A stretch of DNA of 64,000 nucleotides, taken from contig NC_134682.1 of NCBI RefSeq assembly GCF_024713945.1, positions 992,001 to 1,056,000 on the forward strand, given 5' to 3'. Position 1 is the first letter of the stretch; each line of letters begins with the position of its first letter. A program made the position numbers and the translations under genes. Below are positions 1-64,000 of this stretch, in pieces. The stretch comes from Dermatophagoides farinae (taxonomy: Eukaryota > Arthropoda > Arachnida > Sarcoptiformes > Pyroglyphidae). The notes beneath the pieces are model-generated. The model saw only the letters and a list, made by a program, of their open reading frames with translations. It did no database searches and was not told where the DNA came from.

Positions 1-1731
1 GATTAATATTTGATTATTATTGATCGATTTTGGATCCAGTTAGCTTCTTTCTTGTGTGTGTGTGTTTGCATGTGTGCATGTGTTGTTTTCCATTTTCACA
101 ATTATCGGTTTTTTGTTTCATTATTTTGGATCCATTTATTTTTTTATGATTCAAGTTGTAATTCCAATCAAAGGTAAGTTGTGATCATCAATTTGATGAT
201 GTGATGATGAAGATGTCAAGGATTTACATGTGAAACTAATGATGATGATGATGATAATAGTATGGTTGATTGTTTTCTTTGATTTTTCATCATCATCATT
301 TCTCTTTTCTTGGAGAAATTTACTTTGAGAAATGAGTGGTTGTCCTTTTTTTTCCATTGAAAAAAAAGAGTCAGATTGAATGTAGAGAGAGAGAGAGAGA
401 GAGAGAGATGTTGAAATTTGTTGAAAAAAAATAAAAGACAACAAACAAACAAACAAGAAATGAATGAGAAAGTTTGTTGTTATTTTTCTGATATTTTGTT
501 GAAAAAAAATAATAAATTTTTTATTTTGATTTTTTTTTTTATTTTTGAAGGTTAAATGAATGAACAAAACAACGAAAACATGCCTATAAATATTATTGTG
601 GCCACGTTCGTTTGTTTGTTTGTTTGTTTGTTGGTTGGTTGATTGGTGCAAATTGTTGTCTGTGTTTATTCGTAGTGTTGTGGATAGAAAAATGAATGAA
701 TGAATGAGAGGAAATCCAATGAAAAATCAATTGATTAGTGTTAAGGTTAAGATCCATTGATTATGATGATGATGATAGGGTATTGATGAAAGAATTTTTT
801 TCAAGCAAAAAAAAAAAATTAAAAACACGTGTTTCATCATCATACACACTTGTTTTCCTGTTTGGTTGATTGGTGTGAGAATGGGATGGTGAGAAAGCAA
901 ATTTGAAATTAATTTTTTTTTTAGTGCGTGAGTGGATAGAATGAATAGTGTTTCTCAAAAAAAAAAATTTGAAACCAAAAAAAAAAATGAAATGCAACAA
1001 CAAAAACAAAACGCCCACCATTTTTTTTTTTGCATCAAAAAAAAAATGATGATGATGATGATGATCAACAAACAACCAACCCAGTATATATATATTTTTT
1101 TCCAATTTATAATCAATGAAAGAATTTCAATCATTTCAATACATTGCCCAAGTGTGTGTGTGTGTGTGTACATAAAACACTGGTAGCCATTTATCAATAT
1201 TTTTTGATGATGATGATGATGATGATCACAACCATATGTGTATGTGCTATTTTTATATTGCAATCAATTTTCAATTTTTTTTTCTTTTTATATAAACACC
1301 ACCATTACACTGTGAGAAAATTTTATGTGTTTCTTTAAAATTGTCAAGGTGATGTTTTGTGTTTGTGTGTGTGTGTGTGTTTTAATTTTGTTTTTCTGTT
1401 TGCTAAATGCTGACCACCACCCCCCATCACCACCCCAGCAGTGTGTAGAGATATTTCCTCCTCCTATCCACCATCACCAACAACAACAACAAGATTTTTT
1501 GTTCGATTCTGATAATAACTGTTTGTTTTTTGGATTTTAATTTTGTTTTTTTTTTCTATTTTCCATTTATCATCACAGGTCTTTATTGTGGCTTAACCTT
1601 GTGCATTTGGATTTATATCCGGTGAATCATTTTTTTTTCAGTGTTTTTTTTCTTTGTCAACCAAAATCTTGTCTTCACCAATAATAATGTAGAGTAGTGG
1701 ATGAAATCAAAAACAAAATCAGTGTAAAACA
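1..1731. other. Microsatellite-rich gene-free stretch
   Basis: I see no convincing coding exon here. The stretch holds a GA run at about 384-408, a GTTT run near 608-632, several GAT/ATC runs, TG runs near 1150 and 1360, and many T or A homopolymers. Open frames across it encode only homopolymer-like peptides in several frames at once, as expected from simple repeats. Its 3' end may be 5' UTR or promoter for the Gln/Asn-rich exon that follows. Confidence 0.7.
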
Positions 1732-2905
1732 ATGTCTTCATTGAATTTAGGAATATCGTCAACAACCACAACTATAGCTACAAACATTAATACAACAACA
1801 AAAGAACAACAATTATTGTTTCGCAATAACAACAACAACAACAATATGAATATTTTACAAGCGGCAGCAGTAGCGGCTGCTTCTTCTGCCGCTACTGCTA
1901 TTTCAAATACAAATAATTCACAGAATAATGGCAATGGAGGACAACAACCACAATCCCAGCAGCAAAACAACAACAACAACAAACCCAATTAAATCAAATG
2001 AATAATTTTGATTTTTCACCAATGATTTTTCGTTCAATGTCTGATGCATCAGCTATACGTCGTAATCAACAACAGCAGCAGCAACAGCATCAGCAACAAC
2101 AACAATCAATGAATCAATCATCGTTATATAATAATAATTATCGTCAACAACAACAACAACAGTTGAATAGTTTATATGGAACATCATGGTCTACTAATAA
2201 TAATACAAATGATCAACCATATCCAGATTTGATGACAATAATTAGTCCAGGATCATCATCATCATCATTATTTACAACAACTGGATCACGTATGATTTCA
2301 TTGATGAATAGAAATTCATTCCTTCAACAGCAACAACAACAAGAATCAAATAACTGTGATCAATTGTTTAATAAAACAACGACAACGATGAATGGATTCA
2401 TAAATACATCATCAACATCAACATCACCAACGATGGTAACATCATCTCCGTCTGTATCATCATCATCGTCATCTTCATCATCATCATCATCGATAACAGC
2501 GACTACAACATCAGCAGCAGCAGCAGCAATAACGACAACAACAACAATTATAAATGGACAACGATTAACGAATGTAAATAATAATCAAACGGCAACAACG
2601 ACAACTGATGATGATGATTATGATTTGAATTTGGTTTTCGATGAAATTGGTGCCTTACAACATAAAGGTTTAAATGAACCAGAAGATGATAATTCAACGG
2701 CACCATTACAATTATTGTCACCATCATCATCATCGACAGTAAAAACTGATCAAACGCAAACAATAAAACAACAACAACAACAACAACAATTAACACAGAT
2801 ATTAGCACAGATTGAAATTGATGGAAAAATTTATAAATATGATACTGAACTATATGATCCGATGGATATAACATTGGCGAATGAAAAATATTCAATGAAT
2901 GCACG
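1732..2905 (+). CDS. Gln/Asn/Ser-rich exon, possible alternative first exon of unkempt
   Basis: I do not recognise this protein. Two open frames lie end to end: one from an ATG at 1732 to a stop at 1990-1992, the other from an ATG at 1998 to 2905. Both are rich in Gln, Asn, Ser and Thr and meet in a CAA/AAC tract (about 1961-1985). They could be one reading frame broken by a single missing base in that tract; otherwise the ATG at 1998 starts a 302-residue exon product. The distal part is less repetitive (DLNLVFDEIGALQHKGLNEP, then EIDGKIYKYDTELYDPMDI), suggesting real selection. The exon ends at a good donor (cg|gtaag) in phase 2. That is the phase of the unkempt exon-2 acceptor at 5024, so it could be an alternative unkempt N-terminus skipping the exon at 4085. 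It could instead belong to a separate short gene. Confidence 0.5.
1961..1985 (+). repeat. CAA/AAC tract at a frame switch
   Basis: A CAG/CAA/AAC trinucleotide tract is read as Gln then Asn. The upstream open frame runs through it and stops at 1990, while the downstream frame is open from within the tract onward. Trinucleotide tracts are prone to sequencing and assembly indels and to real length variation. Confidence 0.6.
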
Positions 2906-4084
2906 GTAAGTTTTTCTTTATTATTCATCATCATTATAATAGATGGCGTAATTCGGTTTGTTTGTTTGTTTGTTTTATTTTGAATCGGAGATTATCACTA
3001 GTTCCTGTTTTTTGACAATTATTGGCCCCAGTTATGGTTAATGTTTTTGTCATTTTAATGTCATATTTATGGTTTGATGTAGATGGATTGTTTGTTTGGA
3101 ATTATGGTGATCATATATGAATAATAATAAGAAATGATGATGATAATTAGGTTTTGTTGTTGTTGTTGTTGTTGTCAATTTTTCATTTTTTTTCTGCATG
3201 AATTAAAACGATTCATTAAATAGTAGGAGGGAAAAAAATCGATTTCCAATCAAAGAATGACGACGCAGAATCCTAAATATGATATCGCTTTGTTTATCGT
3301 TGTTTACCGTTGTTGTTGTTGTTGTTGAAAATTTTCAAAAAAATTTCCTATTTGAAACGTTTGTTTCTCATTTTTTTTCTTTGGATCGTTTGTCTCTTTT
3401 TTTCTGACTCTTTTTTTTGAGCCCCAAAAAAAATATTTCGCTATTTTCGTTATATTGTTTTGTTGTTGTTGTTGTTGTTTGATGATTTCACATTTTATAT
3501 ATTCATTTTCAAATTCGCCAAACAACAACAACATAGATCTAAACAGTCGACAGAAAAAAACTGCTTTTTTTCCCCGTTTTGGTGTGTGTGTGTGTGTGTG
3601 TGTGTGTGGGCAATCCATACACAATCTCTTTTCTTGTGTGTGTGTGTGTGTTTACACGTTATTCGTCGAGCCATAAGATATGAGAGAAATTTGTTTGATG
3701 CTTGGCAAGAACGAAAAATTGCAAAAAATCATCATTTTGATTCACATAAACAACCGTTGTGTTGTTTTTCATCATTCATCGTCTTTGTTGTTGTTGTTGT
3801 TGTTGTTGTCCAAACGACAACATATCAGTTGATCTCGATATTTGTTATGTAGATGTGTCTGTTGTTGTAGAAAATTTTTTTTTTTATTTTGGAACGAGAA
3901 TTTTTTCAATGTTTTAGGTGTTTGATGATGTTTATGTAAATGAGGATGATAATGATGATGATGATGATGTGAATATTGCGTGTATCGTCACCAAAAAAAA
4001 AAAACACTTGATGATGATGCAAATTTGGTGAAATTTAAATAATTTTTTTTTGGTGTTGATAAAATTTTTTTATCAAAAAAAAAC
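2906..4084. other. Spacer or first intron upstream of the unkempt ATG
   Basis: This stretch contains GTT runs (about 3157-3174, 3310-3326, 3460-3478), TG runs (about 3582-3608 and 3636-3650) and a GAT run near 3945. An open stretch at about 3677-3735 reads as a plausible peptide (YERNLFDAWQERK) and could follow the 2905 donor in phase. It soon runs into a GTT repeat and has a poor acceptor, so I do not call it. Just upstream of the ATG at 4085 there is an in-frame stop at 4040 and no AG between, so 4085 is a start codon in a 5' UTR-bearing exon. Confidence 0.5.
2941..2948 (+). promoter_or_regulatory. AGATGGCG octamer, CTCF/YY1-like
   Basis: AGATGGCG in an AT-rich setting resembles the core of the CTCF consensus and is also similar to YY1/Pho sites. 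It lies just inside the intron after the exon ending at 2905. Four exact copies on either strand occur in the window, where base composition predicts well under one. Confidence 0.3.
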
Positions 4085-7000
4085 ATGATGACCACCACCA
4101 ACTCCAGTGCTGCTGCTACTACTGCTCCTGCTGCTCATCATCATCATTATTATCATCATCACCATTATGGTGGTGGTGGTGGTGGTCAATCGCGACAATC
4201 GCATTGTATGATCCAATTGGATCAAAATCATCAGAATAATTCATTGAAAACAATTATTCATCATCAATCATCATCATTATCATCATCACCACGGTCATCG
4301 TCGTCTTCGTCATCATCATCAAATCGAAGTTCACCATTTAATGGATCAACAACGACAAATGGTTCTAATAAATTTGTTGATTCAACAACAATGTCGACGA
4401 CGACAACGATGGCGACGATGATGATGATTAATGGTAATAGTAATATCAGCAATGGTGGTTGTAATAATTATCAACGAAAAAATCGTTTAAATCACCAACA
4501 AACATCAACATTACCAACGGAAAAATTATCACATTATAAGTGAGTATATATATAAATGATGTTGGAATTCGATTTGAAAAGAAAGAAAGAAATGTGTTCC
4601 GATTCATTGATTGATCGATTTCCTTTTTTTTCTGTTTGATAAATGTTTTGCTTGAAATGAAATTCACGAAAATTTGTTTTCTTCTTATCAAATTAATAAT
4701 CATCATCTGGTCGTGTTTTCCTAATTTTTTTTTGATCAAGATAATTGTACAAATGGAATGAATGTTTATGATGTTTAGATCTTATCATTTTGTCGTTTTT
4801 TTTCCTTTGAAAATGGACTTGTTGTTGTTGTTGATCCCGGAACACGAATTTGGTTCCGATCAAGCTCGTTTTTGTTGTTGTTTTTCAAAATTTTCGATTG
4901 TTTGATTACATTTGTTTAATGATGAATGAATGGTGATTTTTTTTTTGTTTAAAATTTTAATTAATCAATTAATTAATTAATTGTTTTTCTTTTCTCCTTT
5001 CCAATCATCATATATATATATAGCTATCTACGAGATTTTCGTTGTGAACAATGTCCACTATTTTTACAACATAAATGTACACAACATAAACCGTTCACTT
5101 GTTTTCATTGGCATTTCGCTAATCAACGTAGACGTCGTCCATTACGTAAACGTGATGGTACATTTAATTATTCACCAGATAATTATTGTACCAAATATGA
5201 TGATACTACCGGTATTTGTCCCGATGGTGATGAGTAAGTAGTTTGTTTTTGTTTTTTTGTTTTTTTTTTGTTTTACGTTTTTTTTTGTCTTTTGAATTGA
5301 AAAAGAAATTATTACTAGACTAGATTCTATTTTTAAAAAAAAGCCAGTTATTAGCCATATTTTTAGATTTGAAACAAGATTACACACCAATTTGACCAAG
5401 TTTTTATTATATTATTTTATATATACATGTTGTCCATCCAGTTACTTTTGTTTTATCTTTTGACATGCTTCAATGCATTTTAGTGCCAGATTTTTTTTTT
5501 ATAAGTTAGGTGGACATCTTTGAATAGAGCAAGCAATTTCCTGTTCTTGTTGAATAAATTTTGATTTCAAAATTATTGAATTGAAATGGAATGAAATGAT
5601 CATCATATCATCATAATCCTTTATGATGATTATGAAAATTTTTTTTCATGGCTTTAAGGCTTCCGGATTTTTTTTTTATTTTCATTTTATGATCAATTGA
5701 CATTATATATCAACGATCCTGGATCTATTACCACCCTACCTTGTTTAGATGATGATGATGATGATGTATATAAAAATAGACCACAAATTGGATACGTTTC
5801 CGGAAATGAAAATTTTTTTTTGATTTTTTTCCACGCACTAAAACAAGAACAACCACTGTCTACAGTGATGATGATGTTTTTTGTTGATAAACTGTTTCAA
5901 CATATCCGACTTTTTTTTCAAAGAGAAATTTTCATTTTCATTCATTCATTCATTCGTTACTGGTTTAGAAATGAACCTTGTATGTGTGTGTCAGTGTTGC
6001 CCATCATATAGTCTAGTTTATTGAACTTTTCTCAGGTGAGGCATAAAAATGAGCTGAAAATTTTTTCTCCTTTCACTCTCATTCTTTTTCTCTCATTTGC
6101 ATAAATTTTTTTTTCATTTATTTCACTTTCTCTACAGTTAACCGGATGTTTGTTTGTTTGTTTGTGTTTTTTTTTTTTTGAGAAACTTTCAAAATTTGAA
6201 TATTTGTCAATTCTTTTTATAAAAAAAAAATTACGGAAAATTTTTTTTCCTGAAAATTTTTCAGACAAATGATTATCATCATTATTTTGTCATTCAATTT
6301 GCTTATCAGATGTCATTATTTATATGAATGGCTAAGATGTTTTTGTTGTTGTGTGTGTGTAGAATGGTGTCCGGTAATCGAATCGAATGAATTATTTATT
6401 TATTTATGGATTTTTTTTCAATTTCTTTTCGTTTTTTTTTGTTTCAATTCAATATTTACATTGATTCAATCAATCAATCAATAATCGATTGATTTTGTTT
6501 GTATTCATTCATAGACATTCAATATTGTTGTGTTGTTGTTTTTTTTGATGATTTTGATTTTCCCACCTTGATGTTTTTTGTTTTTCTCATCAATTTTCTA
6601 TATCATAGATGATTGATTGATTGATTATTCGAGGCAAAATCAAGAAAGATATATATAATGATCATTGTGATACAAGTATACCGTGAATTCTTGGGAAAAA
6701 ATATTTTTCTCATTCACATTCATATATTCAAATAATGATGTGAATGAGAATAACAAACATCTGCATCCCCCCCACCAGACCATTTTGCTTGCATTTTTTT
6801 TTTGATCCAATTTCTTTTTTTTCAAATTAATAATTTCAAATTCACATGAGAAAGTCAATGGCCACATTTAATGATTTTCATTCATTGAATATTTCTATGT
6901 TTTAATTTCAGTTGGTCAGTAGTAGTAGTAGCCAGGTGTTTTTCAAGTGTTTGTTTACAAAATGGTAGAAAAAAAAATCTGTCCGAAACAGCTGAAATAA

Positions 7001-10000
7001 TAATTGTAATGATGATAATGGTAATTGATCGGGTTTTGATCCTTTTTTTTATTGCAAAACCATCTGTCGATTGCTTTTAATCTAATGTTTTTGTTTTTTT
7101 TTGAATTTGGAATTTTGTTAATGTGTGTGTGTGCCACGTGTTACACACAATTTATTTAGTTGTTAAAAGAGTTGAATAAACAAATGTTTTGTTTTTCTTT
7201 TTTTCTGTTTTTTTTTTGTTTATCATTAGCTGTCCATATTTACATCGTACAGCCGGTGATACTGAACGTCGTTATCATTTACGTTATTATAAGACCGGTA
7301 TGTGTGTATATGAAACAGATGAACGTGGTTATTGTGTTAAAAATGGTGCACATTGTGCATTTGCACATGGTTCACGTGATTTACGTATGGCCGTATTTGA
7401 TATACGTGAACAACAACAAATAACCGGTACAAATTCATTAACAAATGGTGGCAATATACATTGTGATGGTATTGGCGGTGGTATTAATGGTGTTATCGGT
7501 AGTCATGATGGTCTAATTAATGGTGATCATTTGATCAATGGCGGTACCGGTTGCTGTCAATCATCATCCACATCAACACAACATATGTTTGATAAGGATC
7601 GTTGCGCAATACATGAAGATCCACGTTGGCAAAATACAGCATTTGTATTGGCATATTATAAAACGGAATTATGTAAAAGACCACCACGTGTTTGTCGACA
7701 AGGGTAAGTTAAAAACAATTTTTTTTCTATGGAATGGAAATATTTAAATTTCATTCAAATGAAAATGGGAATTTTTTTTCTATTTATTCTCTCTTTCTCT
7801 CTCTCTCTCGCCTTTCACCAAAACAACATTTTTATTTTCTTTTTTGCTGAGAATGGCCAAGGCCCAAACAAAAAAAAAATATGAAAGGGAGATGCAATGG
7901 AAATGGCTTAAAAAAAATGAATTTAAAAAAATTTTGAAATGAAAACCTATCATTTCATTGGTGTTGTCTATTCAAATATGGAATATATGGATATTCAATT
8001 TTTTTCCGCAGATTTTTTTTTGTACTAGGATACCGTATAATCATCATCATCATTATCTTTATTATTAAATTTAGCCAATTTAACACCTACATAGCCAGAT
8101 GGATGATCTGAAACCATGTTTGGTGTTTGTGTACTGTGCTTATATATATATTATATATTTATGAATCTCTTTATAGTTTGTTGTTGTTTAATAATTTGAT
8201 TATATGAGATTATGATGTTTTTCATTCAATCAAGCGAACGAAAAAAATTTTTTTTTTTTTGCTCAGTTACTGTAATATTTTTGGGTCATTCACCACTATC
8301 ATTATCATTGGCGTTATTTCTATTCGGTACAACCGATTGGTCAATCGATTGATTTGATTCGATTGGCCAGTCAGCCAGTCGAAGCCTGTCATATGATGAG
8401 AAAATTAAAAAAAAAGATTCTTTTTGTAACAAACCACACACAATGGCAAGAAATATATTTATTTATTGCCTGTCAATCTTTTTTTTCAAATTTCTAACAT
8501 CATTTTTTTTGAATGGATTAGAAATTGTTGAAGAATTTTGTTGTTTTATTTCTGATTTCTGATGGTTGTTGCTTGTCATTTCCAAATAAGGGATTGACAT
8601 GATGGTGATTTTGTTTTTTCTTTTCATACGGCTCGATATTTTGTTGTTGTTGTTGTTGTTGTAATCACTAATTTCTATAGAATGAAAACAAATCAATGAA
8701 TGAATAAAGTCATGTTTTTCTCCACATTATAGTGTTTGGTGGTGGTGGTGGTGTGTTATATTATTAGCGAAAATTGAAATATTAACATTTTTTTTCATCG
8801 ATGTTGATGTTTTGAATTGAAATTTTTTTTCCTCTCTCTCTCTCCATGTTTATTGATGATGATGATAATTTGGTGATGGTTGACGCGTGTTTTTAAAATT
8901 TTTTTTTTTGATTGATTTTTGATTGATTTAATTTTGATTTCAGTATGGGCCATTGACCATCTTTTATGGTGGATTTCTAATTAGATTTGACTAATTTTTT
9001 TTCTGGTTACAGTTGGGCGTTTTTTTTTCTTTGACTACGAAATTGCCCATTTTGATCCGAAAAAAAATGATGACCCCCTTCACTAAATAGATTTGGTAAA
9101 AGACAGTAAAAAAAGCCTTGAATTTTTATATTCATTCCAAAATTTGCCTGCCCCCCACTCACACACACATGAGCGATAGATGAGTAATTTGAAAAAAAAA
9201 TAAACAGAAATTTAAAAAAAAAAATGAAAGAAAATGATCTTGTGATCTTTTCTTTACATAATTAGTTTATGTTATGTTATGTTTGTTAGTTAGTTAGTGT
9301 GTGTTTTTTTTAACAACTTTAATGTTGTTTTTGTCGTTGTCGTTGTCGTTGTCCTTTTCGTTGTTGTTGTCGTTTTTGTTGATGATGATGTTATTGAAAT
9401 TCAATCTAAATCCTTAAATTCAATTCAATTCATTGTGTATGTATGTGTTTGTATGTTTGCAAATTGCAATACAGATCATCATCATCATTTTATTTTATTT
9501 GGGCGCCAATATATGTATGTGTGTGTAGTGTGTAAATATATACATGTGTATGTATGTATTATGGTTAACAAACAACAACCAACGAAAATGACTATATCAT
9601 AATAATGAATATGATGATGATGATGATCATATGACACATCGATATAATGATGATGATGAGTGTTGTTGTTGTTGTTGTTATTTTGTTGGGTTAAATTTGT
9701 ATTTGGTTGCTTGGTTGGTTGTTGACGATTATTATGATGATGATGATTGGTTTCTCGATTTGTGTGTTTCTGTCTATTTTTTTTTGTTTTGTTTTGTTTT
9801 GTTATATCATCATCATGACGATGAAACAGAAATAGCAGTTTGATGATGATGATTGCTTGAATTGAATTTCTATTTTTCTCTCATTTCTATTTTTTTGTTT
9901 GTTTGTTTGTTTGTTTGGTTGACTAATTCAAAAAAAAAAATTCGCTTTATTATCATCATCAGAAAGAAAGAAAGAAAGAAAAACAGAATCGATGATTTTT

Positions 10001-10574
10001 TAGGTCATTGATAGGGTTCAATTATTTTCGTAATGCTCATGCGTGATTCTGACCTTGAATTTTTTTCAGATTCTGGAAGCAAAATAATATAATGATGTGT
10101 ATGTGTTTGTGGTAGTAGCAAAAATGAAAAAAAAAATAAAGATTTTAAATTTAGCTAGATAGATGGTGTATTTTTCTTTTTAAAGTTCTTATTCCAATGT
10201 ATAGTAGAATTGTGGACGAAAGAAAAAACAATTCTCAAGAATCTATTTCATACATCATGAACAAAAAAAAATAAATAATCTGGTTATGATATAATGATCC
10301 TAGAGAATCGTAATAGTACCGAATTGGTCGATTCCCGAAAAGAATTCAGTTAGAAGGCCCTAACAAAGAGAGAGAGAGAGAGAGAGGGTATCGAACGATA
10401 GAAAAAAAATGTGTTTGTTGTAAATATCATCATTTGACACAATCAATTGTCGTCGTAAATAGAAAGTGATAAAAAAAAATTGTGAGAAAATAAAGAAAAA
10501 ATTTTTCGAGTCGAATCAATATATGTAGAAATTTAAAGAGTGAGGGTACCGTACCCATTTTATAAATGACCTTC

Positions 10575-10606
<32 letters not shown>

Positions 10607-13600
10607 CGATGATGATGGTGAGATATAATAAGCGATTTGTTTGGTAATAAATAACTAAATAAAAAAAAAATTTGAAATGCGCAATGATGATGATGATGAT
10701 GAAAAACGATTCATTCACAATGATTATGAAGGTCATGGCCATCATACCACACATTAAAATACCGCTACTACCACCACCACCAACACATATTTATCCCGAA
10801 AAAAATATATCGATCAACTAACACTGAAAAAAAATATTTATATTTTTTGAAGCCAGATTTTTCTTTACTTTCGGTTGGCTAAAAACATCTGTATAGGGGT
10901 GGGCGAATCATCATCCTTTTTTGTTTTTTTTTTTTTTGGTATTTGTTGTTTTTTCGAATAATTTAAATATAATAAATATTTAACGGATATATGGCCTTGA
11001 AAGTTCTCTTTCGCTGAATATATTATGATGATGAGTTTTTCGGGTTGATGAAATTTCGAGGTGTTTACGAAAAAAAAGATGATGATGATGATGACAAAGG
11101 AGAAAAGAATTTGGAAAATTTATGGCAAGATTTTTTTTTCATGCTAAAAATTGTTAATGATTTCTTTGGAAATTTGTCGGTGGATTTTTTTTCCCATATG
11201 GCCCCGAAAGGATTTTGTTTTCAGACCATATAGGATTTAGGCGTTGATTCTAGTTATTTTTCTGGTTAAGATTTTAGAACACAATGTTTTTCTGCATAAT
11301 TTGATTTTAATTGAATTTTTTTTTTATTCGTAGCTATGCTTGTCCACAATATCATAATAATAAAGATCGTCGTAGATCACCGAAAAAATTTAAATATCGT
11401 TCAACACCGTGTCCATCGGTGAAACAAGGTGATGAATGGGGTGATCCGAATAATTGTGAAAATCAAGATGATTGTATCTATTGTCATACACGTACTGAAC
11501 AACAATTTCATCCAGAAATTTATAAAAGTACTAAATGTAATGATATACAACAATCGGGTCATTGTCCACGTGGACCGTTCTGTGCGTTTGCACATTCTGA
11601 AAATACCGGTATGTTGTATGCATTAATTATTCATATCATCATATAAATGTTAATTAATTAAATGATAATTAATTGTTTTAATCTAGATGAAATTAATATG
11701 GCCAAAGAATTTGCAACAAATCCAAATACAGAACTGTTACCATCATCAATTATTAATAATGCATCAACAGCCACCGTAGCAGCAGCATCATCTACAACAA
11801 CAGCAACAGCGACAACGACTACGGGTAAATCAAATCATCATCATCATCACCATCATCATGGCCAACAACCGCATCATCATAATAATCATCAGAATCAAAA
11901 TAATAATAATAATAATAATACATCACCAATGGAAATTGTACGAGCCAATTCTTATAGTCGTGGTTCATCATCATCCGCCGCATCAAATCATAATACTGCA
12001 GCTGTAAATAACAATAATAACAATTCATCATCATCATCAATGATGATTGCTTCATCATTACCGGAACATGTTGAATTCGGTGTATTCGATTTAAACAACG
12101 CTCAACAACAACATCAAATGGTATTTGATTTGATTTTTTTTAGGTTTTTTTAGATTTTTAATTTGAAATTTAAAATTTAAAAATTTAGGCTCAAAATGAA
12201 TTAACAGCTAGCCAAAATAATTCTCAACCGCAACAAAATCAAAATCAAAATCAAAATATTCTTGGACCAATAGCACGTCCAAGATCATTTTCAACATCGA
12301 ATACGATGAAAACATCGACATCATCAGCATTGATGACAAATTGGTTAGAAAATAAAAATAGTTTATTACATCATAAAGCTGCAGCATTTATAAATAAAAA
12401 TCTACAACAACAACAACAACATCAGCAGCAACAACAACAGCAGCAGCAGCACCAGCAACAACAACCACAGCAATCATTATTTTCAACAGCATCATCTTGT
12501 TCATCATTATTTCCTGGAACTAATTCGATTGAACCGGTATTATCGAATGGTGGTTGTGGTCCATTTTCTACGAATTCTTTATATGAACAACAGCATCAAC
12601 AACAACAATCAGCTGTTGCAACAGCATTTGATTCAATGTTAAATAATCATGATCTCAGTTTTGATGAGCTTGATAATTTTGTACCGAAAACGGCAAATGT
12701 TATTGATAATTGTCATTCATCAACAACGGCAATGGATTCAGCGGCAGCAGCAGCTGCTGTACAATCATCATTTGGTTCAATGTTAAGACGTGGTTCATAT
12801 TCATTTAATGAATCTGAACCGATTAATATACCACCACGTGGTATAATGGCTAATACTAATGGTGAACTACATCATCGTTCAACATCGGCTTCTGGTTTTA
12901 ATCTTTCACCACCGAATCATCAAATGAATGCAGCGGCTGCAGCTGCTGCCGCATCACCAATTCTTGGATCAACATTCTTGGCCACCAGACAGCATTCATT
13001 GCCGGCAAATCAATCATTATTTGATCAATTTGCTGTTGCTGCTAATTTGAATAATGTTAATGGAACAACAGCTGCAACAACAACTAATCAAACACAACAG
13101 AGTGTTGTTGCAGCAATAATGGAAATGCAACGATTAAAAGAAGAAAATAATGCAGCAAAAAATCGATTTTTTGAATCACAGGAAACAATGCAACAAGTCA
13201 TACAGGTAACGGTAACGGTCTTGTGGTTGTTTTGATTTTATTGATTTAAACATTTTATATTTTCAGTGGTGCCAATTACAATTGAATGAAGCACAGAAAC
13301 GTGAAAAAATGGCTGAAAAACAACGTGATGAGGTCAGTTATTGTTGTCACGTGTTTTTTGTATTAATTTTATTATTTTCGTATAGGCTTTATCAAGGCTT
13401 GATATACGGGAAAAAGAATTGGAAATGATGCGTACAAATGAATCGAATGCATTCCAAAAACGTAAACAAGATCTCTCGACAATGCCACGTAATCAATTAT
13501 TACAATTGAAACAGAAATTATCACAGGATTTATCCTGTATTGAAGAGGTTTGTACATTGTTAATGTTTTTTTTTTTAGTGTAAAAAAATGTTTTTTTTTC

Positions 13601-13656
13601 ATCCCAAAAAATTTTTTTAGGCATTAAAAACAATGTCCACCGGAAATGTTGTTTAA
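4085..13656 (+). CDS. unk: Unkempt homologue, CCCH zinc-finger RNA-binding protein
   Basis: Unkempt binds mRNA and represses translation during neural development. Nine exons join in phase: 4085-4539, 5024-5233, 7230-7703, 11334-11608, 11687-12120, 12189-13205, 13267-13332, 13386-13547, 13621-13656, giving 1042 residues (Drosophila about 600, human about 810). After a low-complexity N-terminus (1-150), exons 2-4 (about 152-471) encode the CCCH clusters, with near-invariant blocks such as RKRDGTFNYS, CPYLHRTAGDTERRYHLRYY, CKRPPRVCRQGYACPQYHN and CHTRTEQQFHPEIYKSTKCN. Exons 5-6 are Asn/Gln/His/Ala-rich; codons from 13112 to 13547 form a coiled coil. The protein ends after the coiled coil without the C-terminal RING-like finger known from family members. 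Introns 5234-7229 and 7704-11333 are long; the rest are short. The start at 4085 is supported by an upstream in-frame stop. Confidence 0.95.
5234..7229 (+). other. unk: Unkempt intron 2
   Basis: This intron of about 2 kb separates the first and second blocks of the zinc-finger region. It contains simple repeats (GAT near 5748, TTG near 6528, GT runs) and no open frame that looks coding. The flanking exons join in phase 2 to restore a GDDCPYLHR-type junction. Confidence 0.85.
7704..11333 (+). other. unk: Unkempt intron 3 (3.6 kb)
   Basis: This is the longest intron in the gene. It is full of GTT, GAT, GTTT, GAAA and GA runs and a long CAA run at about 10574-10607. I found no nested gene on either strand. 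The exons on each side join to give the continuous RQGYACPQYH zinc-finger sequence. Confidence 0.85.
10574..10607 (+). repeat. (CAA)n microsatellite
   Basis: About eleven CAA units lie in unkempt intron 3. It is one of the longest pure trinucleotide arrays in the window. Confidence 0.9.
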
Positions 13657-14143
13657 TAATTAGAAAGAGCTTTGTTTCTTGCCACCATCATCCATTTATT
13701 CATAGAATAGTGAATTTGAATTATGAATAATCAAACAAACAAACAAACAAAAAAATTATCATTCACCTCATTAGTGTGTTTTTATGAACAATCGTTTTAT
13801 ATATCTGATAATGATGATTCATTTCCATATATATTTTCAATGTCATCATTATCATATCTTTATCATTGAAACTTCCATTTCATCAATTGAATTTTTTTTT
13901 TGCATTATAGAATATATAACAATTCTTTATATATATACAAACACACACACAGAGACAAAAACAAACCAATTTCTTCCTTTTATCATTATCATCTTTTTAA
14001 TATTTACATTCATCCAATTTATTGATTATTGATTCGTTTCAAGAAAAAAAAATCTATCTCTCCATTTTCATTTCATCGAATTTCCTGACCACACATACAC
14101 ATACAAATGACATTACATACAATGATATATAGAATCAGATTAT

Positions 14144-14149
14144 AATAAA
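14144..14149 (+). terminator. unk: Candidate unkempt poly(A) signal
   Basis: AATAAA lies about 490 bases after the unkempt stop codon. In DNA this AT-rich the hexamer is common, so this is only a candidate. Confidence 0.3.
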
Positions 14150-15197
14150 TAGAAATAGCAAGATGAATAATGATAAGTTTTGAAAAAAATTCCTGGTAAT
14201 TTCTATTCCGGAAATTTTCTCACCATTATTATGTAATAATTTTTTTTATCGATTTATTATGACAGGTTATGATTTTTTTTTCTTCTTTATTACATTAGTA
14301 AATTAGTTTTGAATATAGGTTTATTAATAATGTAAGCTTTTTTTTTAACGAGGACAGATCCTCGTTCGTTTATTACATTTCTCTCTCTCTCATCCATTTA
14401 TTTTATTTTTATTTTTATTTTTTTTTTTTTTTTTTTTGACATAACAGACGCAAATAATGAAATAAAAAAATGTTTTCCACATTCTCTGGATAAGTTAGCT
14501 ACACATGCACACATTTCATCGTCATTATCATTATTTTGGCACAATTTTTTTTTATTTTTACACAAAGCTGCAACAATTTTGATTTTTTTTCTCGTTTTTT
14601 TTTAATTTCATTTTTTAAAAATTGTTTTGTTTTCATTTCTCTCTCTCTCTCGTTCTGATTATTTGGACGCCAACACCACCACCAACAAGACACATAGAAA
14701 TAGTGATTGTCGATGGCGCGAACAACAACAACAAAAAAGATTTGAAATTTTTCTATGAAAAAAAAATTTAAAAAAAACTAAATATTTGATTTAGTTTAGA
14801 TTTTTAATTTTCAAAAAAAGAAAAAAAAATTCATTCAAACACACACACACCACACATTAGATTTTTTTATTTCAACAAGAAAAAAAATGTAGATTTTCGG
14901 AAACATTTCCGGCAATCGTTTTGTGGAATCAAAAAAAAAACACGAAAAATTATTCAGAGAAAACGGACAAAAAAAACTTCAGGGAACTTTTTCTTTCTTT
15001 CAAACATTATTTTCTTTTTTTTCCATTTAATTCTGTTGAAAATTTTCAAACAAACAAAAAAAAAATTCTATTCTATTAATTATTAATTGATTGATGCAAT
15101 GAAATGGTAAACAAAATCATCATCATGAAATTTATTGATTGTTGTTGTTGTGTGGTCAGGTTTTATTTTTTATTATTGATTATTAATATGATTATCG

Positions 15198-15228
<31 letters not shown>

Positions 15229-15606
15229 ATTCTCTTTTTTTTGATGCTACGTAAAAAAAACAAAGAATTTATTTTTTAAACAAATCAATCGATCATCATT
15301 ATTATACACGATAGTTGATTTATTTTTTGTTTTTTTTTTCTCTCTCTCTCTTCTGGTCGTCTTTTTTTTCATTTTTCTCATTCACACACACACACACAAA
15401 ACAAAAACAAAAACCCAATAATAATGTTGCAGCAATCGATTTTTTTTTCTAACTTTGTTTGAAATTGAATTTTTTTTTCATGATGTTAAATAAAGAAAAA
15501 AACTATTATGTAATCCACTTACGTTTTCGTCGTAATCATCATCATCGAATTTCATTTCTTCGCGAAGAATCGAAAATTTCGAACACAAACACAAAATATG
15601 ACAAAG

Positions 15607-15614
15607 CGCCATCT
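15607..15614 (-). promoter_or_regulatory. AGATGGCG octamer, CTCF/YY1-like
   Basis: On the minus strand this reads ATAGATGGCGCTTT, the fullest CTCF-like match of the set. It lies between the unkempt 3' region and the 3' end of the convergent minus-strand gene ending at 15844. Confidence 0.35.
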
Positions 15615-15843
15615 ATGATCATCATTTTTCATCAAATATAAACATTAATATACAACAAAAAAATCCAATTTGCGTCTGTTTTTTTTCGTTTTTTTTTTTG
15701 TTTCCATTTTTTTTGACGATGATGATAATGATTATTAATCTATCAATATAAATTGATGATAATACATGAATAATAATTTTGAATTTTTTTTTCAATTTCC
15801 TTTAATTTGGTTGTTTGTTATTGTTGTAATTGTTTCATAATTT

Positions 15844-16352
15844 TCAATGCTTTTGTTTGATTATTTCTGATTGTGCCAATTGTTGTGAAGATTTTGACGA
15901 TGACGACGACGACGACGACGGTGATGAAGATTTCAATGCTGATCGTTTACGTATATTTCGAGACGATGGTGTCTTTCGAATAGAAGATTTTGCTTTAGAT
16001 TTATCATTAATTTCATCATTCGACATGGTTGATGATGATGATTTTTTCATTATTGTCGATGATTCATTGTTTTTAGTTCGTTTATCATGACCACGTCGAT
16101 GTTGCCGTACAGTATTCCAGAATGAATTTTTCGATTGTTCAATAGTTTGATTTGTATCATCCATTCGTTGTTTACCAATACGAATGCCAATCAAAATGAT
16201 CATTATGATGATCATCATCAATGTAATATGTAGGAAAAAATCTATGTGATAAAAAAACAGAATGGTAAGACAGAATCATTTGTTCAAAACAACGACAACA
16301 ACAACATACTTCCGTCATGTAATTGAAAAAAGCTTGTACACACAACCATCAT
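15844..16352 (-). CDS. Small single-pass membrane protein, unknown family
   Basis: I do not recognise the family. Two exons on the minus strand join in phase 1: 16352-16310 and 16241-15844, separated by a 68-base intron with a GTATGT donor and CATAG acceptor. The 146-residue product has a hydrophobic segment at about residues 17-34 (LHITLMMIIIMIILIGIRIG), followed by a basic then Ser/Lys-rich tail ending in a serine run. This looks like a one-span protein with a short N-terminus and a cytosolic tail. The frame is open upstream to 16529, but that lies within 50 bases of the NMD3 start, so I prefer the ATG pair at 16352. It is divergent from NMD3 and probably shares its promoter. The intron and the in-phase hydrophobic segment argue that it is real. 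Confidence 0.6.
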
Positions 16353-16577
16353 CGTCAACGATCTAAACAATGATGTGGATGAAAAATGAATGAAAAGTAA
16401 ACAACAAAAAAAAAACCAAATGGAAAAAAAATTCGAATCTTGACTAGTTTTTTTCTGATCAACACCAGATGGCGTTTGTCGTACGGAATCTCCACGTGTT
16501 GTTTTTGTTGAGCAAAAATTTTGCATCAAAAAATCATTTTGAAATTGATGATTTAATCAACGAAAAATAACTAAGAA
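16353..16577. promoter_or_regulatory. Bidirectional promoter between the small membrane gene and NMD3
   Basis: About 225 bases separate the two divergent start codons. The spacer contains a CTCF/YY1-like CACCAGATGGCG at 16463-16474 and no obvious TATA box near either start. This fits a housekeeping-type bidirectional promoter. Confidence 0.45.
16467..16474 (+). promoter_or_regulatory. AGATGGCG octamer, CTCF/YY1-like
   Basis: It sits inside the divergent promoter, in the context CACCAGATGGCG, which matches the CTCF core well. A YY1-type initiator-proximal site is the alternative reading. Confidence 0.35.
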
Positions 16578-18333
16578 ATGGAATATATTCAAGTGGATCC
16601 ACAATCTGAAACACCATCAAAAATGTAAGTTTGTTTGTTTTTCTTTTTTTCTTGGTGTATTAATTTTGAAAATTGAAATTTTTTTTCTCTTGTAAAGACT
16701 TTGTTGTGAATGTGGAACATTGATCGATCCAAATCCATCGAATACATGTATATCATGTTTACGTTCAAAAGTGGACATCACCGAAGGCATACCGAAAGAA
16801 ATGATCATTTATTTCTGTAAAAAATGTGAACGTTATCAACAAGCTATGGGTCAATGGGTAGTGGCCGAACTTGAATCACGTGAATTGATGTCATTATTGT
16901 TGAAAAAATTAAAGAATCTAAATCGTGTACATTTGATTGATGCAAATTTCATATGGACAGAACCACATTCAAGACGATTGAAAATTAAACTGACCGTACA
17001 GAAAGAAGTGATGGGTGGTGCAATACTACAGCAGATATTCATAGTTGAATACATCGTACATACATCAATGTGTGATCAATGTCATCGGCGAGAAGCAAAA
17101 GATTTTTGGAAAGCCGTAGTACAAGTCAGACAAAAAGTTTCACATAAAAAAACATTCTATTATTTGGAACAATTATTATTGAAATATAAAGCCCATGAAC
17201 GATGTGTGAATGTCAAACAAATTCATGATGGTATCGATTTTTTCTATGATAAACGTGATGATGCCAAAAAATTGGTTGATTTCCTTCAATCAATGGTACC
17301 ATGTCGTTATACAACATCTAAACAGTTGATATCACATGACACACATAATAATACCTATAATTATAAATATACATTCGCTGTGGAAATTGTACCAATCTGC
17401 AAGGATGATGTTGTCTGTCTTCCATTGGCCACTGCACAACAATTGGGCAATATTGGTCAGATTTGTGTCGTATTACGTGTTACAAATCAGATAACATTGA
17501 TTGATCCATTTACATTGAATGGTAAGTTTGTTTTTTGTTTTCGTTGTTATTTGATTTGTAATACAATTCATCCATGACTGACTGACTGGACATTCTATTG
17601 TAGTTGCTGAAATGAACGCAACCACTTATTTTCGTGCACCATTTCGTTCAATTTGTTATTCAAATAAATTGATTGAATATACGATCATGGAAATGGATAT
17701 GATTTCGGCAACAAATGTTGGTGGTGGTGCTGTCAACTTTCGACAATCACAAAAGGTTAGTGTAAAAAATGTTTTTTGTTTCATATATGAATAACAAATG
17801 TTTTCTCACCTTATTTTTTTTAGCATGAATTAGCCGATGCATATTTGGTAAAATCATCGGAAATTGGTAGCTCACCACCGATACATACACGTACACATCT
17901 TGGCCATCTATTAAATCCTGGTGATCTTATTCTTGGTTTTGATTTGAGTACAGCTAATTTAAATGAACCAAATTGGGAACGTTATGAACAATCACATCCG
18001 GATAAAATACCGGATTGTATAATTGTGAAAAAATATTATGGTGATCGTGCCCAACGTAAAAGACGTCGTCGTTGGCGTTTACGTCGATTATTGTTGAATG
18101 AAACGGCTAGCCAAATAAGTAGTTCAACAACAACAATGGATAATCGTATGGATGATGATTATAATGAATTTATGGAAGATCTAGAAGAAGATGATGTTAT
18201 GAGACGTTATATTAATATTTATAAAGATAAACGTAAAATTGAATCTGAAATGGCAATCGATGCTGGCGACGATAATGATGTACCAGAAATTTCATTACAA
18301 GAAATGTTGGATGATTTAAATATTGGTGATTGA
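16578..18333 (+). CDS. NMD3: 60S ribosomal export protein NMD3
   Basis: NMD3 is the adaptor that lets nascent 60S subunits be exported by CRM1, binding the subunit in nucleus and cytoplasm. Four exons, 16578-16624, 16698-17521, 17601-17755 and 17824-18333, give 511 residues, close to the human 503. The start MEYIQVDP resembles the human N-terminus. The zinc-binding N-terminus is intact, with paired CxxC motifs (CCECG, CISC, CKKC, CDQC). Highly conserved blocks include LRSKVDITEGIPK, EAKDFWKAVVQVRQK, KKTFYYLEQLLLKY, EIVPICKDDVVCLP and RTHLGHLLNPGDLILGFDL. The C-terminus has the basic RRRRWRLRRL stretch and acidic, leucine-rich segments (EFMEDLEEDD and ISLQEMLDDLNIG) where the CRM1 export signal lies in the family. 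Confidence 0.97.
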
Positions 18334-18372
18334 AATTTTGCTTTAAATTTTTTTTTTTGCTCGATGAAAAAA

Positions 18373-18378
18373 AATAAA
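18373..18378 (+). terminator. NMD3: NMD3 poly(A) signal
   Basis: AATAAA overlaps a second AATAAA about 40 bases after the NMD3 stop, the usual distance for a short 3' UTR. Confidence 0.6.
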
Positions 18379-20751
18379 TAAATTTTATTGATTTGATTTT
18401 TTGAGTTTTTTGATATTTTTGACAAGTCCATTTGACAACCGGATAATATATTATGAAATATGTTCGATTTATTCAAGTGATTGTGCAATTCATAAATGAC
18501 ATGATGATGGATTTTGTATTGAAAAACATATAGTCTCTATGAATGGTGAATAAATATTACCTCAAGTCAAAATGTTCGATTTTTATTCATTTTTTTTTTG
18601 CTTACCCGAGGATCCAAAATAAACTTTTTCACCTTAAAGCATCGGTTTATGGTGATGACGATGATGATGATGATGATGATACATTTTTCAAGTTTCAACA
18701 TCATTCATGTCTACAAAAATTTTTTTTTTTTTCGACACGTATTTTCATTTTCATCTAATTGACTTAAATAATGATGATGATGATGATGAACAACACAAGT
18801 TTGTGATGGACTAAAATGGCTACAAGCTCATATTGATTGACCTCGTTACATTTTTTTTTTTTTCATTAGATCTTCATTGAAGTGCGTGTGTGTGTTTTTC
18901 TTGTTGATCTAAAAAAAAAAATAACAAACATTTTTTCGAGTCATTTTTCTCTCTCACTTACTCATTCTTCAGGGACAAAAAAAAATTGTGATTCAACAGA
19001 ACATATTGGCCAGCTGAAAATCTGATCACAAACACACATACACACACACATTATTGATTTCAACAAACAAACAACCAAAAAATAGTGCATTTGATAATGG
19101 AAAATTTTTTTTTTTTTTCGTTCCTTCATGAATCAACCAAATTGTTTGGCAGGGGACCGATTAAGGATTTCAATTATATCCTAGATTATTCGTGATAATG
19201 TAAAAGAGATAGAGAGTGAAATGAAAACGAAAGAGAAAAACAAATTGTTTTCTTCATTTACGAAAATTAAAAAAAAAACAAAAATTGATTTGATCTGATT
19301 TACATTTTGCCTTGTGTGTGTCCATTTGGATATACGTGATCTGTGTATGTATCCACAACAACAACAACAACAACAACAACGACGATTTTTTTTTGTAAAG
19401 TTTTTAAATCAACAACAATGAAATCATCGACTACTACAACGATTGATCATCTTAAATGAACTCTGTGGTGGTTATGGTCATCTTTATTATTATTATTCAT
19501 CATCCGTATTCACCAACATTATCATCATCATTATGATTATGATGATGATGATGATGATCCATTGGTCAGTCCATATTTATTATCATCATAATGATAAAAA
19601 TGGTGTGTGTGTGTGTGTGTGGTGAATGTGAGAGGCCATCGATGAAATGATGGCCCATACAAATTTTATCATCATCATCAACATCATCCATTGATGGACT
19701 GTTGTTGAATCATTTTGTTTTTTGTTTTCATTTCTTCCTGTAAAACAGCCATAACATCATCATCATCATCATTGGGAAACATTATTATTATCGAATCTTT
19801 TTTTTGTTTTGTTTTGTTTTGTTTGTCGTTGTTTGAGAATTTTTGAAATACATTTTTGTTGGTGCATCTGACTACTTGCTGTGTGCGTACATTTGTGTAT
19901 TGTCTACTGCTTTATCTTTTATGTCTATGTAATCTTTTGTTATTGTTGTTGTTGTTGTTGAATATTACGATACATCTCTAGTCTACATTTCTACATTTTT
20001 TTTCTCTGAAGAAAATTTGATGATGATGATGATGATGATGTTTTTATTGCATTAAAATGTGAAAATAGCGTTGTTTCACATCTAATTGTTGTTGTTGTTC
20101 CTCATCATCATCATCATAATCATGATGATCATTTTTTTTTCTTGTCTTATCTATTGCAATATCGATGTCATGTTTCGACGATCAACTAGTCTTTATCATC
20201 AATAATCAATAAATTCTAATCAATCAATTGAATCGATTCTATTCGATAATCGAGATATGCCTGAGGTAAGTTTAATAATTGAATTTTTGTTTTTTTCATG
20301 AAATGAGAAAACGAGAGAATGAAAAGAAAAGAAAAGAAAAAAATTCGCAAACATTTGCACACATGTGTGTGTGTGTGAATGAGATGATTTTATGTGAATA
20401 GCGAATTCGTAGTGTATTTTTAATCAACATCAAACATGATGATCGTTTATCAATTTGCTTAATTTATTTTTTTCGTCAATAATAATGATTGATGACTTGA
20501 ACGTTTTTTTCGACTATTTTTTTTCTATATTCAGGTGAAATTCGATATCTTTATTTTATACACACACACACACACATCCGTACCAGGAAAAATGAACGAA
20601 CAAACGAACGAATTCATTTCATTCATCAAAGAGAGAATTAAAAAAAAAACAAAACAAAAGAATCAACAGGTTGACATTGAAAATGAAAATTTTTTTTTTC
20701 CATTATCACTATTTTACTGTGCGTTGCCAATTGGATTTTCGTTTCCATTTT

Positions 20752-20783
<32 letters not shown>

Positions 20784-20784
20784 G
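20752..20784 (+). repeat. (GTT)n microsatellite
   Basis: A pure run of about eleven GTT units in the desert. Confidence 0.9.
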
Positions 20785-22463
20785 ATGAACGTGTTTCTAT
20801 TCATTTTCACTGAATAATAATCGCTTTAAAATTGCATTTATGGTGTTTGTATATGGATTCTTCAACCATTATAATTGTCATAAATCAAGTCTTTATTGTT
20901 TTCATTTGACTATAGATAGCAAGTACTTGACAGAATTTTTTTTTTTGGGGGAACCGAAAAAAAATGAAAATTTTCCAATTGTCGTTGTTGTTGATGATGA
21001 TGATGATAATGAAGGATTAAAAATTCAAGATTTTCTTTCACTTTGGCTGTAATTTTCAAATAATTAAAATGATGATTTGAGATTCATTTTTTTTTGTTCG
21101 TTGTTCCAAGACCTTGAATTGATGGTGGCGAAATAGTGAGAAAGTTTTTTTCACAGAAATTATTACCATCATTATCATCATCAACCATAGAGAATAGATC
21201 AAACATGATGATAGTGAATCTTTTTTTTATTTTTTATTTTTTTAAATGAATGATGTCTTATTTCTGACTTTTTTTCGCATTTTTTTTGACCAATTTTTTA
21301 TTCAAAAAAAAATTCAAGGTGTGTGTGTGTATCACACAACATTTTTTTTCCTCGTTTTCAAATAAAAAAAAATTGCGAATTCAGAACACTCGATTCATCA
21401 TTTCATATGTAACCGATACCGAATTGAACAAAAAAAAAAAAAAAGAAAAGGCCAACACCCTTAATATAATAATTAACCTGTTGCGACCGATTGCGTGACA
21501 ATTTAGTGATGATGATGTATTTTTTTCTGGACAATTTCATCTGAAATTTGAAAGTAAAAAAAAAATTTCATAATTTCATTATCAGTTAGTTTGTGGCCAA
21601 AATGAAACAGTGAAAATTTCCAATCTTATGATATATCTAATAAAAATGACCACCATTTAATGTCACACTAAAATGCACATTCAACTACTATTTGTCATCG
21701 TCCACATCCATATCACCATTATCATCGTCATTGATAATTGTTTTGGACATTTTTTTTTCTTTAATGAGTCCAACTTTGATGATGATGTTGATGATGATGA
21801 TACTTTTTTTCTGGACAGTAAAAAAAAGTGGACAGTGAACAATGAACATCAGTAGTTTATCATGATGATGATGATAATGATTGTTAAAAGTTGGAAAAAA
21901 AATGGATACGTGTTTTTTTTTGTCGAACTTTGTACGTGGTTGAAATGTAGAAAAAAAAATGCTTATTCAATGGTCAAGCATCCCATCGACAACGACAAAA
22001 ACTGACTGAAAAAATTCCAACACAAAAACTTTACTCTATCGGTCAACATATCTACTAGCCAGGTTTGTTTGTAACATCATCATCATCATCATTTTTTTTG
22101 TCAATCCATTGTTATATTGTTGCTTTTTGTTGGTTGTGGTCATTTGGTTTTCGTTGTTATTGTTGTTGTTGTTGTTGTTGTTTTGGTCAGTCAATCAGGC
22201 AGTTGGTCAGTAGGTTTTTTTTCCAAATTGAATTTCTCATGATTTAATGGTCTATTTGCTATAAATTATCCGCCCACTTTTTTTCTTGCTACTGCTGCTA
22301 CTTTATTATTTCATTTCTTTTTTTTCTTTTTTTTTTTGTTTTGAAAATGACAAACATTTTTCGAATTTCATTTATTTCTGACAATTCTGTCGTTCTGTTT
22401 GTTTCACCATTTGTAACTTTGATAATCGTAGAAATCAATTGTGAAAAAAAAATTGGATGCTTT

Positions 22464-22465
<2 letters not shown>

Positions 22466-22508
<43 letters not shown>
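22466..22508 (+). repeat. (TG)n microsatellite
   Basis: About twenty TG units, the longest dinucleotide array in the window. Confidence 0.9.
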
Positions 22509-22511
<3 letters not shown>

Positions 22512-25500
22512 CAAAGTGTGAAAAGTGAGAAATTTTGAAAAACGAGAGAGAGAGAGAGAGAAAGATGGTTCAGATATCACATGAACATTTTTTTATTATT
22601 ATTTCACTTTCAGCCAAAATAACAGTAGATCTTGATATCCAAACCTGTGTGTATTTGTGTGTGTATTGATTATTCTTGTGTAAAACAAAACCAATAAACT
22701 ATATATGAATCGCGATTGATGATTGAAAATTGAACTGTTTGAATGTTTTTTTTTTGTTCGGTGCGTGCGTATATGTTTATCGATTGATCGACCGTCCAAC
22801 CAGTTTTTCACCGTCGTCGTCGAATTGATTTTGAATTTTTTTTTTCAAATAAAATACTGGCCACTTTCTGCCCAATGACATTATGCAAATTTTGTGTTTT
22901 GTTTTTTGTTTTTGTTTTTTTTTTGATTTCTTGATTTAAGCAATAAATAAAATTTTTTGGTTTTGTTTTTTTTTATATTCAACAAGTATTCAACAAATAA
23001 AAAACTTTTTTTTTCTGTTTCTTTGAAATCAAGAATTTACAACGCCACCACACAATCAATTTATTCATCATTTTTTTTTTTTGGTGATCGATTTTTTTTT
23101 CAAAAAATTTCGCAATTTGTTCAAATTCTTGGCAAGCATCTCTCAATGTCATGAGAAGAAAAAACATGTCCAACAAGTCATAAAACGATAATAATTTTTT
23201 TCTGTTTTGTTTTCTGTGTGTGTGTTTTCGTCACATTTAATTGATTTTTTGTGAATCGATAAAATTGATGATTTGCTCTTGATTTTTCCATTGACAACCA
23301 CTACAACAACAACAACAACAACAACAGCAATACAGATCCAGATAAATAAACAAAAACAACAATCCGATTGTGGTCAGTGTTTTGTTTTTCCACACACACA
23401 CACACACGAAAAAAATCCGAAATTTAAATTTAAATTTCGTTTACTTGTTGTTTTGGCCAAGTGTTTGAAATTTGACCGAAACAAAATAAAAATAAAAAAT
23501 CCGTTGCAAACATTTGATTTTTTTTTTCTGGTCAACAACAAACGAAAAATCTCGCTAAAATATTCATCATAAATGTCCGGATGTTGATTTTTGGTATTGG
23601 CATAAAAAAAATTCAAATTCAAATTTTTTGTTGACAAAAAATTTGAATTTGAATTTTTTGCATTTAAACATCATTAAAAAAAAATTGCTTGACCTTGTAA
23701 ATTTGTTGTTATGTGAGTGATGATGTTGATGATGAATCACTCTGTTTCTCTCTTTCGCACCTTTATCCATTGAATTTGTTTTGTGTTGTTTTGTTTTGTT
23801 TTGTTTTCACAACCAAAACAAAATAATGGTCTTTTTTTTACATCACATCCATTTTAGAAACGTAATAATAATAATCAAATTATAAAGGGTATATAACTAG
23901 CGATCATTATCATCATTCATCGTCATTCATTCAATAAAATAATAATGATGATGATGATGATGATGATAATGGTCACTACTTGTTTTGATTATATAAGTGA
24001 AGAGAGAGGAAAAAAAAATTCAATTTTCAAGAATATATTGCATTCAAAGTTGTATATCGATATATTCATACTACTCACTGGGTGGTGGATGGTGGCTGGA
24101 TATCATCATGATTGTGATCAAGTGGTTGTGATCGATTGATTCATCGTCATCGTCATCATCGGGTTTATAGTGGTTTTTTTTCTGTTTGTTTTGCTGCTGA
24201 TTCATATCAGGTGTATGTGTGTGTGTGTGTGTGTGCTTAAGGTTGGCATCGAATTATCCATTAGTAAAAAACAAACTCGGAAATAGAATGAATGAATGGA
24301 CAGTGATGTGAAGTTTTTTTCCCTTTTTTTTAATCAATTATAGAAAAAAAACCGAGCTTGAAATGAGGGAAAAGATGCAAATTTTCCATTATGATAATCG
24401 ATTTTGATTAAGTTTTTTTTTAAATTAATTAATTCTAAACACACACATGATTTATGCAAAAATTTTGATTGTTTTTTCTCGTTTATTTTTTTTTTTATTT
24501 GTTTTTAACCATTTGGATACAATCAATCGATCCATTACATTATTTAGATGATGGAACAATCAGTTTTTTTGTTGCGAATTTTCTTATTTTTCATTCTGGT
24601 TACATTAAAGAATCTTTGCTTTTGGAAAAAAAAGAAAATTCTCAATGTCATTTCTTGCCAAGAAATGGCAATAGTTTTTTTTGTGTGTTTTTTAAAAAAA
24701 AAAATTCAAGTTTTTTTTTCTCTCGAAGAAAATGCAAATCAAATTTCATTATAAGATGATTATCAAGCGGAAAATATAAATTATCGTTGTTGTTGTTGTT
24801 GTTGCTGTTTGTTTGTTTGTTGTTGTTTTGATCAATGACAAATTTGCTTGTCAAATTGGCAAATTTTTTTTTCTCTATACAGCCACCAAACCAATAACGA
24901 GATGAAAATAAAAAAAAAACAAAATCATGGTACGCTCCCAAAAAAAAAAACAAATCGTCTTTGTGTAATTGCATATAGTCGCGTTTGTTCCAAATGATTG
25001 AATTTTTTTTTCCATTCACTAATAATTGGCATGAAGAATTGCACAAAAAAAATTGAAATGAAATGATGATGCACAATGTTCAACAACAAAACAGTGAACA
25101 GAACAGAGAACAACATAGAAGCTCAAAAAAAGTCCATCTCTTATCGATGTTTGATGTTGATGTTGATGAATGGTAATCATGACCAAACGAAAATGAAAAC
25201 AAAAAAATTTACAAAAATAGAGAATAAAAAAAGTAAAAGCATCGATAATACGATTATAATCAAAAGAAGACATACACACATGATCATCATTGTTTCTTGA
25301 ATCAACAAACAATCGATTGTTTCGTTCATTTTCCTGTTGCATTGGCTTTCGACTATTTTTTTGTTTTGTTTTGTTTGTTTGTTGTTTTTCTTGCTGATGA
25401 TGATGTCTTCAAGAAATTAATTTCTTCGTTTTTTGTCAAAATTTTGTTGACATCCAAATGATGATGATGATGATGATGACGATGATGATGATTGTTAATT

Positions 25501-26001
25501 GATGACAATTGTCCATTGATTGATCTGTTTCTCTTTTTCGATGTTCGATGTCTCTATGTAGACATTTATTATTCGGGCTATGACAGCAAATGACCTTCAT
25601 CATCATCATCATCATTGACTCTTTTTTTTTTGTTTTCTGATTGATTGATCCATCGTCATCATCATCATCATTTGTATATCATTTTTTGATTGTTGTTGCT
25701 CTCCTGTAATTATAATAACCATTTTACTATTTTTAGATCAATTTGTGCGTAAAATTTTATAGCGTTTTTTTTTGTTTTTCATTTCATTTCATTTTTTTTT
25801 TAAATTTAGATTTTCTGACCAATTGACCAACAACTTACTTCGTCATCATCGTTGTGACATTCATTCATTCATTCGTTCATTCATCCAAAAGTTGTGTCCC
25901 GGCGACGTTGACATTTTATTCATTCACATCCAAAAGAACTTGTTTTCTGTTTCCTGTATTGGACATTTAAATTAATAAATTCAATCAAACCAAAACACAA
26001 A

Positions 26002-29000
26002 ATGCTTCACCTATCAATCATTCGACGATTAATGAATCGAACAATTTCGATCATCATATCGATAAATTTTTTCATTTTATTCATCAATGATATTTTATTT
26101 GATCATCATCATTGTCTATTATCATATGCACAAAGTAAGTTTTTCATTTTGATTTTGATTATTATTATCATAAAATAACAAATATAATTACAATATAAAT
26201 ATATGATATGAATATGGACATGTCATAATCATCATCAGCTGATCATACAAAAAAAGTAGATAATAATAATGATGCAATCGATCGATTGGTGGACACATAA
26301 AATATTTCAGGTTAACAACAACAGCAGAAAAGAAAAATCTTTATTATCATCATTTATTATTCATAATAATAACAAAATCGAATGAAATGAAAAAAATTGT
26401 TCGATTCGATTGTTGAGAATACAATCGATTATATGTGTGTGTAATAAAAAAAAAAGTGAGGACTATCGATATATAATCGATGATGAACATAATAATAATC
26501 AAAATCAAAATTAAGATTATGACACATGAAAATCTTATCAAAAAAAAAAAAAAAAAAAAGTTTTTTTTTTCGTTCTCAGATATGATAATCATCATCATCA
26601 TCATCATAAAAAAACTGATTAATTTAGGTCAGTGATTGATTTTCTGTTTCTCTGTTTATTGTTCTGAATATATGAAGAATAATAATAGACAACAACAACA
26701 ACAACAACGAATTTGATTTGAACAATTGAATTTTGTGTATCAAAAAACAGAAAATGGAACAAGAAAAGTGAAAATCTTTTGTGTAAATATACTTTACACA
26801 TTCACTCTACAAATCCATAGTCATTGTCTTAATTTTTCATTTTTGTGTAGTGAGTGAGATTTTTTTTTTATTTTCCATTCACAAATCATCAATGATGATG
26901 TCAATAAGAAAATCTGGCAAAAACATCAAAAATCAATGGATGGGTTTTCACCTTCAATTTCAATGTTTTGTTTTTTTTTCGATGTTGTTCTTTAATGTTC
27001 GAAAAAAAAACATTCCAGTGAAATTACTTTTTTTTCACCATCATCATCATCATCATCATCATTATTCCCATTCTCTTAATGATGATTCCAACTTGTTGTT
27101 GTTGCTATTCTTGTTTGATACACTATGGCCTTGGAACCAATTGGCTATTTGTTTTTTTTTAGGTTTGTAATAATTTTTTTTTCTAGTGAAAAACGCGCGA
27201 TACACATCCATTGATCAATCAATTGATCGATCGATTGATCATCATTATATGTGTGTGTGTGTGTGTTTTTTTTCTTGTTTGTTTATTTGTCTTTAGGCGA
27301 AATTTGCATATATAGAAACATAGAACAACAACGATGAACAAAAAAAAATTCGACTAGATTAATGTCATTGTGTTATGAATGAATGAATGAATGAATGTCA
27401 GGTAAAACAAAAATCCAATAATAATAAAATAATGTCCAATTTCGACAATAATTACTATTTTTGATGATGATGATAATGATGACAACCACTATAATCAATG
27501 CAACAAAAAAAATTTTGATTGATTGATTGATCAGTCTACCTGAATTAAACCTGTGTTTTTTCCATGTTTCCTGCATGATTATCCGGGATAGATTTTTTTC
27601 TTCTTCTTCTTCTTTGCCCATTGGCTATGTTCAACAACAACAGAAACAAAAAAAAAATTATTGCAAATTTGCACTGAACAAAAAAAAATTCTTTTAATTT
27701 AATTAACAAATAAAAAACTTTTTTTTTGTTTCTGAATTCAGTACGTACAAGAATCTGTGTACCACAATCCGTATATGATGATTGTAATCAAATGGCCGAT
27801 AATATTCCTGGATTATTTTCCTGTATAAATGCACGTGATAAATTTGAATGTATGCGCCTATTGGATCGTGATGAAGCCGATATTGTTAATTTGGATGCTG
27901 AAGAACTTTATATGGCTGGCCGTATATATAATCTTGAACCATTTGTACGTGAAGAATATAATGGTAATAGTTATTTGAATCGTGCAGCCGTTGTTGTACG
28001 CCGTGATACACGTATACGTTCATTGATTGATTTGAAAAATAAACGTGCATGTCTTGGACCATATAATGATCTTTATCAATGGAATATTCCCGTTGGTTTA
28101 TTGTTGTTTTATGAAACAATGGTACCGGATTGTCGATCAGAATTACATACGGTTGAAAGATTTTTTCTTGAAGCATGTGCTGCTGGTAATTGGTCAACGG
28201 ATCCGTATCTTGATGATGAACTTAAACGTCGTCATCGGCGTCTATGTACACTGTGTGGTGATACAACATATGATGGCCTTTGTAGTGAACATGATAGATT
28301 TGCCGGTCCCGAAGGTTCGATTAAATGTATGACTGAAGGTCATGGTGAAATTGCATTCACAACTATTGAAGTGGCTGTTAAATATTTCCAACAACGATCA
28401 TCTATAGCTGGAATGTTTGAATTCTTGTGTTTGGATGGAACACGGATGGCCATTACATCACGTGGTTGTCATTGGGCCAAACACACAACAAATGCATTTG
28501 TTATACGTTCTGGAAGAGGTAAATATAATCAATGGAGCTATTTCGCTGACTAATTTTTCATATTTTTTTTGTTGAAAATTCAGATCGAAATAAAGACATT
28601 TATTTTCGTTCCTTACATTTGATATTTAATCGTTTCAGTAAATTACGACCAAGCTGGTTTGATAAATCATTTGTTTCATCAACAAATGTTACACAATTGG
28701 TACAAATATTTCCAGCAAAACCAGAAGATGGACCAGTAACATATAGTCATTATTTGGAATTTTTTATGCCATCTATTGATAAAAATCTACAGGGATGTCC
28801 AAAACGTAACATTACATTATGTTTAAGTAAAGATGGTGAATTAAGTAAATGTCAACAGTTGCAAAAGGCAGCATTTTCACGAAGAATTCGTCCACAACTT
28901 CGTTGTTATCAAGCAGATTCTGAAGAAACATGTGTACGTTTATTGAACGAACGTAAAGCTGATCTGATGATTTTATCACCTGATCGTTTTTATTATGGTG

Positions 29001-30084
29001 CTAGGTATGGGATTTTTTTTTTGGTTAATTTTTTAAATTTAATTGCTCTATTTCAATGTTCAGATATCAATCATTACAAGCATTAGCGAAAGAAGTGAGC
29101 AATGAACCACAATATTCAGTTGCGGTTGTACGTTCCAATTCTGATCTATCAATGTTATCGCATATGAAAGATAAACGTTCATGTCATAGTGGATTTGGAC
29201 ATCTAGCCAGTTGGACAATACCGATCGGTTTCCTTATACGTGATGAATTAGTGGAACCAACCAGTTGTAATCGTGCACAAGTTATCGTCGATTATTTTAG
29301 TGGCAGTTGTGTTCCAGGTGCAGCTGATGCACGTATCAATCCAAATGGTACCGGTGTACAACAGCTTTGTTCACAATGTATTGGTGATGATCGTGGACAT
29401 CATCATTGTGATCTGAATTTTGGTGAAAGATATAGCGGTGAAGATGGTGCCATACGATGTCTAGTGGAAGGACGTGGTGATGTTGCATTTGTTTCACATG
29501 AAACAATTCTTCGTTTAACAAATTCACGATTCCCTAATAGTTGGGCACGTGATTTGAAAAGTTCAGATTTTCGTCTACTTTGTCGTATACCGAATGATTT
29601 ATTTGATTCACGTACTGGTGGCTTATTACGTGGTAATAGTATCGATGATGTTAATGATTTTCATAATAATAACAACATTAATAGTCGGATATTACATCAA
29701 GCAACCATTTATGATTATAATCGTTGCCATATAACAGCCATTCCGGATTCAATTATAGCAACATCAATGTTTACACCAATCGACATACGATTAGATGCAA
29801 TGTACATTCTGGATCGATTAAGTGAAACATTTTTTGGTAAATATAAAAAATCATTTTTAATGGCCGGTATGTTCCGTAATCGAACGGATCGAATATTTTC
29901 TGATCATGTTGAAAAATTACGTCTATTTCGACCGGATGTAAGTCTGGAAGAAACATTGGGTGAATTTCTTCCATTTTTACATAGTAATGATCCGATAGCA
30001 TGTTATGCTTGTTGCACAAAAAATACATTATCAATTATTGTGACAATATTTGCCACTTTTTTGTATTATATCCTTCTTCATTAA
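26002..30084 (+). CDS. Melanotransferrin-like two-lobed transferrin with membrane tail
   Basis: Four exons, 26002-26134, 27742-28518, 28584-29004 and 29064-30084, give 783 residues. An N-terminal hydrophobic segment (about 14-42, in exon 1) acts as signal peptide. An N-lobe (about 45-385) and a C-lobe (about 395-740) follow, with Cys-rich transferrin landmarks (RTRICVPQ, NIPVGLL, GSIKCMTEGHGEIAF, CHSGFGHLASWTIPIGFL, RYSGEDGAIRCLVEGRGDVAF). The chain ends in a 20-residue hydrophobic stretch (LSIIVTIFATFLYYILLH) with no cytosolic tail, as in GPI-anchored melanotransferrins. Iron-site residues are eroded. The N-lobe keeps the Asp (NLDAEELY) but lacks the second Tyr (DRFAGPEG), the His and the Thr/Arg anion site. 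The C-lobe keeps two Tyr (QYSVAVV, RYSGEDG) but not the His. Insect relatives at the surface act in septate junctions or iron uptake; reduced iron binding here is inference. Confidence 0.9.
26135..27741 (+). other. Transferrin intron 1 (1.6 kb)
   Basis: This intron separates the signal-peptide exon from the N-lobe. It contains ATC/GAT runs, a poly(A) run near 26539, a CAA run near 26692 and TG near 27251. No nested gene is visible. The phase-1 boundaries fit an added signal-peptide exon. Confidence 0.8.
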
Positions 30085-30619
30085 TTAAAAATTATATACA
30101 TATTCACTATAATTTGTAATTTGTAATATTAAGGTTCGATTTAAAATTTGAAAAAGCTACAAAAACAAAAATATCCAGGTGATTCACACACATGCGCACA
30201 CGCACACACACACACACAAAATCATTTGTAAACTTTACACATACATTTTGTTATTATATTGCCAAAAAATGACAAAACTTTCAAAACAAAAATCAATCTA
30301 TCAGTCAGACCAACCAAATCAAATGGTAAATGGGAGAATCTCAAAAATTAAACGACATTCATATTAATAAAGAGAATTTTTGGAGAAAAAAAAACCGATA
30401 ACAATCTATCCATTCTGTGAAGAAATTATTAATATTGTATGATTTCATTAATTCAAAAGTAAGTTGAAAAACAAGTTATTTTTGGATAACTTGCAAGTGA
30501 AAAACGCATTTTCATCTTGTTTTTTTATCTCCATTTTTCTCTGAAAAAAAAATAAAACATTCATTCTTCATTCAACATTTCAATAGTGTACATTTTTGGA
30601 ATGAGTGTAAAATTCAACC
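30085..30619. other. Transferrin 3' UTR and SDR 5' flank
   Basis: About 535 bases with a CA run near 30185-30216 and AT-rich unique sequence. No coding feature is visible. Confidence 0.6.
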
Positions 30620-31612
30620 ATGTTTTTTGATCTAAATACAATTTTTATCACTATCATTGTGATCCGAATTTCAATGATTTTGTGGAACTATTGTAAACGT
30701 CGTCCATTCATTTGGCATACAAATAATGGTCAATATTGGGCTATTATTACCGGTGCAACCGATGGTATTGGCTATGAATTTGCAAGACAATTAGCATTGA
30801 AAGGTTATAACATTGTGATGATAAGCCGAAATTTGAAAAAATTAACAATAAAACGACAAATGATTCTAGATGAATTATCCAATAAGAATATTAATATTAA
30901 AATTGAAACTATTGGCGTGGATTTTCAACGATTAGATATTTATGATCAAATCAAATCGATTATTGAAGATAAAGATGTTTACATTCTTGTCAATAATGTT
31001 GGTATTGTTAATATTCATGAATCGGATTATTTTCATCTTGAATCCAGTGATTATCATCATAATATGATTAATGTGAATATTATTAGTGTCGTTAAAATGA
31101 CTGAAATGTTATTACCGAAAATGATAAAACAAAAACGTGGTCTAATATTGAACATGTCATCCAATGTAGCTGAACGTCATTCAGGATTTTATGCCAGTTA
31201 TTCATCAACCAAAGCATTTATATTAAATCTTTCAAAAACATTACATCATGAATGTTTATCTAGAAATGTATTGATTTTTGCCCTTATGCCATTGTTTATA
31301 CAATCAAAAATGATTGCCATTCCACCTGGTATATCAATACCAACATCTGAATGTTATGTACAAAATGCATTGAAATCAATCAATTGGAATCAATCATATG
31401 GTTGTGGTTATTTCTGGCATCGATTATTATCAACAGGTGTAAAGATTATATCGATTATTTTTGGTGAAAGAATTGAAGCAATATTTAGCCGAAATGTTAT
31501 TCTATACATTCAACGTATGCATCATGATCGAACATTGGCTGAATCTAGTAATTTTTTTCGAATAATATTCCATTCATTATGGAAAACATTATTTGTTACA
31601 AACGAAATTTGA
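30620..31612 (+). CDS. Short-chain dehydrogenase, HSD17B12/3-ketoacyl-CoA reductase-like
   Basis: This is a single-exon gene of 330 residues. An N-terminal hydrophobic segment (about 5-22) fits ER-membrane anchoring. The Rossmann fold shows the cofactor motif TGATDGIG (44-51), the NNVG motif (126-129), a catalytic Ser at about 181-182 (LNMSS) and the YxxxK pair as YSSTK (195-199). Length and layout match the 17-beta-hydroxysteroid dehydrogenase type 12/type 3 and very-long-chain 3-oxoacyl-CoA reductase group, which reduces 3-ketoacyl-CoA with NADPH during fatty-acid elongation or reduces steroids. The canonical NNAG is NNVG here. No intron is present although most neighbours have several. An inactive relative such as HSDL1 is less likely, because the catalytic Tyr and Lys are intact. 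Substrate cannot be told from sequence. Confidence 0.9.
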   Translation: MFFDLNTIFITIIVIRISMILWNYCKRRPFIWHTNNGQYWAIITGATDGIGYEFARQLALKGYNIVMISRNLKKLTIKRQMILDELSNKNINIKIETIGVDFQRLDIYDQIKSIIEDKDVYILVNNVGIVNIHESDYFHLESSDYHHNMINVNIISVVKMTEMLLPKMIKQKRGLILNMSSNVAERHSGFYASYSSTKAFILNLSKTLHHECLSRNVLIFALMPLFIQSKMIAIPPGISIPTSECYVQNALKSINWNQSYGCGYFWHRLLSTGVKIISIIFGERIEAIFSRNVILYIQRMHHDRTLAESSNFFRIIFHSLWKTLFVTNEI

Positions 31613-31680
31613 ATTTTCAAATTTATTCAAACAAGAAAAAAAATTCTAAATTCTAAATTCTGATTTAATTTGAAAATTTA

Positions 31681-31686
31681 AATAAA
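31681..31686 (+). terminator. SDR poly(A) signal candidate
   Basis: AATAAA lies about 69 bases after the SDR stop codon and before the next gene's 5' end. Confidence 0.5.
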
Positions 31687-31793
31687 GATCCATTTTTTTC
31701 CCTTTAAAAAATATCGAATTGAAATTTTCTTTTCTTTTCTTTTGTTCATTTTGATTGATTGAGTTTTTTTTTGTATTGCCAGAAAACAAACAA

Positions 31794-32715
31794 ATGGATA
31801 ATGATGATTTTGGGTGAGCGATTTGTGTTTTCTTTGGGAATTAATTTTAACATTTATTTTTCCCCCTGTAACAGTGAATTATCGACAACATGTTCAACAT
31901 TTTCCCAATCACATATTGTGAATAAAGTTGGACCATCAGAATTATTACGTTGTTGTGGCCGTTTATTATTCTGTAAATGTATTGAAAAACATTGCCGTTC
32001 AGAAAAACGATTAGAAACCCATTGTGGCCGCTGTGCATATCAATCTGATTTATGTGATGATTTTAGTTGTGAAAGATTTGCTGGTGAAGATTCTTGTGGC
32101 CGTGCATCCAGTATTGCTGTCATTGTATTGATGACTCTGGATATTCTGATTACAATCGGTTTAATAGTTGCAGCCTGTATTTATGAAAAACGTAAAAAAT
32201 TGGCCAAAACAATGGCACCATCGACATCGGCAATGCTTACAAAAATGACAACAACAACACAATCACCAACGAAATCAAAAAAAACCAAAGGAAAAGGAAA
32301 ACGTAAAACAAAAAAGAAAAAACAATCAATAAACGAACGATCATTAAGTGATAAAGGTCCATCATCATCATCATCATCATTAACATCACCGACATTGATA
32401 GCGACAACAACACATAACAATGACAATAGTCAAATGAATTCTATATCGGTTGGCAATAAAATTGCACCGAAAATTATGTTTCGTTTCAATTCAGGCAAAG
32501 GAATGTTGTCGCCAAAAGTACCGCCAATAATAACCACAACAACAACATCACCTAACTTATCATCATCATCATTTTCATCACCAGCATTGATGATTGGAGA
32601 TGGATCGATAAGTGAAAGTGAAAATGTTGAACAACAACCGCAACAACAACCACAACCGCAACAACAACAACAACAGCCAACACAAGAAGAACATCATGAG
32701 GAAATACATTTATGA
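31794..32715 (+). CDS. Cys-rich single-pass membrane protein, unknown family
   Basis: I do not recognise the family. Two exons, 31794-31813 and 31875-32715, joined by a GTGAGC donor and ACAG acceptor in phase 2, give 286 residues starting MDNDDFGELSTTC. Residues about 12-80 hold eleven cysteines (RCCGRLLFCKC, HCGRC, DDFSCERF). A transmembrane helix at about 83-106 (SIAVIVLMTLDILITIGLIV) is followed by a stop-transfer basic patch. A tail of about 180 residues is Lys-, Ser-, Thr- and Gln-rich. With no signal peptide it may be a reverse signal-anchor protein with the Cys-rich part outside. If the first intron is retained, an alternative start at about 31800 gives a more hydrophobic N-terminus (MMILGERFVF). 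It lies close behind the SDR gene on the same strand. Confidence 0.65.
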
Positions 32716-32809
32716 AATGAGAAATGGAAATTTTTTTTTCTTCTTAGAAAATAATTTTCTAGAATTTCAGAAAAAAAAAATAATAAATAGATTCATTGTG
32801 AACGACGAT

Positions 32810-32817
32810 AGATGGCG
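32810..32817 (+). promoter_or_regulatory. AGATGGCG octamer, CTCF/YY1-like
   Basis: It lies about 95 bases after the stop of the Cys-rich membrane protein, at the edge of the second desert. It is the fourth exact copy of this octamer in the window. Confidence 0.3.
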
Positions 32818-34200
32818 TCATGTGTTCAATGATAATTTTGCTTCGTGAATATATATATCGAAAGTAAGTAAGTAAATGAGAAATATGGTATGTGTTTGTT
32901 ATGAATGAGATTTTTATATTCATCGATTTTTATCAACACACACACACACCACGTACACAAAAAATTTTCAGAAAAAAAATTAGAAAATACAAGCGTCATA
33001 ATAATGAAATGAATGAATAGGAAATTGAAGGCCAAAATGGATGGTGGCCACCAAAGATTACTTACACATACACACACACACTGACTGCCACTACTATCAT
33101 TGAATCTTATTTTTTTCATACTTGAAAAAAAAGATAGATATATCTACGGATTATCATCATCATCATCATCGTCATTATTCGGTTATGTTTGTCGATGGTC
33201 GGTGTGTGTGCGTGTGTGAATGAATGATGAATGTGTACATTTTTATTTTGCAAAAATTATTGAAAAAATAAACCAATTTCATCATCATATTATCATCGAA
33301 TATTCCTTAATTAATTGATTGATTGATTGATTGATGTGTTTACATATATATATAAATCAATAAAATGAAATGAAAAACCTCTCGAATTTTAATTAAGAAT
33401 TGAAAATTCCTTCTAGAAGAATAAATAGTACATGTATTTTTGTGTGCGGGTATTCTGTATTATTTGTTTTGGTTTTTTTTTTTGATTTGATTAATGATGC
33501 TGTAATATTTGGAAACGTGTTCAAATGACGATGTTGCTTCTATTACAGAATAAATGGTTGGAAGAATCCAAGAATTTTATCAAGAATAAACTGCTGTTGT
33601 TTGGAAAATATTTGCCATCCATGTGATTCGCACACACCGCCACCACCACCACCATTGGCTTAATTTTGGGAGGAGGAATTACCCACCACAACACATCACC
33701 ATCATCATCGTCGTCGTAAAAAAACCAGTAAGTACCGGTTTTTTTTATTATTTTTTTTTTTGCCAATATACTATATATACCAAAAAAAAAAAACAAAATT
33801 TCAACTTTTCAATGAACCACTACTGCTATTACTGCTACTATTTTTTACGATGAAATAAAAATTTGTCCCAAATTTTTTTTGGAACATCAACAGAATATTA
33901 TATCATGAACTAGATCTTGAACTAATAACGTTTCATTCCAACATCATCATCATCATTCACATAGTAGCAGTTGTAGGTAGTGGTAGTATAAATTATATAT
34001 TTGGCCTGGTTTCTATATTACACCACAACAAAATAATAATAATACTAGAGAGAAGACTAGGTTACCCAATTTTTTTTATTATTATTATTTCGGTTATTGA
34101 TTTGTTTTTATTCTACCATATGCATTCTAAGCATCATTATCATATCATATCATCGGATTATGAAAATATGTTATTCGGTTAATGAATTGTTGTTGCCAAC

Positions 34201-34202
34201 AT

Positions 34203-34233
<31 letters not shown>

Positions 34234-34236
34234 CAC
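34201..34236 (+). repeat. (CA)n microsatellite
   Basis: CA repeats interrupted once by AA. Confidence 0.85.
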
Positions 34237-35673
34237 CTATTTCATACAGAACAAGCAATAACCAAGTTGACATGATAAATAAAATAAGAAAAAAACTCGA
34301 ATTCCAAGGCCCAGAATCCTAGTCTAGTATTCCCGGGTTTTTTTTTTAGTTTCATGTCTATTGTCTTTGGCCATTGCTGTAAATTTTTGATGCCAAAGAG
34401 AAAAAAAAATGCCAGAATTATTATTAAGCATGGAATTCTCATTTCTTTCTTCTTCTTCTTTGCCATCATCATCAATTTGGAATTTTCATCTTTATCGATT
34501 TATAGACATGGTATTTAGTTGTCACGTGATTTTTTTTAAAAAATTCATAGTCTTTTACTGCTAATATAATAAAAAGGTATGTGAAAATGATAATAATTAT
34601 CTCTTTATTCAAGGTTTTTTTTAACACTTTCATTTCAAAATGATGATTGTGGTGGGTGGTGGTTGTGGTGGTGGTGGTGACATGAATTTATGATCCGTTT
34701 TTGTGAATGCATGATGCATGTTTCCGGTTCCTTTCATAATCATTAATCACAGAAAAAAAATTCACAAGTTTAAAATCAACAAAACCATAAATCACACATA
34801 AACGGTATATATGATATGAATGGCCCTTGAAACAGTTTTTTGTTTCAGAATTATGAAATGAACACACACACACACAGAGAGAGAGAACCATTGGCTATTT
34901 AAATTTCCGGAAATTTTTTTTCCTCATATATACAACACAAAGTGGTCAACGAAAAAAAAAATCATTCAAACGAAACAGTGCGTAATTTTCGTAATAATTT
35001 TTGTTTCCATCAACGGAAAAAAAAATTTCAGAAAAAAAAATTCCCACGAATTTTTTTTTTCTTTCTGTTTGTTTGTTTGCTTCAAACACACACACACACA
35101 CACACATGATTATGAAATATAATCATATTCATCACCATTGTTGTTGTTGCTGTTGTTGCCAAGGTTTTCGTTATTTATAGCTGAAAAAAAATTTTTTTTT
35201 TCTGGTTTCCACACATACACACACATATATATGCATATAGAGATCTTCACACACACAGGTATTTTCGACATTCTGACCACACACACACTTATTGACATTT
35301 CAATGCCGTCATCGAAACATACAAATACACACTTATACATTTGAAATTCATGTGATTTTTTTCTTCTTCATTCATTCATTCATTCATTGAAAATTCAAAA
35401 TCGTGATGATAATCACTTGATGAAACCACAAATATCAAATTGATTATCAAACGTTTTTTGGTTTCTTTCTGTGTTTATTTTTTCTCTGTTTGTCGATAAT
35501 AACGGTTCTTACAACAACAACAACAAAAAACAAATCAAATTATCTTAATCAATTTTTTTTTCTTTACCACTCACTCTGTATGTTTTTTTTTGTTGTTGTT
35601 GTTGTTGTTTTTGTTATTCAATTGATTGATTGATTGAAAATTTTTTTTTTTGATTATTATATGCTACTTTGTT

Positions 35674-35704
<31 letters not shown>

Positions 35705-36153
35705 TGATCACTATTTAAACGGTCACAATGAATTCGTTTGTGATTTGCTCTGTGTGTGCGTGATAAATCGACTTAAATGAATGATAATGATGATGATGAT
35801 GATTACAGAGATTCGTTGCAATGTTTTTATTGTTGTTGGTGTTTTTCATTTTCATTTTCATTTTCATTTTTTTTTTGTTCAATTTTGATAATCAATTTCA
35901 AAGCCAAACACACGCGCACACACAATTTTCAAATTCACTGCTACCATACACACAACAACAAACAACTACTACTGGTTTTTCATCGAATAAAAATTGCCAG
36001 TGAACAAAAAAAAATCATTCATTCATTCGTTTTTTTTTTATTCACAGAATCTCAAGGTAGTTTGTATCTAACCATCATGATTCGACCTATAAAAAAAAAC
36101 CCATTAAAAAAGATTTTCGTTTCCATTCTGATCCGATAAATTGATGTAATGCA

Positions 36154-36159
<6 letters not shown>

Positions 36160-36184
<25 letters not shown>
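36160..36184 (+). repeat. Poly(T) tract, 25 bases
   Basis: A pure T run. It is not flanked by target-site duplications or by any recognisable retroposon body on the minus strand, so I call it a homopolymer rather than a SINE or LINE tail. Confidence 0.85.
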
Positions 36185-37854
36185 GATATATCGATTGTTT
36201 CATTACATTGCTCTATTTGTTCATGTATTGATGATGATGATGATGATGTTTGTTTATACAAGATTTCTTCATCATCATATTTGGCAATGAAATTGATTTA
36301 TTATTCGATTTAGTGATGATCAATACTGTGTGTTTGTTTGTCTGTGTGTGTGTGTGTGTGTAAATATAATTTCTATGATAAACATTTGTTTTGTTTTTTG
36401 GCTTTTTTGATATTTGTTCCCATTTAATGATGAGTATTGGGCAAATCAATTTGTAGATTCAAGATTTGTGTTTTGTTTTGTTTTGTTTTTTCCATTAGCA
36501 AGAAAAAAGAAAAAAAAAATGAAACCGACGTCAGCCGACTATTGTGATTTATAATGATTGTTCTTTGCTTTTCAAATTGGGTAAATATTTGCACTCTAGA
36601 TCCAAAAAAGATTTTTGTTTTTTGTTTTTTTTTGTTGGCCAAATGTTTGCATTTTCTAATGTTTTTCTGGGTAATTTTTTTTTTAATTTTAACTATCTCT
36701 GTGTGTGTGTGCGTGTGAGCGCCCAATTAATTAATAATTTCAGATCATCATTTTTATCATTTTAATGATTATCTGTGTGTGTGCCAAGTTTTTTTTTATG
36801 ATCCAGGTTGAATGTACATTTTTTTTCTTTTGGTTTTTTCTAGAAAATATCCTGGTTTTTGGTTTCTGTCCGTAAAACAGAAAACGTAAAGTAAACTTGA
36901 TATATTAATCATTTTATATATCATCTAAATCTAAAACTGGATGATGAATATTATCATTTTCGCAATTATCAGAAAGAAGGAAAGAAAATTTTCTTTTCGG
37001 TCATCCTATAGTTATAAAAAAAACAGATTAAAAATCCAATTGTCATTCAAAGTTTCTTGTTTTATCATCATCATCATCATCATTTAATTATAAATTGATT
37101 GTCATCATACCGATTGTTTGTGTCATTCTAATTTTCTTTTCTTTTCTTTTGTTTTTTTTTTTTTTTTTTGGTTCAATTTGTCAGCAAACAATCATCGATT
37201 GAAAATGAAATGACGCAAGAAAAACAACAACAACAACAACAACAACAACAAAAATGAATGAATTTGATGGTCATTATAGATAATATAATAAAAATAAATT
37301 TGACATTTGACAATTTTTTTTTCTTGTCCGATGGTCCCGATATCCCGTATGTCTTTCGTTTTTCTCTATCGTATCGATTCAATTTTGGATATAATATAAT
37401 ATAATATATAACGAGATGATGACAGTGAAGATTTCAATATATTGTCCGTGTTGTTGATATCTGATTCCCGTTTTTTTTTTGTTGTCGAAATTATCATTTT
37501 ACGTCCAAATAAAATGTGCTGAATATTACTGTTTTTCTTTCATATTCACAATATGCAAACAAATTAGCAACAGCAACAAAATATTCATCATTTGTTTCAA
37601 AACTTTCAAAGATTTTCAAGCCAAATTACTTTCAAATATTGTGTTTGTGTTTTCAAAACCAAAAAAATTGAAAAAAAAAATTTTTCATTATCACCGCCAA
37701 AAATGGATAATTAATGTGAATTTGAGCGAATCGACAAAAAAAAATTGATCCTTTTTTTTGCTGCCCAGAATCCATCATTTTTGAATCTTAACCATTTTTT
37801 AATCACCACATATCATCATTCAGATTATAAATATATCGATCAGACAAAATCAAT

Positions 37855-40420
37855 ATGGCTGATTTTGATTCATCAGCATCATCAGATTCATCGACATCCG
37901 ATCTAGATATGAAAAATTATTATAGTTTCACTTTATGGGATTTTGCCGTTTTCATTACAATGTTGGCCGCATCATCCGGTATTGGCATCTATTTTGCTTA
38001 CAAAGTAAGTGTTACAATTTGTGAAAATATGCAAATTTAAAAAAAAAAATTCTTCATTACATTTAGAATCGTAAAAATCATTCCAATAAAGAATTTCTTA
38101 CATCAAATAAATCACTGAGTCTATTTCCGGTTGCAATGTCTTTATTGGCTAGTTTTCAAAGTTCAGTCACAATTCTTGGCTATCCAGCTGAAATGTTTTA
38201 TCGTGGTACACAATTCTGGATGGTTATATTATCCAGTCTGGCTGCCAGTATGATTGCTGCCGAATTATTTTTGCCAGTTTTTTATCGTTTAAATTTCACT
38301 TCAGTTAATCAATATCTTGAACAACGTTTCAATTCATCACGTGTTCGTTTGGCCGTATCATTTTCATTTCTTTTATGTACAGTTCCATATATGGGTGTTG
38401 TTTTATATGGACCATCATTAGCATTGGAAACCGTAACCGGTCTTAGTGTAACAGCATCGATATTGATAATTGGCTGCATATGCACCCTATATACATCGAT
38501 CGGTGGTATTAAAGCTGTGGTTTGGACTGATGTTGTTCAAGTATTTCTAATGTTTGCCGGTCTATTTGTCGTTATGTTTCGAGTAAGTGTCTGTGTGTGT
38601 GTTTAACTGTTTGTTTGTTGCAATTTGTCTTTTTTCTTCTTCTTCAAGGGATTCTATCTAGCCGGTGGTATTGAAAAAGCATTCGAAACTTCACGTAAAT
38701 ATGGTCGTCTACAATTTTTCAAGTAAGTTTTCCGGAAGTTTTTGATTCTCCAAAAAAAAAATTCATTTGAACACTGATGTTTCATTGCAAAAATTTAGCT
38801 CTGAAATTAATATCTATTCAACGACAACATTCTGGAATTGTGTAATCGGCATGGGAACCATGTGGAGCGGTAATTATGCAACAAGTCAAACCGAAGTACA
38901 ACGTTATTGTAATGTGACTACACAACGTAAAGCTAAATTGTATGCAATTTTTTTTTTTTTTGATCAGAAATTCATCAATTTTTTTATTATTATTATTCAA
39001 TATAGATCATTGTATGTAAACTTTTTGGGTGTTGCATTTCTTATTAGCTGTGCTTGTCTTTGTGGTGTTGCATTATTCGGTGTTTATTATGATTGCGATC
39101 CATTGAAAACCGGTGCTATAACAAAAACTGATCAATTAATGCCACATTTTGTTATGAATCATCTTCGTCATCTACCCGGTATGGCTGGTTTATTTGTATC
39201 GTGTGTATTTAGTGCATCATTATCGACAATGAGTTCTGGTTTCAATGCATTAGCCACTGTTACATATGATGATTTTATTTCACGTACTAGTGTACGTAAA
39301 TTGCCGGAAAAACAAATTCAACAAATTAGTAAATTAATTGCATTCGGTTATGGTATGGCTGCCATTGCAATGGCATTTGTTGTTAGCCAAATAAATTCCA
39401 TTCTAGAGGCAGCCATTTCAATTGCCGGTGCACTTGTTGGACCAATGTTTGGTCTATTTTTATGCGGTATTCTTGTTCCATTTGCCAATAGTTTTGTAAG
39501 TGTCTAGTTGTATCTTTTTCTCCTTTCTTACCGTTATAATAATTATTAAATTACAGGGCGTACTTTGTGGATTATTTGTTGGCGAATTTTTCGGTCTATG
39601 GATATTGATTGGTTCGTTATTGTATCCAAAACCGGCACAAATTCTTAACAATACATCAATTGAATGTCCTACAATTTCATTTGGTGATCATCATTATCAT
39701 CATCATCATTTAAATGTTTCAAATCTGATTTCACCCGATACTTATCTTATGTTTCCATTAACAACAACAACGACAGCAACTACTACTACCACTGTATCAT
39801 CAATACCGCTATCAGATGAACGTGAAGGAATGATGAAATTATATCACATATCCTATCTATTAGTACCAGTATTTGGTTGTATCATATCATTATCATTGAG
39901 TATTATTTGTTCATTAATTTCTGGTGGTCATCGGCAAATAGCCCAAATTCGTCCTGAATATCTAAGTCATTTAGCATGGAAAATATGGCCACAAAAATTA
40001 TTACCAACGAAATATCCATATGATATTTCAAATGATCAAAACCATCACCACCACCACCAGCAGCAGCAACAACAACAACAAACACCATCAATTACAAATT
40101 CATTATCATTAATATCGAATGGTACAGCAACGGCAATAATAACGGATAAATTATCAAACAAAAGTGATTCAAATAATAATTCCAATACTAATGATCCAAC
40201 CATTTATTTACAATCAAATGGTAATAAATATCCTAAATATAATACAACATCAATGGATAAAAATACAACAACAATAAATGCCAATAATCAATCAATTACA
40301 GCCATATCGATTGTCGATGAATATGAATCTGAAAATTGTAAAAATCGTTCACAACAATCATCAACAACGAAATCAAAAAATCTTGTCAAACAAATTGCAA
40401 TCGATGAATCGTCGCCATGA
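37855..40420 (+). CDS. SLC5 sodium/solute symporter, SMVT/SMCT-like
   Basis: Six exons, 37855-38004, 38067-38582, 38649-38722, 38799-38939, 39006-39495 and 39557-40420, give 744 residues. This is a plasma-membrane sodium-coupled transporter of the SSF family, nearest by eye to the multivitamin (SLC5A6) and monocarboxylate (SLC5A8/12) branch found across arthropods. About thirteen hydrophobic helices are spread over residues 28-530. Diagnostic segments are GGIKAVVWTDVVQ before TM6, GNYATSQTEVQRY, and the sodium-site helix SASLSTMSSGFNALATVTYD, whose SxxSS residues bind the second sodium ion in the family. The last exon has a His/Thr-rich loop (about 505-545 of the chain) followed by one more helix, then a Gln/Asn-rich cytosolic C-terminus longer than in vertebrate members. 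Substrate cannot be settled from sequence. The gene is convergent with the next, minus-strand gene. Confidence 0.92.
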
Positions 40421-41108
40421 CAAACGAACAAAAAACAAAAAAAAAACAAAAACAACAAATGACAACAACGATAGATTGAATTTTTCATTTTTTTTCTGTT
40501 TATTTTGGTTTAAAAACAAAAAAAAATTGTTGTAAATATTCGTGATAATCACATCGAAAGTTATCGATTTATCGATATATATTCTAAACACAAACACACA
40601 CACACACACACACTTACATATCAAAATGAAATTAAAACAACAAATCATTATCATTGGCAGAAAATTATTTTTTTTTCTTTCTATAGCAAATTCTAATTTC
40701 AAATTCAATACATTCAATACATTAATATATATATCCACCTTCCATTGACTATCTATCTAATTGGTTATAATCGAAATTTCCATTTTCCTATAATTATATA
40801 TATACACCACCAAATATATGAATGTTAAATTTTTTTTTGTTTGTTTGTTTTTATTTTCAAAATAAATTTTTTACAAAAAAAAAAAAAACAACAACAACAA
40901 AAAAATCGATTGATTTCACATTGATCGGTTTTTTTCAATTATAATAAAATTAATATTATTCATTATTCATTATGATGATGATGATTTTTGATAATTACAA
41001 AAAAAAAATTTTTTCATTTAAATAATAAAAAACAACAAAAAAAATAAGATGAGATCATGGTGAATGGATTGCTATAATGGCAATGTATATGATATATATA
41101 ATTATATT
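40421..41108. other. Convergent 3' spacer
   Basis: It holds the SLC5 3' UTR (AATAAA near 40860) and the 3' UTR of the minus-strand gene, with a CA run near 40588-40612. No coding feature is visible. Confidence 0.6.
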
Positions 41109-41822
41109 TTAAATTGAATAACTACTCATTATCGATGACATAGATGAACGATGATGATGATGATGTTGATGGCAACTAAAAAAATCATCATCATCATTAT
41201 CACTGTTGCTAATACTGATGATGCTGCTGTTTTTGCTGCTGCCAATATCATCATTACTACTATTATTACTACTACTATTATCATCATCAGTAATTATTGT
41301 TGTTGTTGTCAATAAACTTGTTGCTTCACTTGAATTTCTTTTCATAGTTTTCATTAATGGTGATAATTTTTTCAAATAATAATGTCTTCGATATAATTTC
41401 CATGTCAATATAATGGTTGTAATAAAAAACAATATCAAACAAATTAATTGTGAAACAAATATGGTCAAAATTAATGACCAAAATCTTGAACAATCGGATG
41501 AATTTTCTGAATAATCACCACAATCAAAATTTGATAGATCAGCATAATCACGTAACATTTCACCGGATAATAATTTTCGTATATTTTCTGGCTGTTCACA
41601 ATGATCATTTGCTTTATTTTCAAAATAACGACGAAATTGCCAATAAACACAACAAATTGGCTGTCGATATTGTTGGAAATAAATTTGTACAATTTTCATT
41701 GAACAATCAATACCATCATAAAGACCGACTAAATCGGAAACTGAATCGAAAAAACCAAATTGTTGATATGAATCATGGATCATCGATGAGAATAGAACGA
41801 GAAATAAAATAATTTTGGACAT
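41109..41822 (-). CDS. Secreted-entry Cys-rich membrane protein, orphan
   Basis: I do not recognise the family. This is a single-exon gene of 237 residues. A signal peptide (MSKIILFLVLFSSMIHDSYQ) is followed by an ectodomain of about 95 residues with seven cysteines (CSMKI, CCVYW, HCEQP, DCGDY, DCSRF). A transmembrane helix at about 116-141 (LILTIFVSQLICLILFFITT) comes next, then a basic juxtamembrane stretch. The cytosolic tail is Ser/Asn/Asp/His-rich and partly microsatellite-encoded. This is a type I receptor-like or accessory layout. Its start faces gene A of the CRF-BP-like cluster across 1.3 kb. The non-repetitive N-terminal 160 residues argue for a real gene. Confidence 0.7.
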   Translation of the reverse strand: MSKIILFLVLFSSMIHDSYQQFGFFDSVSDLVGLYDGIDCSMKIVQIYFQQYRQPICCVYWQFRRYFENKANDHCEQPENIRKLLSGEMLRDYADLSNFDCGDYSENSSDCSRFWSLILTIFVSQLICLILFFITTIILTWKLYRRHYYLKKLSPLMKTMKRNSSEATSLLTTTTIITDDDNSSSNNSSNDDIGSSKNSSIISISNSDNDDDDFFSCHQHHHHHRSSMSSIMSSYSI

Positions 41823-43140
41823 TTTTTTTTAAATTTTTTTCACAAATCAGATTATCAGTTGTTGCTGATTTTCTATAGATTTTTAGCCGTTGTACACTTG
41901 TTGGATACTAAGTTAATCTTCTGGTCATCTGTGGTTCTTTATAAGCATTGAAAAATGACAAAAAAAAAGAAAAGAAAAATAAGTAATTATGATAATGACC
42001 GAGTGAAATTTTTTTTCTTTTCGCGAAGGATAGATAAGGTGATTCCTTGTTCTTTTTGGTTTCTTAGATTCTTATGATTTTGTTTTTTTTTTTTTTTTTT
42101 TTTTTGTTAATCATTTTTTATTTCAAATACGACAAGCAATAGTGACGCGATTATCATCATCATTATCTATTATCTTTTCGATTGACAACATCAAGCGTCA
42201 TAATCGTCGATCATTGATAAATTTAGGGAAATTACAAAAGCAACAATGACAACAACAACAACAACAACAATCACTATCATCATCATCATCTTCTTCATCA
42301 TCATCATTAAACATTGATAATGAATTTTATCCATATAATTAATCACATTTTATTCCAGATTGAACAAGAAAAAATCATTTGTAATGCTAAAAAACTTAAT
42401 GTTTTTATATATTATAAAAGCATTGATGATGATGTTGCACATATATTAATGATGTGCATGTGATAAATTTGAATATTTTAACCATTTGTTGTTGTTGTTG
42501 TTGTCGTCGTTGTTGTTGTTGTTGTTGTTATTGAATTTTTTTTTTGTAGAAAAAACAACAACAAGGAAAACAGCATGATGACGACAGCTTCACATCGTTA
42601 ATGTTGACGTTGAAACATGAGCTTAATAACAAATGAAATGGACGATGAAACGAGAAAAAAAACCACTGCAATAAGCCGAAACACAAATACAATAAATGTG
42701 AATATTAAATTTTCAATTTCAATTTTTTTTTTGTTACTTACACACAAACAAACAAACAGACAGGCACATGAAGAATATGTTCCCGGGAACAATGGAAGAT
42801 CATCTTAAGATGATTCGATGATTCGGAGATAATGGTGATGGTGATCATTTAAACCAAAATTTGGAAATCGAAACAAGAAAAAAAAGTGAGAAACAAACAC
42901 AAAATTAATCAATTAATTAAAAAAAAAAAAAAAGAATTATTAATCAAATTAATCACCAGAAATCAATCAGAAATTTATAAATATTTTACAAATAGCTGAC
43001 CAATAATTCTAATTTATTTATTTTTTTTAATTCTGAATTTTACTTCGATCTTTTTTGTTTTGCATATTTTTTTCCCACTTGGTTTTCCCATTTTTTTCTC
43101 TCCGTTTTTTTTTGTTCGTTTGTTTTGACCACAAAACAAA
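41823..43140. other. Divergent spacer before the CRF-BP-like cluster
   Basis: It has a T run at about 42083-42105, CAA and ATC runs near 42248-42305 and GTT/GTC runs near 42487-42530. A TATA-like TTTATAAATATT lies near 42973. Short open frames around 42600-42800 are repeat-driven. No gene is supported. Confidence 0.55.
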
Positions 43141-46100
43141 ATGTCAATTCAACAACATTTTAATCATTTGATCATCATCATTTTATTGATGATTTTTCAA
43201 ATAATTTCAGCATCTAATTCTTCTGGAAACAAACCAATCATTGGATCTAAATTAACTGGTTTGCATTTTCTGAATTTTATTTTGAAAAAAAAAATTTATC
43301 ATCATCATAATTCATAATAATTGTTTTTATTTTTCAAACAACAGATTGTGATGTATTAATAAAACAAGCAGGACAATATCGGGTGAAAATAGCTGAAATG
43401 TTAATGGATAAAGAATGTCGTATTTATATATTATCGGAAAATGTACGAACATTTGTATCATTAAAATATGATAATGGTAACATTCAATGTAATGATAATG
43501 AATATGTTGGATATTATGATGGCTGGTATTGGTATGATCAATATTTTCCTGTTAAACGTGATCGTCAACATGTTAAACGTGATCAAGATAAAACGATATG
43601 CCATAAAAATAGACAAGTGAATAAAAATCCGGTTTGGATGTCACAAAATGCTGGACAAATTTATTATCGTATACAAAAAGTAAATACTGGTTTTGATTTT
43701 ACTGTTCAATTTAAACCTCAAGAATCGGGTAAGTTGGGTTTATTTTTATCATTTCAATTTTTTTTATAATAAATCACTATATATATATTTTGAATTATTT
43801 TTCGTCTTTGTGGTTTTTTTTTTAAAGCTGCGGTTAGTTTCCTTATGGCCAAACCAAACGGAACATATAAATTTGAACTTTTTGCTGAAAATCGAGAAAA
43901 TATTGTACTATCATTATATATTTTACAGCCACCATTTTTAATACGAACATTTGAAGGTATGATGATGAAAATTTTAACACTTGATGTTGGTGATTATTCA
44001 AAAAATAGACAGCCTGGTAAATGGCCTAGTCCAGTATGTAAAATATATTTTCTTCTTTGGTTGGTGTGTGTGTTTATAATAATAATAATTTTTTTTCATT
44101 TCTTATATTCAAAACAAAAGTGTGATAAAAGTGGACGAAATAATTATGTACAAATAGGTGGTTATTTGGGCGAACCTGAATCTCCTTTGGATGAATTACA
44201 AGTATATTATGATGTTTGTAATGAAAATAGTTGTAAGAATTTTTTTTTGTTGCTTTATTTTCCAATCATTTTTTTTGCGCATCCATTCATTCATTCATTC
44301 ATTCATTCATTCATTCATTCATTCATTCATTCATTCATATTCATTTTTAGTTAATCATCAATTTCCAATAATATGTCCAAATATTGTTGTACGTATGGTG
44401 GTTAGAAAATTGCTAACACAAATTATTGAATTTCAATTTCGACCAATGTCAACAATGGAGGTATTCAAAACATTACATTCGGAACCATTACGTTTAACTT
44501 GTTCAAAACATTCATCAACAAAATTTCCAACGATACCGATGCCAGTGATTGATTTGTTTGATGATAAGCCATATACAGAAGATGATGATTGTAAGTGTTT
44601 TGAAAAACCACAGAATGAAATATTTAAAATTATTTGCTGTTTTTGTTTTTCTTGCCTATAGATTGTCATCATTTGCTCAAAGAAGAAGGCTATTATTTTA
44701 TGAGAGTCGATGGATTAACATTTAGACGTGAATGTGCTGTTTTTTTATTGGCACCACCAAGATTTCTTATCGAAGTAGAAATGGTACAAATACATTTACC
44801 ACAGTTATTTTCATGTGATTATTATGGTAAAGGTAAAACACATTTAGACTTTTTCGATGGTTGGGATTATCACCGGGAATATATACCAAACGATGAACAT
44901 TCGAAAAAAACATTTAGACAACGTATGGAAACAACATGTGCATATGTTATTGGACAAGAATTTGGTTTTAATAAGCAAAAAAAAATATTTCGTTCATCAC
45001 AAAATATTGCACAACTTCTTTATCTTTATGAACATCCAACAATAACAATTATCGATACTAAACTTGGATTTTATTTTCATCTTCGTTTTATTTTTGATCC
45101 TTATCGTAAGTGATTTTCTATTTGGCCAATCTTGAATGATTAATAATTTTATTGATTAATTAATTATGTTTCTATTCAAAACAAACAAAAAAATTTTAGC
45201 TTGTAATACCGTTGTTCATTTAATTGCAACAACCGATGGATATTTACCGACATATTTGGTACAGAATAATAATGTAAAACATCCAACAAATTGTTCCATT
45301 TATTTGGTTGAATCACCATGGGAAAGAACAAAAATAACTGGAATATTATTGAATTTTATTGATTATGATATTGGTAATTTTCCAAAACCACTGCGAACGA
45401 AACGATATTCGCAAAAATATGATGAACAATGTACAGGATTAAGCTTGGAAGATTATGCCGAAGTTGATGGTGGCCTTGTATTTGGTTTCGTTACACATAT
45501 TAAACCATCTAAATATCAATGGTGTACGGATGTCAAAACAAATCAAAGTTGTAAGTTGGTTGTTTGAACACAAACGAAAAAAAAAAACATTGAATCAATA
45601 CTTTTTCTCTCTCTCTCCCTATAACAATAACAATAGTCGATGTTGTACTTAACGGTTGTCGTAGTTCAGTCATTCATCTGGTATCCAGTGGAAAATCACA
45701 TAATTCTGTTGTATTTAATGTACAACCATTATGGATTCGAGATCCAACAAAACATCCGGAACCAGATCGATTTGTGCATTTAAATTTATTTAATATGTCT
45801 TGTACAGATCATCCAAAAAATGATCCTACTAAACCTGTTGCATTGAACCGAAGTAGTAAGTAGAGAGTATATTTTTGTTGTTTTTTTATAAAAATGATCT
45901 GATTTTAATCATCATCATCATTATTAATATTATCGTGATATATTAATATTAATAGTATGTAATGGACTGATCACTAAACCTGGTTATTATTATTATCGTG
46001 AAACAAAACAAACATTTGAAGAATGTCGTACCACTGTTCTGGCTGATCGTTTTACATTGATTGATTTATCATTTTTTAAAGTCGATTTTACATGTGATGA

Positions 46101-47039
46101 TAATCAATATGTTAATTTGGTTGATGGTATATTGTTTAAAAAAAGATATTGGCCACAAACTGGTGTAGATCATAGTAGTAAAGATGATGAAGATCGTATT
46201 CATCATGTTTGTCAAGGTCGTCCAAAAAAAATACGCACCGAACAGAATGCAGCACAAATTCATTTTCGTTTAAAAGTAAATCAAGGTTTCTTGTTTCATG
46301 TTAATTTCGAAAAACAACCATTACCACGTAAGTTTGGTTTTTTTTCAAAAAAATTTTTTTCAATCACCAATTTTTTTTTCTTCAAACAAAAAATATTCCA
46401 GTCTGTCATACAATTATACCAGCTGGAGAACAAAACAATGAAGAAGTGTATCGTCTTCAAAGTGTAAATGGTGACAAACCTTGTTCGATTACATTGGCAT
46501 TATTACCTTATATAAAAACAAATTCTTCAATCAGGGCAATGGTTATAACTATAATGCAATCAAAATTTGATAATGTAGAAGAATTATTTTCCATTGAATC
46601 ACATAAAATTTGTATGCACGATAAACGATTATGTACAGCAAAGAATCTACCAAATTATGCATTAATTGGTGGCCAAAATGATGCCATACAAAATGAACGA
46701 TTATCACGAAAAGGTTTAGAATATTGTTTACCGATACCATATCCGCCGTTGGATTTTCTTGTAGCCGAATGTGATGTAGTTACCATACGTTTAATATCTA
46801 GACAGAATGATGATAATAATAATAATCATAATGAAAAAAATAAGAACAACGATGTAAATAGAAATTGGATTGATTTAAAATTTGCAATACAACAAAAATT
46901 GGTACCTGAACCAAGAATACCATTCGATGATTATATTTTATATCAATTCAATTGTACATATCTTTTAAGAATGGGTAATTATGTACCGAATTGGCATAAT
47001 GATAAAATTGGAAAATATGATGATGATCATCAATTATAA
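43141..47039 (+). CDS. CRF-BP-like protein A, three modules
   Basis: Ten exons: 43141-43258, 43345-43728, 43828-44033, 44121-44232, 44351-44590, 44662-45105, 45200-45550, 45637-45855, 45956-46327, 46402-47039, giving 1027 residues. A signal peptide (1-24, ending QIISA) precedes three CRF-BP modules at about 40-353, 354-691 and 692-1027. Each keeps the family order: Cys pair 1 around GxY, the DGW-type turn (YYDGWYW, FFDGWDY, LVDGILF), SQN/EQN with a YR-type strand, the PCN-type start of the second half, DYxEIGG-like, and CPNxxxR or RLVSSG-like strands. Module 1 lacks both cysteines of pair 3 (AAVSFLM and ENIVLSLY instead of PCN and NCS). CRF-BPs are secreted proteins that sequester CRF-like peptides. 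Binding here is not shown. Module edges are phase-1 introns. Confidence 0.85.
44285..44339 (+). repeat. (ATTC)n microsatellite in gene A intron
   Basis: About thirteen ATTC units lie inside the intron between exons 4 and 5. It produces a spurious open frame of HSFI repeats. Confidence 0.9.
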
Positions 47040-47428
47040 TAATTGATTAAATTAAAGCATTGATTTGAATTTAGAATATAAATTGTAAATTGTTATTGTG
47101 AACAATTTGATTTAATTTGATATTTATCAAAAAAAAATGAAAAAAAATTGAAAAAAATTGAAAAAAATTGAAAAATCGAATTTTTTTCCCAGTTTTTTGT
47201 TTGTTCGTAGCCATATAAAAACATTCGATAGTGAATAATGTAAATTTTCATCTGAATTTTTTTTTTCTTTCTTTTTCTTGTTTTTTCTTTGTGTGTTTGT
47301 TTGTTAACGACGACGATAAAGTTTCTTTTTTTTTAAATATTCTTGTTGCTGTTGTGTGTTTTTTACATTTTTTTCATTTATTTAATTCATTCATCACTAA
47401 CTGAGTAAACACACAAATACTAATCATT
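47040..47428. other. Gene A to gene B spacer
   Basis: A 390-base spacer with a repeated GAAAAAAATT element near 47138-47175 and a TATA-like TATAAAA at 47214-47220, about 215 bases before the gene B start codon. It presumably holds the 3' end of A and the promoter of B. Confidence 0.5.
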
Positions 47429-50400
47429 ATGAGAAAATTTCATCATTGGCTCAAATCATCATGTTTGTTGCTGATGTTGATGATTGTCATTGAATTATCG
47501 AATGCTGGTGATCCAATCACCTATAATGTTATTGGTCCTGAAGGTATGTTTTGTTCATCATATATTTGTTATATCGTTTCATTAAAATTCATTTTTTGTT
47601 TTGTTTTTTGTCAAATAATTTTAGATGCTGAAATGGAACTTGGTACCGAAGGTGTTTATTCGGTAACCGTTTCACAACAAATGCATGATACACAATGTTC
47701 TATATATCTAATTGCACCAATTGATAAACTAGTAATGGTTACATTTATACAAAAAGCTGGCGCATATTCATGTGATAGTTCTAATAGTAAAATTGAAACA
47801 TTTGATTCATGGGTTTTTTATGATCATTCATTTCCGGCAATCGATGATCCTGGTAATAAATTTTTGCAAAGGAAAAAAAAATTTTGCGAACCAAATACTG
47901 TGACTACGTTTTCATATAATGCCGGTATGATAGTGTATCGTTTAAAATATGGTGGTGGTTTCATATTTAAATTGGAATTTATTCATAATCCGACACCATG
48001 TTCAATATTTATACCGGGATCAGAGAATAGTGATGGCAAAATACGTTTAGATTATAATCAAAAAATTCCAAAAAAATTGCACTATTTATATATTACAAAC
48101 ACCAATGACAAAAGGTCGTTTTCAAGGTTTAACATTACAAATAACAAGTATTAAAATGGGTCATGAACATGAACCAACTGTTTCATTACCATATTCGGTA
48201 TGTTCATATATTGTTGTTGGTAATCAAGATTTGATAATCAATTTTTTTTTCATTCTTTACACTCCAACTTCTCTCTCCCCGAACACAAAGTGTCATAGAT
48301 TTTCCGGAATAACAAATCCAAATTTTGTCGAAATAGGTGGCTGGGGTGATCCACCTGGATTTCATTCACATGAAATGACAGTTTCAGTTGATTTTTGTAG
48401 CCGATCTTATTGTAAGTAAAATGACCACTAATTCGAAATGAAATTCATCAACTTTTTTTTTCGACATAGATGATAAACCATTTCCAGTACTTTGTCCAAA
48501 TATTGGCATTCGATTACATATAGAAGATTATATACCAGATCAACATATTGAAGTAAGATATCGACCAATATCAAAAAATTTGATTAGTTCATTATCAAAT
48601 GCACCTGTTAAATTAACTTGTCCAAAAGTACCATCGGATATATTTCCACAAGTTCCTGTAGGATTAGATTCTAGTGGTAAATATTTTCAAAGAGAAAAAG
48701 AAAATTTGAAATATCCATTCAATTGATTATTTATTATAATCTATTTATTTAGCTTGTCGACAATCAATTACTGAACCAGGATACTATACAATGTCCGTTG
48801 TCCATCATAATGTTAGACAATATTGTGCTATGTATTTTATTGCACCACCAAGTTTTCTTGTTGAAATTGAATTAATGAATTTACGAATTGGAGAAGATGA
48901 TTCTATCACCGAATGTAATGGTCATGATTTTATTAATCTAATCGATGGATGGTATTATAATCTTGAATATATACCACATTATATTGATCATTTAAAAACG
49001 ATTGATGAACGTACATTTAAAGCATGCCAAACAGAAACAATCGCATTTCTACGTAAAGGTGGAAGAAGATTTTTTCGTACATCACAAAATATTGGACAAA
49101 TTGATTATCGTTCATCAAAAGTTGGAACAACAATTACGTTTCGTATACGATTTCATTTTGTTAAAGAACCATGTAATGTATTCTATGCAGTTGATGATAT
49201 TCCTAATAATGCCGTATATATAACTCGGAATTATCGTCAATCAATCATTTGTGCAACATATTTTGTTAAAGAATTATGGCGTCCAACACCAATCGATGGT
49301 TTATTGATTAATGTTATTAGCTATAATATTGGTAATAGTAGTGGTGGCATAAAAAAAGAACAAGATTTAAAAAAACATATGAAAAAACCATGTATTAGCC
49401 ACAAATATTTAGCAAGTGATTGGGTCGAATTTGATGGTGGTATACATTTTGGTCTTACATCGAAAATGAAACCAGATGATTTTCAAATCTGTAACGATGC
49501 ACCAATCAAACAGTTTCCATTTGCAGCATTGATTCGTTGTCAAGATGTTGCCATACGTATGGTTTCACAACATCCACAAAGACCAAATAATTTTATACAA
49601 TTTAGCGTGATGAGAGTATTGAAAAATACAATTGATAAAATGGCAATTACTGACACTGTTAAAGAATTTACCTGTTTAAATAAACCAAAATCTTGGGAAA
49701 CATTTCCATTGTCTTTGGATCCAGATAGTAAGTGTGATGGCATATTGTTGTTGTTGTTTTATCTATAAAAACAATTTTTTTTTCTCTCTCTCTCTCTCTT
49801 CCACCATAGATTGTAATGAACAAATGATTTGGAATGAAGGTCTTTATGGATTGAATGCAATGAACAACATAATAGGAAAACAATGTTCCATTGTTGTTGT
49901 TGCCGATCATACACAATTGGTTGATATTGATATCGAAGAAAGAGATATTAAATGTGATGGAGTAGAATCATTTATAAAAATTATTGATGGCTGGATTCAT
50001 AATTATGATGGTGATGGGGAACATATCTGGCCAAATAATGAGGATCATCCGAAAAAATCACTTTTAAAACGAACGGAAAATATTTGTGGAAGAAAACGAA
50101 TAGTGATACGTTCATCACAGAATATAGCACAAATTGTTTATAAAATTTCTGAAACTAGTCGTGGATTTAGGATCAAAATTGCATTCGTTAGTAATACAGA
50201 TTCTCGTAAGTAGTTGAGATATATTTAATTGAAAAATCAATTCATCAATCAATCATCGATTTTTTTTAAAACTTTACAATAGCCTGTAATATGGTTATTC
50301 GTGCACGTGATCGAACGATGAATCAAAAATCATATAAAATGCAAACACCACAACATCATTCAGGACCAAGTGTTTGTACATTTCTTGTGCTTGATTCACC

Positions 50401-51119
50401 ATGGGATCAACAAACATTATCCGGTTTATTGTTTCGTATACATAAATTACAAATTCATGGTGAATTTCCAGGATGTAGTTCAGCAAAAAATTCGGTAAGA
50501 GAATTATTCATCAATGGGGGTGATTTTTGTTTTAATTAAATTTTTAACCATTCCTCTTTTCAGTGTTCAATATCGGGAAGCAATGATTATATAAAATTAT
50601 ATGGTGATAATACTATAGATTTTACCAAGAAATTGGTGGATAATGGTTTTGAATTCTGTTATAAACCAGATGAATATCCAGGTATGTTATTATTATCTTT
50701 TAAAAAAAGAAGATTAAATTCTAATTCTAATTTTGTGTAAATATTTGTAAAAAAAAGTACAATATCTAGTTCGTTTCTGTCGTAATGCAGCTCTACGTTT
50801 GGTATCAAGTGGTCAATTTAAAAATTATATTGAATTCTCATTAGCACCATTACGTGATACACAATTAGTGCCGGCAATGCCATTCGGTCAATATATACCA
50901 TACAATCATTTTTGTAAACGACCACAATGGACAAAACCACATATAAAAACAATATTGGATATGCAATATCCTAAAATGCGTGAATTTTTTGATTTTATTG
51001 ATGAAGAACCAAAACCATTTGATCTGTTTCATACATTCAAAAATACACGTCTTACAACACCATGGAATGGACAACGATTTCCACCAATTGAAGAATTTCC
51101 TGATTTGAGAAAAAAATGA
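47429..51119 (+). CDS. CRF-BP-like protein B, three modules, with apparent frameshift
   Basis: Nine exons: 47429-47543, 47625-48197, 48291-48411, 48470-48676, 48753-49727, 49810-50205, 50283-50494, 50564-50681, 50758-51119. A signal peptide (1-26, ending ELSNA) leads into three CRF-BP modules (about 39-338, 339-663, 664-1025). Modules 2 and 3 have all ten cysteines and clear motifs (LIDGWYY, TSQNIGQIDYR; IIDGWIH, SSQNIAQIVYK, LVSSGQF). Module 1 is more divergent: FDSW for DGW, and Ala for the first cysteine although its partner (DTQCSIYL) remains. Within exon 2 the frame changes in a run of seven A at 48070-48076. After the run the family pattern resumes in the other frame (NCTIYILQTP). One extra A explains it: sequence error, polymorphism or a broken gene. 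Exon 5 is a whole module without introns. Confidence 0.8.
48070..48076 (+). other. Apparent +1 frame change in gene B
   Basis: Seven consecutive A bases interrupt an otherwise continuous CRF-BP module. Upstream, codons read IRLDYNQKIP; downstream, the homologous NCTIYILQ strand is in the next frame. All downstream exon phases agree with the second frame. Confidence 0.75.
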
Positions 51120-51553
51120 ATCTGATAAATTGATTGGTGATCGGCAAATAATAATTTGATCGAATATATTTTTTTTTGTAGTTGTTCGATTCGATTTGAT
51201 TTTTGTTTTTTTGTTTGTTTGTCTGAAGAAAAGAAAAATTTGTAATTATTAAATTTTGTTTTTGTTTTTTTTTTGTTGCAAAATTAATTAAAAAATTTTC
51301 GATTTCGAATTTCTTTTCACCATTGTTTTTGCGCAATATTTAAATATATATATGGTTCCACATAATGGTTATCCAAAAAAAATTTTTTGTTCTGTTGTTT
51401 TGTTTCTTTTGCTTGCTTGCTTATTTTTATTTTTTTTTTCAATTCACCAAGTTTTCTGAGTTTAACTTTCAACTTTCGTTTTTTTTTCTTATTGTCGTTG
51501 TCGTGTATTCAATCAATCTACTGAATAAATCACCAATAGTAATAAGCAAACAC
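51120..51553. other. Gene B to gene C spacer
   Basis: About 435 bases, T-rich, with TATA-like ATTTAAATATATATAT near 51338-51354. The gene C frame is open up to 51365, but the hydrophobic T-rich part is probably 5' UTR. Confidence 0.45.
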
Positions 51554-54500
51554 ATGATGATGATTTATTTGCTAAAAAATAGATCACCATTATATCTAAT
51601 TGGTTGGTGGTGGTATTTATTTTTGACGATATTTCAACAAAATTTTCAACCATCATTAATGTTATTACAACAAGGTAGTCTTAAACAACCAGTTTTTATT
51701 ATTGGACACGATAGAGGGGGTAAGTAATATAACGAATTTTAAGATGAATCGAATTTTAATGATCAAAACATGAAAACAAAATCTAAAATTCAAATCTGTT
51801 TCTTTTTTTTCACTCATATTTATAAATCATTTATCACATTACATTTGATTTGATGATGATTTACAGATTGCGATGTATTGGCACCATCACATGGCAATTA
51901 TTCAGTATCTGTATCGCCACATAAAATTGATTTTGAATGTTCAATATATTTATGGTCACCGCCAGAATATTTGATTGAAATTGAATTTCTACATCATAAT
52001 ACACCGTGTGATAATAATAATAATTACATTTCCGTACATGATTATTGGTCATGGTATGAACAGGTGTTTCCGGTGAACAGTAAAATCAATACTGAACAGG
52101 ATCGATTATGTAATGATAATAAAGAGAATCGAAAAATATTTCGTTCATCACAAAATGGTGCAATGATAAAATATCGTTTTAATAGAAGAGATATTGGTCA
52201 ATTTCATTTTGCCATGCGTTTCATACCGAATAATGAACCATGTACAATATTTATTGCTGGTTCAGAAACAACACGTGGTAGTTATCATATAGAAAATAAA
52301 AAAGCAAAAGAAACTTGTGCCTTATATATAATACAATCACCTAGATGGAATAAAGCCGGTTTCAAAGGTATGATGATAAAAATCGATCAAATGAATGCTG
52401 GTGATTCAGATGCAATGATTCATGCACCATATCCAGTTTATGTAAGTCGATTTTCCATATTTCAGCTATTTTTTTTTGTTTGTTAAATTGTTCTAAAAAA
52501 AACATAAACAAAATTTCCATTTGCATTTAGTGTTCAATTTTAAATCGTGGTGTACAAAATTTTGTTGAAATCGGTGGCTATGGTGCTGCATTATCTGGTT
52601 ATAGTACTAAACATATGCAAGCATGGATGGAAACTTGTAATGAACATTTTTATGAAGATACCATTTATGTATTATGTCCAAATGTTGTTGTTCGATTGTT
52701 TTCAACACGTGAAAGACAGCATATAAAATTCACTTATGAAGCATTGACAGCTACATCATTTATGAGCACTAAATTTATGATGAAAAGACGGGCATATAAA
52801 TTGGAATGTTTAGCCGAATCGATTAATTTTCCACAAGTTCCTGTTGCATTACAACTTGCTGATGATATAAGTAAGTGAATATATGTGAAAACATGTGTAA
52901 ATTTTTTGTTTTGTTTTGTTTTTTTTGTTTGTTTGTTTGTTAAAGGCTGTAGTTATCTGGTAGAGAATCAGGGCTATCATTTATTAATGATGAGTCAAGT
53001 AAATGTTGATAGAAAATGTAAAATTCTAATTCATGCACCAATCGAACATAGTATACATATCAAAATGGTTGAATTGAATATCAATAAACAAGGTGATTGT
53101 TATGATTATTTTAATATTGATTTCGTTCAAGCAAATGATGGTTGGATACATAATCGAGAAACAATACCAAATTTAGATCTTAAATCAATAGCACATGATG
53201 AGAAGACAACATTACCAAATAAACCATTATGTGTAAAAGGTGGTAATAGAGAATTTGAATCATCACAGAATATTGCCGAAATTGATTTCTATCTACCAGA
53301 CACTGGATACGGTAAAACTGGATCACCAATAATGGCTGGTTTTGCATTTACAGTGAAATTTGTATTTGAACCGAATGGTAATGTATTTTGTGAAATAAAT
53401 TTTTATAATATATATCCAAATCAAATGATATATTCTTTTTCTTCAGTATGTGATGATGTATATCTTATCAATACAAAAGAACGTTACACAACCGATAGAT
53501 TAATATTTCAAGATTATCGATCATCAAAACAATGTACATTTTATTTTATAAAATTACCATGGTTACAAACAAATCTAGAAGGTTTTCGATTTTATTTTTA
53601 TAAATATTCTATTGGTCAGCCTAAGCGAGAATTATCAAGATTTGAAAAAAGATCAAAAGCTAATGAGGTTTGTCCATAATTGTTTACTATAATTTATTTT
53701 TAAATTAAATTGTTTTTTTTTAAAAAAAATACAGACAGATAGATGTACTAACTCCGGTAGTAAAAATGATTTACTTCGGATTGAAGGTGGTAAAAAATTT
53801 GGTCTTACCTCGAAATTAAATCCACATGGTATTGAACTTTGTAGTTCAATGGGTATTGCACCACCGTGTATGTATTATATATATTATTTAATTTTTTATG
53901 GAACTCTTGTTTTCATATTAACCATTTTGTTTCCATTCAAAAAAAAAAAAAACAAAAACAAACAGATATAATGACCATAATGTGTCCAAGTGTTGGTCTT
54001 ACATTATATTCAAGTTTAAATTATTATAATTTTATGGTATTCGATGCTACAACACTATGGACTGGTGATTTAGTCGGCAGTCAAACAAATGAAGATGTTG
54101 CTTATTGTGAAAATAAACCTTTAGAAACATCTGGAATGCCATTATCATTAGATTATCAAGGTAAGTGTGTGAATCTTTTTTTATTTGAAAAAAAAATTAA
54201 TCAAAAATTTTCATTGTCAAGAATGTGAACAAACACTTACAGAACCTGGTTATTATTCGCTTGGTGTTGTATTGAAAACTTATGAAAAACATTGTTATCT
54301 ATTTATACGGGCACCAAAAAATTTACAAACAATTGAAATTGAAATTACTAGTGCAAAATTTGTTTGTAATGATGATGATGATAATTATTTACGTATTTAT
54401 GATGGTTGGCGTTATAAAAATGGTTTACAAATGCCAAGAGTATTTAATTCAACGCGAACATTGGAACAACGTATACATAAAATGTGTAAGAAAAAACATG

Positions 54501-55504
54501 TCAAAATAACATTATCACAGAATTTTGGACAAATTGAATATCGTATCATTAGAAAAGGATGGGGACATGATTTTAAATTTAAAGTTTCATTTAAATATAA
54601 TCCTGAACGTAAATATTTTGAATATTTTTTTTGTTTTGTTTCATTACATTTGTTTTATTAATTAATTAATTAATTAATCCTTTATTTATTTATTTTTATA
54701 ATTACAGCTTGTGATCAAGTATATTTGATTGATGAATTTTATGCTAAAAAAACGCATATAAATTTCACAATGATTAATAATAATATAATTCATGGACTAA
54801 CTTGTACATGTTATATAATGCATGTACCATGGATACCATATCCGAATAATGTTGTTGAATCATATGAATATAGTGGATTAGATATACAATTTGGAAGATA
54901 TGAATTACCGGATAAATCTAAATTTCAATTATTTAATTCAGATAATTCGGTTAGTATAAAAAAAAACTCATACATTATAATTGGTTTTTTTTATTGAAAA
55001 TAAATTTGTTTTTGTTTTTCAAAACCACCACCACCACCACCACCTCCCCTCCCCCATATTAGTGTTCATCGAATGGTGCAAAATTTTTTATGAGATTTAT
55101 TGGCAGTCATCAAGCCATAGATTTTTTCCGTACACCAGATTTACGTGGTTATGAAGTTTGTGGTAATCAAAACAACCGATGTAAGTTTGATTAAATTTTA
55201 TTAAAAGAAACAAAACAAAAAAACAAAATTAATTTTTCTTTTCTTTTCTTAATTTAATTTTCAAACACACACACACACACAAACAGTTATCGTAAAACTT
55301 GAATGGTGTTGGAATTTTGGCATAGAATTAATATCATCAGGTAATGGCGTTGGTCACGAAGTAGAACGTTCAATTATTGAAGCCACTATTCATCCATTAA
55401 AATCAAAAGAACTAATACCATTAGAAAGTGATTATCCACGTTCATGGGAATTTCTGAAACCATATCCAGCATTATGTAAACGTCCAGAATTCTATGATGC
55501 ATAA
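51554..55504 (+). CDS. CRF-BP-like protein C, three modules
   Basis: Eleven exons: 51554-51719, 51867-52441, 52531-52870, 52946-53377, 53447-53667, 53735-53867, 53966-54160, 54222-54608, 54708-54949, 55063-55180, 55287-55504, giving 1008 residues. I chose the ATG at 51554 because it puts a hydrophobic signal segment (LYLIGWWWYLFLTIF) near the start; the frame is open to 51365. Three CRF-BP modules lie at about 56-360, 361-687 and 688-1008. Module 1 has SSQNGAMIKYR and VEIGGYG but HDYW for DGW; module 2 has ANDGWIH and SSQNIAEIDF; module 3 has IYDGWRY, SQNFGQIEYR and ELISSG. All ten cysteines are present in each. Intron 53378-53446 is 69 bases, in frame and without a stop, so it could also be retained. 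A second isoform is therefore possible. Confidence 0.85.
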
Positions 55505-55758
55505 TATGTAAAAAACACACACAGGGAGAAGGTTTTTTTTTTGCAAGATAAACAAAACAACGACAACAACAACTTTGGTGTGTGTGTGTGTGTGTGTTTG
55601 TGACTGTAAACTAATTTTAATTCTAATTGAATTTAAAATTTTGTTGTTGTGTGTTGTTATTATATTGTTATATTTCGAAAAAAAGTGAATAAAAAGCCAT
55701 TGAAATTTATGGAAAAAAGTAGCTTTTTGTTAATATTTTTGATTTTGAGTTGTTTGAT

Positions 55759-55789
<31 letters not shown>

Positions 55790-55888
55790 CGTTTTTATTT
55801 CTTTGCGTGTTTGTTTGCTTTTTTTGTGAAACAACATCATCAAATACCAGCAGCAACAACAACAACAACAACAACACCGGCAACGATA
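55505..55888. other. Gene C to gene D spacer
   Basis: About 385 bases with a TG run (55577-55595), an AATAAA near 55687 and a T run at about 55759-55780. The gene D frame is open upstream to 55649, passing through the T run as a phenylalanine stretch. I treat that as 5' UTR. Confidence 0.45.
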
Positions 55889-57253
55889 ATGATGATGTTT
55901 ATATTATATTCAATGATGATAATATTCTCCATTCCAAATTCGAATTGTGATTTTTGGGAATTTTTGGATTATATTCCAACACAACCAAAACGTTTGGATC
56001 AAATGATGATAACACAAAATTCAGAATATCCGGTTCCAAGTTATATACTTCCATCTAGTAAGTTTATGATGTTTGTGTACTGTGTAATCATTTGGTAATC
56101 GATTTTTTTTTTTTTTGCTTTTTGTTAGAAAAAATTCATTTCATAACTGAACCAGGATATTATTCATTACAAATGAATGAAAAAATGCTTAATGTAATTG
56201 GTACCATAAAAATCTATTCACATGATCCAACAAAATTGGCTGTTTTCTATATTGAACGTATGAATGTTTTATGCCAAACAAAAAATCCACATACTTTTGT
56301 ACGATGGTTTGATGGCTGGAATACTGAAGAGAATGTTGTTATACCATATGTTATTGATCATCCTGATGGTTACATTAAACGTTTTAGCGATAATTTTTGT
56401 GAAATGGGTCGTGTATTTCGAACATCATTAAAACGTTATACAGCCACACAGAATTTTGCACAAGTTGATTATCGTTTCGAGACGTTACATCATTATATAT
56501 TTTCATTTTTTGTTTATTTTAAAGATAATCCACAACGTAAGTGTTTGTTTTTTTTTTTTTTTTTAATTTTCCAACCTTTTTTTCAAACAAAAAATATATT
56601 ATTAGCATGTCATGCATTAATCATGGATACATTCGATGTGAAACGAAAATGTCCATATTTTTATTCATATACATTACAAAATTATGGCAATAAACGAATG
56701 AATTGTTCATTATTTTTAATGAAACAAGAAACACAAAGATATGAAGGTTCATTTCATATACGTTTTTTTCAAGTTGGTGATCCAAGTATTTCAAATGTAA
56801 TTCAAAATGGTGATAAAGATCCATTAACGGTAAATATAAAATGACCAATTGAATTTTAAATTTCTATATATAAAAATTTTTTAACAAAAAAATCCATTCA
56901 AAAAATAGTGTGCATCATTTGCTGATCATTTATATATTAATGGAAATTCTGGTGCCGGACCTCATAAAACAAAAGAATTGGATTTCTGTAATCAACATAA
57001 ACCTGAAGGTAAAATGCACGAGGTGTTGTAAATAGAAAAAAAAATTTTAATTTTCTAAAACAAACAAAAAACAGTGAATAAAGGTGGATTTCCAATAGTC
57101 TGTCCAAATGTTACCATACGGCTAATATCAAGTGGCCAATTTCAGAATAAAATTGTCATCAGTTATCTGCCACCAACAACGGATGAAATTTGTCGTTGGA
57201 ATGAAGAAAAACGTTCGAATACGGCACGAACATATCATACATTACGTTGTTGA
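55889..57253 (+). CDS. CRF-BP-like protein D, single module
   Basis: Five exons, 55889-56057, 56129-56536, 56606-56829, 56909-57008 and 57075-57253, give 359 residues. The ATG triplet at 55889 starts a good signal peptide (MMMFILYSMMIIFSIPNSNC); ATG 55709 upstream would add a poly-Phe and Thr-rich stretch and is less likely. One CRF-BP module follows (about 57-359): EPGYYS, WFDGWNT, TQNFAQVDYR, PCH at the half-way intron, MNCSLFL, CPNVTIRLISSGQF. Both cysteines of pair 1 are gone (KKIHFITEPG and NVIGTIKIY), while pairs 2-5 are complete. The last residue is a cysteine (LRC). The last phase-1 intron, also present in genes A and B, is retained here but absent in E to H. This marks D as intermediate between the three-module and the short genes. 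Confidence 0.85.
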
Positions 57254-57359
57254 ATTTTGAATTTGAATGATGATTTGATTTGAATGTGAAACAGAAAAAA
57301 AAATTAATTTAAAAAGAGAAAAAAATTAAATTTTAAATTTTTTTTTGTTTGTTTTCGAA

Positions 57360-57367
57360 TATAAAAA
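57360..57367 (+). promoter_or_regulatory. TATA-like box before gene E
   Basis: TATAAAAA lies 132 bases before the gene E start codon, in the 239-base spacer after gene D. AT-rich composition makes chance matches likely. Confidence 0.35.
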
Positions 57368-57491
57368 TACATTTAGAAAATGAATGAGTCAATTGGAAAA
57401 AATTTTTTCTGATTTTGAAGCGAATTATTTTATTTTGTTTTTTTTTTGTCAACGGCAACAGGTAACCAGTTATACGCAGAATCTTAATCAC

Positions 57492-58880
57492 ATGAATCAA
57501 CAATTTCTGATCCGTTTTCTCATATTACTACCATTGATGATATTTGATGATCAAATAATTGCGATAAAAATATTTTCCGATAATGATCATCATCATCAAG
57601 AGCCAAATTCACATGAGCAAATAATACGATTAAAATCCAGTTAAGTGATGATTTTTTGTTTTGTTTTTTGTTTTTTTTGTCGTTATAATGTTTTACATTT
57701 TTTTTTCATATCACAGAATCAGAAATTTTTCTCATGATTAAACAAACATCATCATCATCGTCATCATCACTTTATGAATATTATATTGATAATGAATCAA
57801 TGTCGAAAACACAGGGAAGAATTTATATTGTTTCACCGAATATGGATGAATCGATAATATTTCAATTACGTGCAAGAAATACACCATGTATTCAGAATGA
57901 AAATTATTATATTCATTTTGTAGATGGCTGGGAATTACCGAATGGTCGTAGTTTTCCACCACCACAACAGTCCATTGTAAATGATGATGATATTGAACCA
58001 TGGGAAATGCCTGTTTGTCAAGGTAATCATACATATGCTGAGGAACTTTCACGTGTGTATGTTGGTAAACAGAATTTTGCCATGATTTCATATCGTATAC
58101 CGATTATGAATACCGGATTTACATTTAGAATTTGGACGAAAAAAATTGATAAACGTAAGTGTAAAAGGTTTGTGTTGTGTATCACAAAGTAGTGGTGTAT
58201 TGATTGTAGAATTTTTTTTTTTATCATTCTAAATTAAAAAGCATGTAATATGATGAAATTTGAATCTGAAGATATCCATGACCGGCAACCATTTATTAGG
58301 GAACCAATGTTATTGAAAAATTATAATAAGAAAAAAATTTGTTCATTATTCATCATACAACAACGTGTACATAAATACACACCATTTGTACGTATAGTTG
58401 AATTTAATGTTGGTGATCCACAAAAATATGGACACGGTAAAATAGATGATACTAAATCGGTAATAATGATGTGTATTAAAATATATCTAATCGAATGATA
58501 AATTGATTGATTTTCTTTGTGGTCTTTTTTTCTAGTGCAAAAAAGAAGGACGCGAAGATTATGTCGAAGTTATTGGTGATTCATATGGTGGCAATAATAA
58601 CGATATTGTTGCTGATGATTCTCATTCAAAAGTTCGTCTAGATTTTTGTAATAATCATCATGTTTCATTAAATAAATTGAATGGTTTCGATATCCCCATT
58701 AATCGTCGCATTATAACCATACGTCTTGTATCAAGTGGTCGATATTATGATTGGGTTAAATTACAATATTTACCACCAAAACTTGGCTATATTTGTGATT
58801 TAGAATTTATGTTTGGTACAGAAATTGAAAGTGAAATGAAACCAAAAATATTTTCAAATGAAAATTTTCATATAAATTAA
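57492..58880 (+). CDS. CRF-BP-like protein E, single module
   Basis: Four exons, 57492-57639, 57717-58154, 58242-58459 and 58536-58880, give 382 residues. The ATG at 57492 begins a signal peptide (MNQQFLIRFLILLPLMIF) and is followed by a His/Glu-rich linker. The module shows FVDGWELPNGRSFPPP, which is very close to the classical CRF-BP DGW..G..FP pattern. It then shows GKQNFAMISYRIP, PCNMM, DYVEVIGDS and TIRLVSSGRY. Pair-1 cysteines are absent. The first cysteine of pair 5 is replaced by Arg (CGT at 58704-58706 where paralogues have TGT), leaving its partner (YICDLE) unpaired. Unlike D, F, G and H the chain does not end in cysteine. A serine run (about residues 58-65) is microsatellite-encoded. 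I infer a diverging or loosely constrained copy. Confidence 0.85.
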
Positions 58881-58942
58881 TTGATTTTGTTTGATTTAAT
58901 TGAACAAAAAAATCCCATTTGTTTGTTGAGAATAAATCCGCA

Positions 58943-58950
58943 TATATAAA
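58943..58950 (+). promoter_or_regulatory. TATA-like box before gene F
   Basis: TATATAAA lies 75 bases before the gene F start, within the 137-base E-F spacer. It is conserved in place in the gene H upstream region (TATAAATA at 62022), as part of a duplicated block. Confidence 0.45.
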
Positions 58951-59017
58951 TAAATCAGTTTCACGAAATCAAAACATAATTTTTTTGCTGATATTCGATA
59001 TACGAAATTTTCAAGTA

Positions 59018-60418
59018 ATGAACGAATCGATTAAAATTCGATTTATATCGTTATCAACATCGATACTATCAATATTATTAATATTATGTGATTATGAAAA
59101 TCAAATATTAGCAACTGATATCGTTTTTAAAGATAAAATTAATCTACCGAAACCTAATTGGCCAACTCAACGATTGAAATCAGGTCAGGTTTTTTTTTTA
59201 TTTATTCTGTAAATTCAAAATAAAAACCAATAATATTCAAATTCTCTCTCTCTCTCTCTCTTTCTTTGCTTCTCTCTATAGAATCGGTAATTTACATCAC
59301 AAAACCCGGTCGTTATGCATTGTATATTGATGATGAAAAATTATTAAAAACCAAAGGACGAATACTTTTCGCTACATCAAGATTGAATGCATCGATTGGT
59401 ATCTTTTTGAATGAACGTAATTCGTCCTGTATTACTAGTGAAAATTATTTTATAAATTATTATGATGGCTGGAAATTTCCAAATGGTCGTCGATTTCCAT
59501 CACCTGGTCAACATGCTGTACCATTTAAAAAACGAATTTGTGAAAGTAATCAAACATATGAAATGGAACTGAATCGTATATTTATCAGTTCACAAAATTT
59601 CGCCATGATTACATATCGTATACCGGTAATTAATACCGGTTTTACATTCACATTTATGCATAGAGATATTAGTCTACGTAAGTAATGGAAATCTTTTTTT
59701 TTTATTTGTTTATGATTTTTATCGATTTTTCACATCAACCAACCAACCACCCATACACACACACACAAAAGCATGTAATGTCATGTTTTATGAAGAGAAT
59801 TATAATAAATATGGCGCTGGTGGAAGAGAACCATTCGTACGTGATACATATGCGTTGAGGAATTTTCATCGGGAAATTAATTGTTCCGCTTATATATTTC
59901 AACAACGTAAACATAAATTTGCACCATTCTTACGAATAGGTGGTATGGAAATTGGTAAAACAGATTACAGCTTCAGTGCTCCTACTCCTAAAAGAAATAA
60001 TGAATCGGTAAGTGGATCTGTGTATGAGTGTGTGTGTGTGTGTGAAATGAATTTCTTTTTTTTTCATTTATTCCAGTGTAAAGAATTGGGCTTAAAAGAT
60101 TATGCTGAAATTGGTGGCGATTCTAGTGTTGAAATTGGAACAAAAGAATTTGAAGTTGGTTTCGATGTATGTGATCATCATAGTGCACCTACAAATGTTA
60201 TGTGGCCTGAATCACCGGATTATAGAGCATTTGATTTTCTAATCAATTGTCGTATTATAACCATACGTCTAGTATCAAGTGGAAGATTTGCAAATATTAT
60301 AAAATTTAAATATCTACCACCACGTATGCAATATGTTTGTGATTGGCAATATAAATTCGATACAAGTTTATTTCGATTGATCACGGTTAAATCAATTTTT
60401 ACAAATTTATATTGTTGA
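59018..60418 (+). CDS. CRF-BP-like protein F, single module
   Basis: Four exons, 59018-59183, 59282-59677, 59772-60007 and 60077-60418, give 379 residues. A signal peptide (1-32, core LSTSILSILLILC) and a short linker lead into one CRF-BP module: TKPGRYALYI, YYDGWKFPNGRRFPSPGQH, SSQNFAMITYRIP, PCNVMFYEE, INCSAYIFQQ, DYAEIGGDS, NCRIITIRLVSSG and FKYLPP. Pairs 2-5 of cysteines are present and pair 1 is absent. The chain ends LYC. Sequons include the conserved NCS, at the place of the known CRF-BP glycosylation site, plus NAS, NSS and NQT. Exon phases (1,1,0) equal those of E, G and H. Signal peptide, first exon and upstream flank are nearly the same as in H, so F and H are recent duplicates. 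F differs by a longer loop between exons 3 and 4. Confidence 0.88.
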
Positions 60419-60603
60419 ATTGAAAAATATTTCGATCAATAATGATTTGATTTTTTGAAAAAAAAAAAATTTTTTTTACCACAAATTCGAAAATTGAATA
60501 AAAAAATTTTTTTCCATAAATAATGGTTTCACACAAAATGTAAATCTTTATTTTATTTTTTTTTTTTTACTTGGCAAATATTCAAAATTCGAAACTTGTG
60601 TGA

Positions 60604-61902
60604 ATGATGAACGATGTATCGATTGTATCATTATCGTTATTATTATTGTTATCAATATCGATATCATCGATATTTGCTACTGATGTTGTTTATAAAAAGA
60701 CAGTTAAAGTACCAAAATTTGGGTGGATACAACATGTGAAACCTGGTAAAAATAAGTCATCATAAATTCAATCAATTTAAATAGCGATTTTTCTCTTTCT
60801 CTTTGATTTTAGAATCGGAAATTTACATCAAAAAACCTGGTCGTTATTCATTATATATGAATGATGAAAAATTATTGAAAACCCTTGGAAGAATATATTT
60901 TTATACACCAATATCGAATGCATCGATTGGTATCTATATTGATGTACGTAATGGTAGCTGTATTGCTGGTGAAGATTTCATAAATTTTCATGATGGTTGG
61001 GAATTTCCAAATGGTCGTCGATTTCCATCACCTGGTCAACATGTAAAACGATTTGAAATGCAAATTTGTGAAGATAATCAAGTGCCAGAATTGAATCCAT
61101 TCTTTTTTAGTTCACAAAATTTTGCAATGTTAACATATCGTATACCGGTGATTAAAAATGGATTCACATTTACATTTATACTCGGAGATATTGATAAACG
61201 TAAGTGAATGTTTTTTTGTTTTTTTATTTGTTTTTGTTAAATTCATAAATTTCTAACCCTATCTACTGCAACACACACACACACAAACAAAAGCATGTAA
61301 TGTCATGTTTTATGAAGAGCCATATAATATATATGGCACTGGTGGAAGAGCACCATTTATACGTGATAAATATGTGTTGAAAAATTATCGTCGTGAAATT
61401 AATTGTTCGGCTTATATATTTCAACAACGTAGACATAAATATTCACCATACATACGACTAGTTCGTACAAAGATTGGACCAAAAATAAAACGCAATGATT
61501 CAGAAATCATACATAATTATCATCCTGAATCGGTAAGAAAATATTGAATTTTCAGAATTCGGTTGTAATATTGTTGTTTTTCAGTGTGAAACATTAAAAG
61601 CAAAAGATTATGTTGAAATCGGTGGCGATTCAAAATTCGAATTAGAATCACATGAATTTGAAGTTTCTTTTGATTTCTGTCCCGAACATGGTTATCATTT
61701 AATATCCGATACACCTAATGATATAATGATCAATTGTCGTATAATAACAATACGTTTAGTATCAAGTGGTATATATGCAAATAAGATTCAATTTAAATTT
61801 CTACCACCACGTATGAGATATGTTTGTGATTGGCAATATAATCTCGATTCAAATTATGATAATTTTGTGAAAAGAAAAGATTATTCACATTTATATTGTT
61901 GA
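60604..61902 (+). CDS. CRF-BP-like protein G, single module
   Basis: Four exons, 60604-60745, 60813-61199, 61294-61532 and 61585-61902, give 361 residues. The first exon, short and easily missed, has an ATG pair at 60604 and 60607 followed by a strong signal peptide (VSLSLLLLLSISISSIFA). The module has KKPGRYSLYM, FHDGWEFPNGRRFPSPGQH, SSQNFAMLTYRIP, PCNVMFYEE, INCSAYIFQQ, DYVEIGGDS, NCRIITIRLVSSG and FKFLPPRMRYVC, ending LYC. Cysteine pairs 2-5 are present and pair 1 is absent. Its second half is closest to H, while its signal peptide and promoter differ from both F and H. This suggests exchange or patchwork evolution between neighbours. One fewer residue before the DGW turn (EDFINFHDGW) sets it apart from F and H. 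Confidence 0.88.
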
Positions 61903-62021
61903 ATCATATATAATGATTTAAATATTATCTTTTTTTTTGTTAAAATCAATTGAATAATTGATTTTGTTTGATTTAATTGAACAAAAAAAAATTTCATTTG
62001 TTTGTTGTTAATAAATTTGCA

Positions 62022-62029
62022 TATAAATA
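62022..62029 (+). promoter_or_regulatory. TATA-like box before gene H
   Basis: TATAAATA lies 83 bases before the gene H start, in a block that is a copy of the gene F upstream region. Confidence 0.45.
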
Positions 62030-62104
62030 AATCTCTTACACGAAATTAAAACATTTGTAATTTTTTCTAAAAATTTTCTTTGCTGTAATTTAAATTTTCA
62101 AATA

Positions 62105-63430
62105 ATGAACGAATCGATTAGAATTCGATTTATATCGTTATCAACATCGATACTATCAATATTATTATTATTATTATTATGTAATGATGAAAATCAAATA
62201 TTAGCAACGGATATCGTTTTGAAAGATCAAATTAAACTACCAGAACTTGATTTGAAAACACAACGATTGAAATCAGGTGAATTTTTTTTATTTATTCAAA
62301 ATAAAAACCGATAATATTTACTCCAATTCTCTCTCCAATATAGAATCGATAATTTACATCACAAAACCCGGTCGTTATGCATTCTATATTGATGATGAAA
62401 AATTATTAAAAATCAATGGACAAATATATTTTGCTACATCAAGGTTGAATCAATCGATTGGTATCTTTTTGAATGAACGTAATTCGTCCTGTATTAATAG
62501 TCAAAATTATTATTTAAATTATTATGATGGTTGGAAATTTCAAAATGGTCGTCGATTTCCATCACCTGGTCAACATGCTGAACCATTTAAAACACGAATT
62601 TGTGAAAGTAATCAAACATATGAAATGGAAATGAATCATATATTTTTCAGTTCACAAAATTTCGCCATGATTACATATCGTATACCGATAATTAATACCG
62701 GTTTTACATTTACATTTATGCTTAGAGATATTGTTAAACGTAAGTAATGGAAATCTTTTTTTTTATTTGTTCATTTTTTTTTTAATTTTTTCACAAAAGC
62801 ATGTAATGTTATGTTTTATGAAGAAAAACATGAACATGGAAGATCACCATTTATACGTGATAAATATGTGTTACAGAATTTTCATCGTGAAATTAATTGT
62901 TCCGCATATATATTTCAACAACGTAAACATAAATATTCACCATACTTACAAATAGTTCGATCAAAAGTTGGACAAAAAAGAAGACACAATAATTCGAGAA
63001 TCATACCTGATAATAATAAGGAATCGGTAAGAAAATATCGAATTTTTGTTTTCTCAATAAATATACTCAAGTGTAAAATTTGCTAATTTTATTGTTTTTC
63101 ATTGTTTTCCAGTGTGAAACATTACACGCAAAAGATTATATTGAAATTGGTGGTGATTCACATTTAGAATCAGAATCACATAAATTTCAAGTTGCATTCG
63201 ATTTCTGTCCCGAACATGATGATCATTTAATATCCGATATCCGTACTGATATATTGATCGATTGTCGTATAATAACAATACGTTTAATATCTAGTGGTAA
63301 ATATGTAAATTTTATTCAATTTAAATATCTACCACCACGTATGAGATATGTTTGTAATTGGCAATATGATCTTGATCCAGATGATGATAATTTGGGGAAG
63401 AGACAAGAATATTCACATTTATTTTGTTGA
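62105..63430 (+). CDS. CRF-BP-like protein H, single module
   Basis: Four exons, 62105-62276, 62344-62739, 62800-63026 and 63113-63430, give 370 residues. The signal peptide differs from F mainly by extra leucines (ILLLLLLCN). The module runs ITKPGRYAFYI, YYDGWKFQNGRRFPSPGQH, SSQNFAMITYRIP, PCNVMFYEE, INCSAYIFQQ, DYIEIGGDS, DCRIITIRLISSGKY and FKYLPPRMRYVC, ending LFC. The RLISSGKYVNFIQFKY strand is strikingly like the vertebrate CRF-BP sequence RMVSSGKHVNRVTFEY. Cysteine pairs 2-5 are intact and pair 1 is absent. It is the last gene of the cluster, and the next gene is unrelated. Its first half is closest to F and its second half to G. Confidence 0.88.
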
Positions 63431-63685
63431 ATCATCAATAATGATTTATATTAATGTTTTTTTTCTGTTTAAACCAAGAGATTCATCAGATTTCCATTTG
63501 TAAATTTTCTTCCACAACATCATCATTCGTATTTTGAAAATTTTTTTTTTTTGAAATCGACTATGTGCTGCCATCTAATAATGATTCTATGCCATAATTG
63601 TCACATGTGATTTTAATTGTTTTGATGAATGATGATCAACATTCAAATTGTGATTTTTTTTTATCAATCATTCGATTGAATCATC
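63431..63685. other. Cluster-end spacer with CTCF/YY1-like near-match
   Basis: This 255-base spacer contains AGATGGCA on the minus strand (63569-63576, context TTAGATGGCAGCAC). It is a one-base variant of the octamer found four times elsewhere, and it sits exactly where the array gives way to an unrelated gene. Confidence 0.4.
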
Positions 63686-64000
63686 ATGAATTCTTTGACT
63701 ATTCAACGATTATTATTCCAATTATCATGTCGAAATAATTGTTCCGCACGATTTTATCGACCAGCATCGATGACCAAATGTTCAATTAGACAGCTATGTT
63801 CATCATCATCATCATCTGGTTTGAAAATTGATTTTTCACAATTTGAACCAGATAACTTTGGTGATTTAGCACAGAAATTGCAACGACAACAATCGACAAA
63901 AAATTCCAAACCATCAACATTAAAATCTGAACGATTGCCAGATGATCCTGATGGTTATGAACAATTGGAAATAAAACGTGGTATTAAAATTTCATTACCT
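63686..64000 (+). CDS. 5' part of a probable mitochondrial protein gene
   Basis: The frame is open from the ATG at 63686 to the window edge (105 residues, continuing). The first 40 residues are rich in Arg, Ser, Leu and Cys with no acidic residue (MNSLTIQRLLFQLSCRNNC, then FYRPASMTK), typical of a mitochondrial targeting peptide. A soluble part follows (KIDFSQFEPDNFGDLAQKLQ, later LPDDPDGYEQLEIKRGIKI). I do not recognise the family. It is unrelated to the CRF-BP-like array and is truncated only by the end of the window. Confidence 0.65.
   Translation, partial: MNSLTIQRLLFQLSCRNNCSARFYRPASMTKCSIRQLCSSSSSSGLKIDFSQFEPDNFGDLAQKLQRQQSTKNSKPSTLKSERLPDDPDGYEQLEIKRGIKISLP

What the first reader, a model, noticed from the sequence alone, without database searches (positions are those of the whole stretch)
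43141..63430. Tandem array of eight CRF-binding-protein-like genes (14 modules)
Eight adjacent plus-strand genes encode secreted proteins with the CRF-BP layout: ten cysteines in five consecutive pairs, DGW, SSQNxAxIxYR, a PCN start of the second half, NCS, DYVEIGG and RLVSSG. CRF-BP is established as a one-module, normally single-copy hormone-binding protein (ligand CRF/urocortin in vertebrates; DH44-type peptides are the arthropod counterpart). An array of this size has, to my knowledge, not been described. It may be a diversified set of peptide-binding or decoy proteins. The family call comes from remembered sequence patterns; the function is inference.
Basis: partly seen in the sequence, partly recalled or inferred. 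Interest (0 to 1): 0.92.

Follow-up and report, generated by a model that had tools for sequence, protein, structure and literature searches.

The report
House-dust-mite array of CRF-binding-protein-like genes
A house dust mite carries a row of eight genes descended from a hormone-binding protein that is usually described as a single gene, and three of the eight appear to encode three binder units fused in one chain; what they bind is unknown.

Summary
The array is real at the stated coordinates: eight plus-strand genes, 43141-63430, carry 14 modules. Genes 1-3 have three modules each; genes 4-8 have one. The genome is Dermatophagoides farinae or very near it: 107 of 108 residues match Der f 2.

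The CRF-BP family call holds. Pfam CRF-BP_N passes its cut-off in 10 of 14 modules; CUB is listed for 1 of 14, below cut-off. The genome's canonical CRF-BP, on another contig, retrieves 14 of 14, and its three internal introns recur in the array.

Corrections: only 6 of 14 modules align all ten cysteines, and the quoted motifs are exact in 1 to 11 of 14. A distal three-module gene, an intronless gene and the canonical gene bring the total to at least 19 modules in 11 genes.

Module 1s group together, so a three-module gene was probably duplicated whole. Gene 8 is a mosaic of gene-6-like and gene-7-like halves. Genes 6-8 show dN/dS 0.66-0.90.

One DH44 gene is over cut-off. I infer secreted binders that have left the DH44 role. 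Ligand, expression and fold are untested.

The parts
43141..47039 (+). gene 1, three modules (43345-44590, 44662-45855, 45956-47039), 10 exons, 1027 aa
   Evidence: gene model; CRF-BP_N 45.2, 25.1, 30.6 bits (cut-off 25)
47429..51119 (+). gene 2, three modules (47625-48676, 48753-49727, 49810-51119); frame break in module 1 near 48,070; module 2 lies in one exon (324 aa)
   Evidence: CRF-BP_N 31.0, 41.8, 54.8 bits; CRF-BP_C over cut-off in module 3 (26.3)
51554..55504 (+). gene 3, three modules (51867-52870, 52946-54160, 54222-55504), 10 exons, 1031 aa
   Evidence: CRF-BP_N 33.3 and 19.2 bits in modules 1 and 2, none in module 3; modules 2 and 3 found by a profile of ten other array modules at E 3.6e-42 and 8.8e-42
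55889..57253 (+). gene 4, one module (56129-57253), 359 aa
   Evidence: no CRF-BP_N match, CRF-BP_C 19.9 bits below cut-off; canonical CRF-BP finds it at E 2.6e-19
57492..58880 (+). gene 5, one module (57717-58880), 382 aa
   Evidence: CRF-BP_N 12.5 bits, below cut-off; array profile E 1.8e-56
59018..60418 (+). gene 6, one module (59282-60418), 379 aa
   Evidence: CRF-BP_N 36.3 bits
60604..61902 (+). gene 7, one module (60813-61902), 361 aa
   Evidence: CRF-BP_N 32.1 bits
62105..63430 (+). gene 8, one module (62344-63430), 370 aa; mosaic of a gene-6-like front and a gene-7-like back
   Evidence: CRF-BP_N 34.8 bits; mosaic

Best explanation
Supported by sequence: this is an expansion of CRF-BP-family genes in a Dermatophagoides genome that also keeps a canonical CRF-BP gene. 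A three-module gene arose and was copied whole (genes 1, 2, 3 and a distal copy on the same contig). Single-module genes 4-8 form their own branch, and exchange has mixed genes 6-8. Inferred: the proteins are secreted, and each module holds a peptide or a small protein surface, as CRF-BP holds CRF (recalled). Three-module chains would be multivalent traps. Because one DH44 gene is over cut-off and the canonical CRF-BP is still present, the array proteins most likely bind other, changing partners: the mite's own reproductive or immune peptides, or peptides met in the gut or environment.
For: Family: CRF-BP_N over cut-off in 10 of 14 modules; canonical gene retrieves 14 of 14, best of 3800 shuffles E 0.059. 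Gene structure: three introns inside the canonical module recur at the same places and phases in the array, namely phase 1 in the P codon before cysteine 5, phase 0 just before cysteine 7, phase 1 before cysteine 9. One chain: the distal gene has the end of module 1 and the start of module 2 in one 259-aa open frame; linkers after module 1 share FPxxP in 4 of 4 genes, and after module 2 P[LV][AS]L in 3 of 4. Copying: module-1 clade 100/99, module-2 80/91 (not strong); the three modules of gene 1 as one clade rejected, p-AU 3e-60. Not DH44-matched: one CRF/DH44 gene over cut-off. Fast change with kept frames: dN/dS 0.90 (6/8), 0.88 (7/8), 0.66 (6/7); random change of similar size left no stop in 0 or 1 of 2000 runs. 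Exchange: genes 6/8 are 92% identical in exons 1-2 and 71% in exons 3-4 (Fisher p 5e-20); genes 7/8 75% and 85% (p 5e-5).
Against: No binding, expression, transcript or structural data. dN/dS near 0.9 can mean tolerance of change rather than driven change; it is a simple count, no site test was run, and the mosaic blurs it. CRF-BP_C passes in only 1 of 14 modules, and cysteine pairs are lost, so peptide binding need not survive. Contact residues of CRF-BP were not mapped. The intron before the first cysteine, phase 1 in the array, is not confirmed in the canonical gene: a possible acceptor is there, but I could not identify its upstream exon.
Confidence: 0.5

Rival explanations
1. The array proteins are secreted structural, digestive or reproductive proteins that reuse the CRF-BP fold without binding peptides.
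For: Identity to the canonical protein is only 21-32%, and cysteine pairs are lost in genes 4-8 and g1m1; several motifs are degraded; no ligand evidence.
Against: DGW is kept in 11 of 14 and SQN in 10 of 14 modules, including some with lost cysteine pairs. This bears on fold more than on binding.
Confidence: 0.27
2. All copies are DH44/CRF-type hormone buffers, multiplied for dosage or tissue-specific control of water balance.
For: Same family as the canonical CRF-BP; a DH44 gene with cleavage and amidation signals is present.
Against: One DH44 gene over cut-off and a canonical binder already present; apart from genes 5-8, array modules are 17-34% identical to each other.
Confidence: 0.12
3. 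The array is a set of weakly constrained duplicates on the way to decay.
For: dN/dS near 0.9 for genes 6/8 and 7/8; a frame break in gene 2.
Against: Seven of eight gene models have complete frames; random change of the size seen gives 6-7 stops per gene on average.
Confidence: 0.08
4. They are generic CUB-domain proteins that only resemble CRF-BP.
For: CUB at E 0.045 in one module (g3m2).
Against: CRF-BP_N is stronger in that same module (E 0.0011) and passes its cut-off in 10 of 14; three introns shared with the canonical CRF-BP.
Confidence: 0.03

Closest known systems
CRF-binding protein (CRF-BP/CRH-BP), Pfam CRF-BP_N PF05428 and CRF-BP_C PF23541; a passage in a locust EST paper (PMC3061863) says insect CRF-BPs were described as orthologs from gene structure and cysteine pattern, citing Huising and Flik 2005
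   Same: CRF-BP_N over cut-off in 10 of 14 modules, cysteine order complete in 6 of 14, order of the parts, hydrophobic leader.
   Different: Eight clustered genes; three fused modules in genes 1-3; lost cysteine pairs in genes 4-8 and g1m1; CRF-BP_C weak.
Canonical CRF-BP of this same genome (contig C10, L001)
   Same: Retrieves 14 of 14 array modules; its three internal introns recur in the array at the same places and phases.
   Different: Single module with ten cysteines; CRF-BP_N 93.3 and CRF-BP_C 51.6 bits against at most 54.8 and 26.3 in the array.
Tandemly arrayed cysteine proteases of astigmatic mites (PMC10722327, passages seen)
   Same: Tandem duplication as a main feature of gene-family growth in these mites.
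   Different: Enzymes, not binding proteins; no module fusion in the passages seen.

Membership tests
CRF-BP | Match to Pfam CRF-BP_N over its curated cut-off | tested here: met
   10 of 14 modules over 25 bits; g3m2 19.2 and g5 12.5 below; g3m3 and g4 none. These four are found by a profile of the other ten at E 1.8e-56 to 7.6e-41
CRF-BP | Match to Pfam CRF-BP_C over its curated cut-off | tested here: inconclusive
   1 of 14 over (g2m3, 26.3 bits); 7 of 14 listed below the cut-off; 6 of 14 not listed. The canonical gene passes at 51.6
CRF-BP | Ten cysteines in five consecutive pairs | tested here: inconclusive
   6 of 14 complete. Three losses remove both partners of a consecutive pair (1-2 in genes 4-8; 5-6 in g1m1 and its distal copy; 7-8 in distal module 2). 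Three remove one aligned partner (g2m1, g3m2, g5); g4's seventh is unaligned but present. The pairing itself is recalled, not from a call
CRF-BP | Shared gene structure | tested here: met
   Three introns inside the canonical module recur at the same places and phases; individual array modules have lost some. The intron before cysteine 1 is not confirmed in the canonical gene
CRF-BP | Secreted protein | tested here: inconclusive
   Hydrophobic leaders in 8 of 8 genes by hydropathy only, gene 3 weak
CRF-BP | CRF-BP fold | not tested
   Structure machine busy at all 14 tries; no related chain in the PDB by sequence
CRF-BP | Binds a CRF/DH44-type peptide | not testable with these tools
   needs binding assays
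Generic CUB proteins | Match to Pfam CUB over cut-off | tested here: not met
   listed for 1 of 14 modules, 14.5 bits against cut-off 21.4, weaker than CRF-BP_N in the same module

The most novel reading that the evidence does not exclude
A recombining, fast-changing set of secreted recognition proteins built from a hormone-binding protein: three-module chains act as multivalent peptide traps, and single-module paralogs swap their front and back halves by unequal exchange, so that the mite keeps producing new specificities against changing partners (rival-male, microbial or host peptides).
Probability: 0.2. Interest if true: 0.82.

Novelty: new variant of a known kind. Interest (0 to 1): 0.6.

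Why it matters
CRF-BP is usually described as a conserved single-module part of the stress-hormone system (conservation: PMC3061863 passage; single module and copy: recalled). A mite with at least 19 modules in 11 genes, one DH44 gene over cut-off and apparent three-module fusions separates the binding module from its hormone. It makes testable whether the CRF-BP fold is a general peptide holder. The species is a major allergen source (recalled), so a group of unstudied, probably secreted proteins is also of practical interest.

Tried and rejected
Generic CUB identity: disfavoured by Pfam. A set of DH44-like peptides matched to the binders: one CRF-family gene over cut-off, one weak match at E 0.84. 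More copies in the genome: a family search and two protein queries, all aimed at front halves, found the array, the distal gene, the C9 gene and the C10 gene, plus one stray match at E 0.98. The known module g3m2 was missed by all three, so the count of 19 is a lower bound. N and C halves as copies of one another: no profile similarity. Bacterial genome collection for stray mite relatives: none. Codon-model run with IQ-TREE printed only likelihoods, not used. CRF-BP_C as a genome query rang nowhere, not even at the canonical gene, probably because introns split it. Twelve class-B receptor domain matches do not tell DH44 receptors from others, not used. The leader exon of the canonical gene was looked for and not identified.
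Full report
WHAT WAS CHECKED. I rebuilt the genes from open frames and splice signals. Where the simple splice model went wrong I chose introns by hand, guided by the module layout, so the models lean on homology and no transcript was available. Introns are GT-AG, apart from a 3-base gap that I laid at the frame break of gene 2. The result is eight plus-strand genes: 43141-47039, 47429-51119, 51554-55504 (three modules each), 55889-57253, 57492-58880, 59018-60418, 60604-61902, 62105-63430 (one each).

WHICH ORGANISM. The window lies at C6:992001-1056000 of a 62.4-Mb genome. A Der f 2-like exon in that genome matches the solved Der f 2 chain at 107 of 108 residues and scores higher with it than with Der p 2. 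It is Dermatophagoides farinae or something very near it.

IS IT CRF-BP. Pfam CRF-BP_N passes its cut-off in 10 of 14 modules: g1m1 45.2, g1m2 25.1, g1m3 30.6, g2m1 31.0, g2m2 41.8, g2m3 54.8, g3m1 33.3, g6 36.3, g7 32.1, g8 34.8 bits. It is below in g3m2 (19.2) and g5 (12.5) and absent in g3m3 and g4. CRF-BP_C passes in one (g2m3, 26.3). CUB is listed once, in g3m2, at 14.5 bits, below its cut-off. Three unrelated families are listed below their cut-offs (in g1m2, g2m3 and g3m3); the one in g3m3 is the only family listed there. The genome has a clear canonical CRF-BP on contig C10 with CRF-BP_N 93.3 and CRF-BP_C 51.6 bits. Used as a query, it finds 14 of 14 array modules: g3m2 is worst at E 2.4e-4 (best single stretch only 0.025), the other 13 are at 1.4e-9 or better, and the best of 3800 shuffles scores 0.059. 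A profile of the ten strong modules finds the four weak ones at 1.8e-56 to 7.6e-41 and the canonical gene at 6.7e-57, with the best shuffle at 0.034.

GENE STRUCTURE. Three introns are clear inside the canonical module: in the P codon before cysteine 5 (phase 1), just before cysteine 7 (phase 0) and before cysteine 9 (phase 1). The array genes use the same places and phases, with some introns lost (for gene 2 the phases are shifted by the laid gap, and one search is the one to read). In the array genes a phase-1 intron also precedes the start of each module; in the distal copy it is missing between modules 1 and 2. In the canonical gene an acceptor fits there, but I did not find the upstream exon. 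A passage in PMC3061863 says insect CRF-BPs were described as orthologs on gene structure and cysteine pattern. The first is met here; the second is met in full by 6 of 14 modules.

CYSTEINES AND MOTIFS. All ten canonical cysteines are aligned in g1m2, g1m3, g2m2, g2m3, g3m1 and g3m3. Genes 4-8 lack the first pair. g1m1 and its distal copy lack the third pair. Module 2 of the distal copy lacks the fourth pair. g2m1, g3m2 and g5 each lack one aligned partner; g3m2 has 11 cysteines in all; the seventh of g4 is unaligned but stands at its exon start. In genes 4 and 6-8 two cysteines follow cysteine 9, so which is the true tenth is unsure. The odd counts (9 in the modules of genes 6-8, 7 in gene 5) leave at least one unpaired thiol if the leader is removed; a covalent dimer is only a guess. 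Exact motifs: DGW 11 of 14, SQN 10, PCN 7, RL[VI]SSG 6, NCS 5, RLVSSG 4, SSQNxAxIxYR 3, DYVEIGG 1.

ONE CHAIN WITH THREE MODULES. Between modules of genes 1-3 no leader was modelled, and the splice phases join. In the distal copy on the same contig (C6, about 1.7837-1.7876 Mb, minus strand), the end of module 1 and the start of module 2 lie in one 259-residue open frame, which is hard to reconcile with two genes. Linkers after module 1 share FPxxP in 4 of 4 genes, counting the distal copy; after module 2, P[LV][AS]L in 3 of 4.

HISTORY. In the maximum-likelihood tree of 19 modules the four module-1s group (100/99), the four module-2s group (80/91, not strong), and three module-3s group (93/95); adding g3m3 is not rejected (p-AU 0.399). 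C9, g3m3, g3m2 and g4 are long branches. Grouping the three modules of gene 1 is rejected (p-AU 3e-60). So a three-module gene probably existed before it was copied. Genes 4-8 form a branch (94/97), but which module they came from is not resolved: joining them to module 1s gives p-AU 0.434 and to module 3s 0.113.

RECENT CHANGE. Genes 6 and 8 are 92% identical over exons 1-2 and 71% over exons 3-4 (Fisher p 5e-20). Genes 7 and 8 are 75% and 85% (p 5e-5). Genes 6 and 7 show no such step (p 0.63). Gene 8 is a mosaic with the step near the junction of the two module halves. Counted dN/dS is 0.66-0.90 among genes 6-8, 0.50-0.63 between gene 5 and these, 0.84-0.98 for comparisons with gene 4 at dS 0.80-0.99, where counts are unreliable, and 0.42-0.87 for four exons of gene 1 against the distal copy. 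120 random changes per gene, a little more than half of the g7-g8 differences, gave 6-7 stops on average and a stop-free frame in 0 or 1 of 2000 runs. The frames are therefore kept by selection. Whether the amino-acid change is driven or merely tolerated is open.

GENOME CONTEXT. Taken together the searches give 11 genes and 19 modules: eight array genes, the distal three-module gene, an intronless one-module gene on C9 (CRF-BP_N 24.4 bits and 26, either side of the cut-off) and the canonical gene. Module g3m2 was missed by all three genome-wide queries, so this is a lower bound. The CRF/DH44 peptide family has one match over cut-off; its sequence follows a dibasic site and ends in an amidation and cleavage signal. 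[quoted passage not shown]

FUNCTION. The most economical reading is that the canonical gene keeps the hormone role and the array proteins hold other peptides or small protein surfaces. That is inference. I could not predict a structure, and no related chain was found in the PDB by sequence.

LITERATURE. Ten searches listed no paper on a CRF-BP array or a multi-module CRF-BP; one search listed 20 of 22 papers and 20 of 692. Passages were seen in PMC7591027 (only a receptor ligand list), PMC4116169 (a tick CRF-binding protein transcript), PMC5408209 (one CRF-BP in a wasp venom, not gland-specific), PMC3061863, PMC9353778 and PMC10722327. The library holds open-licence papers only.

The observation verdict went from confirmed to partly confirmed, because exact motif counts are lower than the finding implies. 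The claim of four shared introns was cut to three.

Noticed in passing
L012:3622-4713, minus strand (G000 C9 about 1768622-1769713): An intronless single-module CRF-BP-like gene, 363-aa open frame, all ten cysteines aligned; possibly an old retrocopy.
   Followed up: partly
L011:3686-7562, minus strand (C6 about 1.7837-1.7876 Mb): A second three-module gene, 49-52% identical per module to gene 1, some 730 kb from the array on the same contig.
   Followed up: yes
62105-63430: Gene 8 is a mosaic of its neighbours with the step near the junction of the two module halves.
   Followed up: yes
27726-30084: Three open frames matching Pfam Transferrin, next to a short-chain dehydrogenase frame at 30620-31612.
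   Followed up: no
38136-39507: Sodium:solute symporter exons upstream of the array.
   Followed up: no
16720-17577 and 7189-7707: NMD3 frame and an Unkempt-like CCCH zinc-finger frame.
   Followed up: no
near 48070: Frame break in an A-rich run of gene 2 module 1; assembly error or true lesion.
   Followed up: partly
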